A stretch of 64,000 nucleotides of DNA from Sphaerolaimus hirsutus. Taxonomy: Eukaryota; Nematoda; Chromadorea; Monhysterida; Sphaerolaimidae. The stretch lies in NCBI GenBank assembly GCA_964036195.1, contig OZ038456.1, positions 4,402,001 to 4,466,000 on the forward strand. The letters are read 5' to 3'. Below the pieces are notes generated by a model. That model was not told where the DNA came from. It ran no database searches and saw only the letters and a program-made list of their open reading frames with translations. Positions 1 to 64,000 of the stretch are shown in pieces. Positions within the stretch are counted from its first letter, which is position 1; each line of letters opens with the position of its first letter. The translations under genes and the position numbers were made by a program.

Positions 1-1
1 G

Positions 2-142
2 GTGGAAAAATTCAGAGAGCTGTTTGGCAAGCAGCTAGCGCTCAGTGAGGCTGTACAGCACGCACAGCAAACTGAGGCACCAGTTCAGCAATCGCGCCAG
101 GGATTCGGGAATAATCCTCGCGCACAGCAATTCAATAATTGA
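2..142 (+). CDS. 3' part of BEL/Pao gag, in frame with the downstream polyprotein, ended by a TGA
   Basis: The frame of the large polyprotein is open from the first bases of the window up to a TGA at 140-142, and open again from 143 to 202. The stretch is rich in Gln, Asn, Arg and Gly, as expected for the linker between the Gag capsid part and the zinc knuckles. The beginning of gag and the 5' LTR lie left of the window. The TGA is the only stop in more than 7.7 kb of this frame, so it looks like a recent single-base break or a leaky stop; the sequence alone cannot separate these. Confidence 0.75.
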   Translation: MEKFRELFGKQLALSEAVQHAQQTEAPVQQSRQGFGNNPRAQQFNN

Positions 143-202
143 TTCCAAGGCAATGGGAATCGATTCAGAGGGCCAGAGAACCCAAGGACCAGCACAGGGA
201 GC

Positions 203-3200
203 ATGTCTGTGATCCAGAATGGACAGAGTGCACCACAGGCTGAATTCATGAATCCTGGGAGGCCGTGTGTGTTCTGTAATGACACACAGCAATTACACTT
301 TAATGATAAGTGTCCAAAGTTCAAAACTGCCAGAGAAAGGAGAGTGATTTTGTCAAAGGCAGAGCGATGCCTGAGATGCCTGCAGAAAGGGCATTACATG
401 AATCAATGTCAATTTACGAGAAGTTGCTTCTATTGCAAGTCCAATAGGCACCACACTGCTGTGTGCCCAGAGAAATTTGGTGACAATAGCAATGGAAACG
501 CTGGACGGCAAATTCCAGCATTCAAAGCAAATGGTCAACAGAATGGCCAGCAAGCAGCAAACAATGGCAGAAAGTCTGTGCCGACAGCCGGTCGACCAGC
601 ACAGAGCCAACAGAGAAAGGCCACAGTGAATTGTGTCACTGTGGAAGAAGCTGGACCAGAAATGGTAGAGACAGAAACCATATCCAGCACAGTGGTTACA
701 GAACCAAATACAAAGCAACAGAATACGTCAGTGAACCTGTCAGTAAACAGGAACATGTCAATGTTGATGACAGCCAGAACCGTGATTGAGGCTTCAGAAA
801 TGGATACAGAGATGGAGCCTGAACAGCCACCACTACAGATTCAAGCGTTCCTGGACACAGGATCCCAGGGAACATACATGTCAGAGAAAGTGGCCAGGAA
901 ACTCAACTTGAAGAGTACAGGTGAACACCACATCCAGGTGTACACATTCGGAAATGAAAAGCCGCACTATAAAGTAGTACAGCAAGTGGAATTCAGAATG
1001 CGGCTCAGAAATGGCCAGAAAGTGGAAATGGTGGCAGATGTGGTCCCGACGTTGACCACAGAACAAGTCAAAGTGCCTGTGTCAGAACAGGATGAAAAGT
1101 ACCTGCAGAAGTACTTCCCGGATGAGAGTTACTTTGCAGACAGAATTCCCAAGGAAAAGGGGACAGAGTGCAAGTTCAAGCCAGACATTATAGTGGGCTT
1201 GAATTATTTCTGGGACTTGATGTCCAGAAACACCAGCACCACCAGACTTCCGTCAGGATTGTATGTCATTCCATCAGAATTGGGATTGCTGATGGGAGGT
1301 GGGCAGCTGACGAGCAACAGAAATCAATGGACCACGGATGGTGCATATCCGGTGGTGGTCAACACAATTGTGCATCAAATTCAGAGAGAAAAGTGGTACG
1401 AGGAAGCACCGTTGTCAGTTGCTCCTGTACCAAATGTCAAAGACATGGATAGACTGGATACCATTGGCATAATGGATCAGCCAGACCTCGTCGAGGATGA
1501 TGAGGCCATAAAGCAATTCAATGAGAGTGTACAGAGAAACCCAGATGGACGGTACTCTGTAAAGTTCATGTACAAACCAAATTTGCATGAACTCCCAGAT
1601 AACAAAGCAATGGCGTTCAAGAGGTTCAGGTACCTCACCAACAGGCTCAAGAGAGACCCAGAATTACTGGAGAAAATTCAGGCAATCATGAAAGCACAAG
1701 AGGAGCAAGGAGTGATTGAAAAAGTTCAAGAGGATATTATGGATGGCAGAAAGTTCCATATTTTGCCTCATCAACCAGTGATAACGCCAGAGACAACTAC
1801 CACAAAGGTCAGAGAGGTATATGATGCCTCAGCGAAACCGCCAGGCATGCCAAGCTTGAATGAGTGCATGTACCGCGGTCCAGTGATACTACCACAGCTG
1901 GTAGGGATGCTGATGCGATTCCGGTTGCATGGAATCGCCCTGGTCGCAGACATAGAGAAAGCGTTTCTGCAGATTAGTCTGCAGGACAGTGACAGAGATG
2001 TGACAAGATTTCTGTGGTACAAGGATCCCACGAAACCATCCATGGAGGACAACATTCAGATTTACAGATTTGCCAGAGTACCATTTGGTATAATCTGCAG
2101 CCCAGCGCTGCTGGCGCTGACAGTCAGATACCACCTGAATCAAGCTGGCACAGAAAATGCAAAATTGATCGATGAAAATCTGTATGTGGATAATTTGATC
2201 CTCAGTGTGGACACAGAGCAGAAAGCAATCGAATTGTACCAGGAATCCAAAGTGCTGTTCACAGAGGCACAGATGAATCTGAGAGAATGGAACAGCAACA
2301 ATAAGAACTTTACTTGGCAATTGGCAGAGTCAGATGTAGCCAAGGAAATTGTCACAACAGTCCTAGGAATGAAATGGGACATAGAAAGTGACCAGATGTG
2401 GCTGAAAACGCCAAAGACAGTCCAGAAATCACAATTATCAGAAACTGACCAGAAAATCAAACTTCCCACGAAAAGGACAGTTGCGAAGGTGACTGCGGGA
2501 TGTTTTGATCCAATGGGACTCGTCAGTCCTGTCCTACTGCCAGCAAAGAGATTTTTGCAGACGTTATGGCATTCAGGACCAAGTGCCAAAGAGTGGGATA
2601 CTCCCCTGTCTGAGGAACAGACAGCAATTTGGCAGCAATTGGAGACAGAATTGCTCAAAGTTGGACAGATCAAGTTCAACAGAAACTTGAATTATCAGAG
2701 TGGTGCAGATGCACAACTGCACATTTTCGTTGATGCCTCAGCAATGGCATACAGCGCAGTGGCATACATATGCCAGAAAACAGAAAATGACAGCGGCACG
2801 TCAAGCCTGCTGTACTCCAGATTGAGACTCGCTCCAAAGAAACCAGAAGTGACAATTCCACGGCTGGAATTGTTAGCAATGTTGATCGGCAGCAGAATGT
2901 CAAAGTTTATTCACAAAGAGCTCAAGGATGTCAAATTCAGTCAAACAGTTGTATGGTCAGATTCAACCTGTTGTCTGAAGTGGCTGACAACAGCGAAGCC
3001 ACTGGCATGTTTTGTCAAAAACAGATTGGATGAAATCAGGAAAATTCAGAGTGAGACAGAGAACATGCACATCAGACACATCACAGGACTGGAGAACCCA
3101 GCTGACATGGCCACAAGAGGCATGAATATGTCAGAGTTGGAAGGCAGTAACCTGTGGTGGAAAGGGCCAGAATGGCTAATGACTGGAGAGTGGCCAGAGC

Positions 3201-6200
3201 CGAAAGTGGAGCCAGTTACGCCAGAAGTAATGGCAGAAATCAAGAAAGAAGAACTCAAGTTCCCAAAAGCCAGTCCAATTTACCTGGGCGCCACACAGCA
3301 AGTGGTCAGTGACCCAGATGCCAGCAATGTGCAAGCTGACGAAAGCAAGCAAAGCAACCCATTGGGAATTGAGATTCAGAGATTCTCGTCACTGACAAAG
3401 TTACTGGATTCCACAGTATACGTGATGAGATTTGTGCGACAGATGCACAAAAAGCGCAGCAGAAGTGGCAGTCGGAGTGGACTGTCAGAAATCATGGAAA
3501 GTATCTGTGGTACAATGAAACCACAGGGAATTATCAGCATTGAAGAGAGAGAGATTGCGTTGAAATATTGGATCAAAGTGACGCAACAAAATCATTACAA
3601 AAGAGTGGCAGAGATTCTGGCAACAGGCCACAGCAAAGGCAGCCAGGATGGCAAGAAAGCAGCTGCAGACCAGCAGTTGATCAAATGGCTCAATGTGCAA
3701 ATGCATCAGGATGGAATCCTGAAGTGCCACGGCAGAATGGAGCATACAGACCCACAGGAGGTCACAGTGCCACTCATACTGTTGCCAGCAATGGCTACAG
3801 TGACTCAGCTGATCGTCAGAGACCAGCATGAGAAATTGATGCACGCAGGAGTGCAACACACATTGGCAGCGATCAGACAAAAGTACTGGATTACACAGGG
3901 CAGACGGGTGATCTACAATGTGACCAGAACCTGCCCAACCTGTAAGAAATTGGGAGCGAAGCCGTACCAGCTTCCACCAATGCCAGATTTACCAGAAACC
4001 AGAGTTCAGAGAGCCAGACCGTTCCAGTACACGGGTTTGGATTATTTGGGACCAGTTTGGTACAAAGTGGACAAAGATCACAGGAAAATGTGGATCTGTT
4101 TGTTCACATGTATGGTGACACGTGCAGTTCACCTGGAAAGTGTGCTGGACATGACAGCACAGGAATTCCTGAACGCAATCAGGAGATTCATCGCCAGGCG
4201 TGGAAAGCCTGAGGCAGTGATTTCAGACAATGCGACGCAATTCAAATTGACAGAGAAAGTGCTCAGCACAAGCACTGACAAAGCCATTAATATTGGAAAA
4301 GAATGGTCAGAAATGGTCAAAAGTGGAGCAGTACAGACTTACTGCTCACAGCAACAAATCCAATGGAACATGACTACTCCTATGGCACCATGGCAGGGAG
4401 GAGTCTATGAGAGAATGGTGGGCATCACCAAGAAACATTTCAAGGCAGCTGTGGGGCACAGAATGTTAACCCTGCAAGAATTGTTAACACTTCTGCCAGA
4501 AGTCGAGGCAGTAATCAACAGCAGGCCAATCTCTTACATCTATGGTGATGTGAAGAGCCTCAGAGTGCTGACGCCGAAAGACTTCCTGACAGGGGAAGGT
4601 CAGATTGGAGCACCACAGTTTGACACAGACAAAGATGGAGAATTTGTGCCCAGAATGGATAATGCAGCGAAACTGCAGAAATATTGGGAGACAACCCAGC
4701 AAACTTTGGATAAGTTCTGGGACTTATGGCATCAAGAGTACATTCCGAGCTTGAGGGAAAGAACTCAGGTGACGCACAAACATGGCAGATTGACAGCGAC
4801 TCAAGAACCCAAAGTGAATGAAGTTGTGCTAATTTATGAAGAGAACATGCCCAGAGGTGCATGGAGGATGGGTCGCATCGAGCAGTTAGAGCCCAGCAAA
4901 GATGGACAGATTCGCTCAGCAAAAGTCAGAACTGCCAACAGAAATGTGGTCAGCAGGCCACTCAATCAATTGTATCCGCTGGAAATCAATTCAAAGACAA
5001 TGGATATCCCAGAGACAGCAGTGACAGTCAAAGTGGATTTATTGGACCCAGCAATTGTCCAGAAATATGTCAGAAATCAGAGCTCGAACAAAGACTCTGT
5101 ACCAAACCCTGCTCAGAGGAACTCAGCATCGGATAGAGTCCTGAGGAGTGCAACAGGGAAAGCCACAGCAACCACCAGCAGTCTGGTGATTGGAATGCTG
5201 TGTATGGTGTTGATGCTGACAGGCATGTCAGAGTCAGCAACGCTGAGAGAAGCCGGCAAAGCTTACAGCGAAGTATTTTCCAGAACATACGTTCTAGAAA
5301 CCTCGACAGTAAGGCCACTATCATTGGCAGCGCATCATGGATTGCCGCCTTTGCCTTCAGAATGGCCGCCAAAGTCTGTCAGAGAGATGCAGACTTATGA
5401 GAGATTCAAAGACGCAATCAAGGATCATCCTGTGGAACAGGTGATCAGTTCACAAAGCCAGAAGTACCAAATTTGTACCAGTGGAAGGCATGGACATGCA
5501 CTTACAGTTCCTGAAGAAGTGCAGTGCCATATCCCACCAAGGAATTTTGTCAAGGCAATGAAAGTTACACTTTACGCACAGAGACAGATTCCACAGAAAG
5601 AAAAAGCATACAGATGCTACATCAGAATCAAAGAAATCATCACACACACCAGTTTCTGGGGAGCGAAAGGCATTACAGGCAATTTTGAGAAATACCAGCA
5701 AGTTGGCGTGGTAGCCTGTAACTATGCAAGAATTCACAAGATGTTCAGAGGAACACCTTTAGTGGAAATGGAGCCCAGAGTGTGGACAACCAATCAAACC
5801 TTGAATGTGGAATATTCATGGTGTTGTCATGACAAAGAAAATGTCGTCAGTAACTTCTACATGGAAGAAGGAACCGTGGCTTCACTCGATGGAAAGACTG
5901 TAATCAGCGACTTGCAAGATTTCAGCCAGTGCAGAGCCATGATGGGACATTGCAGAGACCACAACTATGGAATCACAGTGTGGGATACGGAGAATTTCAA
6001 GCATCAATGTGCATATGAAAGAATTGGCAGATTCAAATCAGAGATATCTGGCCAGACAATTATTGTATCAAAATTGCAAGCAGCATACTCCCACAGCAAC
6101 AAGACAAAGAGGCCAATTGGTTCAGAATGTGTTCCGGGAGACACATACTACACCGATCAAGGAGGGGTATTCATCCAGTTTGACAGAAGAGAAGATGTGC

Positions 6201-7720
6201 CTGTAGAATGGGCAATGCCAGGAAAGATAGTGGAGGCAAGAGAGTCGACAATCAGTGGAACATTGTATGCCAGATTGGACGACAGAAACTCCAAGTTTCA
6301 GTTCCTGCAACATGTAGTCAGAGAGATGACTCAGGCACAATTTGCGATTGTATGGCATCAATTATGTCAACTTCGCAAGAACCAGCTGGACATGTTGACT
6401 CAGCTTTTCCGCATCGATCCAACACTGGGGATTCGAGCCATGCTGGGAAGACAGGATGTTCATGCAGAATGGGCTGGAGAAGCAATTATGTTTTGGGAAT
6501 GCAAGGAAGTGCAGCCATACATAATTTATCAAACAGGAAAAGTGGGAGAGACATGCTACAAATACACACCAATGAGATTGGACAAAGACGGGCCCTTGTG
6601 GTTCAAGAGCCCAGGCAGCAGAGACTTGGTGGAGAAATCACCAGAAGAGGACTGCAGCCACACTACACCGCACCTGTACAGAAATGAACATGGACAGTGG
6701 AAGTCCGCACATGGAATGGTGCATGTCACAGAGACTCCAATTGAAATGACATGGAAAGGACAATGGCAGGCCTTCACGTTTGATGCGCCTCACCTGTTCA
6801 CCAACATTGTCAACAGAGCGACTAATTTCATGGATGTCAGAGGCCAGATTCAGAGACTACAGAATTTGGAGCATGTGCAGAACCAGTTGATCGATTACAC
6901 GGCAGATATGTCATTGGATCCCAGAGTGATCAGAAATTCAATAGAAGGCATTGGAGCTGGAATTGGACAAACAGCAGCAGGAATCGGCAAAGCATATGGT
7001 CATTATATATCTGGAGTATCAAAAGGGTACACCAACTTTATGGGAGGAATGCTGAAAGGACCCTTTCAAGTGATCATCAACACAATCGCAATGCTGCTGG
7101 GGATCACAATCCTGATAGCCGGAATTGTAGCTGCAGGATACCTGTGGTACAATTGGAGAATTGCCACAGGGAAACCAGTGATTCCACCATGCGTATACAC
7201 ATGCATATGGAAATGCATAGTGTGTCCATTCAAGTGCATATGGCTATGCTTCAGAGCCATCAGATACACTATCAAGAAGTCAACTCAGAAAGAGACCAAT
7301 TACCCACAGAGGAAAGTACGCAAAACAGAGTTGAGACCAGCAATCAAGAGAAGAGCCAGATCCAATTCAACACAGTCCGTCAGATTTGCCAGGAGAGCAG
7401 AAACAGAGGACAGAATGGCAAAGTCACTATCAGCATACGTTCAACCAGATGAAAGTTCAGCTGATGAAGGACAAGTCAGAGCCAGGAACAGAGACAGTGT
7501 TCACATGCCCGATATCCGCAAATTCACCTCACGCGAACGCGCAGGAAGCGACACGGGCAACTACCTGCTTCATCATCAGGCTAGGTCGGCGTTGGCATCA
7601 CCAACAACCGGACCTGCAACTTCACGCACACCCACGACTTCGCGCACGACCACGTTCACCACCGAGGCGACTGTGGAAACGCCACTCATCACTTTGGCGC
7701 CCACCACCACCAGCATGTGA
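203..7720 (+). CDS. BEL/Pao retroelement polyprotein: zinc knuckles, protease, RT, RNase H, integrase, envelope-like
   Basis: One 2505-codon frame. Three CCHC zinc knuckles lie at residues 22-37, 56-69 and 75-88 (first spacing CX2CX6HX4C, then CX2CX4HX4C twice). An aspartic protease motif DTGS is at 218-221. The reverse transcriptase has its first catalytic Asp at 583 and the box YVDN at 661-664, the BEL/Pao form of YxDD. The RNase H has Asp844, Glu889 and Asp920. The integrase has a zinc-binding N-terminus and a DDE triad at Asp1280, Asp1342 and Glu1403, followed by the BEL/Pao-type C-terminal domain (DUF5641-like, about 1490-1595). An envelope-like part follows without any stop (separate entry). 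Protease-RT-RNase H-integrase order and the YVDN box place it in BEL/Pao. The ATG at 203 is only the first Met after the TGA at 140; the native frame starts upstream of the window. All catalytic residues I could check are present, so this is a young copy. Confidence 0.93.
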   Translation: MSVIQNGQSAPQAEFMNPGRPCVFCNDTQQLHFNDKCPKFKTARERRVILSKAERCLRCLQKGHYMNQCQFTRSCFYCKSNRHHTAVCPEKFGDNSNGNAGRQIPAFKANGQQNGQQAANNGRKSVPTAGRPAQSQQRKATVNCVTVEEAGPEMVETETISSTVVTEPNTKQQNTSVNLSVNRNMSMLMTARTVIEASEMDTEMEPEQPPLQIQAFLDTGSQGTYMSEKVARKLNLKSTGEHHIQVYTFGNEKPHYKVVQQVEFRMRLRNGQKVEMVADVVPTLTTEQVKVPVSEQDEKYLQKYFPDESYFADRIPKEKGTECKFKPDIIVGLNYFWDLMSRNTSTTRLPSGLYVIPSELGLLMGGGQLTSNRNQWTTDGAYPVVVNTIVHQIQREKWYEEAPLSVAPVPNVKDMDRLDTIGIMDQPDLVEDDEAIKQFNESVQRNPDGRYSVKFMYKPNLHELPDNKAMAFKRFRYLTNRLKRDPELLEKIQAIMKAQEEQGVIEKVQEDIMDGRKFHILPHQPVITPETTTTKVREVYDASAKPPGMPSLNECMYRGPVILPQLVGMLMRFRLHGIALVADIEKAFLQISLQDSDRDVTRFLWYKDPTKPSMEDNIQIYRFARVPFGIICSPALLALTVRYHLNQAGTENAKLIDENLYVDNLILSVDTEQKAIELYQESKVLFTEAQMNLREWNSNNKNFTWQLAESDVAKEIVTTVLGMKWDIESDQMWLKTPKTVQKSQLSETDQKIKLPTKRTVAKVTAGCFDPMGLVSPVLLPAKRFLQTLWHSGPSAKEWDTPLSEEQTAIWQQLETELLKVGQIKFNRNLNYQSGADAQLHIFVDASAMAYSAVAYICQKTENDSGTSSLLYSRLRLAPKKPEVTIPRLELLAMLIGSRMSKFIHKELKDVKFSQTVVWSDSTCCLKWLTTAKPLACFVKNRLDEIRKIQSETENMHIRHITGLENPADMATRGMNMSELEGSNLWWKGPEWLMTGEWPEPKVEPVTPEVMAEIKKEELKFPKASPIYLGATQQVVSDPDASNVQADESKQSNPLGIEIQRFSSLTKLLDSTVYVMRFVRQMHKKRSRSGSRSGLSEIMESICGTMKPQGIISIEEREIALKYWIKVTQQNHYKRVAEILATGHSKGSQDGKKAAADQQLIKWLNVQMHQDGILKCHGRMEHTDPQEVTVPLILLPAMATVTQLIVRDQHEKLMHAGVQHTLAAIRQKYWITQGRRVIYNVTRTCPTCKKLGAKPYQLPPMPDLPETRVQRARPFQYTGLDYLGPVWYKVDKDHRKMWICLFTCMVTRAVHLESVLDMTAQEFLNAIRRFIARRGKPEAVISDNATQFKLTEKVLSTSTDKAINIGKEWSEMVKSGAVQTYCSQQQIQWNMTTPMAPWQGGVYERMVGITKKHFKAAVGHRMLTLQELLTLLPEVEAVINSRPISYIYGDVKSLRVLTPKDFLTGEGQIGAPQFDTDKDGEFVPRMDNAAKLQKYWETTQQTLDKFWDLWHQEYIPSLRERTQVTHKHGRLTATQEPKVNEVVLIYEENMPRGAWRMGRIEQLEPSKDGQIRSAKVRTANRNVVSRPLNQLYPLEINSKTMDIPETAVTVKVDLLDPAIVQKYVRNQSSNKDSVPNPAQRNSASDRVLRSATGKATATTSSLVIGMLCMVLMLTGMSESATLREAGKAYSEVFSRTYVLETSTVRPLSLAAHHGLPPLPSEWPPKSVREMQTYERFKDAIKDHPVEQVISSQSQKYQICTSGRHGHALTVPEEVQCHIPPRNFVKAMKVTLYAQRQIPQKEKAYRCYIRIKEIITHTSFWGAKGITGNFEKYQQVGVVACNYARIHKMFRGTPLVEMEPRVWTTNQTLNVEYSWCCHDKENVVSNFYMEEGTVASLDGKTVISDLQDFSQCRAMMGHCRDHNYGITVWDTENFKHQCAYERIGRFKSEISGQTIIVSKLQAAYSHSNKTKRPIGSECVPGDTYYTDQGGVFIQFDRREDVPVEWAMPGKIVEARESTISGTLYARLDDRNSKFQFLQHVVREMTQAQFAIVWHQLCQLRKNQLDMLTQLFRIDPTLGIRAMLGRQDVHAEWAGEAIMFWECKEVQPYIIYQTGKVGETCYKYTPMRLDKDGPLWFKSPGSRDLVEKSPEEDCSHTTPHLYRNEHGQWKSAHGMVHVTETPIEMTWKGQWQAFTFDAPHLFTNIVNRATNFMDVRGQIQRLQNLEHVQNQLIDYTADMSLDPRVIRNSIEGIGAGIGQTAAGIGKAYGHYISGVSKGYTNFMGGMLKGPFQVIINTIAMLLGITILIAGIVAAGYLWYNWRIATGKPVIPPCVYTCIWKCIVCPFKCIWLCFRAIRYTIKKSTQKETNYPQRKVRKTELRPAIKRRARSNSTQSVRFARRAETEDRMAKSLSAYVQPDESSADEGQVRARNRDSVHMPDIRKFTSRERAGSDTGNYLLHHQARSALASPTTGPATSRTPTTSRTTTFTTEATVETPLITLAPTTTSM
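5165..7720 (+). other. Envelope-like module fused to pol of the BEL/Pao element
   Basis: After the integrase the same frame runs into a hydrophobic segment at residues 1659-1676 (possible internal signal peptide). A Cys-rich ectodomain follows with potential N-glycosylation sites, then a Gly-rich stretch at 2247-2287, a strong membrane anchor at 2290-2318 and a cytoplasmic tail of about 190 residues with basic, Ser-rich and Thr-rich parts. This order is that of a type I viral fusion or attachment glycoprotein. The second BEL/Pao element (24969-29520) has a shortened relative with the same start, Gly-rich stretch and anchor. BEL/Pao elements are known to have captured glycoproteins from several virus groups; I cannot tell which group from the sequence. 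Confidence 0.7.
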
Positions 7721-7807
7721 CGTTGCTGCAACAACGGGGTGCAGCAACTCTTCCGCCCGGAGTGTGCTGACCGTAGCAAAATGGATGGATAAAGAAATAC
7801 AGAGAAT

Positions 7808-9053
7808 TGATAATTAGGCTCATATTTGCACATTTACTTATTTGCACTAATTTACAATTTATGCACTATATTAATTTACCACGCAAATTGTATTTCCTGC
7901 ACTATATTATTTACCCATGGAGAATATTCGATTAGGAAAGTGTTCTATAAGTTATTGATAGGTTTATGTGGAATGTTTAGGTTAAAAGGTCAAATATGTT
8001 ATTATTAGGTGTATTAATATAAAATTAGGCTCATTCAACTCGCCGTAATTTTCTGATCATGATTATACATACATTTGCATAGTTTACTTGCAGTTTACAA
8101 AAGTCAAATCTTGTAAATATTTACGTGCTGCGTAATTATCTAGGCCAGCGTCCTAATAGAGAAATGGTGCCCTGCGTACAACTAGCATTTACTTTACAAA
8201 GCCCTTCGCATAGGTATAATTGTTTAACCCTGTCCACAACTTATATTTATATTTACTTAATAATTATAATACTTTGCTCAAGCTGAATATATTATAGACC
8301 CTGCTCAATTAATATACCCATTTACCTCGAATAAGTCCCAATTTGCCAATTATGAAATATACGTTTCCAGGAAGTGATTATTATTATATCGAATATACCC
8401 TGCTCTATTTATGTCATTAGGAACATTTACACTACTATTTACAATTTCAAACCCTATTTTATTAGTTCCAATGTGCGTCAATGTTTTCTGACAAATTGGA
8501 ACAAATTAGTAAATCGGCCGAGTTTGCCGACTTCGCGCCTCTCAAGATTAATAGTTTTCTATTAACCCAATTTGTACCTGGTATTTCTTTACCATAAGTA
8601 TTTGAATGTATGCACGCATAGAATAAGCCAACTGTTTCTATCAAATGTGTCTTATTGCTATATTAGTGGTTTATTTGTGCATTTGTATTAGGAAATTACT
8701 GTAACTGTTTTTCTATACATGATTTCCGTGTCTTAGCTACTTTGGAAGTTTTTATTTCAGTCTGCGGACCCCAAGCTACTGAACGAAAATAAGCTAGCGA
8801 TAGAAACTTCGACTAGGAAGCTCGCTAGGCTTTGCGCTTTTGTAACACGCTGTATCTGATCGAAATAAAGTACCTGAAACAATTCGAACCCCCTTTTCAA
8901 CACACAACTACGAAATAAACTCAACTTGGCTGTCGACAAGTGGACGTTCGGCTACAACGGGAAATCAACCACTCTAAAGGCCGTTTCTCACTACGGTCTT
9001 GGAGCTGCTGGATTCGGTGGTAGAAGACGCTGACTTCGGTGGCTTCATCACAA
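7808..9053 (+). repeat. Candidate 3' LTR of the first BEL/Pao element
   Basis: The polyprotein ends at 7720. A purine-rich stretch (about 7790-7806) then precedes TGATAATTAGGCTCAT at 7808, which resembles the start of the LTR of the other BEL/Pao element (TGTGAAAATTTAGGCAT, complement of 29520 downward). A polyadenylation signal AATAAA occurs on the plus strand near 8865 and another near 8913. The end TCATCACA at 9053 fits a CA terminus; past it a different repeat begins. The 5' LTR is outside the window, so the limits cannot be proven by comparison. The part 8586-9053 recurs inverted at 33868-34310. Confidence 0.5.
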
Positions 9054-9427
9054 GGGGAGTTATTTTTTTCATCAGACGTTTTGGAGGGGGAGTTATTCAA
9101 GGGTGGAGTTATTATTTCCTCAGGAAACTTGGACTTTAATCATTGTATGGATGCAGTATGTAAACTTGTTTAATTCAGGTATTTCACTGTCCAATAACAA
9201 CAAAACAATGTGTATACACTGCATACACATTATGTATCTGCTGTCACTGTCATAGGCTACTATTCTTTTATAGTTTTGCATTGTATCCTTTTCATCATAG
9301 GGAGGAGTTTTTGACAGGGGGGAGTTATTCAAGGGGGAGTTATTTTCTCCTCACCCCGCCAGCAGGCAGGGGGGACTTATTCAAGGGGGAGTGATTTGAG
9401 GGGGGTCTTATTTGAGGATTTGCGGTA
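9054..9427. repeat. Family A TA-duplicating element, right end only
   Basis: G-rich blocks of the type GGGGAGTTATTC alternate with AT-rich sequence, and the right end reads ATTTGCGGTA, a diverged form of the CCGTA terminus. The left terminus is missing where it meets the LTR end at 9053. Confidence 0.55.
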
Positions 9428-9568
9428 CCTATATATGTTGACCCAGGAACATATATGGGAGCTTTAAAAAAAAACGTTTTATTTAAATAACAATAACATT
9501 TTAGTTAAAAAACAACGTTTTTTAAAGAAAAAACATGGCGTAACAAAAAACGTTTTTTTCCAACCCTA
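9428..9568. repeat. Family B (hAT-like) element, right part
   Basis: Shares the ATATATGTTGACCC core, the run of AAACG/CGTTT blocks and the CCAACCCTA terminus (ending at 9568) with the full copies at 16514-18239 and 20694-21331. Its left part is absent. Confidence 0.6.
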
Positions 9569-10029
9569 GTCTGAGCTGTAATAAAGACATAAAACGTTGA
9601 GTTGCAAGTTCAATTAAGTTTTGAATAAAAAAATTTCCAAAAAAAATCGAAAACTATTTAAAAAATTCGAGAACTACCCAAATTTTTTTCGAAAACTGGC
9701 AAAAAAATTCGAAAACTACCTAAATTTAAAATGAAATATTTGGCAGATAGTCCACCTTTGAGACCACGCACAATCTAGATAATGGATCGCAAATCCCATC
9801 TGTGCATCAATACGTTGTAGGACAGATACAGTTTCCAAGCTAGACAATTGAAAAACCACGAACTTGGACTAGTGCCAAGGGACGCCAACTAGTTGGCACT
9901 CTGCCAAAGACTCCAAGCGCCGTTCTAGCAAGCCACTAGCAACGGGAGACAAGCGCGAAAGAGGAAAACTAACTCGAAGCCATATCAGCCATGGCGAGGA
10001 CAAGCAGCGCAGCGCGCACAGCACGGCAA

Positions 10030-10071
10030 GCAGCCGGGGTTGCAGCAGCCGGGGTTGCAGCAGCCGGGGTT
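10030..10071. repeat. Short tandem repeat, 15-bp unit x about 3
   Basis: The unit GCAGCAGCCGGGGTT is repeated almost perfectly; the first copy is slightly shortened. Confidence 0.85.
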
Positions 10072-10187
10072 AATTTTAGAAGCTAAGAAAAACTACGCCG
10101 ATTCAAGAAGCCGAGCCACCGGGGCGGAGCCTGCATGGTTGGGCTCGGCCGCTGATTCGTTAGTTTGAATCATCCGCCAAGCGCCCA

Positions 10188-10221
10188 GCCAATCAGGCTT
10201 GTTGCCGGTTGCTATGGCGAC
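10188..10221. promoter_or_regulatory. CCAAT box next to an RFX-type X-box
   Basis: AGCCAATCAG at 10188-10197 is followed 11 bases later by GTTGCTATGGCGAC at 10208-10221, a near-palindrome that fits the X-box consensus bound by RFX factors. A GC box (GGGGCGGAGC) lies about 70 bases upstream, at 10122. Together this looks like a TATA-less promoter of the kind seen at cilium genes. No open frame starting nearby could be tied to it. Confidence 0.4.
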
Positions 10222-10786
10222 TAGTAATCACCACAACGTTCATGTGCAGCACCTTGCTGTACATTGAGCGTTTTGTCTGCCAAAGATAGTTCAGCAACCT
10301 ATTATCAAGATTCTCAAACCTGTATCTGTTTCAATAGCTTTTTAGAAAGCTGACTGTACTAACCCTCCACCCGCCATATCTTTTCAACTCTTTAGCGCCC
10401 GATGCACGCGGCATAATTGTTCGAGCAGCCAAAGGATGTTGATCCGAGCTTGCAGCGGTCATTTCAAAAATTTGAAAACTAAATTCAAAAATTCGAAAAC
10501 TGTTTTAGGAAAAAATTCGAAAATTTGAAAAGTCATTTCAGAAAAAAATACTTAAAAATTTAAATACTTTTTTTTCTGGAGGGTTTGCCATCGTTACTGA
10601 TTGTATTTACACTCACGTCTCAAATAAAATTTATCTTCCTTCACTGATTATTGAAAACGCCAAAAATACTGCATCCATTTATTTTCCAAACAATCACCGT
10701 CCAGAACGAAGCAATGCAAATCGGGAACAATGAACTTGAAACTCCGCCCACCGCCCCACCAACCAAGAGAACTAGGTAAATAGTAT

Positions 10787-11736
10787 TCACGTGTCGTCAT
10801 CAAAGCTCACATCGACATCATCTAGGCTTCAAACGATATGACTTTTCGATATTGATATTTGATATTCGATATTTTTTGCAAAATTTTCGATATCGATATT
10901 CGATATTCGATATTTTTTTCTGAAACGCGATATTCGATATCGATACGATATGGAACCTCGATATCGATATTCGATATTCGATATTGAAAAATGGTCGATA
11001 TTCGATATTTCGATATTTTCGATGTTTGATATTGTGATATGCTTTTGGTATAACAAGGCATATATTTCAAGTGGCATATTGTATTTTCATGTAGTTGCAC
11101 ACATGTTTTATCATCTCTTTACTGAAATGTGAATGGTACAAGTGATTTTAACAAGCTTTACATCACTCAATGGTAGAAAATAGAAGAAAAACATGATGAA
11201 TCAAAGTGTATCAGACAAAAAACAATTGGTAGATATTACAGTTCATCCTTATAACCTAATTGCTTAAGGGCATGTTGCAAAAAAAGTATATCAGCGTTTT
11301 CTGGCTTCAAATTTAGCACTCCAACAACAATGACATTAAAAATACTGTACTTTTACTCATCAAATACAATACTATAAGCACATCAGATCAACCATAAACA
11401 TCTCAAAATGAAAATGAAAAGTACATTTGGGGACACAATACAGGTTCGATATATCGCAAAAATGGTCAATATTCGATATCGATATTCGATATTTTTTCAA
11501 AATTTTTGATATCGATATTCGATATTCGATATTTTTTCAAAATTTTCGATATCGATATTCGATATTAAAAAAATGGTCGATATCCGATATTCGATATTTG
11601 ATACAATATATTGTTTGAACCCTAACATCATCGTAATCCTCCTGCTCACCATCATCGTCGGCATCGTCAAAGGCGGCGTCCATCGAGTCGTCGCCGCCCG
11701 CCGACGCGCCCAGACCGGACGTCACGCCGAGCGTTT
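10787..11736 (-). pseudogene. C-terminal acidic exon of a host gene, split by a hAT-like element
   Basis: On the minus strand a splice acceptor (TATTTCCTCAG, complement of 11737-11747) opens an exon from 11736 down to 11633. It encodes a Gly/Ala-rich then strongly acidic peptide with many Asp and Glu residues. The frame is broken at 11625-11632 by the family L element (10823-11624). Past the element, using one copy of the 8-bp target duplication, the frame continues in register through another acidic stretch to a TGA at 10789-10787. As it stands the exon would read about 28 foreign residues from the element and stop inside it. The gene is unidentified. Acidic C-termini are common in chaperones and nuclear proteins, so the composition does not identify it. 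The rest of the gene must lie at higher coordinates or outside the window. Confidence 0.55.
10823..11624. mobile_element. Family L foldback element, 8-bp TSD ACATCATC
   Basis: Both ends consist of dense TCGATATTCGATAT repeats forming an inverted structure. Termini are TAGGCTTCAAAC and GTTTGAACCCTA. Exact duplications ACATCATC flank it (10815-10822 and 11625-11632). The 8-bp duplication and the TAGG terminus fit a hAT-type non-autonomous element. The interior (11040-11440) is AT-rich without a frame. Confidence 0.85.
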
Positions 11737-11833
11737 CTGAGGAAATAGAATGGGGTCGGTTGCAAATGAAAATGCAGAGACGGGTCACTGAGCAGGGGTA
11801 GTAAAAGGGGGTCGGGGGGGGGGCTTACCCCCC

Positions 11834-12006
11834 TCCCCAAACCGCCCAGCTATCTATCTATCTCGGATGCCCAAACCGCGCAGCTATCTATCTATCTCGG
11901 AGGCCCAAACCGCCCAGCTATCTATCTATCTCGGAGGCCCAAACCGCCCAGCTATCTATCTATCTCGGAGGCCCAAACCGCCCAGCTATCTATCTATCTC
12001 GGAGGC
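11834..12006. repeat. Minisatellite, 34-bp unit x 5
   Basis: Units start at 11847, 11881, 11915, 11949 and 11983. Each contains CAGCTATCTATCTATCTCGG and a CCCAAACCGC spacer. A TATC microsatellite is embedded in every unit. Confidence 0.95.
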
Positions 12007-12039
12007 AATTGTTGGCTACACCTCTGAACCCCTTTTACA

Positions 12040-12255
12040 TGAGATTTTGCATGACTTTTTACATTTCGCGTGTGTTCTGCAGTACACAGAACACAAACTA
12101 CAGTTATTGTCATGTACGTTCCCTTTACACTCAATTTGGGGGGGGGGTATTTCGAGGGGGGGGTGATTGTTTCATAGTGGTCTCGAGAGGGGGGGGGGGG
12201 GTCAAACGAGGGGGGGGGGGGTATTTCAAGGGGGGGGTATTTCGAGGAAATACGG
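12040..12255. repeat. Family A element, right part
   Basis: Long G runs in GGGGTATTTCGAGG blocks end with GGAAATACGG followed by TA at 12256. The left part matches the interior of the copy at 42063-42736 (the words ACAGAACACAAACT and CATGTACGTT). Its left terminus was not found. Confidence 0.65.
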
Positions 12256-12514
12256 TATATGGATTTATTCTTTAAATTGTGGTAGGATTCTGCGCATACT
12301 TTGCGTCCCATACTCGTATTTACATATTTATGGGGGGTGTATGGTGGTGATTAAGTGTGATCGCACATCAAAAATTTTACGAGCGGCTCGACTTACTTTA
12401 CCCGAATTTTTTCGCCAAAATTCGATGTGGCTAACGTTCGAATCGAACACATGTTAACCAAATTTCGGTTCCGAACGTGATAATGGGCAAACCACCTCTA
12501 CGCCAATGGTGCTG

Positions 12515-12702
12515 CGCACACTAGTACACCACCGGAATTTTGGAAACTCGTAAATCTGTTTTGCACACATTTGAGTTTACCAAAATGAGGAATCTGGCAA
12601 CTGCTGTTGACAGCGATCAAAAATAATGCATTGTGGTAAACTCAAATGGTAAACTCAAACAGATTTAGGAGTTTGCCAAATTTCGAGGTGCACTAGTGTG
12701 CG
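12515..12702. repeat. Short inverted-repeat element
   Basis: Ends CGCACACTAGT and ACTAGTGTGCG are perfect inverted repeats. Inside, AACTCGTAAATCTGTTT and AAACAGATTTAGGAGTTT continue the foldback. No clear target duplication. It shares the words around CACACTAGT with the elements at 15429 and 42408. Confidence 0.65.
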
Positions 12703-12842
12703 TGGCCGCAATCCCCACCCTCCCAATCCACCCACCTTTATCCAACAAACATCTACATCCCACACCCAAATACAAAACCCCACTCACATCGCAAAGACAA
12801 TAGCACATCGCTCTAGCTGAGGGCAGGATGCTCGGCCTTAAG

Positions 12843-14009
12843 TAGTGATGGAAAAGCGCCAGGAAAAATGGCGCCAGGCGCCACAGCCTCAAAAATATGG
12901 CGCCGGGCGCCAAAGGCGCCATGGCGCCATCTGAAAAATTGGCGCCGGGCGCCAAAAGGCGCCAGAAACAATGGCGCCAACAACAAAATTCACTATTTCA
13001 GCCTGTGTATCTTCATGGAAGCATTTATAGAAGAGCAACATGCTGTACCATTTTTCTGTTGGTGACACAAGCCACAAATGTCATCTTATCGCGAATATTA
13101 TATACCACACTTCCTGGAAATACCCTCACGGGTGTATTATTTCATCAGCACATTTTGAGAGGGTTTATCTAAGGAGCTTATCGAGGGGGTTATTCGAGGT
13201 GGTTTGTCATTTCAGCAGAACTTTTATGAAATCGTATTACAGTTTTTCCTCGAAATACCTTCCTTAAAATGTGCCTTATGAAAAAATTCTGTCGAAATAA
13301 TCACCCCATCCTTGAAATACATTCTCCCTCGAGTAACACCTGCAAAATTTGCACTATCTCCCTGGGGGTATTTCGGGGAAATACGGTATCTGTAAGTCTA
13401 TAAGTCTATACCGCTTTACTTCTAGAGAGATACCGCCTTTGCTTGCAAAATTCCTCCCCTTTTTACATAGTTCCCCTGAAGACTGTCTGACGACAAAACA
13501 TAACTTCCAAGTGGAACTATTCAAGCAAATATAGTATATTGCCCTCTGGGAAATAATCCCCCCCCCACCACGCGAGGGTATTTCATTCAAATACAGTGCA
13601 TTGTAAATAGGTAATCAATTATGTAAGGACTGAAAAAATCATTTTAGATTAACATTTCCAATTGTTATATAGGTATGAAGATTTGCTGTTTATGTGGCAT
13701 AAAACATCAACGTAGATCCAAACTTGCAATGTTGGCAAAAATAACAAAGGTGAATGTGTTAGATATCACCTAAATGATATCATTCAGCAGAAAAGGCAAT
13801 TGAATATGGCCAAATATGAGCGTTAATAACGGCATCTTGGCGCCATTTCCGGCGCCATCCAAAACAATGGCGCCGGGCGCCAAATTGGCGCCAGCGAAAA
13901 TGGCGCCAAGCGCCAAGGGCGCCATAGCGCCATTTGAAATAATGGCGCCAGGCGCCAGATGGCGCCACAGAAAACGGCGCCAAGCGCCAATGGCGCCATT
14001 CCATCACTA
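12843..14009. mobile_element. Family E (GGCGCC-rich) element, 8-bp TSD GCCTTAAG
   Basis: Starts TAGTGATGG and ends CCATCACTA, with the exact duplication GCCTTAAG on both sides (12835-12842 and 14010-14017). About 140 to 180 bases next to each end are a dense array of GGCGCC words; the middle is AT-rich and contains at least one family A insertion (13105-13386). This long copy shows that many isolated GGCGCC blocks elsewhere in the window are single ends of the same family. Confidence 0.85.
13105..13386. mobile_element. Family A element nested in family E
   Basis: Right end GGGGAAATACGG followed by TA. The left end CCACACTTCCTGGAAATACC is a diverged terminus preceded by TA. It sits in the middle of the family E copy. 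A second degraded piece follows at about 13518-13600. Confidence 0.6.
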
Positions 14010-14017
14010 GCCTTAAG

Positions 14018-14534
14018 GCGCCCTTTTAGATTGAGAAACGGCGCCGTGCAAATTGTGCGTGGACGAAGCGATACGGCGGTCTGAGAAACAGATTCGGGGG
14101 GGGGGGGTTATTGGGGCATTGGAAAACGAAATGGAGTTAAGTGATCCCCCTTTACATATAAAACTGTTTTTGGCAACTACCGTATTTCTTCTAATAGAAC
14201 GGCATACAAGTAACAGAACAGAAAAGAATACCTAGTATTGGTATCTATCAAAATGAAAAAAATATTGTTTGTCCAAAGTTTTTTCATGAGGGCCGTTTTA
14301 TACGGATCCAAGCTAACAGAAAAGCAATGTGTGCCACAAACTGGCAAAGCTTTCTGAAGAAAAAGGCAACGTAATGCACCACTGAAAATCGCAAAGGCAC
14401 TGCACCGGCACAGCTGACGGTGCCTTAAAGTGCCTCACACTGGAGCAGGGTACCGGTGTGCCTTTCCACCACTACGATTGATCCCTTACGCAGAATGCGA
14501 CATAAAACCCAATGGTTATTATGTTAGTGCATGG
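14018..14534. other. Unclassified stretch with one family D terminus
   Basis: CCGTATTTCTTCTAATAG at about 14180 is a lone family D terminus. A G run at about 14095-14108 resembles family A. On the minus strand at 14017-14060 a short frame contains NLKGRLKAEHP, reminiscent of the end of a BED zinc finger, but it is too short to support. Nothing else recognised. Confidence 0.3.
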
Positions 14535-15350
14535 CAGAGTTGCGAAAGCGTATTTACGCTTACCCGAAATACCCGGGTAAATGGGTATTTATACTTACGC
14601 TTACGCTTACGCTTTCATAAAATACCCGTACGCTTTTTTACGCTTTCCCGGCCAAAATACCCGGGTACTAAAAGCGTAAAAAAGCTTTTCACACGGTTCA
14701 GTTTTACACTTTTGAAAAAGCATAAAACCACAAAAAGTGAACGAAACTGCGTAAATTACCAAAAAAATTACTGCGTGCGTGCAGTAATGTGCTGGAAATA
14801 GTGGCACATTTACAAATTGTATCGCAGTATGAATGTCTTGCTAATACTGTGTCGTCGAGCAAAATCGTGGCTTCAGGTAAGAAATTTTGGGCTGAAAATG
14901 GATTCCGACGACGATGTTGTCGCCGTCGACAGCAGTAACTCCAAGTTGGAAGATACAAAGATGACTTACCGTGTTTCTTCTAATAGAACGGCAGCCTCCA
15001 ATAGAACGGCACCTCCCATAGAACGGCAGGCAAATAAAGTTGACAAAAAAATTGAACGGTGCTCTTCTATTAGAAGAAATACGGTAAGTGTCGCTGCCGA
15101 TGAATTGCCAAACAACATATGAGGGCAGACTTCTAAGTGGACATCCGAGAAATGTCGCTGAGAGCTTGATTTGGAAAGAATTCACTGAGAAAACGCCTCT
15201 TAAAAAAATTTTTACGCTTACGCTTTTATTTACGCTTTCCCAGGTATTTTAAAAATACCTTACGCTTTCAGTATCCATACTGAAAATTTGGAAAGTGTAT
15301 TTACGCTTACGCTTACGCTTTCCAAAAATACCAGTATTTTAACAACTCTG
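14535..15350. mobile_element. Family C foldback element, 8-bp TSD GTGCATGG/GTGCATGC
   Basis: Termini CAGAGTTG and CAACTCTG. The two ends carry repeated TTACGCTTACGC blocks in inverted orientation. Target copies at 14527-14534 and 15351-15358 match at 7 of 8 positions. A family D element is inserted inside (14969-15084). hAT-type by duplication length and CAG start. Confidence 0.8.
14969..15084. mobile_element. Family D element, TA duplication, 116 bp
   Basis: Starts CCGTGTTTCTTCTAATAG and ends CTATTAGAAGAAATACGG, flanked by TA on both sides. Inside, AATAGAACGGCA recurs three times. The copy at 59264-59379 has the same length. Confidence 0.85.
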
Positions 15351-15428
15351 GTGCATGCTATGCAGAGACCTGTAGTCCACTTGAGGTGGACCCGGCACTT
15401 TGTACACTCAACGGAGTGTCAGATTGGC

Positions 15429-15671
15429 CCTACACACACTAGTTTTCACCGTGACCGATGTGAAAACTGAAATGGCCACATGGCCACATCAAGCCTAGGT
15501 ACTCTTGTTGTATGCTGTATGTGTTTTAGTTTTAAAATTCTTAAATTTTAACTTTCATCAATTCAAATTCCAAAAAATATAAAATGAAATCATTCAACCG
15601 TGTTTATTTATTTGCATTTGAAAAACTTTCAGTTTTCACACGAAGTCACGGTGAAAACTAGTGTGTGTAGG
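15429..15671. repeat. Family G inverted-repeat element
   Basis: CCTACACACACTAGTTTTC at the left is matched by its complement at the right, ending at 15671, and the inverted repeat continues through TCACGGTGAAAAC. The centre is AT-rich. No target duplication seen. Confidence 0.7.
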
Positions 15672-15692
15672 CATGTGGGTACGGTCTATAGC

Positions 15693-16264
15693 TAGGGTGT
15701 CAACTTTCCGTTTTCCGTTTTCCGTTTCCGCTTTCCACAGGCAAATTTTTTTCCATTTCCGTTTCCGTTTTCCGGCTGCAAATTTTTTTTCCGTTTCCGT
15801 TTCCGTTTTTCCAGCTCATTTTCCGTTTTCCGGCTAAAATTTCAGTTTTTCCGCCTTTTTTTCCGTTTTCCGGCTCAATTGTCTGTTTTTCTAACTTTTT
15901 TTCATTTTCTGGCACAATTCTCTGTTTTCTGTTTCAGCCAAACTGGTAAACATGCATGCAGGTTCTCAATTATGTGAATTGTTTCTATTTCTAGCAAGAT
16001 TTCAGCAAATTTTTTTATTTCTGGATAAATTTCTACATTTTTTTTCCATTTCCAGCAAAATTTCAGCAAATTTTTTCCATTTCCGGCATAATTTCAGCAA
16101 ATTTTTCCGTTTCCGTTTCCGTTTTCCGGCCTTTCATTTTTCCGTTTTCCGTTTTCCGGCAGGTGCAAAATTTTTTTCCGTTTCCGTTTCCGTTTTCCGG
16201 CAAGTGCAATTTTTTTTCCGTTTCCGTTTCCGTTTTCCGCCAAAAAGTTTTTGTTGACACCCTA
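15693..16264. mobile_element. Family I element (TTTCCG arrays), 8-bp TSD TCTATAGC
   Basis: Termini TAGGGTGTCAAC and GTTGACACCCTA, flanked by the exact duplication TCTATAGC (15685-15692 and 16265-16272). The body is dominated by irregular TTTCCGTTTTCCGG repeats on the plus strand. hAT-like by duplication length. Confidence 0.88.
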
Positions 16265-16597
16265 TCTATAGCATCTGTGAGTCTTGATATTTTCTAAATC
16301 ATTTAACAAAGTTAAATGTAAATTCCTCAATATGTACTGGATTTCTATACATCAAATGCCACCGCCACATCTTATGTGAAAAATGAGTGGAAAGTTGATT
16401 TATATTTACCGTATATTCAATACTAAATAATCCCCAAACTTTAAAACTTGACAACGCACCACTTTTTGTCTGCTCATTTTATCACAAAAAGTTTAGGAAC
16501 CGACAGTTCAAACCAGGGTTGGAAAAAAACGTTTTTTTTAATGCCATATTTTTTAACGTTTTTTATATTAAAACCGTTTTTTTAAAAAGCTCACATA

Positions 16598-16926
16598 CCG
16601 TATTTGCTTGAATAATACCCCCCTTGAATAATTCCCCCTCGAATAATCCCCCCCTGTAAGACGAGTGAGGAAATAATAATTCCCCCCCTCGAATAATCCC
16701 CCCTTAAAGAATTTGCTCAATTTATTGTGCCTAATTTAAACAAAAATGGCATGTTTTTGTGTGAATAAAGCAGATTTCATCAAATGAGTTGATAGAAACA
16801 TGGTTGAAAATGTTGACGAAATAATAATTCCCCCCCCCCTTGAATAATTCCCCCCTCAATTAGTTCCCCCCTCAAAATAGTCTGACGAAATAATAATCCC
16901 CAGGGGGATTATTCAAGCAAATACGG
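16598..16926. mobile_element. Family A element (CTTGAATAAT subtype) nested in family B
   Basis: CCGTATTTGCTTGAATAAT at the left and CAAGCAAATACGG at the right, flanked by TA (16596-16597 and 16927-16928). The sequence ACAT before it and ATGTTCCTGG after it rejoin into the family B core seen at 9430. Confidence 0.85.
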
Positions 16927-17257
16927 TATATGTTCCTGGGTCAACAAATATAGGTATATCAGACAAGTGACAATACTCCGTGATGTTATATATTTATGAA
17001 CATATTATGGCTGTGGAGCCATGGGATAGCATTATAAGTGGTGATTTGTGTTAAAAATGTCAATTTTTTGTCGGCATGTTCGTATATCGCCTTATAGTTT
17101 GTGAATGTTTGTGACTTCAAGTGAAGTTTGGCACGGAATAGTGAGGTTGTTACTTTGGGAGTGATGTTACACGCTGTGGAGGTATGTACATGGAAGCACA
17201 TTACCTGAATATTATATACTACAGCAACATATGACGGCTTATTTACCCACGGTAGCA

Positions 17258-18010
17258 CAGAGTTGTTAAAATACCGGTATTTTTGGAAAGTGTAAGTGTA
17301 AGTGTAAATACACTTTCCAAATTTTGAGTATGGATACCAAAAGTGTAAGGTATTTTAAAAATACCTAGGAAAGTGTAAAAAAGTGTAAAAAATTTTTTTA
17401 GAAAGAGCTCTCACTGTGGAGCATTAGAAAACATCGCTATTCTCATCTTTAGATCAATTTATTTGTCATTTTCATGCATTGTTTCACATTTTCAGCCTTT
17501 TACGAAACATTTCAGACTGTAACATATACTGTAGTGGTATGAAGTTACCTAATAATGGCACTTTTTCAGTGTTGATATTTTACTGATTAAGCAATGCGAT
17601 ACACACTGTTTAAATGCAAGAATGGACATGCAGCAAATGTCAATGCAAAAGTTGACTTTGTGTCCAGCTGGTGAATTTCCATTGATCTTGTACTTTTTAC
17701 AAAAGTATGATGAAACTGTAGAATACCATGAGTACTGATCAAAGTTGTAGATCAAATGCTAGTTTGTACATTTGTCATATCTTCTACATTCAATGCATTT
17801 TTTGTACATGACACTATTTTATGCTTTCTCAAAAGCATAAAAAAGGGCCATCTGAAAGAAAAAAATACACTTTCTGTACCCGGGTATTTTGCCCAGGAAA
17901 GTGTAAAAAAAGTGTATGGGTATTTTATGAAAGTGTAAGTGTAAGTGTAAATATAAATACCCATTTACCCGGGTATTTCGGGTAAGTGTAAATACACTTT
18001 CGCAACTCTG
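17258..18010. mobile_element. Family C element nested in family B, TSD CGGTAGCA
   Basis: Termini CAGAGTTG and CAACTCTG with exact 8-bp duplications CGGTAGCA (17250-17257 and 18011-18018). The uninterrupted site is visible in another family B copy near 41089 (ATGGTAGCACATAG). Both ends carry AAGTGTAAGTGTAA blocks in inverted orientation. Confidence 0.88.
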
Positions 18011-18405
18011 CGGTAGCACATAGATATGGATGCTTCGATACTAAAAATGCCACAAAACCAATGAAAACAACCACGAATGTCAATTTGTGTGTGAAATTGT
18101 GCGCTTGCGCGCAAAATTTTTGCAAAATACCTAGTGCTTAGTACAAAAAATTTTGGCCGGTGTTTAAAATAAAACGTTTCGGACCTCATGTTTTTAAAAT
18201 AAAACAACGTTTTTTTTAAAAAAACATCGGCCAACCATAGTTCAAACCACAGGAAATAACACAAGTACAACTCGATGTGGGAGTGCGATGGCTGGGTGAT
18301 GATGTACAAGAGACCACAGGCAATTATTTTTCTGCCATATGGTGCAGACCCTGATTATAACCTGTGATAAATAAGACCATTATTAACGATGGCAAAATAC
18401 ACACA

Positions 18406-18525
18406 CCATATTTCCTGGAAAAAACCCTCATCGTCTATTTTTTCAGAGTGAGAATTTCGAGGAGGTGGTTATTATTTCACCAGAAATTTTATGAACTCCC
18501 AGTACTAATTTGTTGTTTGTAATGT
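18406..18525. repeat. Family A element, left part
   Basis: CCATATTTCCTGG is a diverged terminus. The copy is cut by the next insertion at 18527. Confidence 0.5.
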
Positions 18526-18526
18526 A

Positions 18527-18673
18527 CCGTAAATCCTCGAATAAGTCCCCGGGGGAGTTGTTTTTTTCGGAATTTTGAAGTTGAAGAATTTTTTGAGTGG
18601 GGACTTATTCGAGGGGGGAGTTATTCGAGGGGGGGAGTTTTTCGAGGGGGGGGACTTATTCGAGGATTTACGG
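18527..18673. mobile_element. Family A element (AATAAGTCC subtype), TA duplication
   Basis: CCGTAAATCCTCGAATAAG and its complement form a 147-bp near-perfect foldback between TA dinucleotides (18525-18526 and 18674-18675). Confidence 0.85.
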
Positions 18674-18734
18674 TATGCATTGAATGTGACTCTTGAATGT
18701 GATTTCTTTGTTGAAGTGAGTATTGGGTGTTTTT

Positions 18735-18960
18735 GACGGGGATTTATTTATTTATTTTATTTATTTATTTAACACGCGTACCACTGCTGGCTTTACAAGT
18801 CATGGGCATAATATAAAAATTACGGAAAAAAGAAAATATTGAACAAAAGTCTAGTCGAACAAAAAACAAAATAGTTGAGAACAGAAGGTAGTACCAGTAG
18901 TATTTCCACAATATACATTTACAAATATAGATTATTACACAGAACAGTCTACCTATGTAT
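18735..18960 (-). repeat. LINE 3' tail fragment
   Basis: Read on the minus strand, sequence containing TGACTTGTAAAGCCAGCAG leads to an AAAT-repeat tail (complement of the TTTATTTATTTA run at 18745-18775). A unique sequence ending in a short A-rich microsatellite is typical of the 3' end of a non-LTR retrotransposon. No coding part remains. Confidence 0.5.
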
Positions 18961-19182
18961 AGATGTGATGTGAAAAAATTACAGCTATTAATACATCATG
19001 TTCATTGCAAACACGATGATGTACCTTTTTACAGATGGGGGTATTTCGAGGGGGTTATTTTTTCCAAAGCTCGCTCAGACCTGGGGGTATTTAAGTGGGT
19101 GGTATTTTTTCCTCGGATTCCTCAGACCTGGGAGTATTTTGAGGGGGTGTTTATTAAGGGGTGGTGTTTCGAGGGAATACAG
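18960..19182. repeat. Family A element, right part
   Basis: GGGGGTATTTCGAGGGGG blocks and a right end GAGGGAATACAGTA, a diverged CCGTA terminus. No left terminus. Confidence 0.5.
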
Positions 19183-19235
19183 TAGCATATTGGTTGTCTA
19201 TAAATGCTTCTGCATGCTAAAATAGGGACTTCTAT

Positions 19236-19388
19236 TGTTGGCGCCATTTTTCCAGATGGCGCCATGGCGCCATTGGCGCCTGGCGCCATTTTCTCTGGCG
19301 CCCTTTGGCGCCCGGCGCCATTATTTTGAATGGCGCCATGGCGCCATTGGCGCCTGGCGCCATTTTTCCTGGCGCTTTTCCATCACTA
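19236..19388. repeat. Family E right end (GGCGCC block)
   Basis: A dense series of GGCGCC words ending in TTTTCCATCACTA. The sequence just before it (ATAAATGCTTCTGCATGCT) matches the interior of the long copy at 12843-14009. No left terminus was found, so the copy is truncated. Confidence 0.7.
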
Positions 19389-19670
19389 GTGTAAAGAGAA
19401 CGTAGATGACTAAAGCATGGGTTTGTGATCCAGGAAATGTAGAACACACATGAAAAACAATGACTGTGTTACGTTAGAACATGGTTTATACGATCTACAT
19501 AAATACTTAAAGAAGTCTTTGGACTCTTATACATATTTACTGCTTATTGTTGCTTTTTTCTACGTCGACCTATGTTACAAACAACAAATTAGTATCGGGA
19601 GTGTGAATGATTTCTGGGAAAATAAAAAAAACCTCCAAATACCCCCCTTGTTTAACCCTTATCAAAATCC
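19389..19670. other. Unclassified; nothing recognised
   Basis: AT-rich sequence with words such as TTACGTTAGAAC and ATACGATCTAC that also occur inside family A copies, so it may be a decayed family A interior. Confidence 0.3.
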
Positions 19671-19846
19671 TCGACGCCAAAAGCGCCATGGCGCTTTTCT
19701 GACCCCCAGCGTCAAGCGCCAATGGCGCCAGAGCAAAATAGCGCCAAGCGCCAAAAGCGCCATGGCGCTTTTCTGAACCCCAGCGCCAAGCGCCAATGGC
19801 GCCAGGGGGTAATGGCGCCAAGCGCCAATAGCGCCAGCGCCAAAAA
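19671..19846. repeat. Family E GGCGCC block without termini
   Basis: Repeated AGCGCCAAGCGCC and GCCATGGCGC words. Neither the TAGTGATGG terminus nor its complement is present. Confidence 0.6.
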
Positions 19847-19953
19847 AATTTCCTGCATTTCTTTTGTACAATAATGAATTCATAATTGTGACGTGCCGCG
19901 TACGTTGTAGAAGTCGATTTCACCTTTGCTATAAAAGTTCAATCAACCAACTA

Positions 19954-20211
19954 CCGTATTTCCTCGAAATACCCCCCCCTCGAAATACCCCCCACAAAAT
20001 GGGCACAATGAAATTGTGGTCCAGGAGATGCATAACAGACGTTCAAAACACTTACTGTGTTACGTTAGAACATCGTATATACCATCTACATCCTTATATA
20101 AGGCTGTAAAAACTTATAAATGGTGGTTATTGTTCCATTTTTCACGTTTTTCTCTCAAAATTTTCACTCTGAAAAAATAAACCCCCCAGAGGGTTATTCG
20201 GGGAAATACGG
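19954..20211. mobile_element. Family A element, TA duplication
   Basis: CCGTATTTCCTCGAAATACC at the left and GGGGAAATACGG at the right between TA dinucleotides (19952-19953 and 20212-20213). The interior is AT-rich. Confidence 0.85.
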
Positions 20212-20506
20212 TATAATACAATGTTTCATACATTGTTAAAATCACCAGGGATATATGTTTCAGCCAAAAATTGTGACTGGGAAGCTTTCAATGGGGGAGT
20301 TCTTTGTCCCTCACACAGCTGTAAGGTGCAGTTATTTAAGGGACTTTTTTTTCTCATTTGACTAACAGTTGGTGGTGTTCTACGGAGAGGAGTCATTTGA
20401 GAATTCATGGTGTTTTTCCTTTGCTACAAGGACTACATTTACATGCACTCGAAAAATACATATACCCAGAGTCAATGTTGCATTTGCTAATTGCCCTGTC
20501 AGCAGT

Positions 20507-20693
20507 CCCAAGCCCTGTAAAGTGTAAAGTAAAGTGTCAAATGTAGAGTCAAATGCAAAGTCAAGTATCAATCAAAACAAAAAAGAAAAAATTTTATTAC
20601 TGAATGTTGCAGTTTGACAATGACAATTGACAGTTTACTTTGCATTTGACTTTACATTTGACACTTTACTTTACACTTTACAGGGCTTGGGAT
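20507..20693. mobile_element. Family H element, right terminus split by a family B insertion
   Basis: TCCCAAGCCCTGTAAAGTG and its complement form the ends of an inverted repeat of about 186 bp. The right terminal words CTTGGGAT are the target of the family B element that starts at 20694; the last bases of family H continue after 21339. A copy of almost the same size lies inside an exon at 51641-51824. Confidence 0.7.
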
Positions 20694-21331
20694 TAGGGTT
20701 GGCCGATGTTTTTTTTTAAACGTTTTTTTTTTAAAAAACGTTTAAAAAAAAACAAACATGACGTCCGAAATGTTTTTTTTTTTAAAAAACATCGGCCGAA
20801 ATTTTTAGTACTAAGCACTAGGTATTTTGCAAAATTTTTGCGCGCAAGCACGCAATTTCACACACAAATTGACATTGGTGGTTGTTTTCATTGGTTTTGT
20901 TGCATTTTTAGTATCAAAACATCCATTTCTATGCGCTACCATGGGTGAATAAGCGACTATGTCGCTGTAATATATAATATTGAGGTAATGTGCTTCCATG
21001 TACCTCCACAGTGTGTAACTTCACTCCCAAAGTAACAACCTCCTTTTATAACCTTGTTTGATCACCATTCCGTGCCAAACTTTACCTGAAGTCACGAACA
21101 TTCGACTATAAGGCGATATACGAACAATATGTCGACGAAAAATGGATATTTTTGACACAAATCACAAGTTATAATGCTATCCCATGGCTCCACAGCCATT
21201 ATATGGTCATATTTAACATCACAGAGTATTGCCAGTGTCTGATATACCTATATATGTTGACACTAGGTCATATCTGGGAGCTTTTAAAAAAAAACATCGA
21301 GTTAAAAAAAAACGTTTTTTTTCCAACCCTA
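20694..21331. mobile_element. Family B (hAT-like) element, 638 bp, TSD CTTGGGAT
   Basis: Perfect termini TAGGGTTGG and CCAACCCTA with exact 8-bp duplications (20686-20693 and 21332-21339). It runs opposite in orientation to the 16514 copy. This is the cleanest uninterrupted member of the family in the window. Confidence 0.92.
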
Positions 21332-21339
21332 CTTGGGAT

Positions 21340-21811
21340 TGGCACCTGGTTGCCCAAGTTTGTATTAATCGTGCCAGGGAATAATCACTTCGTTTGCCTT
21401 TTTGAGGGGGGGGACTATTCAAGAAGGGACATTATTTGAGGCCATTAGAAGATATAAAATGCCCTTGTTTTAAAATAAACTTTTAGTTATCAACGTTGAT
21501 CAGTTGAGGCTTTAATTGAATGAAGGTGGGTATAATGCTAGCACATTTTTTGGCGCAAACAAGAAAATATTTGCCCCACGCTCAAATATGAGGACCTCTT
21601 GAGTAAAAAGTAAACATATTTCAACATGTCTGCTATTATTCTATGTCCCTATATACGTTTGTCCCCCAAATATTGCGTCATCAATATATAATTAATATAA
21701 ATGGCCCCAAAATCCTTATTGATTGATCAATATTTATACAGTTGTTTTCAAAATTGGTCAACTGGACTGTCGATTTTCACGGTATTATAACAATTTTTAT
21801 AGTCACGGTTG
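21340..21811. other. Unclassified; possible family A debris
   Basis: GAGGGGGGGGACTATTCAAG at about 21403-21422 resembles family A. The rest is AT-rich without frame or repeat that I recognise. Confidence 0.3.
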
Positions 21812-22027
21812 GCGCTTTTTTGGCACCATTTAAAATGCCGGCGCCAGGCGCCAATAGCGCCACCAGAAAATGGCGCCAAGCGCCAAAAGCGCCATGGCGC
21901 TTTCTCAGATCCCGGCGCCAAGCGCCAATGGCGCCAGAGCGTTTTAGCGCCAAGCGCCAAAAGCGCCATGGCGCTTTTTGCTTTGGCGCTAGCGCCAGGC
22001 GCCAGCGCCATGGCGCTTTTCCATCAC
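21812..22027. repeat. Family E right end (GGCGCC block)
   Basis: GGCGCC words ending in TTTTCCATCACTA at 22027. The left end begins abruptly after TCACGGTT. Confidence 0.65.
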
Positions 22028-22289
22028 TATACTGATGTGCTCATGTAAGTACTGTCGAGTTCCTCATAATGTGCACGTGATATTAATTCTATTATTGTGG
22101 TATATAATTACCTTTTACACATACCATCGAGATCGCCATAAACACATACAAAACGACATAATCTTTCTGACCCCCGAATCTTTCTACTCTACTTAAAGCT
22201 GATTTATTTAGATTATTGTTAATTCACTGTTTGGCGGTCCAATTAATTTGTGCTGGGCGGTTATTTGGCTGGGCAGCAGGCCGCTAACT
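22028..22289 (+). other. Presumed leader (or LTR end) upstream of the Gypsy gag
   Basis: Sequence between the last GGCGCC block and the gag start. No copy of it was found downstream of pol, so an LTR cannot be delimited. The 33868-34310 sequence does not recur here. Confidence 0.25.
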
Positions 22290-22449
22290 ATGGCGAATTC
22301 AGCTATTTATTCGCTATCGACCGCTAGTGATTTGTCGGATTTGCAGCGCCGCCATACATGTGCGCACCCTGTGAACGCAATGCCTGCCGCTGGACTGCAC
22401 CAGGAACTGGTGCGACAAGCCCAATATGAACAGTTGCGCGCGGCACAGG
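22290..22449 (+). pseudogene. Ty3/Gypsy gag, N-terminal segment (1 of 3)
   Basis: A frame opens at ATG 22290 and runs to the insertion point at 22449. Its reading phase continues exactly after the inserted palindromic element at 24249, once one copy of the GGCGCAGG-like duplication (exactly GGCACAGG) is discounted. The segment is hydrophilic, Gln- and Ala-rich towards its end, without a recognisable motif. Assignment to gag rests on position and on continuity with the second and third segments. Confidence 0.6.
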
Positions 22450-24240
22450 CATAGCTGAAATCGAGGGTAGCATTTCGAGGGGGGGGGGTCGGCCTGCCGG
22501 CACGTGTTTATATCTCGGGAACCGCTCGGTGAAAATTGTTGATTTTTTAATATACCGTATTACCTCGAATTATCCCCCCCTTGAATTAACCCCCCCTCGA
22601 ATTAACACCCCCTCAAAATGGGCTGGGGAAATAATAAACCCCCCCTCGAAATACCCCCCCCCCAAATACAGTGTAAACAGTATGTACATAACAAATAACA
22701 CAGTGTGTGAACTGTATTATGCAGAACACACGTTAAAACCGATGGCTGAGTGATGTTAGGGAATGGTTTATGTGTATATACAGTAGTATATGCCTATAAA
22801 CACTCATACGCCTCTGAAGATGTTGTATTTTTCTACGTCTGAGTATGGGGAATTTTGTAAAATTTCTGGCGAAATAATAGACCCCCCCCCCCTCGAATTA
22901 ACCCCCCCCCTCAAAATTTGCTGGCGAAATAATAAACCCCCATGGGGGTATTTCGAGGTAATACGGTAATATGGTTTCAGGTCGGGGCTAGTTACAAGTC
23001 CGAGGAAATTTCGCTAAGATGCCCCAGACCGGAGATAGAGTGGGTCTATAGAAAGATGGTCATTTGCGAAAATTTTGCGTGTCGCTCAGAACATGCAAAC
23101 TTTGAACATCAATAACTCGACTATTTCTGGGCCGATTTTAGTAATTTCACCTTTAAAATGATGACAAATGCTTGGAGAGTTCATTTCTGAGATCAAATAG
23201 GCGATACAATATCGTGTATATATCGATTTGGCCGGATTTCGAAATGCGAAATTTACGGAAAATTTTTCTTTCTGAACATGCTATCGTATACTCCTGATCG
23301 AGAGAAACTCAATGAAACAAAAATGAGATCGATATATCTTTCCGATCAAAAAATATAGCGCTTCAAACTTTTCCCTCCCATCCACATAACTAGCCACATG
23401 CATGCAACTTCAAAACTCCATATCTCGGCCATTTCTCTGCCTATTTGCACCAATGAACAGTTAAAATGATCAGAATGACATGGAGATATCGTTGTTATTC
23501 ACAGTCTACTTGTATGCATTTTCATTATGACAATTTAATTCAAGAGTTTGCATTAATTTCTTGTATGGGAAATCTGCTGAAATATGCGGATAATCTGGTA
23601 CTAAAAACGATATCTCCATGTCATTCTGATCATTTTAACTGTTCATTGGTGCAAATAGGCAGATAAATGGCCGAGATATGGAGTTTTGAAGTTGCATGCA
23701 TGTGGTTATTTATGTGGATGGGAGGGAAAAGTTTGAAGCGCTATAACTTTTGATCGGAAAGAGATATCGATCTCATTTTTGTTTCATTGAGTGTCTCTCG
23801 ATCAGGAGTATACGATAGCATGTTCACAACGAAAAATTTTCCGTAAATTTCGCATTTCGAAATCTGGCCAAATCGATATATACACAATAGTGTATCGCCT
23901 ATTTGATCTCAGAAATGAACTCTCCAAGCCTTTGTCATCATTTTAAAGGTGACATTTCTAAAATCGGCCCAGAAATAGTCGAGTTATTGATGTTCAAAGT
24001 TTGCATGTTCTGAGCGACACGCAAAATTTTCGCAAATGACCATCTTTTTATAGACCCACTCTATCTCCGGTCTGGAGCATCGTAGCGAAATTTCCTCGGA
24101 CTTGTAACTAGCCCCGACCTGAAACCATATTATATTAAAAAATCAACAATTTTCACCGAGCAGTTCCCGAGATATAAACACGTGCCGGCAGGCCGACCCC
24201 CCCCCCCCCCCTCGAAATGCTACCCTCGATTTCAGCTATG
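22450..24240. mobile_element. Family M large palindromic element, TSD GGCACAGG
   Basis: Termini CATAGCTGAAATCGAGGGTA and its exact complement, with 8-bp duplications GGCACAGG at 22442-22449 and 24241-24248. The two arms (22450-23500 and 23605-24240) are long inverted repeats of high identity around a spacer of about 110 bp. The left arm carries a family A insertion (22555-22966) that is absent from the right arm. hAT-like by duplication length; no frame inside. Confidence 0.9.
22555..22966. mobile_element. Family A element inside the left arm of the palindrome, TA duplication proven
   Basis: CCGTATTACCTCGAATTA and its complement lie between TA dinucleotides at 22553-22554 and 22967-22968. 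The empty site is preserved in the opposite arm near 24133 (complement reads TTAATATAATATGG), so the duplicated target is TA. Confidence 0.93.
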
Positions 24241-24248
24241 GGCACAGG

Positions 24249-24968
24249 GTGGACGACGTGTGGCCAGGGCACCACAGGAATTTGTTGATGAACCTTTGGA
24301 TTTAACGTTGGTTAGCGATCAGAATGCGCATGCGTGTGAAAATGTGGCTGGGTTTTTGAACGTAGTTGAAACTGTCGACAGGCAGGGTCGGGACAGACCT
24401 GTTCCAGCAGTTATGTACCAGTTTGTGAAATCACGTACACCTGCTCCTTGTGGTGTAGTTGATAGGTGTCATTTACCAGTGTATTTAGCGCCTGTGCTTC
24501 CAGTGTGCACTTTAATGCCACACGACGTGAACAATTATTTACTTGAAACGGAATCCTTGATGAGGGATGGGAGCCAGAATCACGCTACGAATCCCAATGT
24601 TTCATTCATTTCACATGTTCCAAATTTTGAAGCTCCTATTAGTTCGAGCAGGACCCAAAATGACAACACTGCACAGTTGACACATGAATTAAACCTGTCG
24701 CAGGAATGTTTTCGAGCTTTGCAGGTACAGCACAGACATTTGGCAGCCTTGATGGCCATGACACCGTCAATAAGCACTGCCACTAACATTGTCAAACCGG
24801 TGACACCTGTGGAACTTCTACACCCCAAAATCAACCAACCGTTAACAGGGCTATCAATATTTCTACCATTCAATCGCCGCTGGAAAATGATCCCTGGTCT
24901 ATCAAGGATTTTACTAAATTGCCAGGGGCTACTACAGCCGTAAAAACTAATTTGTTACAACTAATCAC
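24249..24968 (+). pseudogene. Ty3/Gypsy gag, middle segment (2 of 3)
   Basis: The gag frame resumes at 24249 and stays open to a TAA at 24941-24943. A frame change near 24860-24880 is needed to keep a protein-like reading, which then runs to the BEL/Pao insertion at 24968 and on, in register, at 29527. So one small indel plus two large insertions break this gene. Motifs typical of Gypsy gag before the capsid domain (DPWS and TKLPG-like words) appear in the shifted frame. Confidence 0.6.
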
Positions 24969-25752
24969 AGAATGTCATCTCCCTGGATAACACAATGCTG
25001 TTTATAGTTGACCAGTTGTTGTCCAGACACATTCTGACCACTTTGCACCAATGTGACTTCACCCTCTGCTGCATTATAATGAACTGTAGGTCCCAGTTTG
25101 CTGAGTTCCCTCTGAGAACCATTATCCACCTCTGACTCTGTTTTGGCTTTGCTTTAACTGTCCTTGTTGTCATGTTGATACAAAATCCAAACAGCTTGAT
25201 GATTGCCCTGAAGCATGTTCCAAATGCTTTCATTGGTAACAATGGAAGTCCCTTGCTCACTCTGTATGTCCCATACATGTACAGTCCATATCCAATTAGA
25301 AATATTGCCCCTCCAATGATCAGTAAGTTCAGCATGAACTGCACTGGTCCTTTTAAGATTCCATTGCACATTGAATTGCTGCCACTCAGTGTCCCTTTGA
25401 CAATGTGACCAATCTCTTTGCCAACTCCCTCATAAAATCCTCCAATTCCTTGACCAACTCCAGCTATTGAATTCTTGATGACAGCTGGATCCAGTTCCCA
25501 GCTGGCTGTGTAATCTGTCAATTTCTTTGTCATGTGCTCTAGTTTTTGTGCCCATAAATTGACTTCCTGTTTCATCACTTTGTCTGTGACAGGAAATTTG
25601 CAGTGTATCTTGTCTGGTATTGAAATTGCATGCCCATTTTTTGCCTTTGTGCACAGGTTAAACGGTTTGCTGTATTTTTGCTGCCAATTGGTTGTTGCTT
25701 TTGCACCAGACATAATCACTGATATGATTGTCAACACCTGCAATCCTACCAT
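24965..25752 (-). pseudogene. Envelope-like gene with the ectodomain deleted
   Basis: Starts with a hydrophobic leader (residues 1-18), keeps the first conserved block (Cys34 to Cys51), then jumps at about residue 70 (nucleotide 25543) straight to the region before the Gly-rich stretch (96-125) and the membrane anchor (about 136-161). Compared with the first element, almost all of the ectodomain, roughly 450 residues, is missing and the frame is kept across the join. Near the 3' end a frame change is needed: one frame ends at 24961-24963, the more protein-like one ends in TGA at 24967-24965. Upstream, an in-frame TGA at 25833-25831 separates it from the integrase frame, whereas the first element has no stop there. 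Confidence 0.75.
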
Positions 25753-25830
25753 GAAGAAATCTGCATATGTCTGCTGTCTCCTGGCTGCCCTGTGTGGATT
25801 CTTTCTTATGTCTTGTGGTGCTGGTTTGTT

Positions 25831-27633
25831 TCATGGATTCTGTGGATCACCATGTTCAACTGTTTGAGCTTTTTCTGGCCATTGTCCATCATAGTCTTGC
25901 ACTTCTAATGGACACAGGTGGACAACTGGTCTCTCAATGTGTTTTCCACTTCTCAGTTGTACTTCTGCACTTCTGATCCATCCATCCTTGCTTCTGTTCA
26001 ATTTCTGAATCCTTCCTAGTTTCCATGCACCTCTTGGTAAATTCTGCTCTTTGATCAGTACCACTGCACCAACTTTGGGTTCTGCTGTGACATCTCTATT
26101 GCTTTGTTTCCCAAAGTTGTATCTTTGTCTGAGCATATCCAGATACAGCTTCTGCCATAACTGCCATAATTTCTCCTTCTTCTGTTGAATTGCATCCCAA
26201 ATTTCTGTCATTTTTTGTTTTTCATTTTTTGCCCCCAGCAGAAAATCCATTGGCCTCAGGACTTGAAGTGTGTCCATTGTATCACCCACATATGTTAGTG
26301 GTCTGCAGTTTGACACCCTTTCCACCTCTAAGACCATTGTGCTGAGTTCCATCCAGCTCAACAGTGGGTTGTAATTTGCTGCCTGGGCTTTCCTCATGAG
26401 TTGTTTAATAATCCCCACAATTCTCTCATACACTCCACCTTGCCATGGTGCAAATTGAGTTATGAAGTTCCATTGTATGTTTGGCAGATTCCTGGCCAAT
26501 TGTCTGAATTGTGGTGCATTGTCCAACCAGATTTTGTGTGGTGTATTCCTTCTGCTTTCAAATCTGGAGAATGCCATCTGAGTTTCTGCAGCTGTCATAT
26601 TTGGCACAAGCTCCAAGTTTGCAGCTCTTGTGCTGAGGCATGTCATCAGGCGGACATATGCCTTTTTGCTTGCTTTCTGCCCTGCATCATTCACTACTTG
26701 ATACCATAATGGGCCAAAGTAATCCATACCTACATGGTGAAATGGCCTATGCAACTCTGCCCTTTCCTGTGGCAGTGTTCCATACACAGGTTGTTTGTAT
26801 GGCCTTCCTGTGACTTTTCTGCACACCACACAATGTTTGATTATGTTGTGTGTCATGACTCTGCCTCTGTGGATCCAAAAACTTTCCCTGAGCTCTGCCA
26901 ATGTGTGTGCTACTCCAGCATGCATCACACTTCTGTGGTAATGTTCAATGATCAACTTTGTGATGCATCCTTTCTGTGGCAGCAGATATAATTCCTGATT
27001 GCCATCCATGTCAGGAATCCTAGTTATCACTTTGACAATCCCTTTGACACTGTCAAATTTCATTTCTTTGCCAGTGATGCTCAAATCTTTCTGGAAGGGC
27101 ACATTCTGCTTTTGTGCCTCCTTGATCTGTTTTATCTGATCTGCCAATTGCATTTGTTGTGCCACTCTAACCAAGTACTCAGTAGCTGCATGCCATTCAC
27201 TTTCCATGAATGGTGCCTTCTTGGTGTTCAGAGTGATATCTTGACATGCTGATTTCTTCTGATTTTTCAGATATGCTACAAATCTCATCACTCTGATTGT
27301 GGCCCTGAGTAAGTTGTCCCATTTTGAGAACCTCTTTGGATCAATCTGGTAGTGATTCTCTGTTTCTGCTATGAAATCCTTTGTTTCTGACTCTTGTTGT
27401 GTTGTCATTCCAACCCAGATTGATGATTTTGGCATGATGAACTCGTGTTCAATCTCTGGTTTCAAATTTGGTGGCACTAATTCACTCTCTGGTTGAAAAT
27501 CTGGTGGCAACTCTATTTTGAAACCCATTGGTCCCGTCCACCAAATCTCTTTTTGTTGAAGCTCTTGCAGATCACATCCTCTGGAAGCAATGTCAGCTGG
27601 GTTGTCTGCTGTGTCAATTTTGTTGACCTGCAC
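25831..27633 (-). CDS. BEL/Pao integrase with end of the RNase H region
   Basis: 600 codons. It opens with DNPADIASRGC (residues 11-21), the conserved block just after RNase H in BEL/Pao. Next come the integrase zinc-binding region (HAGVAHT and paired Cys) and the catalytic core with Asp in GMDYFGP, Asp in WLDNAPQF and Glu in GGVYERIVG, all present. The BEL/Pao C-terminal domain (RGAWKLGRI, then VVHLCPLE) ends shortly before the TGA at 25831-25833. The same domains occur in the first element. The frame is undamaged although RT is absent. The first Met is only the first in the open frame after the deletion. Confidence 0.88.
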   Translation of the reverse strand: MQVNKIDTADNPADIASRGCDLQELQQKEIWWTGPMGFKIELPPDFQPESELVPPNLKPEIEHEFIMPKSSIWVGMTTQQESETKDFIAETENHYQIDPKRFSKWDNLLRATIRVMRFVAYLKNQKKSACQDITLNTKKAPFMESEWHAATEYLVRVAQQMQLADQIKQIKEAQKQNVPFQKDLSITGKEMKFDSVKGIVKVITRIPDMDGNQELYLLPQKGCITKLIIEHYHRSVMHAGVAHTLAELRESFWIHRGRVMTHNIIKHCVVCRKVTGRPYKQPVYGTLPQERAELHRPFHHVGMDYFGPLWYQVVNDAGQKASKKAYVRLMTCLSTRAANLELVPNMTAAETQMAFSRFESRRNTPHKIWLDNAPQFRQLARNLPNIQWNFITQFAPWQGGVYERIVGIIKQLMRKAQAANYNPLLSWMELSTMVLEVERVSNCRPLTYVGDTMDTLQVLRPMDFLLGAKNEKQKMTEIWDAIQQKKEKLWQLWQKLYLDMLRQRYNFGKQSNRDVTAEPKVGAVVLIKEQNLPRGAWKLGRIQKLNRSKDGWIRSAEVQLRSGKHIERPVVHLCPLEVQDYDGQWPEKAQTVEHGDPQNP

Positions 27634-27754
27634 ATTTGTCTCAGCTTGGATGGCTTGAATCTAATGTCTAACATATTTGATGGGCTCTAATGTCCTTGAC
27701 CACTTGATCTGATTGACTTGTTTCTGCAATTCTTTTATTTCTGCAAACTTCTGA

Positions 27755-28800
27755 TTATAGGTCTCTGGTACTTCTGTTTCCCATTCTAATTGACCTTTTG
27801 GATCTGATCATCTCAACTGTTGCATAATTGTTCATGTCTTCATTCTGAGATCTGAGTTGGTACACCAGTGACTGCACTTCTCTGTGAAAACTCTGCAAGC
27901 TTTTGTAATGTCCTTTTGGCTCTGGTACTAGCTGGAGTTTTGCATACAATCTTCTTTTAATGTCTCTTGCTTTTCCATATTGCTTTTGCAGGATCTCAAT
28001 TGCCAATTCATAATTGCCCTCAACTACCCTGATTCCTTTGATGGCATCAAATGCCTCCCCAGCCACATATTTCAGCAGGTACTGGAACTTTGTGATCACT
28101 GCCATATCTGTCCTTTTGTGTATCACTTGCTCATATGATTGCCACCAAGCATCCCACTGGATGACATCACCAGTAAAGTCCCTCAACTCTAACTTAGGCA
28201 ACTTGGCTTCCACCAACCTTGGTGTTGTCCTCTGTGTTGTATTTGGTTGACCCTGGCCAACTGTGGTTGTTGCTGGGTTGGAGTTGTGTAGCTGAGAGAA
28301 TGAGCTTGTCCCTGTGCCAGTGACTTTTTGCAGGTATTCTTCCAGTGACTGAATACCAATGTTCAATCCAATGACTTTGTCTTCTAGCTGTTGAATCAGG
28401 TTCAAGTGTCCTTCTGCACTTTCCAAGTGTTCTGTGTATTTCTGTTCTTCTTCACTCAGAATGGATTGGGATTCATTCATGCCCAGATTTGAAAGAGCCT
28501 CTAAATTTGTCAGAACATTCCTCCATTCTATGTCTCTCTCTGATTAGCCATAACCACTCTGGTTTGTTTGGCATTTGACACATTTTCATGAGTGGCACTC
28601 TCTTTCACATGTGTGAAAACTGGTGCCACCTCTGCCAACAGAGTCTTTGCATGTTTCCTCTGTTGTCCCAAAACCCTTCGAATTGAACCAGAACCCACTA
28701 ACTGTGGAACTGCAGTGCCATTCTCTGACTGTGCCATGATTCCAGTTGCTGGCTGCGCCATGTTGTTATTGGTGTGGTCAGTGGTGGGTATTTTCTCCAT
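27755..28800 (-). pseudogene. BEL/Pao gag, frameshifted and cut at the 3' end
   Basis: Gag starts at ATG 28800 a short distance after the LTR. A first frame ends near 28528; the main part continues in another frame from 28480 to 27755. It has a coiled-coil-like Glu/Gln-rich start, then LPKLELRDFTGD and the block QWDAWWQSYEQ, typical of the DUF1759 gag family of BEL/Pao. The gag C-terminus, zinc knuckles, protease, RT and most of RNase H are deleted between about 27755 and 27660, where the sequence resumes in the RNase H-integrase linker. Confidence 0.82.
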
Positions 28801-28829
28801 AGTTCATGGAAGTCAGCTTGGCTTGATGA

Positions 28830-29520
28830 TTGAAGGTTGTGTTTGAGGTTGCTCTCTGTTGTTGTGTGAAGACTGAAGTGGTCGGCTTGGTTTGAGAGTT
28901 CAGATGTCCAGGTTCAGAGATGGATGTATTCTTTTATTTAAGTAAGTTGTGAATATTTCACCAATATTATAGCTTCCTCACAACTCTGGTAGACTGCTTC
29001 AAATAGCCCTCAAGCAGTTACTTTTATACTCAACCATACGCCTACACAACCACAACAATATTGTCGCAGCTGATAAATACCGTATCTGATAAATAGAGTA
29101 AAGTATATCAAAACCCCGCCTACTTCTTGTTGCATGTGATAAATACCATAATCAAATCACCCGCCTACTTCTTGTTGCATGTGATAAATACCATGGCAAC
29201 AGATGCAATACAATACATTGTTCCCTAAACAGAAAACCATCCAGGTGAATGGCTATGTGCCAAGACCTACCTGGCCATGTGCCAGAACCAATGATGTCAA
29301 TATCACTGCCTAAACAGAAAACCATTGATAAATTTAGAATAAGCACGTAACAGTGATTAAAATTAGGATAAGTACATAACATTTTAAGCTACTTACCATA
29401 TGCCTAGGTGTGTACATGTATTAGCTCCCATGTACATATTCACTACTGCTTAAATACTACCACATGTAGTGACACTGATACTTAGAATAATTATTAGATA
29501 AATATGCCTAAATTTTCACA
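28830..29520 (-). repeat. 5' LTR of the second BEL/Pao element (promoter, polyA signal)
   Basis: Begins TGTGAAAATTT (complement, from 29520). A TATA box GTATAAAAGT lies at the complement of 29020-29029 and a polyadenylation signal AATAAA at about 28934-28939, about 90 bases downstream, as expected for U3-R. The 3' limit is a guess because no second LTR exists. U3 holds a 35-bp direct repeat (29115-29149 and 29160-29194) and a second pair containing CTAAACAGAAAACCAT (about 29227 and 29310). Confidence 0.7.
29115..29194. repeat. Direct repeat in LTR U3, 35 bp x 2, spaced 45 bp
   Basis: CCCGCCTACTTCTTGTTGCA and the following 15 bases occur twice with perfect or near-perfect identity. They lie upstream of the TATA box, where enhancer repeats of LTRs usually sit. 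Confidence 0.85.
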
Positions 29521-29526
29521 AATCAC

Positions 29527-30376
29527 TCTCTTTTTATTGCCAAGATGGCAACAATACATTTTGGATAAAATTCCCACTTTTTCAGGGAAAAATGATATTT
29601 TGTCATTTGCTGAGTGGCGGCGCACAGTGCAGATAGCTAGTTTATCTGTGGCTGACCCTAGTTTGATGGATCAATTTTGGATCGAAACTTTCGCAACTAA
29701 ATTGAAGGGGGACGCGTATAGGGTGCTGACAACAATCACGACCCCAGATAGCCTAACTAAGTCTTCACAAATTTTAGATGAATTATCTGCGATCTTTAAA
29801 GATGTCAAAAAACTCTATTCGTTTTATGAGTGGGAAGCGGCGACCATGTTGCAAAATGAAACTTTCATGGAATTCTATTTGAGGCTGTTAGCTAAATTGC
29901 CTTCAGAATACTGCGAATCAGTGAATTATGATAGAAAAATGATGGATAAAATAATTGCTATGAAAATCAGGAATAAGTTTGATGAAACCCGATATGATAA
30001 ATATGTGGTGGCCAATTTCCACAATGCCTCGCGTGTGAAACCCTTGCCTCTGATACAAACAATTCAACTGTTAGAGGACTATTTCCTTGGGGTTAAAAAA
30101 TCTCAAAATGCTCCTGTTCTGCGAAATTCACCTTTTAAGTCATCGGTAAACCGCAACCCACCGGCACGTTTTACAGTGAAAAAACTGCTAGCGGACAATG
30201 CATCTGACCCGTGGTGCCCCAGGCCTAATCACTTGGGGCATCGAATTAGTGAGTGCTGCATAAATCATAGAGAAACTCAAATGAATAATACTGTTGTGAA
30301 TGTGTCACATAATCTGAGGGGTATGGTCAAGTGCGGCGCTACGGCCCCCCACACACGAGCGATTCCGCAATGCTGA
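29527..30376 (+). pseudogene. Ty3/Gypsy gag, capsid and zinc-knuckle segment (3 of 3)
   Basis: The frame covers a capsid-like domain (FSGKNDILSFAEWRRTVQ near the start; EWEAATMLQNETFMEFYLRL later) and a single zinc knuckle near 30210-30258, then ends at 30376. The knuckle reads C-x3-P-N-H-x2-G-H-x4-C; the second Cys of CCHC is replaced, so metal binding is probably lost. The frame stays open to the left across the insertion junction at 29520. Confidence 0.75.
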
Positions 30377-33300
30377 GGATGCCAGTCATAGGCAAGGTGG
30401 CGTGCATGCAGGACATGCAGCATGTGCAGGAAATGCAACGCGTGGCGGCGGACACGGACGACAATTCTAAATGTAATGAAAACGCCGATAATGAATCCGG
30501 TAATGACAGATTGGAACTTTATTGTACCGAATTCCGCCACCGGCTGGCAGCTACCCTTAATGCAGCAGACCCCGGTTCGTTAAATAATTGGGACAGACAT
30601 TTTTGGTAGAAATTGCATACTTTCTGCCCACCGCAGAAATCGATGCGAATGTCAACGAGCACGTTCTTGAATTTCTCGGCAGCGATTTCCCTGGCACGGC
30701 CGATTCTGTTCCATGAATCACAGCAAAGAGATTCAATCAGTGAATCTAATGATTGTGTACCCGTTACGTTGGAAAATAATATTATTAGTTTGCACACGGC
30801 TCAGATTGAGAATTTGTTCAGAATGGAAAAAATAGGTGAAACACATGCCTACACTTGCATAGGGGAAACGTTTGGCGGTGAGAATCGAAAAAACCAATGG
30901 CCCGCAAATTTTTGCTCATGTCAACATCGGAAATATTCCTACAAAAGTTGTTTTAGACACAGGCTGTACTAGAACCATTGTTCCAATTCAATTGCTACAA
31001 GAAATCAAAGCAAAGTCAAACTTAGATATAGATAAATTTCTGCGCCCTACAGACATGTTAAATGGGAAAACGTCCACGGGCACAATGTTTGAAATGCCCC
31101 TGTTCATGGAACACACATCCCCAATTTACAATGTACGACGCAAAGTAGTGGTGGTGTAGTGGTGGCATTAATTAACATGGATGACAAAGCAATGCCAGAA
31201 GTCTTGATAGGAACGGATGTCATGTCATTCCTTAAGTTGTCTTGGCTAGTTCCACTCACTCTAGAAAACCGAACAGAAATCACGCCGACAAAAGATGCTG
31301 CAACACAATGTCAATTCACAGATTTAGAGGAAAAATTTACAGAAAATTATGTGGAAAAAGTGTATTTGAAGAAAAAATTGTATGTGCCAGCTAAAGGTAC
31401 TGCTCAGGTGGCTATCACACATTCCCAAAAACCCTCAGGAATGACCCGCAATGATAGGAAAACTAGTTCCGCACTATATTCAAATGTAGGGGTGGAATTA
31501 CCAACAGAATTGGCTATGTACAACACGACTGCTTCTCTAAACACAACCAAACAAGCTTATTTGACCTAACACGGCTATGTTCAACAGCGGGGATTCACCG
31601 ATATTATTGCCAAAGGGTCACCAGGTAGCCACCGTTCAGGTGATCGAGAATAAAGATTTATTCAAGCCCAGCAAAAATTTTGGGAAAATTCTACAGAAGG
31701 CGGAGCATTCGGAAATTTTCGGGGCAACTTTAGAAGTGAATCATACTTGCATGAAGGCGATTGCTATACCAAAACCACTGGACATGATTGACTCTGTGCC
31801 AAGTGCCGCTAAGACAAAAGAAGAATGCTTGGACTTTATACTAGCCAATCTACCGAACAAAGATAGGATTACACTTTCAAACACTCAATCTGAAACATTT
31901 CAAATCGCAGAATTCCATGATATATTTTCATGCACTGAATATGACGTTGGCAACACACCACTTGTGTCCCATGTCATATTAACAGATCCTAAACATCCTC
32001 CAATCAAGCAAGCACCCTGATACGAACCTACACTCAAAAGAGAATTCATTCACAAAGCTAAAAATCAATGCTGCAAGAAGGGATAATTGAGCATTCTGAT
32101 GGCCCATGGGCGTCACCGATTACCATTGCCCCCAAAGGTGCTAATGATTGGCGCTTTTGCGTTGATTTTAAAATGGTAAATTTAATAACCAAAATTGACT
32201 CCTACCCACTGCCCAGAATCGGAGAAATTTTGGCAGAATTTGCAGGGCGCAAAGTGTTTACACCCATTGACATTCGCCATGGGTACTACAACGTAGCCCT
32301 CGCCGACAAGGACACGATGGAGAAAACGTCATTTGTGTGTAGCATAGGGCAATATCGCTACACTAGGCTCCCGTTCGGTACAGTGAATGCTAGAGCGACT
32401 TTCCAACGTCTCATGAATATAATGCTGGTCGATTTAAATGAGAATTTGTTCCGCACATGGATACGGGCATACATTGATGACATTTTGTGCTGCTCAGACA
32501 CAGTTGATGAACATTTAGGCCACTTGCGGAGGTTATTTTTGCGCCTATGCTGGGCGAACTTGCGCATGCAACCTAAAAAGTGCGATATTTTTGCCAGCAC
32601 TCTCAAATATCTTGGACACCAGATAAGTGCAGCGGGCATTTCACCCACACCTTCCAGAGTTGAGGCCATGACATCACTGCTGAAGGTGCACACCAAGCAA
32701 GAATTGCGCTGATTTTTGGGACAATGTGTCTATTATTCACACTTCATTCCTAGTTACAGTAGGATTTTTGCACGGCTTTATGCCGTATTAAAAGGAAAAA
32801 TTCCAAAACACGGCGAAACACCATTTGACTGGACAGAAGAAATGTTGGACGCGTGGGCCACTCTGAAGTATTGCATAGCATCACCACCGATTTTGGTACA
32901 TCCTGTCCGTAATACTAAACCATTCTAGACATCTAGAAACTGACGCTAGCGCCACAGGATTAGGTGCAGTTTTGTCACAATACGGTGAAGATGGTTTATT
33001 GCACCCACAATCTTTCATTTCCAAGCGCCTCACACATCCACATAATACTTTTTCGGCTGCAGAGTTGGAAGCGTTGTGTACTGCTTGGGCGGTGCACCGG
33101 TTGGCCTGATTTTGTAGAAGGCCAGCGACTAATTGTCATTACCGATAACTCAGGTATACACCAGGTGCTCAAGACACCGTTACATTCAAAACTTGAACGT
33201 TGGTTGATCTGGTTACAGGATAAAATAATCGAATTTGTCCACAGGCCAGGAAAGTTGAATATGGTTGCCGACGGTTTATCGCGAAATCCGATTACTGAGC

Positions 33301-33867
33301 CTGAATTCGGAAATGATGGATTGACTGAGGGAGTCGACCTAGTGAAAGGAATGGCTGCACACATGATCCAAACCGGGGCAAATTTTTCAGGTGACACTCA
33401 TCTCCAAAAAAACAGTTGCACTATCACATGACATCAATTGGCATGAAATCCAGAAAAATGTCCTGAAAGACCCTGAATTGTCTACCATAATTAGCCAATT
33501 AGTTGCTGATCCTCAAAGCATCCCACATGCAGTGCTAATTGATGAATTATTGTACTACCAAGTGGTAAGAAATTCCAATGAATATGCGATTTGGCCACCC
33601 AAAACATGGCAGGATGCATGTTTGGCTCAAGTGCACCTCGGGATATATGCAAGCCATGGCGTGCCAAAACGCACGATAGAACTACTTTGTCATTACTTTT
33701 CATGGCCGGGCTTGAAAAATGATGTTCCCAAATTTTGTGCAAACTGTACAAATTGTTTACAATTTTAAAAACACAGACTACATCCTGGCCCATTGGGAGC
33801 TGTAGAGACCCCCTCTCAGCCATTCGAAGTTTTACACATAGATACAATGCAATTGGAACATGACAAT
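30377..33867 (+). pseudogene. Ty3/Gypsy pol (protease, RT, RNase H, integrase start), multiply broken
   Basis: Protease: VVLDTGCTRTIVP within 30872-31159 and VLIGTDVM soon after. RT: 32068-32712 with RFCVDFKMVN, RLPFGTVNA and the catalytic YIDD at 32470-32481. Connection region 32713-32925, separated from RT by an in-frame TGA at 32710-32712. RNase H starts in another frame with TDAS at about 32939. Integrase zinc finger at about 33620-33770, followed by TAA and then VLHIDTM at about 33830, the first catalytic Asp region. At least five breaks: frame changes before 30872, near 31155 and 31570, the TGA at 32710 and further shifts in RNase H. The integrase core stops at 33867 where the LTR-like sequence begins. 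Confidence 0.88.
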
Positions 33868-34310
33868 TGTGATGAAGCCACCGGAATTAGCGACCTCTGC
33901 CACCAATTCCAGCAACTCCCAAGACCGTATTGAGCGACAGTCTTTAGAGTGGTTGGAATTTTCCTTGTAGCCAAACATTCACTTGCCGGCAGCCAATTAC
34001 GTTTATTTCGTTGTTTTGTGTTGGAAAGGGGGTTCAAGGATCGCAAAGCTAGCGAGCTTCCTAGTTGAAGTTTCTATCGCTAACTTATTTTTTTTTGTTG
34101 GGTCAATCTTGGTTCATAAGACTTGGGTCCAAAGACTTGGGGTCAGAAGACTGAAGTAAAAACTTCCAAAGTTGCAGAAACATGGAATTTGTATAGAAAA
34201 CATGGCTACAATAATTTCCTAAATACAATGCACAAATAAGATACTTTTAGCCTAAACAGTTGGCTTACGCAGCACATGTACACATTCAAATAAGTATGGT
34301 AATGAAACCG
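33868..34310 (-). repeat. LTR-like sequence, inverted copy of 8586-9053
   Basis: From TGTGATGAAGCCACC at 33868 onward, the plus strand matches the complement of 9053-8586 through many blocks (AGACCGTA, CTTTAGAGTGGTTG, GCTAGCGAGCTTCCTAGT, GTTTCTATCGCTA, AAACTTCCAAAGT, CAGTTGGCTTA), with one deletion of about 45 bases. Since polyA signals in the 8.6-9.05 kb copy point along plus, this one would be a minus-strand relic of that LTR, sitting in the Gypsy integrase. It could instead be the Gypsy LTR, with the 8 kb copy inverted. Beyond 34310 the similarity fades. Confidence 0.6.
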
Positions 34311-34859
34311 CGAGCAAGCTACTGCGCTGGCCACAGCTAACTGCAAATTGGCAGAGATGCGTGAAAATCCACCACGCCAAGCTGCGGCAGCATCCATTGG
34401 AACACAGACAGAAACTTCCATGTTTTCCACGGTTTGGGGTTTATCCAATTCTCGATAATTTTTGGCTAATTTTTAGATTTTTGCTATCACGCTATTTGAA
34501 TTTTCTACAATTGAATCAATGTCAACTCCATGCAACATTCAATCATTCACAAAATGCATGCTGGAATACTATAATTCCTACCCTTCAGTACGAAATTAGC
34601 TGAAATACTTCCTAAAATGCCCAATGTCCAAGACCAATCTCACCTAACCAACAGCTTACTCAATTCCATTTTTTGCAGTGCCGCACATTTGATCTTGCAA
34701 TTGCAATTTTTCACATTTTTCAAATACATTTTCACCTTAAAAAGCACTAAATCATGTTATTTTCCAATTTTATTGATTCCATACCTTGAAAAAGCCAATA
34801 TATTGAACCCCCTCAAGCCCCCCACCCACAAACAATTTTTTAGATAACTTTCCCTCCTT
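34311..34859. other. Unclassified; may hold the diverged remainder of the LTR
   Basis: AT-rich, no frame or recognisable repeat. It faces the poorly conserved U3 part of the other copy (7808-8585), but no alignment is visible. Confidence 0.25.
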
Positions 34860-35131
34860 CAATATATCTATGTCGCAACCTATGTCACAAGTCATTCAAA
34901 ACATTCAAACAATTTTTTATTCATCTGCGTGCTTCAAGCATGCATTGTTTTATGGCCTTGCATGCAAGATTCTGATTTTTTGTAAAAATTTTGTAAAATG
35001 GTTTCATTTTATTTTATTAATGAAATTTCAGAATAAAATAAAATAAAATAAAACATGAATAAAATACAATTTTAATAAAAATAAAATACAATTTTAGTAA
35101 AAAGAATTTTACTAAAACCAACCCTGCTCCC
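34860..35131. repeat. Family Q element, terminal part (inverted)
   Basis: Ends in AAAACCAACCCTG. Its complement matches the left end of the full copy at 36138 through ATTTTATTTTATT runs and the words AATCAGAATCTTGCATGCA. A small GGCGCC-type remnant follows at 35150-35215. Confidence 0.6.
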
Positions 35132-35215
35132 AGCACCATATTTCTTAGATGATAGTGGCGCTTGCAAACGGCACCATTGGTGCCTGGCGCCAATTTTTCT
35201 GGTGCTTTTTCTGAC

Positions 35216-36129
35216 CAGATAACTGTCATTTGCGTTTAAATTAAGGATTACCTAGTGTCCAGAAAATATTCAATCAATTTTCTTTGTTTTCAGCCCCCAG
35301 GTAAAAATAAAACAGAATTAATTATAATAAATACACAAAGGCTAAACAGCCATATCATGAAAGTTAACGATTTATTCCTCCATTTATTGGCGACAACAGA
35401 ATAGCTCCCACATTTGACACATGGCTTTTTGAATGAAGCTGACCACGGTTGGCAAAAACAAAGTAATAACAAAATAAATAAATAAATGGAAAATTTCAAA
35501 ATAAAAATAAAAATTGTTGACAATTTCGAATTTTTGTAAACATTTTGTAAAATTGTATACCAATTCATATTTTTTATTTATATTCATTTGTTCATATTAT
35601 ACTTTGTAAATTTTTTATCTGGTTGCTTGAGTTTCTACCTGTTTATTTGCGTAATTGGTGCCTGGTTGTTGCTTTCATTATTCTGATTGATATCTTATCT
35701 GTTTGGTTCATTTTTCCAGTGAGATGTGATAAATTTGAATGCAGCATGGAAAATAATAATGATAAAACATGCAACAAAAATTTCACGGCAAATTATCAAG
35801 GAATTTTTCATAAGCACACAGCATCACTTCAATCTCAAGGCACTCAGTGCCCATTGCATTTTCAAATTTTCGAATCTTTTTTTGCCATCGTTACTGTTAC
35901 TGACCATATTATGGGTGGGTCGCTTGCGCCCTCCCTAGGCAGCGAGGGATGGCGCTGGCGCGCCCACCCGAATAGAAGTGGTGCACACGTCTGGTCGCTT
36001 ACTTTTCCCAATATGTTTGTGCATTGCATAGTACCCGGGCACTATGCATGGAACTTTTTGCGATGTATAATATGCCCGGGTACTATCCTATGGTCGGGCG
36101 GGAATTATACTCGAAGACATACGGTACCG
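35216..36129. other. AT-rich stretch with family Q- and R-like pieces
   Basis: About 35470-35740 resembles the right half of family Q (ACAATTTCGAATTTTTGTAAAC). TTTTTGCCATCGTTACTGTTA near 35879 is a family R terminus. A 200-codon open frame here is AT-driven and shows no motif. Confidence 0.35.
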
Positions 36130-36137
36130 CTTATAAC

Positions 36138-37155
36138 CAGGGTTGGTTTTATAAAAATCATTTGTATACAAATTGTATACAAATTGTATAAAAATGTATT
36201 TTATTTTTATTTTATCCTTGGTTCATTTTATTTTATTTTATTTTATTCCAAAATAATAATAAAATAATAAAATGGACCATTTTACAAAAATTTTACAGAA
36301 ATTTTACAAAAAATCAGAATCTTGCATGCAAGGTCAGAAAAAATGTAATAATTAGACCTAAACATGAAAAATGTGTGACAAATTTTTCCATTACTTTGCA
36401 AAAGTTGCATGCAGTAGGTATTGTTAGCTAGTTGCAAGTGTTAAGTTACAATTATCGATAAGAATGGTTTGCATTTTCAGTAGAAGGATTACTGGAGTGT
36501 GCTGGGCGCATTTGTAAAACATCATGCAAAGTGTCAATTGTCATGACAAATGTAGTAAAGAGTCAATTGGCATCTCAAATGTCAAGCAAAGTATAATTGT
36601 CATGACAAATGTCGTGCAGAGTGTAAAATGTGTATCTGAATTTTATGTTTTGGTATCCAAACCTTATATTTTGGTATCCAAATCTTCTGTTTTTGTATCC
36701 AAATGTTCACATAAGATTTGGTTACAAAAACAACAAGATTAAGATACAAAAGATAAGATTTGGATACAATTTGCTTTACAGTTTCCACTTAAATTTATAT
36801 TTGTCATGACAATTGACATTTTACTTAACATTTTCATGAAAATTGACACTTTCCATTCCATTTCATATGACATTTTGACACTTTACATGGCTTGGGACTG
36901 CCCCAGCTCCGCGAATGAACAGGTTGAACTATAAACAACATAAAAAATTTTACAAAAAATATGAATTTTTATACAATTTTTACAAAAATATGAATTTGTA
37001 TACAATTTTACAAAAATTTTACAAAAATTTGAATTTTTATACAATTTTTATTTTTATTTTGAAATTTTCCATTTTATTTTATTTTATTTTATTCTTCAAT
37101 TTTCCCTTTTATTTTTATTTTATTTTTATTCTTTTCTGAGATTTTGCCAACCCTG
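36138..37155. mobile_element. Family Q (hAT-like) element, TSD CTTATAAC
   Basis: Termini CAGGGTTGG and CCAACCCTG, exact duplications CTTATAAC at 36130-36137 and 37156-37163. The ends carry (T)TTTATTTTATT and TACAATTTTTACAAAAA blocks. It shares the terminus of family B but not its body. A family H-like piece (about 36490-36905, ending CTTGGGACTG) lies inside. Confidence 0.85.
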
Positions 37156-37436
37156 CTTATAACGCACGGAAATGGAAATGGCAGTCACATACGTTTTGCA
37201 CCATCTCTAGAACCTACTAATGACATTCGAAGCGTCGCGTCGACCAAATTACAGTTGCCAATCTGTCAGTCCCTGCATAGCGCCTGGTAACCTAGGCATC
37301 GGTGTTTACGGCATTTACGTCGGTGACGTTTGCCATTGTTTGACACTTACTGTAGGAGCGTTATTATTTTCCAACTTTGTGTGAGTTCACGCGCCCGTCA
37401 TCATTTTCCGACTACCGTACCTATTTCTTCTGAAAA

Positions 37437-37503
37437 ATGGTGTTAAAAAACAACCTGTGGCTGGTGATTATCTGGGTGAATGTTGTAGTGAATCCGTCTT
37501 GGG
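37437..37503 (+). CDS. Likely first coding exon (signal peptide) of a secreted protein
   Basis: ATG 37437 opens 22 codons with a basic start and a hydrophobic core (LWLVIIWVNVVV), then Pro-Ser-Trp and a consensus splice donor GTGAGT at 37504-37509, leaving phase 1. This is the usual form of a signal-peptide exon. The CCP exons downstream on the same strand (44196 on) also use phase 1 and need a signal peptide, so this may be their first exon, but the link is inference: no exon between has been found. Confidence 0.45.
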
Positions 37504-37627
37504 GTGAGTCTAATAAACTGAATGTTCAGCGTTCGTACTTTTCAAATTCTGCTGAATCTTAATTAAAATGGATGTTCAGTAACACATTTTAAGTTCAGCA
37601 TTCAGCATGTTTTGTTGCATGTGACTA

Positions 37628-37780
37628 ACGATGGCAAACCCTGCGGAAAAAAAGTATTTAAATTTTTAAGTGTTTTTTTCTCAAATGAATTTTTTTATTT
37701 TTGGCAGTTTTCGAATCTATTTGCGCAGTTTTCGAATTTTCATGGTTAGTTTTCATTTTTTTTAGTGAAAAAGTGTTGAA
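37628..37780. repeat. Family R terminus, AT-rich
   Basis: TAACGATGGCAAACCCTGCGG followed by AAGTATTTAAATTTTTAAGTG and TTTTCGAATTTTC blocks; the same words occur inverted at 10455-10600. The other end was not found. Confidence 0.5.
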
Positions 37781-38125
37781 TTTGAAGCTTAGAATAGCCC
37801 TGGAGCAAACAAATGTGTGTGAACCCAATATATGGGGCCACACAAGCAGTACAAATCCGTGTGCTCCAAATGGTTGGGGATCACAAAAATTTATGTGTGC
37901 TCTCCCGGCACATGATGCGCGAATGATTACAAAACTGATCAGCCATTCGCCCTGTTGTTGGATTTGTGAATGATTTTTTGATGCGCAGGCGTTCAATTTA
38001 GGTGCAAAGAACGCGTCGTTACCTTCATGGTTTCGGTTGGTCAAATAGGTCAGTTTGAAAAAAAAACATCAAGTGTATTGGTCTGTCGCGAATGTTTTTA
38101 CCGTCTCGCATTGGTGTGTCCTGGA

Positions 38126-38391
38126 TAGTGATGTGAAAAGCGCCAGAACTTTGGCGCCAAGAGCCAAAAGTGCCATATGGCGCTTTTCAGACCCCAAGCG
38201 CCAAGCGCCAGCGCCAGGCATTTTGTTCCTGGCGCCAGTCAGAAATGGCGCCAAGCGCCAAAAGCACCATGGCGCTTTCCATGGGCATGGAACCAAATGC
38301 CAATGGCACCACATCAAAATAGCACTAGGCGCCAAAAGCGCCATGGCGCTTTTCGCTTTGGCGCCAGCGCCATGTCGCTTTTTAATCACTA
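38126..38391. mobile_element. Family E short element, 266 bp, TSD GTCCTGGA
   Basis: TAGTGATG at the left, AATCACTA at the right, exact duplications GTCCTGGA at 38118-38125 and 38392-38399. The body is GGCGCC/AGCGCC words with no AT-rich interior, unlike the long copy at 12843. Confidence 0.9.
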
Positions 38392-38509
38392 GTCCTGGAC
38401 GGCGTTTCAGCTATATTTATACTCCGGCTGAAACATCACAAATCAGGACGATCCAATGCGAGACACTCCTTAAACGGCAAAAACTTTTGTGACAAGCCAA
38501 TAAGCCCTT

Positions 38510-38592
38510 TGGCGCTTGGCGCCCAGTTTCCGAATGGCGCCATGGCGCCATTGGCGCCTGGTGCCCTTTTTTCTGGCGCTTTTCCATCACTA
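38510..38592. repeat. Family E right end
   Basis: GGCGCC block ending TTTTCCATCACTA at 38592; left end missing. Confidence 0.65.
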
Positions 38593-38736
38593 CAGGTGAG
38601 ACAAAGTACTATTTTCTTCACTTTCAATAACTTGTATTGCCTCCAAAAACACAAAAATGGTCAAAAAATGGAAATCAATAAGTTTTCTTGCTCAACACAC
38701 AAGGGTAAGTAAGACTGGTTCTTTGTGCTTTGGCAT

Positions 38737-38850
38737 TTTGTCGTGTTGCATTCGTGTTTTGTCTGTGTTGCATTGATGTTTTGTCCGTGTTGCATTAATG
38801 TTTTGTCTGTGTTGCATTGATGTTTTGTCTGTCATGATTACCATAATGCA
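38737..38850. repeat. Tandem repeat, 22- to 23-bp unit x about 5
   Basis: Units of the form GTTTTGTCTGTGTTGCATTGAT with few changes. Confidence 0.8.
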
Positions 38851-39074
38851 ACACATGCAACACCGTTAAAAATGAGATCTCAATGTGATTCTGATCATTT
38901 TAAGTGTTCAGTGGTGAAATCATACAGTTTTTTGTCATAATATTTTCTTTTGTTTCATCCATACTGCATCACAATATGAAACCAAACAGGTAAATATTTA
39001 TAAAAATGTTACAGAACATTGCTCTTCTATAAACGCTTCTGTGATGCTTCTACAGGCTGAAAGAGTGACTTTTT

Positions 39075-39278
39075 TGTTGGCGCCATTTTGGCGCCTGGTG
39101 CCATTTTGGCGCCTGGCGCCATTTTGGTACCTGGCGCCATTGTTTCTGGCGCCATTTGGTGCCCGGTGCCATTTGCATTTTCTCTGGCGCCCTTTGGCGC
39201 CCGGCGCCAATTTTTTGAATGGCGCCATGGCGCCATTGGCGCCTGGTGCCATTTTTCCTGGCGCTTTTCCATCACTAG
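39075..39278. repeat. Family E right end with interior piece
   Basis: GGCGCC block ending TTTTCCATCACTA; upstream words (CTTCTATAAACGCTTCTGTG) match the interior of the long family E copy. A further right end of the same type lies at 39395-39481. Confidence 0.7.
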
Positions 39279-39394
39279 TACAATCTCATTGATTTTTGTT
39301 ACATGTGCAATCAATATCTCTTGTCAATCAAAAGTTACATCGGTAACAATAACTGCAGCCCAAATAATCGCTGCTTGGCACCCATTTTCAGTGG

Positions 39395-39481
39395 CGCCCT
39401 TGGCGCTTGGCGCCCACCTTCTGAATGGCGCCATGGTGCCATTGGCGCCTGGCGCCCTTTTTTCTGGCGCTTTTCCATCAC
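39395..39481. repeat. Family E right end
   Basis: GGCGCC words ending CCATCACTA at 39481. No left end. Confidence 0.65.
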
Positions 39482-40007
39482 TAGTTAGAACAGTGTTTAT
39501 GCCGTCTAGGTACTTATAAATATAAGTCTATAGAATCTTATATAATACATGGCGGTTTTTATGTCGATTGTCAACGCGGCAGAACAGATGCCCCTGGGTC
39601 GTGGGAACGGGTCAATGTAAAGAAAGGCCGCGTGCAGCGGGTCAATGTAATGCACACAATAGGTATTACATTACGTATATATATAATGGGTTGATATAGT
39701 CCTCATAACTCAAGGACTGTCGGGCGATATAGTCCTCGAGGACTATATCATCCCCCGGGGGAAGATGTCCATGGGGGGATAAATACCTGTAATCGAAGGA
39801 AGGGGGGGGATTGTATTCTGTTGTATTCACGTTGGCCGATGTTCGATGATTTTGATGTCATTTGACTATATATATTGAATTTTGGGGAGGGTACTTCGAC
39901 TAAATTCGTCATACGAATTTTTCCAGCTACGACGAATAAGTTTCCTCGAAAAATCCCCCTGTCCTGAGATAGGGGATCCATAAAAAAGTACTATCCTAAT
40001 GGCCGAT
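39482..40007. other. Unclassified; scattered family A-like words
   Basis: Holds AGGACTATATCATCCCCCGG and CCTCGAAAAATCCCCC-like words, and an imperfect palindrome around 39715-39770. No gene seen. Confidence 0.3.
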
Positions 40008-40278
40008 CTGGGGCCAGTTCCGCAAGTGGAAAAGTTAAGAGTTAAAACTTGAGTAAAATGACAAATGACAAGTTATTAGTAAAGTTAAGAGTTAATAGTT
40101 GAGTAAAAACGACAAATGATTTTACTCAACTCTTAACTTTTAACTTTACTCTTAACTTATCATTTATCATTTTACTCAACTCTTAACTTTTAACTTTACT
40201 CTTAACTTATCATTTATCATTTTACTCAACTCTTAAGTTTTAACTCTTAACTTTTCCACTTGTGGAACCGGCACCTGG
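40008..40278. mobile_element. Family J foldback element (TTAAGAGT-rich)
   Basis: CTGGGGCCAGTTCCGCAAGT at the left and ACTTGTGGAACCGGCACCTGG at the right are inverted, with arms of AAGTTAAGAGTTAAAA-type words meeting in the centre. No target duplication seen. Two more copies at 61571-62560. Confidence 0.75.
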
Positions 40279-40645
40279 ACGATTAAATTTTAAGCTCAAT
40301 AACTTGGCCACTCTGGGTCGATTACGACCGTTCAACAGTTAAACTGGCTCGGACAACCTGGGCATCATCAGGTGAAATAGCATCGGCAGCGCTGACGCAG
40401 ACTCGGCTGCGAACGAACACGACTGTGCGATATGGTGTGCAGTGCACGAACTTTGCCACGCCTATGCGTACAATTACAGAAATGGGTCGTGCAATGGCCT
40501 TAGCGCTGCTTTGGGCGAGGAAGTGGGAAGCAAAGATTCTGAGCCTGTCCAGCTTTGTCATACTATAGGCAGGTTTTACGACACATTTGAGGTGTTAAAT
40601 TCTAAAAGTCGACTAGTCCAAATATTAACAATTTCGACTCAGGCC
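40279..40645. other. GC-richer unclassified stretch with an 87-codon open frame
   Basis: On the plus strand a frame is open from about 40303 to a TAG at 40564, with a composition unlike the AT-rich surroundings. It shows no motif and no splice sites I trust. It may be host unique sequence or an unknown repeat. Confidence 0.25.
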
Positions 40646-41330
40646 TAGGGTTAGAAGAAACCGTTTTTTAAACGCCATGTTTTTTTAAAAAACAACGTTT
40701 TTTTATAAATTTTAAACGTTTAAAAAAACAACGTTTTATTAAAAGCTCCCAGATATGGCCTTGTATCAACATATATAGGTAGGTATATCAGACAAGTGGC
40801 AATACTCTGTGATGTTATATATGACCAAATAATGGCTGTGAAGCAATGGGATAGCATTATAAGTGGTGATTTGTGTCAAAAATGTCCATTTTTTGTCAAC
40901 GTGTTCGTATATCAGCCTTATAGTCAAATGTTCATGACTTCAGGTGAAGTTTGGCATGGAATAGTGATCAAACAAGGTTATAAAAGGAGGTTGTTACTTT
41001 GGGAGTGATGTTACACACTGTGGAGGTACATGGAAGCACATTACCTGAATATAATATACGACAGCAACATATGACGGCTTATTAACACATGGTAGCACAT
41101 AGAAATGGATGCTTTGATACTAAAAAATGCCACAAAACCAAAAAAAACAACCACCAATGTCAATTTGTGCGTGAAATTGTGTGCTTGCATGCAAAATTTT
41201 TGCAAAATACCTAGTGCTTAGTACTAAAAATTTCAGCCAATGTTTAAAAAAACGTATTGGACATCATGTTTTTAAAAAAGAAGAAGGGTTTTTTTTTAAA
41301 TAATAAACGTTTAAAAAAACATCAGCCTAA
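40646..41330. repeat. Family B element, diverged termini
   Basis: Starts TAGGGTTAG and carries the AAACG/CGTTT end blocks and the full interior core, including ATATATAGGTAGGTATATCAG and TGTGATGTTATATATGACC. The right terminus is degraded and no duplication is visible. It holds the empty site (ATGGTAGCACATAG) for the family C insertion seen at 17258. Confidence 0.75.
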
Positions 41331-42062
41331 CTTGGGTACTGAAAAAAATACCGGTACTTACTTGTGTACCTTTTTACGACCACACACTACCAAAAACAAA
41401 ACAGTGAATGATAAAAATTTATTTCATAGATTTATAAAAAAATATGGAAAAAAGGAACCAAAATACAAGAAAACACCAAAATGTACAAAAGATACAGTTT
41501 CACCTGCTCTATCACATACAGCAAAAAGTTACTGCTATCAATGCTGTGTTTTTACAGTGAAAACTTATTTATGTTTGTGCTTTTTTTATAGTTTTCATCA
41601 GTGTCTTACACAAAAGGAAAAAGTTTTCATCAGTGTCTTACACAAAAGGAAAATACAGAAAATTCAATGTGAAATTGCTTGATCTCATTGCCATCACAAT
41701 GTGAAAACAAAATTGAGTTTTCACACACGGTGAAAACTGGTGTGTGTAGGGTCATTATGATAGTGTCAAATTTAACATTTGTGGGGAAAATGCAAAAAAA
41801 AATTGGGCTAGAAGTTGACAAGTCCACTTTGTTTTGGCCTAAAAGTCGACAGGTCCACCTTGTGCATCCTTTTTTGTGAGGACAAGATAGCAAGAAACAT
41901 GTGGGCAGAAGTCCACTGACAATTTGGCACATTATTGTCATTATGTGGAACTTAATGGTAGGCATGAGAGAGCCATATTGGACACGCAGCACCGGCCATG
42001 AATTGAAAGTGAAGCTTAAAATGCGATTTACTCAAAATCACATTTTGTGGACACGTCGGCTT
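41331..42062. other. Fragments of families C and G, remainder unclassified
   Basis: ACTTGGGTACTGAAAAAAAT (41330) recurs at 44130 within family C-like sequence. GTTTTCACACACGGTGAAAACTGGTGTGTGTAGGG (41717-41751, here given in two halves: left GTTTTCACACACGG, right GGTGTGTGTAGGG) is a family G terminus. 41760-42060 shows nothing. Confidence 0.4.
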
Positions 42063-42736
42063 TTAGATTTCCTCGACATACCCCCCCGGGGGTGATTGTT
42101 TCATAGTGGTCCCGAGAGGGGGGGGTTAAACGAGGGAGGGGGGTATTTCGAGGGGGGTGGTTATTATTTCACAAGAACTTTTTTGAAATCCTAGTACAAA
42201 ATCGTTGTTTGTGATGTGCGCTGGGGACTGGGGTAGAAAAATGCATCAATAACTGACATGTAAAAACTCCTGTAGACTAATAGTAGTATGTAGATGGTAT
42301 AAACACTGTTCAAACGTGATTCCGACATTGTTTTAACGTGTGTTCTGCGCTACGCAGAACACAAACTGCAGTATTTGTCATGTACGTTCTCTTTACACTC
42401 AATGTGGCCACACAAGCTAGTTTTCAATGTTCCTTTTTGAAAACTCGTAAATCAGCATTGAACGCATTGAGTTTTCTAGAATGAGTTGTTTTTACTCTCC
42501 GCCAACTGTAGATGACGGGCACCTCATTCTAGAAAACTCAAATGCATTCAATGCAGATCTACAAGTTTTCAAAATTTTGGTTGAAAACTAGCTTGTGTGG
42601 TGCCAATCTGGGGGCTGGGGGGGTATTTCGAGGGTTGGGGGGGTGATTGTTTCATAATTCATAGTGGTCTCGAGAGGGGGGGGGGGAAACGAGGGGGGGG
42701 GGGTATTTCGAGTGGGGTTTTTTCGAGGAAATACGG
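42063..42736. mobile_element. Family A element interrupted by a family G-like element
   Basis: Right end GAGGAAATACGG followed by TA. The diverged left end ATTTCCTCGACATACC is near 42067. The interior matches the 12040-12255 copy. An inverted-repeat element at 42408-42600 (ends CCACACAAGCTAGTTTTC and its complement) is inserted next to the G run. Confidence 0.65.
42408..42600. mobile_element. Family G-like inverted repeat nested in family A
   Basis: CCACACAAGCTAGTTTTCAA and its complement at the right end. Possible 8-bp flank CAATGTGG / CAATCTGG (7 of 8 identical), but the outer limits are uncertain. Confidence 0.6.
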
Positions 42737-42806
42737 TAAACGCCTCATTTGGATGTTTTGAACGCATCCAAAACTGATGGCTTGCGTTACGCATTTCGTT
42801 CTTTTA

Positions 42807-43244
42807 CCGTATATCCTCGAATAAGACCCCCCCCTCGAATAACTCCTCCCCCTTGAATAACTCCCCCCTCGAAAACACTGACGAAAAAATAACTCCCTCC
42901 CTCGAATAACTCCCCCCTCTTGAACAAGTCCCCCCTCTGAAAAATATGCTACAAAATTTACAAAAATGATCGATGAAAATACAAAAGAATGTTAACGTAT
43001 GGCAGCGACAGCAGATACATGACATGTACGCAGTGTATAAACACCTTTTTGTTGTTGTTGAACTGTTAAATAAATACATGGATTACATGAGTTGACACAA
43101 TGCATTCATACGATGAACTCAGTCCAAGTTTCTGAGGAAAGAATAACTCCCTCCCTTGAATAACTCCTCCCCCTTGAATAAGTCCCCCCTCAAAAACTCT
43201 GACGAAAAAATAACTCCCCTGGGGTCTTATTCGAGGATATACGG
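42807..43244. mobile_element. Family A element (AATAAGACC subtype), TA duplication
   Basis: CCGTATATCCTCGAATAAG and its complement between TA dinucleotides (42805-42806 and 43245-43246). Interior unique, AT-rich. Confidence 0.88.
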
Positions 43245-43463
43245 TAATTTCGTAATTCTGTTCATTTGGTTACACCCCATTACAAAATGTGGATCACGTC
43301 AAGAGCATATCTCTATTCGCTTAGAATTATCAAACAGATAAGCTGCAGATTTGAGTGAACACATTTTAAAAAAATCCCGAAAACCCGCGTAGCTGGCTCA
43401 AAAGCTGTAAATATTTAGCTTGAACATAGAAATTTTTCAAATGATTACACCAAAACGTTGTTA
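43245..43463. other. Unclassified; nothing recognised
   Basis: Between two family A copies; AT-rich, no frame or repeat seen. Confidence 0.3.
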
Positions 43464-43800
43464 CCGTTACCCCCCCCCCCCCCCAAATTGAGTGTATAAG
43501 GAACGAAACGACAAAAACTGCGGTTTAACATCCGGGTAATGCAGAATACATGTGAAAACAATAACTGTATTATGTTAGAACAGTGTATATACAGTCTACA
43601 TACTTAAACAAGTCTATAGAGTGTTATACATGGCGGTTTTTGTTGCATTTTTCGACGTCTGCGTACGTTTCAGTGACAATTTAGTACTGGGATTTCAAAA
43701 AAATTCTGGCGAAATAATAACCCCCCTCGTTTACCCCCCCCCCTCAAAATTACCACTCTGACAAAATAAACCCCACGGGGGGTAATTCGAGGAAATACGG
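43464..43800. mobile_element. Family A element with shortened left terminus
   Basis: Left CCGTTACCCCC lacks part of the usual terminus; right GAGGAAATACGG is followed by TA. The interior words TAACATCCGGGTAATGCAGA place it with the copies at 60015 and 63347. Confidence 0.75.
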
Positions 43801-44195
43801 TAACCATATTTACTTTTCATAAGATTTACGATTCCTAAAAAATGCAGGCGGGCGGTGCGCGTTACCTAGTTTCCCGGGAAACACAACGGTAATACTGTCT
43901 ACTGACATGGACGCGACAACACAAAAGTATACATGACGCCCGATACCAAGAGTCACCTATTTTCGGCTACGAAATCACGATGAATAAATGAATGTGGTTT
44001 CACTGGAGTGGATCGAATGATATTTATACTCCAGTGACTTCAAACCTTACACTCGTGGTTCACGCTGGAAGCGTGCCAACAGTACATAGTTGTTGAAACG
44101 TATTTACGTTTACTCGATAAATACGTATACTTGGGTACTGAAAAAATACCGGTACTTACTTACTCGCGTACTTCGTGTTCGTAGCCTAATCGGGT
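43801..44195. other. Unclassified, ending in a family C-like fragment
   Basis: 43801-44080 shows nothing. About 44085-44180 (ATAGTTGTTGAAACG, TACTTGGGTACTG, ACTTACTTACTCG) resembles the left end of family C. It lies directly against the CCP exon that follows, whose splice acceptor is missing. Confidence 0.4.
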
Positions 44196-44397
44196 GACTC
44201 TGTGCCGGGGGCCATGGGCATGTACCCGCCGGGCACGTTCGTGTCCGTGCGCTGCAAGGAGGGCCAGTTGCAGCTGGAGGGCGGCGCGCAGTCCATGCGC
44301 TCCGCAATCGTCAACGGCACCTGTCTCGCCTCGACGGGCCTGTGGCACTGGTACCAGCCGCTCTACACTGGCCAGGAGTTCTGTGTTGCCTTTGCCT
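44196..44397 (+). CDS. Sushi/CCP-domain exon, 5' end missing
   Basis: A GC-rich open stretch encodes YPPGTFVSVRCKEG, then a Cys in NGTC, two Trp in LWHWYQ and a Cys in GQEFC. The Pro-Gly-x-x-Val-x-x-x-Cys-x-x-Gly pattern with later Cys and Trp fits a complement-control module. It ends at a consensus donor GTGAGT (44398-44403) in phase 1, which matches the phase of the next exon at 51169. Upstream, TAA at 44187-44189 closes the frame and there is no AG acceptor between it and the coding part, so the start of the exon, with the first Cys of the module, seems to have been replaced by repeat sequence. The sharp change to high GC marks it as host coding DNA. Confidence 0.6.
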
Positions 44398-44655
44398 GTG
44401 AGTACCTTTGGCTGTGCTGGCATTCCGTGCCGCCTGTGAGAACCTTTGATGTTTGTGTTTCAGAATAGTTCCAACCTTTCTTGTTTTGGGCAGTAGCTTC
44501 CCAGTATATTATTTTGTAGTCTGTATCCAATTCCTATGTTCATTTTTTAACAAAATTTTCAATATGACGACTGCCCGCCTGCGTCACTGAGCTCTGTGTG
44601 CAGCCAGGAATGTTCTAAGCATGAACAGTAGATGGTTATGCATATGTGAGACTAG
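44398..44655. other. Intronic unique sequence
   Basis: Starts at the splice donor of the CCP exon. No repeat or frame recognised before the family B fragment. Confidence 0.4.
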
Positions 44656-44920
44656 GAATGGTTTGTTTTTAAAAAGTGCTTTTTTAGCTTTTTTAAAAAA
44701 AATGTCAAGACATTATTTAAAAAGCTCCCCCCAAATATGGTTCTGAGTCAATATATACAGGTATATCAGACAAGTAGCAGTACTTGTGATTATATATAGC
44801 CATAGAATGGCACTGTAGTCATGGGACAGCATTATAAGTGATGATTTCTGCCAAAAAATCCACTTATATCGACTCATTATGTATATCGCTGTTTGTGAAT
44901 GTTTTGTGATGTAGTCTGAC
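44656..44920. repeat. Family B fragment abutting the satellite
   Basis: Shares AATATATACAGGTATATCAG and GGGACAGCATTATAAGTG with the other B copies; cut at about 44920 where the tandem array begins. Confidence 0.65.
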
Positions 44921-47900
44921 ACCCCAAAAAATCTGTAGTTTCTGAAAGAGCACATTCTTAGCTTCACAACTATGTGTGTCTACCCCCTTTCCGCAGCAAC
45001 AGTTAAGGTGTGAATTGTGATAGAAGCAACCATTCCATCCCCTGCTGGCACATTTTCGTTTCTGAAGTATATGTGACCTCAGGGGAACCCCCAAAAACAT
45101 CTGTAGTTTCTGAAAGAGCAATTTCTTTGCGTTGCAACTGTGTGTCTACCCCCTTTCCGCAGCGACCGTTAAGGTGTGAATTGCGATAGAAGCGGCCATA
45201 CCATCCCCTGCTGGCACGTTTTTGTTTCTTAGGCATATGTGACCTGAGGGGAACCCCCCCATAAAAAAATCTGTAGTTTCTGAAAGAGCAAATTCTTAGC
45301 TTCACAACCGCGTGTGTCTACCCCCTTTCCGCAGCGACCGTTAAGGCTTGAATTGTGATAGAAGCGGCCATTCCATCCCCTGCTGGCACCTTTTCATTTC
45401 TTAGGTATATGTGACCTCAGGGGAACCCCCCAAAAAATCTGTAGTTTCTGAAAGAGCACATTCTTAGCTTCGCAACCACATGTGTCTACCCCCTTTCCGC
45501 AGTGACCATTAAGGCATGAATCACAATAGAAGCGGCCATTTTATCCACTGCTGGCACGTTTTCATTTCTTAGGTATATGTGACCTCAGGGTAACCCCCCA
45601 AAAAATGTGTAGTTTCTGAAAGAGCACATTCTTAGCTTCGCAACCGCGTGTGTCTACCCCCTTTCTGCAGCGACCATTAAGGCGTGAAGAGCGATAGAAG
45701 CGACCATTCCATCACCTGCTAGCACATTTTTGTTTCTTAGGTATATGTGACCTCAGGGGAACCCCCCAAAAAATCCATAGTTTCTGAAAGAGCACATTCT
45801 TAGCTTCGCAACTATGTGTGTCTACCCCCTTTCCGCAGCAACTGTTAAGGTGTGAATTGTGATAGAAGTGGCCATTCCATCCCCTGCTGGCACATTTTCG
45901 TTTCTGAAGTATATGTGACCTCAGGGGAACCCCCAAAAAAATCTGTAGTTTCTGAAAGAGCAATTTCTTTGCGTTGCAACGGTGTGTCTACCTCCTTTCC
46001 GCAGCAACCGTTAAGGTGTGAATTGCTATAGAAGCAGCCATTCCATCCCCTGCTGGCACGTTTTCGTTTCTTAGGCATATGTGACCTGAGGGGAACCCCC
46101 CCATAAAAAAAATCTGTAGTTTCTGAAAGAGCAAATTCTTAGCTTCACAACCGCGTGTGTCTACCCCCTTTCCGCAGCGACCGTTAAGGCTTGCATTGTG
46201 ATAGAAGCAACCATTCCATCCCCTGCTGGCACGTTTTCGTTTCTTAGTTATATGTGACCTCAGGGGAACCCCCCAAAAAATCTGTAGTTTCTGAAAGAGC
46301 ACATTCTTAGCTTCGCAACTGTGTGTCTACCCCCTTTCCGCAGCGACTGTTAAGGTGTGAATTGCGATAGAAGCAGCCATTCCATCCCCTGCTGGCACAT
46401 TTTTGTTTCTTAAGTATATGTGACCTCAGGGGAACCCCCCAAAAAAATTTGTAGTTTCTGAAAAAGCAAATTCTTAGCTTTGCAACCACATATCTACCCC
46501 CTTTCCGCAGCGACCGTTAAGGCGTGAATCGCGATAGAAGTGGACATTCCATCCCCTGCTGGCATGTTTTTGTTTCTTAGGTATATGTGACCTGAGGGGA
46601 ACCCCCCAAAAAATCTGAAGTTTCTGAAAGAGCACATTCTTAGCTTTGCAACCGTGTGTGTCTACCCCCTTTCCGCAGCAACCGTTAAGGCGTGAATCGT
46701 GATAGAAGCGGCCATTCCATCCCCTGCTGGCACTTTTTCGTTTCTTAGGTATATGTGACCTCAGGGGAACCCCCCAAAAAATCTGTAGTTTCTGAAAGAG
46801 CACATTCTTAGCTTCGCAACTGTGTGTCTACCCCCTTTCCGCAACGACTGTTAAGGTGTGAATTGTGATAGAAGCGGCCATTCCATCCCCTGCTGGCACA
46901 TTTTCGTTTCTGAAGTATATGTGACCCCAGGGGAACCCCCCAAAAAATCTGTAGTTTCTGAAAGAGCAATTTCTTTGCGTTGCAACGGTGTGTCTACCTC
47001 CTTTCCGCAGCAACCGTTAAGGTGTGAATTGCTATAGAAGCAGCCATTCCATCCCCTGCTGGCACGTTTTCGTTTCTTAGGCATATGTGACCTGAGGGGA
47101 ACCCCCCCATAAAAAAAATCTGTAGTTTCTGAAAGAGCAAATTCTTAGCTTCACAACCGCGTGTGTCTACCCCCTTTCCGCAGCGACCGTTAAGGCTTGC
47201 ATTGTGATAGAAGCGGCCATTCCATCCCCTGCTGGCACGTTTTCGTTTCTTAGGTATATGTGACCTCAGGGGAACCCCCCAAAAAATCTGTAGTTTCTGA
47301 AAGAGCACATTCTTAGCTTCGCAACTGTGTGTGTCTACCCCCTTTCCGCAGCGACTGTTAAGGTGTGAATTGCGATAGAAGCAGCCATTCCATCCCCTGC
47401 TGGCACATTTTCGTTTCTTAAGTATATGTGACCTCAGGGGAACCCCCCAAAAAAATTTGTAGTTTCTGAAAAAGCAGATTCTTAGCTTTGCAACCGCATA
47501 TCTACCCCCTTTCCGCAGCGACCGTTAAGGCGTGAATCGCGATAGAAGTGGACATTCCATCCCCTGCTGGCATGTTTTTGTTTCTTAGGTATATGTGACC
47601 TGAGGGGAACCCCCCAAAAAATCTGAAGTTTCTGAAAGAGCACATTCTTAGCTTTGCAACCGTGTGTGTCTACCCCCTTTCCGCAGCGACCGTTAAGGCG
47701 TGAATCGTGATAGAAGCGGCCATTCCATCCCCTGCTGGCACTTTTTCGTTTCTTAGGTATATGTGACCTCAGGGGAACCAACCAAAAAATCTGTAGTTTC
47801 TGAAAGAGCACATTCTTAGCTTCACAACTGTGTGTCTACCCCCTTTCCGCAGCGACTGTTAAGGTGTGAATTGCGATAGAAGCAGCCATTCCATCCCCTG

Positions 47901-48840
47901 CTGGCACATTTTTGTTTCTTAAGTATATGTGACCTCAGGGGAACCCCCCCAAAAAATTTGTAGTTTCTGAGAGAGCAAATTCTTAGCTTCGCAACCGGGT
48001 GTGTATACTCCCTTTCCGCAGCGACCGTTAAGGTGTGAATTGCGATAGAGGCGGCCATTCCATACCCTGCTGGTACGTTTTTGTCTCTTAAGTATGTGTG
48101 ACCTCAGGGGAACCCCCCAAAAAATCTGTAGTTTCTGAAAGAGCAAATTCTTAGCTTTGCAACCGTGTGTGTGTCTACCCCCTTTTCCGCAGCAACCGTT
48201 AAGGTGTGAATCGCGATAGAGGCGGCCATTCCATCCCCTGCTGGTACGTTTTTGTCTCTTAAGTATGTGTGACCTCAGGGGAACCCCCCAAAAAATCTGT
48301 AGTTTCTGAAAGAGCAAATTCTTAGCTTCGCAACCGCATGTGTGTCTACCCCCTTTTCCGCAGCAACCGTTAAGGTGTGAATCGCGATAGAAGCGCCCAT
48401 TCCATCCCCTGCCAGCACGTTTTTGTTATTTAGGCATATGTGACCTGAGGGAAACCCCCCCCCAAAATCTGTAGTTTCTGAAAAAGCAAATTCTTAGCTT
48501 CGCAACCGCTTGTCTACCCTCTTGCCGCAGCGACCGTTAAGGCGTGAATCGCAATAGAAGTGGACATTCCATCCCCTGCTGGCATGTTTTTGTTTCTTAG
48601 GTATATGTGACCTGAGGGGAACCCCCCAAAAAATCTGTAGTTTCTGAAAGAGCACATTCTTAGCTTTGCAACCGTGTGTGTCTACCCCCTTTCTGCAGCG
48701 ACCGTTAAGGCGTGAATCACAATAGAAGCGGCCATTCCATCCCCTGTTGGCACGTTTTTGTTTCTTAGGTATATGTGACCTGAGGGGAACCCCCCCAAAA
48801 AGTCTGTGGTTTCTGAAAGAGCACATTCTTAGCTTCACAA
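44921..48840. repeat. Satellite array, 168-bp monomer x 23 and a partial, with six-monomer higher-order repeat
   Basis: Monomers begin with GTAGTTTCTGAAAGAGCA at 44935, 45103, 45273, 45441, 45610, 45777, 45945, 46116, 46284, 46451, 46617, 46785, 46951, 47122, 47290, 47459, 47625, 47793, 47960, 48128, 48299, 48471, 48637 and 48806. Lengths run from 166 to 172, mostly 168. Blocks from 45845 and from 46851 are nearly identical over about 1 kb, so six monomers (about 1006 bp) form a higher-order unit repeated about twice. Each monomer contains CTACCCCCTTTCCGCAGCGA and GGTATATGTGACCTCAGGGG. The apparent minus-strand frames are a by-product of 168 being 56 codons; they break wherever a monomer deviates. 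The array lies between CCP exons 44397 and 51169, thus within an intron if these exons form one gene. Confidence 0.95.
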
Positions 48841-49192
48841 TGTAATGGTATAAAATGTAGCAATTGTATCTTTATAGTTGGGTGCCCAATAGTGAATAAT
48901 GTCAGAAATGCCCAATTTTGGAAATTTTCACTTTCAAGTACATGCAATATATACAAATGGAAATTTTACATGTATTTCATAACTCAGTGGACTGATTGGA
49001 GTACCTTAGAACCATTTTTGCAATTTTAAATTTTTTACCAGTGTAGTTTTTAAGTTTTGTTCCTGGAGTGGCCATCGACTTGTGGACTGACTCATATACA
49101 ATAACTCCTTTGCAAAACAACCGATCTTCATGGGTAATGGCTCATATGAAAGAGAATAAGCCATTTTTTGAAAAAAAATATTTGCATAAGCT
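48841..49192. other. Unclassified; nothing recognised
   Basis: AT-rich sequence between the satellite and the family I copy. Confidence 0.3.
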
Positions 49193-50093
49193 AGGGTGTC
49201 AAATTTCCATTTACGTTTTCCGTTTCCGCTTTTCCGCTTGAAAATTTTTTACCTTTCCGTTTTCTATTTTCCGGCAGCTGAAAATTTTTTACCTTTCCGT
49301 TTTCCGGCAGCTGAAAAATTTTTACCTTTTTGTTTTCCGGCAGCCGAAAATTTTTCACCTTTCCATTTCCGTTTTTCCAGCCCATTTTTCCGTTTTCCAG
49401 CTGAAAAATTTTTACCTTTCCATTTCCATTTTTCCAGGCTATTTTTCCATTTTCTGGCTCGATTTTCAGTTTTCTGGCATTTTTCCATTTTTTTTCCAAT
49501 CTGTATTTATTTTTTTCACTATGGTGTTTTTAACTACCAGGTTCTTGTGTTGTTCATAATTTTTATCTGTATCCAAATCTGTAAAAAAACAAAGTAATTT
49601 TGTACACATACTTTACAGTCTGCTGAGTATACTTTTTGCTGTTCAGATACATCAAAGTTCACTTTTGCTAAAATTTTATTGTTGTTGTAGTGTACTTTTG
49701 CTACCTTTTGATGATTTTTTGTTGGTTCAATTAAGCTTGAACTACAAGTGAAGTTACTGGTGTGATTTATAGTTGCAGAATGTACAGCTACCACAATCAA
49801 AGCCAAACAGGCAAACTTGCATGCAGCTTTTCCACCTGCAAATTTGTCCATTTCCGTGCAAATTTAACTTTATTTTTTTCCGTTTCAGTGAAAATTTCGC
49901 TTTCTGTTTTCTGTTTTCCGGCATTTCATTTTTCCGTTTTCCATTTTCCGGCCGATAATTTTTTTTTACCTTTCCGTTTTCCGTTTTCCGCTGAGTGAAA
50001 TTTTTTACCTTTCCGTTTTCCGTACTCTGGCCGATAATTTTTTTTACCTTTCCGTTTTCCATTTTCCGTAAAAAAAATTTTTTGACATCCTTA
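49193..50093. mobile_element. Family I element, long copy
   Basis: Starts TAGGGTGTCAAA and ends TTTGACATCC, with TTTCCGTTTTCCGG arrays at both ends and a unique AT-rich middle (49490-49850). Target duplication is unclear (TAAGCTAG / TTAGCTAG at best). Confidence 0.75.
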
Positions 50094-50660
50094 GCTAGGC
50101 CCATATGAGGACAGCCAGTTTGAAGTTTCCAAACACAAATAACTTTTAAATTTGAATACAACTGCAGCAATAAAATATGTTGGTGTGCAGTGACAAGTGC
50201 TCTCAAATGAGCACTTTGATACCCATTTAAATTGAGATTGAGAAGTTATTCAACTTTACATGTTTTTCATAAAATGCACAGGCATGCTGAAGGTGCTGAA
50301 TTTTGAGTATTTTTTCTCAAATTGGGAGTCATAAATGTCAAGTGATAATATTCAGATCTTAAATGTCAAGTGGTGAATGTTAACTGACCAATGTCAAGTG
50401 ATCAATGCCAAGTGATCAATGTGAAGTGGTTCATGTCAAATGATAAATATTAAGTGAAAACTTATGGGTGATAAATGTTAAGTGGTAAATATTTACCAAA
50501 TGGTCAGTGTCAAGACCTGCAAACAAGTGACAACTTTCAGTTGATAAATGACATTGTTACATAAAAACGGTTGTTACATAAAAATCATACACTTGTTTGG
50601 CTGGAGGATCCACTTTTCGGTGGCTTCAGCCATTTTTTATAGGATTTATTTTTCAGGCTA
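50094..50660. other. Unclassified, with degenerate tandem repeat
   Basis: About 50335-50490 is a degenerate repetition of a roughly 15-base word, AATGTCAAGTGATCA. The rest shows nothing. Confidence 0.5.
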
Positions 50661-51066
50661 CCGTATTTACTTGATTTACCCCCACCCCTTGAATTAACCC
50701 CCCTCGATCAAATACTCCCAGGTGTTTTCGAGCTGAGGAAAAATAACCCCCCCTCGAAATACCCCCATCTGGAATGATGTGGATCATGTATGCAATGAAC
50801 ATGATGTATTTATTGGTGCCAGTTTCCATTGCAGATACACATATACGTCAATTTGTGTACAGATGTACGTCTATATGCCCAGATATGTCCCATATTGTCA
50901 CGTTTTTTACCGGTTTTGTGTATGAAAAGCGTATTCTCTACTATGAATTTCATGAAAATTTCTGATGAAATAATAACCCCCCCCCCCCTCGAATAAGCCC
51001 CCCCCCTCCCTCAAAATGTCCACTCTGAAAAAATAAACCCCCTGGGGGTATTTCGAGGAAATACGG
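50661..51066. mobile_element. Family A element, TA duplication
   Basis: CCGTATTTACTTGATTTACC at the left and CGAGGAAATACGG at the right between TA dinucleotides (50659-50660 and 51067-51068). Confidence 0.85.
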
Positions 51067-51168
51067 TATGTAGGTAAGCTTATAGTGCTCAGCCACATGT
51101 ACCCGTACCAAAGCACCCACCAAAATTCTCGATCAAGAACTCTAATATATTGTTACTTTCACTATGCA

Positions 51169-51392
51169 GCGTGTGTGAAGCCAGACAACCCAACCGATGG
51201 AAGTGTGCTGACCAGCTCCGATATTCTCCTCCCCAATACCAATGCATACCAACTGGGGGCAGAAATCAAAAGAGCATGCCAAAATGGCAGCTACTTCTCA
51301 GAGACGCCGTTTGTGTTTGAGAAGACTGCGCAATGCATGAATAACAGTGACTGGGACAAGAACATTTTAGATGACCACTGTGTCAAACGTTT
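51169..51392 (+). CDS. Sushi/CCP-domain exon
   Basis: Acceptor TTTCACTATGCAG ends at 51168; the exon starts in phase 1, as required by the donor at 44398. It encodes CVKPDNPTDG, then YQLGAEIKRAC, QC and a final DHC: four Cys with a Gly-containing second block, the pattern of a CCP module, with several Asn-x-Ser sites. A weak donor GTATCA at 51393 leaves phase 2, matching the next exon after a 46-bp intron. Without splicing there the frame runs to a TGA at 51409-51411. Secreted or cell-surface adhesion or complement-like protein; the specific gene is not recognised. Confidence 0.6.
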
Positions 51393-51438
51393 GTATCACA
51401 CTGGTTTCTGAAGCACTTGCCAGTGGTCACAACTGCAG

Positions 51439-51866
51439 CTGCCCCACAGCGTGCCTCCCCCCGGACGCGGAGCAGCTGGGGGCGACGTGGAGCGTGGTGT
51501 ACAACTCGTCGCTGCACAGCGCGTGGCAGGCGTACCCGTGCGGCACCTCGCTGACTGTGACCTGCGCGCGCAACACCACCGCCGCCGACCGCACCAGCGC
51601 CAGCCTGCAGCACCTGTGCCAGCCCAACGGCACCTGGAGCCTATCCCACACTCTGATAAATGTCCTGTAAAATGGCATATGTCATGCAAATTGTCAAGTT
51701 ATCTAAAATGCTCTGTAAAATGGCAAATATAGGTTTGCAATTTTCAAGGGCATTTTACATGACTTTTAACACTCTGCATGATTTTTGACACGTTACAGAG
51801 CATTTTACAGGGTCTGGGACTGCCCCTGGAGCCACAGCCACTTGTACAACTGCAGCTCAAAGCCAA
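51439..51866 (+). pseudogene. Sushi/CCP exon interrupted by a family H element
   Basis: Acceptor CACAACTGCAG ends at 51438. The GC-rich coding part (51439-51640) has CPTACLPPD, PCGTSLTVTC and LCQPNGTWS, a CCP module. At 51641 it is cut by a 184-bp inverted-repeat element (51641-51824). After it, with the 8-bp duplication CCTGGAGC counted once, the frame continues in register from 51833 (HSHLYNCSSKP), supplying the Cys that closes the module. A donor-like GTGCGT follows at 51867 in phase 1. As present in the window, the exon reads into a stop (TAA) in the element about 10 codons after the break. Confidence 0.6.
51641..51824. mobile_element. Family H element inside a CCP exon, TSD CCTGGAGC
   Basis: Ends CTATCCCACACTCTG and CAGGGTCTGGGACTGCC are imperfect inverted repeats; the interior has paired TGTAAAATGGC-like words. 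Flanked by CCTGGAGC at 51633-51640 and 51825-51832. It matches the 20507 copy in length and terminal words. Confidence 0.75.
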
Positions 51867-51938
51867 GTGCGTTTGATTACACGGTCATTTTTGTAGTTTG
51901 AATAACATTCAAATAAAGGATAATAACATGCGTGCCAG

Positions 51939-52091
51939 GACTTTGGCTGTTTCGATCGGGAAACGACAAATACTGGGAAGAGTGGCGGCCGGACGAGCCA
52001 TCGGCAGTGATCGACGGCAGCGCACTCACGAGTTCTCCAAGACGTGAAATGGTCATCGGGAAGATAAATCGCACAGTCTATATTCTTCAAC
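51939..52091 (+). CDS. Candidate next exon of the CCP gene
   Basis: After a weak acceptor (GCGTGCCAG, ends 51938) the phase-1 frame reads LWLFRSGNDKYWEEW and about 30 more residues of coding-like composition, to a donor GTTAGT at 52092, again phase 1. The frame is closed upstream by TAA, so it can only be used after splicing. The intron before it would be 72 bp (51867-51938). The Trp- and Asp-rich pattern faintly recalls hemopexin-type repeats; the family is not recognised. Confidence 0.35.
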
Positions 52092-52189
52092 GTTAGTGTC
52101 TGTAGACATTTGTCATAAATATGTAGTGATGTGAACCAGGTGTCCCGGGCTCTAGCGCAATAGGTGTTTTTTTCTTTGCCGGCAAATTT

Positions 52190-52344
52190 TCAAGCGGGGG
52201 TTGATTCAAGAGGGGGGTTATAATTTTGTCAGAAATTCTAGCAAAGGACAACAGTCAAGATATGTGGCAAACAGGTTATATTTGTACATGTATACATAGG
52301 GTTGGAAAAAAACGATTTTTAACAACCTCTATTTAAAAAAATCT
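52190..52344. repeat. Family A remnant and left end of a family B copy
   Basis: GCGGGGGTTGATTCAAGAGG (52195-52214) is family A-like. TAGGGTTGGAAAAAAACG (from 52299) is a family B left end that runs into the assembly gap. Confidence 0.55.
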
Positions 52345-52544
52345 NNNNNNNNNNNNNNNNNNNNNNNNNNNNNNNNNNNNNNNNNNNNNNNNNNNNNNNN
52401 NNNNNNNNNNNNNNNNNNNNNNNNNNNNNNNNNNNNNNNNNNNNNNNNNNNNNNNNNNNNNNNNNNNNNNNNNNNNNNNNNNNNNNNNNNNNNNNNNNNN
52501 NNNNNNNNNNNNNNNNNNNNNNNNNNNNNNNNNNNNNNNNNNNN
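52345..52544. other. Assembly gap, 200 N
   Basis: Exactly 200 unknown bases, a typical placeholder, so the real distance is not known. The sequences on its two sides (family B left end, LINE RT) are unrelated. Confidence 0.98.
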
Positions 52545-54768
52545 TCTTGATGTATAATTTATCCATTTTAGAAAGTATTTTTGCATCTGCACCAGTGACT
52601 TCTAATCCATACATACTTTGTGGCTCGACATAGCCCTTGAAGCATATTTTTGCATAGTGCAAGGGCGTAACTGTCTTTTTTGAAGATAAAATGGCTAACG
52701 AGCTGAATTTCAACATTTTAGTGTATGAATCAAGTATATGTTTGTGGAATGGATCATGCTCCGAAGTGATGGTTATGCCGAGGTACTTAGTCTCATCACA
52801 TTCATGTATTTCACCTTTGATTTTTTCTGCTGACCAGCCCAGGGGCCATTTCATCTGCGTTGAATGTTCCCCCCAGCGTAGGACCATAGATTTTGATGTA
52901 TTTATGCTTATGTTCCAGTTCCAGGCCCAGTCACTGAAAAGGTCTAATATTTTCAGCAATCCAAGTTCTGTATTTGACGTCAAACACACATCATCTGCAA
53001 AGAATAATCCAGGGATTTTACTTGTATTTTTATCCAATTTTGCACCTAGTCCTGACTCCTGAAGTATGTGTGCCAAGTCATACATGTAAATGGCGTAGAG
53101 TGTTGGGCTCAAGGCACAACCTTGTGCAACTCCGAATGGGTAATCGAGCTCTTCACTTGTATAGTCAGCATATGTCATTTTTACCTTAATATTTGAGTAG
53201 GCATTAGCAATTGCTGTTACCAGTTTACTTGGTATACCCATATCCATCATTTTTTTCCATAATTTGTCTCTGACAACACGGTCAAATGCCTTCTCCGCAT
53301 CCACAAAGCATGTGTAAAATTTATTTCCATTAGCCTTTGCATAGCTATTGCATGTTTTTAGGATTTGAACATTATCACATGTTCTTCTGTTTGGTCGGAA
53401 ACCCCCTTGCAATTCTGTGAAGACGTTGGCCTCTTCACAAAGTGTTATTAAACGCTTATTTAAAAGTATCATGTATAGCTTCTTAATGTTACATGAGATT
53501 CCTAGGGTTCGGTAGTTTTTCATATTAGATTTTGGACCCTTCTTGTGAAGTAGAACCATTTTGCAAATTTTTGCTTCTTGTGGGATCTCTGATCCATTCA
53601 GCCATGAGTTGTACATCAATCGTAAATTTTCCTTGAATGAGACACTCATGTGTTTAAAGTACTCGTGATGAATGTCAGTAGTCCCCGGTGATTTGTTATT
53701 CTTTAAATGTTTAATCGCATTATCCAGTTCTGCCATTGAGAATTCTGAGGTGGCACCTGTATTGATAAGTACAGACGTGTCTAGTAACTTGTCAACTGTT
53801 GGACATTCTGTGTTCCCTGGGTTCAGTTTCATAACTGTAGCCCAAGCTTTTTTCATTTCTATATTCATTTCAGAGTGAGACTTTATTGGATCACCATTCT
53901 CGTTTTCCATTGTGTGCACTATCCTCGAGTTATTAGTTTTGTTTTTGTTCACGTGTTTATAGATGTGATTAATGTTTTTGTGACTTGATGAAACCAATTT
54001 ATCCATAAGTTTTTCATTTTGTTCCCTTTCTTTACGTTTTTTTACCCGGCGTAATTCAGCTCTAAGTCTTGTTTGATTTTGTTTATGTTGAAGCTTGCCT
54101 GTTTGTTTAAATTTGCGGCGTTCCTTAGCCATACGCCGATGGAGTTTTTGGATTTCTCTGTTAGGCCTATTACCCGGGCCTGTACTTATTTGTTTGCGCC
54201 CAGTTGTTGATTTTATTGCTGCTTCATGAACACTTTTTATCATATCCATGTAATTTGTCACATTCGCATTTTCAGTGCATGTATGAAATACCTCCCATTC
54301 ATTTTGAGTTGGTTTTATTATTTTAGTTTTCGGTTTTATTTTTACTGGGTTTGTGTTGATTTTCATGATTATAGCATGATGGTCTGAAATTAAAGGGCAT
54401 TGTTCACCACAGTCATCTATGCACCCTGTGATGTCAATATCTGAGGAGGAGAAACATAAATCAATTATCGATTCAGCATTTTTCCTTTCAAATGTCCACT
54501 GACCTCTTAAGCGTTCATTTAGCAGGTTTGGTGTGTATTCACACATCCAATCCCTGATTAATTTTCCATTTTCATTTACATCCTGTTTGTTACCTGGTAT
54601 ACCTAACTCATCACATCCAATGTGACCGTTGAAATCCCCTATTAATATTGTTATCTCATTGTTCTGTCTGGATCGCACAAGAAGGTGTCCCAGTGTATCT
54701 AATATATCACTGTTTAGTTTTTGTACTTCCATTGATTTTTTTGCCTTGCTGTTACTTAACTGGCTCAT
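52545..54768 (-). pseudogene. Non-LTR retrotransposon (LINE) ORF2: endonuclease end, reverse transcriptase; cut by the gap
   Basis: On the minus strand a long frame holds the C-terminal half of an apurinic-type endonuclease (LIGDFNGHIG; later the catalytic-type SDHHAI), a basic linker, and a reverse transcriptase with GGFRPNRRTCDN, FVDAEKAFDRV, GVAQGCALSP and the catalytic FADD box. It stays open for about 740 codons to the gap at 52544, so the thumb and the C-terminal part are lost. The first Met at 54768 is not the native start: complement of about 54769-54840, in another frame, reads like the very beginning of an endonuclease domain (LIVNISGVKGK), so the middle of the endonuclease has been deleted. 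RT motifs identify a LINE; the clade is unsure. Confidence 0.88.
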
Positions 54769-54840
54769 GCGTTTTCCCTTTCACGCCCGAGATGTTTACG
54801 ATGAGAAATTTCAGAAATTTGACGTTTATCGATTGTATAC

Positions 54841-55049
54841 AATTTTCAATAATGTGACCTGTGTTGTCTGGCAATTACCGAGTCGGTCAGTGGATCGTTT
54901 TAGTGAATTTGTGTGGTTAAATTTAGTGAAAAAAGTGAATTTTTAGTAAAAAAATTGCGCTGACATTTGTCCTGCAGTATTTGCTAAAATGGCAACAATT
55001 GAACCCGATGGAGCAATGCAGTCGCATATTGCTAGTGTGAAAATGCAGT
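54841..55049. other. Unclassified; possibly LINE 5' flank
   Basis: No frame or repeat recognised. Confidence 0.3.
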
Positions 55050-55955
55050 TACATTAAATACTCTATTAATGCAACTGTCGCATTATTGTTTTCAGCACAT
55101 GTTTGGGGGTCGCACTGTTGGAGGAATCGCATTGATAGAGGGGGTCACATTTTTATTTTGCCTAAACTCAACAGCTCAACTGTTCACATAACTCAAGTGT
55201 GAGCATGAATTTGTAAAGGCTTTATCAAGGTGTAGAATGAAGGAAAGGGAGAAAAATAGCTAAAAGTAGGTTAAAAATAGCTGAAAATATGTATATAAGG
55301 AGAAAATAGCTGAAAATGGGTAGTTAGACACATGAACCAGCGATGTTGGAGGTCCGCAGTTGCATGAGTCGGAACACTAGTTGACTCTGAGTTGACTCTG
55401 AGATGGCATGTCAACTAGCATGTGGAGGCCCATTGGAGGGAATCACATTATACTCACACAACATGCCCAATGGGGTTGCACTATTGGAGGCAGATTCCTG
55501 TTCCATATCTGTGCGTAACGTATCCACATAAATACAGGGTGGCCCACATCAGGCGCGCCGTTTCAATTTGCTGACGTGGGCCTTATGTGGGCCACCCTGA
55601 ACATACACTCAAACCAAGCATGTGCACAAGTAAATAGTGCACGTGCCCTGTTCCACTTGGTTAAAGCAAGAGTCAGAAAAGGTCAAAGAAGATCAGGATG
55701 AACTAATCCTCCATATGTGGCAAAAAAATACTCGTGCACTAATGGAATGCACATGCAGCAATCGCCATGTGTTGAAATCAAAGCCATGAAGTTTTGTCAT
55801 GAAGGTTGAATAACTTACTTGCATAAGCATTTACTTACAGTAAATGTACTTAATGTACAGGGATACATTACGCACAGATACGGAATGGTATCCTCCCCTA
55901 TTGGAGCGGTTCCTTTAATGGAGAGGGGTCATACTAAAAGAGTATTTACAGTATG
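55050..55955. repeat. Possible large foldback element
   Basis: AAATACTCTATTAATGCA near 55055 and ACTAAAAGAGTATTT near 55935 are inverted. Inner words TATCTGTGCGTAACGTATCC (near 55506) and its complement (GGATACATTACGCACAGATA, near 55860) also pair. Blocks such as TGTTGGAGG and TATTGGAGC recur. Limits uncertain. Confidence 0.4.
55535..55599. repeat. Short palindromic element, 65 bp
   Basis: CAGGGTGGCCCACAT at the left and ATGTGGGCCACCCTG at the right. No duplication seen. Confidence 0.75.
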
Positions 55956-56476
55956 ATGATAAATAGTTCACAGTCAACATTGTTTTTTTGCTGTGTGTTT
56001 GTTACACTTTGTTAGGCCTAGCCTTTACACACTAGTTCATTTCTGAATTCATAAAACTTGAAAGGCAGATTTGAGTGTACCATTGTGAATCATTTTGATC
56101 ACCATTAACAGTTGTTGATCCATCCTTTCCACTGAACTAAAATCCATTCAAAGCTCATTTACCAGGGTTTTTTTAAATTTTAGCTGTAGACACTTTCTGT
56201 TTGATATTTTTACAAGTGAGTTTCTCGCTTGTATTTTGTATCACTAGTTGTTTTTTTAATGATCTTGGTTTCTTTTCTTTTCATGTGTTGATGTCATTGA
56301 TTTCAACTCTGCAAAATACTTGATTTCAACTCTGAAAAATATTTGGTTCGGTAGCAGTGGCATCCCACTACTTCTGAATATGCCTCCCTGCACTGCGCAT
56401 TTGCAGATTTATTTCACAGTAAAAAATATCAAAACAGTTGAATGATGATGTCTGTCTGCACGGGTTTGCATACCTA
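55956..56476. other. Unclassified; nothing recognised
   Basis: AT-rich, no frame longer than expected by chance. Confidence 0.3.
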
Positions 56477-56718
56477 CCGTATTTCCTCGAATTACCCCCG
56501 GGGGGTTTATTTTTTCAGAGTGAAAATTTTGAGAGAAAAACGTGAAAAATGCAACAATAACCACCACTTATAAGTTTTTACAGCCTTATATCAGGATGTA
56601 GATGGTATAAACGATGTTCTAACGTAACACAGTAAGTGTTTTGAACATCTGTTATGCATTTCCCGGACCACAAATTCATAGTGCCCATTTTGAGGGGGGG
56701 TATTTCGAGGAAATACGT
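56477..56718. mobile_element. Family A element, TA flanked
   Basis: CCGTATTTCCTCGAATTACC at the left, TTTCGAGGAAATACGT at the right. The interior (TGTTCTAACGTAACACAG) matches the inverted interior of the 19954 copy. Confidence 0.8.
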
Positions 56719-57035
56719 TATATTTATTGAAATATTCGATCACTCTGGATATTTTGCGCTCTCACTCACCACTGAATAAATTTTTGCTAAAAGATCAATG
56801 GATTTGTGAGCTACTCTTTTCTGCGAATATTACGTTTACGTTATGTGTAATTTAAATGATTTAAATAGTGCCCAGTGCGCGCGACATCATGGTTTTTATT
56901 ACTATGTTTAAGTACAGTTGCATAAATAAAATACTTGTCAATTGTAAATACCTATGTACATTTGTGTATTTGTTTTCTGTGTACAATGTAAATTTCCGTT
57001 GACCACCGAACGCATTCCCACTGAGAGGTAGGTAT

Positions 57036-57193
57036 TAGTGGTGGAATGGCGCCATGGCGCTGGCGCACTGATGGCGCCAGCGCCATTGGCGCTTGTCGCC
57101 CTTTTCTGTGGCGCCATGTGGCGCCTGGCGCCATTATTTCTTTTGGCGCACTTGGCGCTTGGCGCCATTTCTCTTCGAACTTTTCCATCACTA
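57036..57193. mobile_element. Family E short element, 158 bp, TSD GTAGGTAT
   Basis: TAGTGGTGG at the left, CCATCACTA at the right, with exact duplications GTAGGTAT (57028-57035 and 57194-57201). The body is GGCGCC words. Confidence 0.9.
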
Positions 57194-57201
57194 GTAGGTA
57201 T

Positions 57202-58486
57202 ACATAACCGCCAGTGGGTTTCGTGAGAGCGAGGGAAAATGTCAATAATTCAGTTTGCATCACGTGGTCAGAGTTCCCAGACTGAAACTTCCCACCTTCA
57301 CCGCAGCTGTTCAATTTCACATAAACATATTTGTCAAATTTAGCATAAACTTTCTTGCGCCAGATGGATTGTACCTATTTATTTTTCTTAAAATCTGTTC
57401 ATTTGAGAGGTGTGGACACATATTTATGATAATTGAGCTCCTACATTACAAAAAGGATTTTTTTTCATGGATTTTAAGTACCAATTTTTGTCAAGTATTG
57501 CATAGTTGACTAAAACGGGATTTTCAGTATCTAACATCAGCCGTTTTGCGTAGCATCTTCCTATCTGAAAACATGGATTGCTCTTTATCGATAAATATTT
57601 ACTTCGTTGTAAATACATATTTTAACGAACATCCTTTATATTAACATTGATCTCGACGATATTCTCAAAATAAAAAATAACTACCTTTTTTATCTTTGCT
57701 CTTTATGCTCTTTTGCTCTTTGCTTTATCTTTTATCTTAATCTTTTTATGTTTTTTCTTTGAAATTCATTAAGCCCGTACTACAGCTCAAACCGATTGCC
57801 TAAAATTATTACATAAAATTATCATATAATGTGAAATTATATTGAATTATTAATAAAATTAATGCTACGTTATGTAAAGTTAAATATGTAACGTAAATGT
57901 CATATAACGGAAAATTTATAACTAATTCATTACCACAAAGATAATGACACGATATTTCGACACAATAAAGATAATTTATTTCACTACCTTACTCTCAAGC
58001 TACAGCACCATATTTTTATACATACTGTTGTAATCAATTTTACGTTTTGTCAAAATTTTGTAATTTTCCATAAAAACTGTAATGCGCTCAGTGATATTTT
58101 TTACACCGTGGCACATAGCTACCGTAACGACTTGATGTGCATGTTTCTAAAATCTAATCTAAACCTTCTATGCTTGTCGGTTGTTTTTCTTATATCCATA
58201 AATGTTTGTATCTGCGTACATATAGGTATTCATATATGGTTTCGTGTATATATTAGATAAATTTTCTGTATTATTTTACATGTAATTAGAATTGAGCATT
58301 GCACCAACGATACATGATACAGACTTCGTTAGTCCATCTACACACTGTCGACCATGTTTTTGTGTTTAATTTCTCATATTCGCTTATCTAGGTACTCACG
58401 TTTCAATTCCCTACGTACAACATTACTGCAACTGAATTCGTGAGTAAATGGCACAATGCAACTGAATTCGGTGGGGAATTGCACGC
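57202..58486. other. Unclassified AT-rich stretch
   Basis: Poly-T and TCTTTATCTTTT runs around 57690-57760; otherwise nothing recognisable. No frame of note. Confidence 0.35.
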
Positions 58487-58690
58487 CAGAGTTGTTAAAA
58501 GTACTCAACTTGAACGCAACTTAAAGTACTGAAGTATACGCAAACGTAAAGTATTTATTTTTTACTCACCCCTTGAGTACAGAAAACGTAAAGTATATAC
58601 TTTTTACTTTTACTCATGAGTGAACGTGAGTAAACGTACTTTTCCCCATGGAAAATATAAACATGAGTATTTTTGAGAAATGTCATCGCA
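58487..58690. repeat. Family C-like left end
   Basis: CAGAGTTGTTAAAAGTACTC followed by AAACGTAAAGTATTTA blocks and ACTCATGAGTGAACG; the right end was not found. Confidence 0.55.
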
Positions 58691-59073
58691 ATTTTCACTC
58701 AAAATCACTAATATTCATAACTTTTCGCATATTTTTGCAAACTTTGGCTATATATGGGCTTCATATATTCATTTTCGACTATTTTCTTCTATTTTAAAGC
58801 ATATTCTCTATTTTTTTCCTTCTATGCCTTCAAAAATCGATATAAAAGACTACCCAAAATTTGACCCAGAATACGTTTTAACAACTATGTTGCTCGCTTG
58901 CGAGCAAATTTTTTGAAAACTACCTACGAAATTACTATTTACATGTGCTATTCCTGGCACGTTTTATGTCTGGCTCGGGGATGGGGGCACCACCCCCCGC
59001 CCCCCCCCTGGGCCACGTCCTTGGATGTAACCCCCATGCCCCAACCCTCAGAGTTGATGCCCTGATGCATATA

Positions 59074-59579
59074 CCGTATTACCTCAAAAAAAATTTTGGG
59101 GTTTATTATTTCACCAGCAAAATTTGAGGGGGGTTAATTCGAGGGGGGTATTATTTCATCAGAAATTTTTGTAAGGATCGTAGTAAACAGTAGGAATTTT
59201 TGTACCCAAAATGGGTAATAAATGTGTCCAAACAGGATATATTTCGACAGAACAATGTAGATACCATATTTCTTCTTATAGAATGGCGCACTTCTATTTT
59301 TTCATCAACTTTTTTACCCGTCCTTCTATTGGAGACACCCTTCTATTAGAGACCTGCCCTTCTATTAGAAGAAATATGGTAGCTACACAAACTAGTCTAT
59401 GTGTAGCTGGAATGCAAATAACCAGTAATAAATACATCATGTAAATACATTGCATACATGATGTACATCATTCTGTAGGGGGTATTTCGAGGGGGGTTAT
59501 TATTTTCCAAGCCTATTTTCAGGGGGAGGGGGCTAATGCGAGGGGGGTAATTCAAAGGGGGTCATTCAAGGTAATACGG
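59074..59579. mobile_element. Family A element in the left palindrome arm, holding family D
   Basis: CCGTATTACCTCAAAAAAAA at the left and CAAGGTAATACGG at the right, between TA dinucleotides (59072-59073 and 59580-59581). The opposite arm lacks it. Confidence 0.85.
59264..59379. mobile_element. Family D element, 116 bp, TA duplication
   Basis: CCATATTTCTTCTTATAG and its complement between TA dinucleotides (59262-59263 and 59380-59381). Same length as the copy at 14969. Confidence 0.88.
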
Positions 59580-59971
59580 TAGAGGTAGTCAAGAATTGTA
59601 AATAACTACCCCCACACTGAATGGGCGTTTAATGCTAGGATTACAATGAGTATCAGCAAATTGTAACATATGTGTGCATGTTGTTTCTCATTTTAAGTTG
59701 CCATCAGATGCTTAGATAAGCGGCTCATTTTGATCTGGTGAGTTAAGAGATAATTTGAGACCATAGAAAAAAATAGGGGGTGGCCAGTGCCGAAAATAGG
59801 GGGTAAATATACCGTCAGTGCCCCCAACCTCAAACCCCAACATACTCGAATGACATCAAAATTGGCCCACATACAACATAATGTGGAGACATGAAAATCT
59901 GGTGGATCCCCCACCCAAAAATCCCACCCCCGATTTTTTATATGGTCTGGATTCGGCACACACATGTGCTT

Positions 59972-60889
59972 CATAGTTGTTAAAGCGTATTTATGTTTAC
60001 TCGATAAATACATACCGTATTTCCTCGAAATACCCCCCCCTCGAAATACCCCCCCCTCAAAATGGACACTATTAACTTATAAACCCCCCCCCCCCTCGAA
60101 ATACCCCCCCCCCAAATTTAGTGTATAGAGAATGTAAATGACAAAGGCTGCGGTTTGTCATCCGGGCAATGCAGAACACACGTTAAAAACGATGACTCTG
60201 TTATGTGAGAACAGTGTTTGTACGTCTACACACTTATAAATGTCTTTAGAGTCTTATAAATGGCGATTTTTGTTGCATTTTTCAACGTCTGCGTACGTTT
60301 CAGACGACATTTCAGTACTGGGATTTCAAAAAATTTCTGGCGAAATAATAAACCCCCCCCCCTCGAAATACCCCCCCCCTCGTTTAACCCCCCCTCAAAA
60401 TTCTCACTCTGAAACAATAAACCCCCCGGGGGTATTTTGAGGAAATACGGTATACTTGAGTACTACGTAAATACATTTACATTTCCTCCTGAAAAAATAC
60501 CAGTACTCACTTACTCTCATACTGTTTGAAAGTATGTGAGTACCAAAAATGCGTTTTAAGGGGAATGTGACATTTTGACAGACAGAGAGTGATAAACAGT
60601 GGATATTTTCCTGAGAAATACTTATCAGGAGAGAAAAAAACACATTTGGTGTATTCCAGAGTAAAAATCGAAAAAATAGTGACTGTTACATTTTATGTGT
60701 GAGAAAATAGCCAGTTTTACATTTTCTGTGAGAAAAATACTAACTTTTAATTTTCTGTGAGAAAATACCCAGTATTTTACTCACGTTTTACAGTGTAAAA
60801 GTAAAAAACGTCCTACTTTACGTTTTCTGTACTCACTGTGAGTAAAATAAAAATACTTTGAAAAAAGTTCAGCACTATTAACAACTCTG
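59972..60889. mobile_element. Family C element, 8-bp TSD ATGTGCTT/GTGTGCTT
   Basis: Termini CATAGTTG and CAACTCTG; flanks 59964-59971 and 60890-60897 match at 7 of 8. TTTACTCGATAAATAC and its relatives form the inverted ends. A family A element (60015-60450) is inside. Confidence 0.8.
60015..60450. mobile_element. Family A element nested in family C, TA duplication
   Basis: CCGTATTTCCTCGAAATACC and its complement between TA dinucleotides. Almost identical in sequence and length (436 against 438) to the copy at 63347-63784, so both are recent. Confidence 0.9.
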
Positions 60890-61200
60890 GTGTGCTTAAC
60901 TCACCAGATCAAAATGAACCACTTATCGAAACATCTGATGACAGCTTAAAATGAGAAACAACACCCATCCTTTTCAATTTTCTGATATAAACACATTTGT
61001 AATCCTAGCTTTAGAACTCTTATTCACTGTGGGGATGCCTAGGTATTTACATATCTTGACTATACAAGCATCAAGGCGCCTAAATAGTATGGGAGGTTGG
61101 GGGTTTCCCCCAAGGATGTAGCCATTTGGGGTGGGCGTGAGGGGGGAGGGGTGGCACCCCCCTCCCTGCCAGACATAAAACGGGACCACCACCCAAAAGT

Positions 61201-61570
61201 GCCACCCCCGACGGTGGAGACCCCCTAGACAACTGCACGTGATGCTTTCACGCCGCTGCAGCTGTAGTTCATGCAGCGGGGCGGCTTGACGCGTCTGTAT
61301 CTAAGGCGATAGTTGATGCGTCAAGAACAAGGGCCATTGCCTGCTTCCTGCTTTAGTGCTTGGGGGCTGATTACGGGCGCGTGCGCGTGCCTTTCTCTGA
61401 TGTTTGTTTACTGATCGATATTTGCCTGGGGTCGATTGAATGGCTGTGGGTTGTTGGAAATTTGAGGAAATTTGAAGAGTTTATTTTTTTGATTTGCGGG
61501 ATGTTTTGATATTTCGATTACATTTCGATGAAAAAAACGAGCGAAAGATTACAGTTGGATGACCTGGGGC
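61201..61570. other. Unclassified, GC-richer
   Basis: Contains GGGCGCGTGCGCGTGC and a local palindrome around GATGCGTCAAG. No frame or splice signals trusted. Confidence 0.3.
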
Positions 61571-61783
61571 CAGTTCCGCAAGTGGAAAAGTTAAGAGTTA
61601 AAACTTAAGAGTTGAGTGAAATGATAAATGATAAGTTAAGAGTAAAGTTAAAAGTTAAGAGTTGAGTAAAATCATTTGTCGTTTTACTCAACTCTTAACT
61701 CTTAACTCTACTCATAACTTGTCATTTGTCATTTTACTCAACTCTTATGTTTTAACTCTTAACTTTTCCACGTGCGGAACTGG
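61571..61783. mobile_element. Family J foldback element
   Basis: CTGGGGCCAGTTCCGCAAGT at the left, GTGCGGAACTGGGGCC at the right, arms of AAGTTAAGAGTTAAAA words. Directly followed by the next copy. Confidence 0.75.
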
Positions 61784-62560
61784 GGCCAGTTCCGCAAGTA
61801 GACAAGTTAAGAGTTAAAAGTTAAGAGTTGAGTTAAAGGTTAAAAGTTGAGACAAAAGTTGAGTTAAAAGTTAAGAGTTGAGTTAAAGGTTAAAAGTTGA
61901 GTCAAAAGTTGAGTTAAAAGTTAAGAGTTGAGTTAAAGGTTAAAAGTTGAGTCAAAAGTTGAGTTAAAAGTTAAGAGTTGAGTTAAAGGTTAAAAGTTGA
62001 GTCAAAAGTTGAGTTAAAAGTTAAGAGTTGAGTTAAAGGTTAAAAGTTGCGTCAAAAGTTGAGTTAAATGTTAAGAGTTGAGTTAAAGGTTAAAAGGTGA
62101 GTTAAAAGTTGATTTAAAAGACAAATGGGTCATTCGTTGCAGAAGCGCGATACGCTGATCTTCGATCATATTTTGTCCCTGCACGGCCATTTTGAAACAA
62201 CGTTCCGCGATTGTTTATTTTTTTAGCGATAATTTTTTTGGATACGTTATTTTCAAATGTGTGCATACAACATTGGCAGCATGCCAGCGAACAGCCGTAT
62301 CAATACCAATTTCACATTTTTATTTTTTTACCATCATTTTCCACTTGTCTCTTAACTCTTAACTCAACTCTTAACTCTTAACTCAACTTTTAAGCTTTAA
62401 CTCAACTCTTAACATTTAACTCAACTTTTAACTAAGCTCTTAAACTTTAACTTTTCTCTTAAACGTTAACTTTACTTTTAACTCGCCATTTGTCATTTTA
62501 CTCAACTCTTAACTTTTAACTCTTAACTTGTCCACTTGCGGAACCGGCACCTGGCCCCTG
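61784..62560. mobile_element. Family J foldback element, long copy with tandem array
   Basis: GGCCAGTTCCGCAAGTAGAC at the left; CTTGCGGAACCGGCACCTGG at the right. The left arm is expanded by a 50-bp tandem repeat (61811-62110). A unique centre lies at 62125-62330; the right arm has the inverted words. Confidence 0.78.
61811..62110. repeat. Tandem repeat, 50-bp unit x 6
   Basis: Units start at 61811, 61861, 61911, 61961, 62011 and 62061; each begins GAGTTAAAAGTTAAGAGTTG. Only a few substitutions separate them. Confidence 0.95.
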
Positions 62561-62854
62561 AGTGCAGTGCACTTTTCTTAATTAAAATAATGTGTGTTTT
62601 TGCACCATGGGTTTTGTCTTTATTCCAAAGCTTTTGACCAAGGTGAAAAATTTTACTTAGCTAAATAAATTTTGACGAAAACCTTCCGGTTAAAGTTACA
62701 TTTTGGAAACTTCCGTTGTGAACATTTTCACACCAGACATAACTAAATCTCAGTAGTTGTTTTTTGCATTCAGACTGTGTCGTAATTTCTGACTGTTTTC
62801 ACGTCTGACGACATTTGGCATAACTGCAGTAACACTTTATTGTTTGTCAAACCA
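62561..62854. other. Unclassified; nothing recognised
   Basis: No frame or repeat seen. Confidence 0.3.
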
Positions 62855-63163
62855 CCGTATTTGCTTGAATAATTCCCCCTGTGAATAACCCCCCCCCCCC
62901 TTGAACAAATCCCTCCTGAAAGATGACTGAGAATAAAACATTTGACCTTGAACCCCCCCCCCCCTTAAGGCATATTATCAATTTGTTACGTCTAATTTGA
63001 ACAGAAATAGCTTGTTTTTGTTAATAAAGCATATTTTCTGGAATTAGTTGATAGAAACAGGCTTGAAAATGTTTACAAGATAATAATTCCTCCCATTGAA
63101 TAATTCCCCCGTTAAATAATTCCCCTTCAAAAAAGTCTGAGGGGAATTATCCAAGCAAATACG
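62855..63163. mobile_element. Family A element (CTTGAATAAT subtype)
   Basis: CCGTATTTGCTTGAATAATT at the left and CCAAGCAAATACG followed by TA at the right. The interior (GAATTAGTTGATAGAAACAGG) matches the copy at 16598. Confidence 0.8.
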
Positions 63164-63229
63164 TAAAATCCGTAAAATACGCGGATCCGTAAAATAAATT
63201 CTTTTCATAAATATGAGAGTGCTCATAGG

Positions 63230-63332
63230 TACGTGTGTCAACAAATTATTTTTACGGAAAACGGAAACTGAAACGGAAAATTTTTTTGCACTTGCCGGAA
63301 AACGGAATGTAAAACGGAAATTTGACACCCTA
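63230..63332. mobile_element. Family I element, minimal 103-bp copy, TSD CTCATAGG
   Basis: TACGTGTGTCAAC at the left, TTTGACACCCTA at the right, exact duplications CTCATAGG (63222-63229 and 63333-63340). The body is AAACGGAAA words. Confidence 0.9.
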
Positions 63333-63346
63333 CTCATAGGTAGGTA

Positions 63347-63784
63347 CCGTATTTCCTCGAAATACCCCCCTCGAAATACCCCCCCCCCCTCGAAATACCC
63401 CCCCTCAAAATGGACACTATGAACTTATAAACCCCCCCCCCTCGAAATACCCCCCCCCAAATTTAGTGTATAGAGAACGTAAATGACAAAGGCTGCGGTT
63501 TGTCATCCGGGCAATGCAGAACACACGTTAAAAACGATGACTCTGTTATGTTAGAACAGTGTTTATACGTCTACACACTTATAAATGTATTTAGAGTCTT
63601 ATAAATGGCGATTTTTCGACGTCTGCGTACGTTTCAGACGACATTTTAGTACTGGGATTTCAAAAAATTTCTGGCGAAATAATAAACCCCCCCCCCTCGA
63701 AGGACCCCCTTCCTCGTTTAACCCCCCCTCAAAATTCTCACTCTGAAAAAATAAACCCCCCGGGGGTATTTCGAGGAAATACGG
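63347..63784. mobile_element. Family A element, TA duplication
   Basis: CCGTATTTCCTCGAAATACC and its complement between TA dinucleotides (63345-63346 and 63785-63786). Near-identical to the copy at 60015. Confidence 0.92.
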
Positions 63785-64000
63785 TATTTACACACTACAC
63801 AATTCATATTTATTCAGCAGGTAGAATAAAATACCCATGTGTTGCGATGGCCAATACAAAAGAATACGTTAATATCATTCATATCATCGTATCATTTCAT
63901 CACTGGCAACGAATTTTCATTTTCTTCAAATTTTATACAGTTTATAAAAAATATGACTTACATCCAAGCCACCAGGCTCTCTTTTCAATTTAAAGAGACG
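63785..64000. other. Unclassified; nothing recognised
   Basis: AT-rich end of the window. Confidence 0.3.

What the first reader, a model, noticed from the sequence alone, without database searches (positions are those of the whole stretch)
2..7720. Nearly intact BEL/Pao element with pol and an envelope-like glycoprotein in a single frame
One frame of 2505 codons carries zinc knuckles, protease, RT, RNase H, integrase and a full glycoprotein with signal, ectodomain, Gly-rich stretch and membrane anchor. Envelope genes of retroelements are usually a separate, spliced frame; a direct fusion without stop is unusual. The catalytic residues I checked are all there, so the copy is young and the family may be active or infectious-like.
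Basis: partly seen in the sequence, partly recalled or inferred. Interest (0 to 1): 0.75.

Follow-up and report, generated by a model that had tools for sequence, protein, structure and literature searches.

The report
Active retroelement with fused envelope protein
A virus-like jumping gene in an animal genome carries its core, enzymes and a membrane-fusion envelope protein in one continuous reading frame; several fresh copies and strong conservation of the envelope suggest that it has spread recently and still uses that envelope, but this kind of fused layout was already known from worms and flies.

Summary
Window 203-7720 is one 2505-codon frame with zinc knuckles, protease, RT, RNase H, integrase and a class-III (gB/mononegavirus-type) fusion glycoprotein. 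It is a BEL/Pao element of 12,554 bp with identical 1290-bp LTRs and a 5-bp target duplication. The fusion is a family trait: of 110 copies ranked by Gag, 75 lie in frames long enough to run from gag to the end of env, and more distant relatives join pol and env too. Env is under purifying selection (66 silent, 8 replacement differences in three copies not chosen by Env). Eight other LTR pairs differ at 0-5 sites. So the family was recently active and Env matters to it. Corrections: in this copy an in-frame TGA (140-142) cuts Gag off; the RT motif is YVDN; single-frame Gag-Pol-Env is already known in BEL/Pao (roo, Atlas virus), as is a chuvirus-type Env (Anakin). New member of a known kind. 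The same genome also holds Burro-like giants with env between gag and pol in frames up to 6806 codons.

The parts
2..142 (+).
   Evidence: gag carries DUF1759 3.4e-33
203..7720 (+). 2505-codon ORF: knuckles-PR-RT-RH-IN-ENV; frame open from 143
266..427 (+). two Cys/His zinc-knuckle-like motifs
845..1306 (+). aspartic protease, DUF1758, LDTGS
1928..2281 (+). reverse transcriptase; active-site motif YVDN at 2183-2194
2468..2965 (+). Peptidase_A17 domain (BEL/Pao marker) overlapping RNase H
3803..4417 (+). integrase: HHCC 3827-3943, GLDY 4034, SDNA 4223, GGVYER 4397
4682..4981 (+). DUF5641, after the integrase core
4992..5158 (+). linker between integrase and Env, little amino-acid constraint yet open in frame
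5159..5236 (+). internal signal-peptide-like hydrophobic segment of Env
5237..7072 (+). Env ectodomain, class III (gB/Monjiviricetes-type); PF24664 match 6287-7018; Gly-rich stretch from 6938
7073..7129 (+). membrane anchor of Env
7163..7720 (+). tail and stop: Cys-rich hydrophobic stretch at 7193, then basic and Ser/Thr-rich
7763..9052 (+). 3' LTR, 1290 bp, identical to the 5' LTR
9053..9057 (+). target-site duplication AGGGG (also directly before the 5' LTR)
24961..28480 (-). remnant of a second, diverged BEL/Pao element with Env remnant in the frame of integrase, an in-frame stop at 25833-25831 and most of the ectodomain missing

Best explanation
This is one provirus of a recently active BEL/Pao (Belpaoviridae-type) family whose Gag, protease, RT, RNase H, integrase and a class-III fusion glycoprotein are one frame. 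Shown: layout, LTRs, target duplication, young copies, a continuous frame in most of the ranked copies, purifying selection on Env. Inferred: the full-length RNA is translated into one polyprotein; when the internal hydrophobic segment (5159-5236) emerges it sends the ribosome to the ER, the ectodomain enters the lumen, and signal peptidase and/or the element's protease separate Gag-Pol (cytosolic side) from Env, which is anchored at 7073-7129 and put on particles that can pass between cells or individuals. Confidence 0.9 for identity and selection, about 0.55 for translation of Env from the full-length frame rather than from a spliced RNA. The copy in the window has Gag cut off by a stop; copies with an uninterrupted frame exist.
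For: Domains by piece; identical 1290-bp LTRs and AGGGG duplication; 8 other LTR pairs with 0-5 mismatches, 5-bp duplication in all 6 of the 8 that could be read (one pair aligned over 892 bp only); 75 of 110 Gag-ranked rows and 51 of 79 Env-ranked rows in frames of 2880 codons or more (the two lists share loci); Env core in 3 Gag-ranked copies: 66 silent, 8 replacement distinct differences, ratio 0.031 against 3.37 and 2.87 in the two shifted frames; ectodomain N-part, outside the search query, 0.11 in 40 copies; relatives with pol and env in one frame: family 2 (56-85% identical by piece), P0003 (50%), P0004 (44-45%; its DUF5641 end scores under the cut-off), P0008 (29%, one 2277-aa protein with Peptidase_A17 over, RVT_1 under its cut-off, and PF24664); linker length differs between the focal family and family 2 (93 and 94 residues between fixed points) and is in frame in both.
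Against: No RNA or protein data, so expression and particles are not shown. The 0.00 ratio first seen for the Env core in 40 copies is ascertainment, because they had been ranked by that very protein; only the 3 Gag-ranked copies and the segments outside the query count, and these 3 were chosen with open frames. The open linker is weak evidence by itself: 0 stops among 45 linker variants where 1.7 were expected (P 0.17), 0 of 72 where 2.8 were expected with the signal included (P 0.06). The protein database returned only 6 distinct relatives in three searches, two of them (P0006, P0007) with no pol domain and unknown context, one (P0005) with gag but not pol. The in-window remnant has a stop between integrase and Env.
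Confidence: 0.8

Rival explanations
1. Env is made from a spliced subgenomic RNA whose last exon happens to share the frame of pol, as for CERV of Cer1; the continuous frame is then incidental or serves a minor product.
For: Cer1: one 2272-residue frame, yet CERV comes from a five-exon mRNA with exon 5 in the polyprotein frame (PMC10309623, passages). In-frame ATGs at 5195-5225 could start a short signal; AG at 5115-5116 is invariant in 40 copies; a fair donor (TGG|GTAAGA, score 7.5) lies in the leader; two acceptor-like sites inside integrase (4396, 4499) are among the 12 best-scoring of the ORF.
Against: No acceptor between 5000 and 5236 is among the 12 best-scoring of the ORF (crude scoring). 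The frame between integrase and Env is kept in five lineages (focal, family 2, P0003, P0004, P0008) although a splice would not need it.
Confidence: 0.35
2. The glycoprotein is a passenger, carried along but without function.
For: Many copies have shortened frames: 35 of 110 Gag-ranked rows are below 2880 codons. ICTV calls the function of belpaovirid env-like genes unknown (PMC8742986, whole text).
Against: Replacement/silent ratio 0.031 in the Env core (3 copies) and 0.11 in its N-part (40 copies); many columns, cysteines among them, invariant between proteins 32-42% identical overall.
Confidence: 0.05
3. The fused frame is an assembly artefact or a one-off deletion of a stop.
For: None found.
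Against: Frames of at least 2880 codons in 75 of 110 Gag-ranked copies on many contigs, the same order in family 2 and joined domains in proteins from other public contigs.
Confidence: 0.01

Closest known systems
Atlas virus, hookworm Belpaoviridae (PMC9094657; passages)
   Same: Belpaoviridae, identical LTRs, one Gag-Pol-Env frame (2828 residues), RT motif YVDN
   Different: Env there is class II, phlebovirus Gc-like; here it is class III, gB/Monjiviricetes-type
roo of Drosophila (PMC3087523; passages)
   Same: BEL/Pao with gag, pol and env in one ORF
   Different: Env of another origin (passage: Gypsy); element 9092 bp with 428/429-bp LTRs, here 12,554 bp with 1290-bp LTRs
Anakin, mosquito Pao with chuvirus glycoprotein (PMC7642597; passages)
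   Same: BEL/Pao with a chuvirus-type glycoprotein, highly similar LTRs
   Different: Mosquito hosts; the passages I saw do not say whether Env shares the frame of pol. Direct sequence comparison not made
Burro, planarian giant Ty3/gypsy element (PMC6431247; passages)
   Same: Layout of the giants found in this genome: gag, then env, then pol in one very long frame; Burro env also resembles mononegavirus fusion glycoproteins
   Different: Focal element is BEL/Pao with env after pol. The giants here reach 6806 codons and show no BIR, MATH, BCL2 or ankyrin domain at E 0.01 in the pieces scanned
Cer1 of C. elegans (PMC10309623; passages)
   Same: Single polyprotein frame with an extra 3' coding part
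   Different: Ty3/gypsy-type; the 3' part does not resemble retroviral Env and is made by splicing

Membership tests
Belpaoviridae (BEL/Pao) | Pao-type domains (DUF1759 Gag, DUF1758, Peptidase_A17, DUF5641) and Pol order PR-RT-RH-IN | tested here: met
Belpaoviridae (BEL/Pao) | LTRs TG...CA with a short target duplication | tested here: met
   TGTGCTGA...CATCACA; 5 bp in the focal copy and in all 6 readable of 8 others
Belpaoviridae (BEL/Pao) | LTR 0.2-1.2 kb and genome 4.2-10 kb (descriptive range in PMC8742986, whole text) | tested here: not met
   LTR 1.29 kb, element 12.55 kb; a described range, not a criterion
Belpaoviridae (BEL/Pao) | primer-binding site for tRNA-Arg or tRNA-Gly | tested here: inconclusive
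   TGGCGCAGCGAGCAGGG follows the 5' LTR; cognate tRNA not identified
Belpaoviridae (BEL/Pao) | place in an RT tree | not tested
   no reference RTs were fetched
Class III fusion glycoprotein (gB / Monjiviricetes) | profile match | tested here: met
   PF24664 5.5e-15, over its cut-off; a profile of 10 relatives matches solved chains 9cu4 (named ORF8, a gammaherpesvirus gB as I recall, 3.4e-07) and 8y48 (glycoprotein B, 1.2e-06)
Class III fusion glycoprotein (gB / Monjiviricetes) | three-dimensional fold | tested here: inconclusive
   AlphaFold2 model with 5 sequences has mean pLDDT 41.5; not searched further
Anakin (mosquito Pao plus chuvirus G) | place in the Pao branch and mosquito host | not tested
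   no Anakin sequence was compared. At least 11 contigs of 24-34 Mb do not look like a mosquito karyotype (n=3, recalled)
Errantivirus (Ty3/gypsy with env) | Ty3-type pol | tested here: not met
   Peptidase_A17, DUF1759 and DUF5641 mark BEL/Pao
Burro (for the giants elsewhere in the genome) | gag-env-pol in one giant frame between LTRs | tested here: met
   C1 element: 6806-codon frame, identical 628-bp LTRs, duplication CACT; of Gag only the zinc knuckle was found there, Retrotrans_gag in the C13 one
Burro (for the giants elsewhere in the genome) | accessory BIR, MATH, BCL2-like, ankyrin domains | tested here: not met
   none at E 0.01 in the C1 frame (5 pieces) and in 3 pieces each of C13 (4930 of 5824 codons) and C7 (4834 of 5073); sensitivity is that of Pfam, not of HHpred as used in the paper

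The most novel reading that the evidence does not exclude
Two unrelated retroelement superfamilies in one animal, BEL/Pao (env after pol) and Burro-like Ty3 (env between gag and pol), have each merged a gB-type fusogen into one continuous frame and both have very recent insertions. In both layouts the parts fall on the right side of a membrane if one polyprotein is threaded through the ER (Gag and Pol in the cytosol, Env in the lumen). The bold reading is that the entire virion proteome is made as a single membrane-threaded polyprotein, as in flaviviruses and alphaviruses, with Gag-Pol left tethered to the membrane by the signal segment, so that assembly and Env pick-up are coupled by translation rather than by splicing.
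Probability: 0.25. Interest if true: 0.7.

Novelty: new member of a known kind. Interest (0 to 1): 0.42.

Why it matters
It joins two known facts: single-frame Gag-Pol-Env in BEL/Pao (roo, Atlas) and capture of a chuvirus-type fusogen (Anakin). It adds a measurement: Env is strongly conserved across copies of a recently inserting family, which argues that the envelope is used in the replication cycle. In the parts I saw (first of five parts and passages), a 2023 survey (PMC10084718) found no clear capture of such glycoproteins by retrotransposons in insects outside mosquito Pao, so a probably non-mosquito host with many young copies would widen the picture and give a system where polyprotein versus spliced expression of a retroelement envelope can be tested directly.

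Tried and rejected
Rejected: 'fusion is unusual' (roo, Atlas); 'all catalytic residues canonical' (YVDN); the Env-core ratio of 0.00 in 40 copies, an ascertainment artefact, replaced by Gag-ranked copies. Led nowhere: search of viral contigs with Env, no match; AlphaFold2 model too poor to use; Rfam on the window, 0; splice-site scoring undecided; 2A-like motif (N[PS]GP) in the ORF, none, and no R-x-K/R-R site in the Env piece. Host name: COX1 on contig C762 holds 14 TGA codons, read as Trp, and is followed directly by an atp6-like frame (gene named from memory); TTAGGG telomere pattern 0 matches (simple repeats may be skipped); the TTAGG search never got an answer; paper searches for the assembly size and for bryozoans gave no match to 348.48 Mb. 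Host left unnamed. The DNA search of the junction over the genome was not repeated.
Full report
What is there. The window begins inside a provirus. The frame 203-7720 (2505 codons) carries, by Pfam on six overlapping pieces, an aspartic protease (845-1306), RVT_1 (1928-2281), Peptidase_A17 (2468-2965), integrase (H2C2 3803-3949; rve 4064-4387, just under its cut-off), DUF5641 (4682-4981) and a Monjiviricetes fusion glycoprotein (PF24664, 6287-7018, 5.5e-15). Two zinc-knuckle-like motifs lie at 266-427. The other five frames hold 73 to 131 stops. Peptidase_A17, DUF5641 and, upstream, DUF1759 in Gag (3.4e-33) mark BEL/Pao. The RT motif is YVDN, not YxDD.

The rest of the element. The host assembly (348.48 Mb, 762 contigs; the window is C9:4402001-4466000) gives the missing 5' part. 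Gag starts at C9:4401018 in the same frame and in this copy ends at a TGA at window 140-142. The LTRs (C9:4398499-4399788 and window 7763-9052) are 1290 bp and identical; the one mismatch and one gap of the alignment fall in the bases just outside. Both sides carry AGGGG. The element is 12,554 bp. So this insertion is very young, yet its Gag is cut off by a stop; copies with an uninterrupted frame exist elsewhere.

Is the fused frame real? A genome search with the Env core gave 79 scored matches (of 1904 first-look candidates, so a capped list), none with a stop inside, 51 of 79 in frames of 2880 codons or more. That search ranks by Env identity, so I repeated it with Gag: 110 scored (of 1379 candidates), 75 of 110 with frames of 2880 or more, long enough to run from gag to the end of env; the remaining 35 are shorter. 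The two lists share loci. In the 40 copies read across the junction no in-frame stop lies between 4803 and 7153; three later stops occur in two copies by whole codons, four in three copies when single changes are scored alone, and one copy (L026) lacks part of the tail. Family 2 of the same genome (L052-L054, 56-85% identical by piece) has the same order in one frame, with another linker length. Of six distinct database relatives in three searches, P0003 has integrase, DUF5641 and Env in one ORF, P0004 has what looks like the DUF5641 end (under the cut-off) and Env, and P0008 (29% identical) has RVT_1 (under the cut-off), Peptidase_A17 and Env in one 2277-residue protein. P0005 has a Ty3-type gag directly before Env, and P0006 and P0007 show Env only. 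A diverged remnant in this window (24961-28480, minus strand) has Env in the frame of integrase but with a stop between (25833-25831) and most of the ectodomain missing; it is the one counter-example that I saw and is visibly decayed.

Is Env used? In three copies chosen by Gag rank (L073-L075; chosen with open frames; three of eight first asked for), the Env core differs from the focal copy by 31-41 silent and 2-3 replacement changes; distinct sites 66 and 8, ratio 0.031. Codon positions of the differences are 7, 2, 65; in the two shifted frames the ratio is 3.37 and 2.87. In 40 Env-ranked copies (of 79) the segments outside the query give 0.18 for the integrase end, 0.55 for the linker (0.58 and 0.62 in shifted frames, so hardly any amino-acid constraint), 0.30 for the signal, 0.11 for the N-part of the ectodomain and 0.22 for the tail (which overlaps the query end not at all); the 0.00 of the core there is ascertainment and is not used. 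These are simple counts without correction for multiple hits. Copies differ by roughly 10% at silent sites while eight LTR pairs differ at 0-5 positions, so separate sublineages have replicated under selection on Env and inserted recently.

What Env is. PF24664 covers fusion glycoproteins of mononegavirus-like viruses, and a profile of ten relatives (with Envs of family 2 and of the giants) matches solved glycoprotein B chains (3.4e-07 for a chain named ORF8, a gammaherpesvirus gB as I recall; 1.2e-06 for one named glycoprotein B), so class III is the best call. The fold itself could not be modelled (pLDDT 41.5).

How it probably works. Shown: one frame, internal hydrophobic segment at 5162, ectodomain, anchor at 7073. 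Inferred: translation of the full-length RNA, ER targeting at the internal signal, release of Env by signal peptidase or the element's protease. The rival is a spliced Env RNA in the same frame, as in Cer1; my crude splice scoring decides nothing, and the lack of stops in the linker is weak by itself (P 0.17 for the linker alone, 0.06 with the signal). That five lineages keep the frame is the better argument.

What is known. roo: one 7083-nt ORF with gag, pol and env (PMC3087523, passages). [quoted passage not shown] Anakin: Pao with chuvirus glycoprotein in mosquitoes (PMC7642597, passages). Mosquito BEL and gypsy with type III fusion glycoproteins (PMC13172572, passages). The layout and the kind of Env are each known; their explicit combination in one frame did not turn up in what I read, and I do not claim it is unpublished, since Anakin's frame was not stated in the passages. 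Paper searches.

Beyond the finding. PF24664 in the genome also lies in frames of 5000-6800 codons. One, on C1 minus strand 17097600-17077183, is a 6806-codon frame with a zinc knuckle, then PF24664, then protease, RT, RNase H and integrase, between identical 628-bp LTRs with a CACT duplication, 24,147 bp in all. A search with its Env gave 101 scored rows (of 1427 candidates), 59 of them full-length at 51% identity or more, 27 of 59 in frames of 5000 codons or more, in three groups: 2, 40 and 17 rows at 100, 53-55 and 51-52% identity, with 2, 18 and 7 such frames. This is the gag-env-pol layout described for Burro in planarians (4873- and 5140-residue ORFs; PMC6431247, passages), here without Burro's accessory domains in the pieces scanned. 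It is a new set of Burro-like elements rather than a new kind.

Noticed in passing
host contig C1:17074470-17098616 and others (L044-L049, L055-L061): Burro-like giant Ty3-type elements: zinc knuckle (Retrotrans_gag in the C13 one), env (PF24664), protease, RT, RNase H, integrase in one frame of up to 6806 codons, LTRs identical in the one tested, 27 of 59 full-length Env matches in frames of at least 5000 codons. Between the zinc knuckle and the Env match lie about 2700 (C13) to 3700 (C1) residues with no Pfam match over its cut-off.
   Followed up: partly
window 24961-28480, minus strand: Second, decayed BEL/Pao element (integrase 38% identical to the focal one) with an Env remnant lacking most of the ectodomain.
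   Followed up: partly
host contig C7:2970003-2978450 as read (L052-L054): Second BEL/Pao family with a 2900-codon frame, same order and Env 75-80% identical to the focal one.
   Followed up: partly
window 1-8000: The coding strand is strongly A-rich (AT skew 0.20-0.27 against 0.005 in 8001-10000), as in lentiviruses (recalled).
   Followed up: no
window 9035-9412: The insertion sits at an array of GGGGAGTTATT-like repeats, and its duplication AGGGG is part of that repeat.
   Followed up: no
host contig C15:23632633, 23658437, 23684240: Three gag copies with equal scores and frames (434 codons), spaced about 25.8 kb apart: possibly a tandem duplication holding a broken copy.
   Followed up: no
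P0005 (database protein, 1056 aa): Ty3-type Gag with zinc knuckle fused directly to a class III Env, possibly a small gag-env-pol relative of the giants.
   Followed up: no
window 32068-33431 and 52333-54768: Remnants with RVT_1 and a weak RNase H match, and a LINE-like 811-codon ORF with endonuclease and RT.
   Followed up: no
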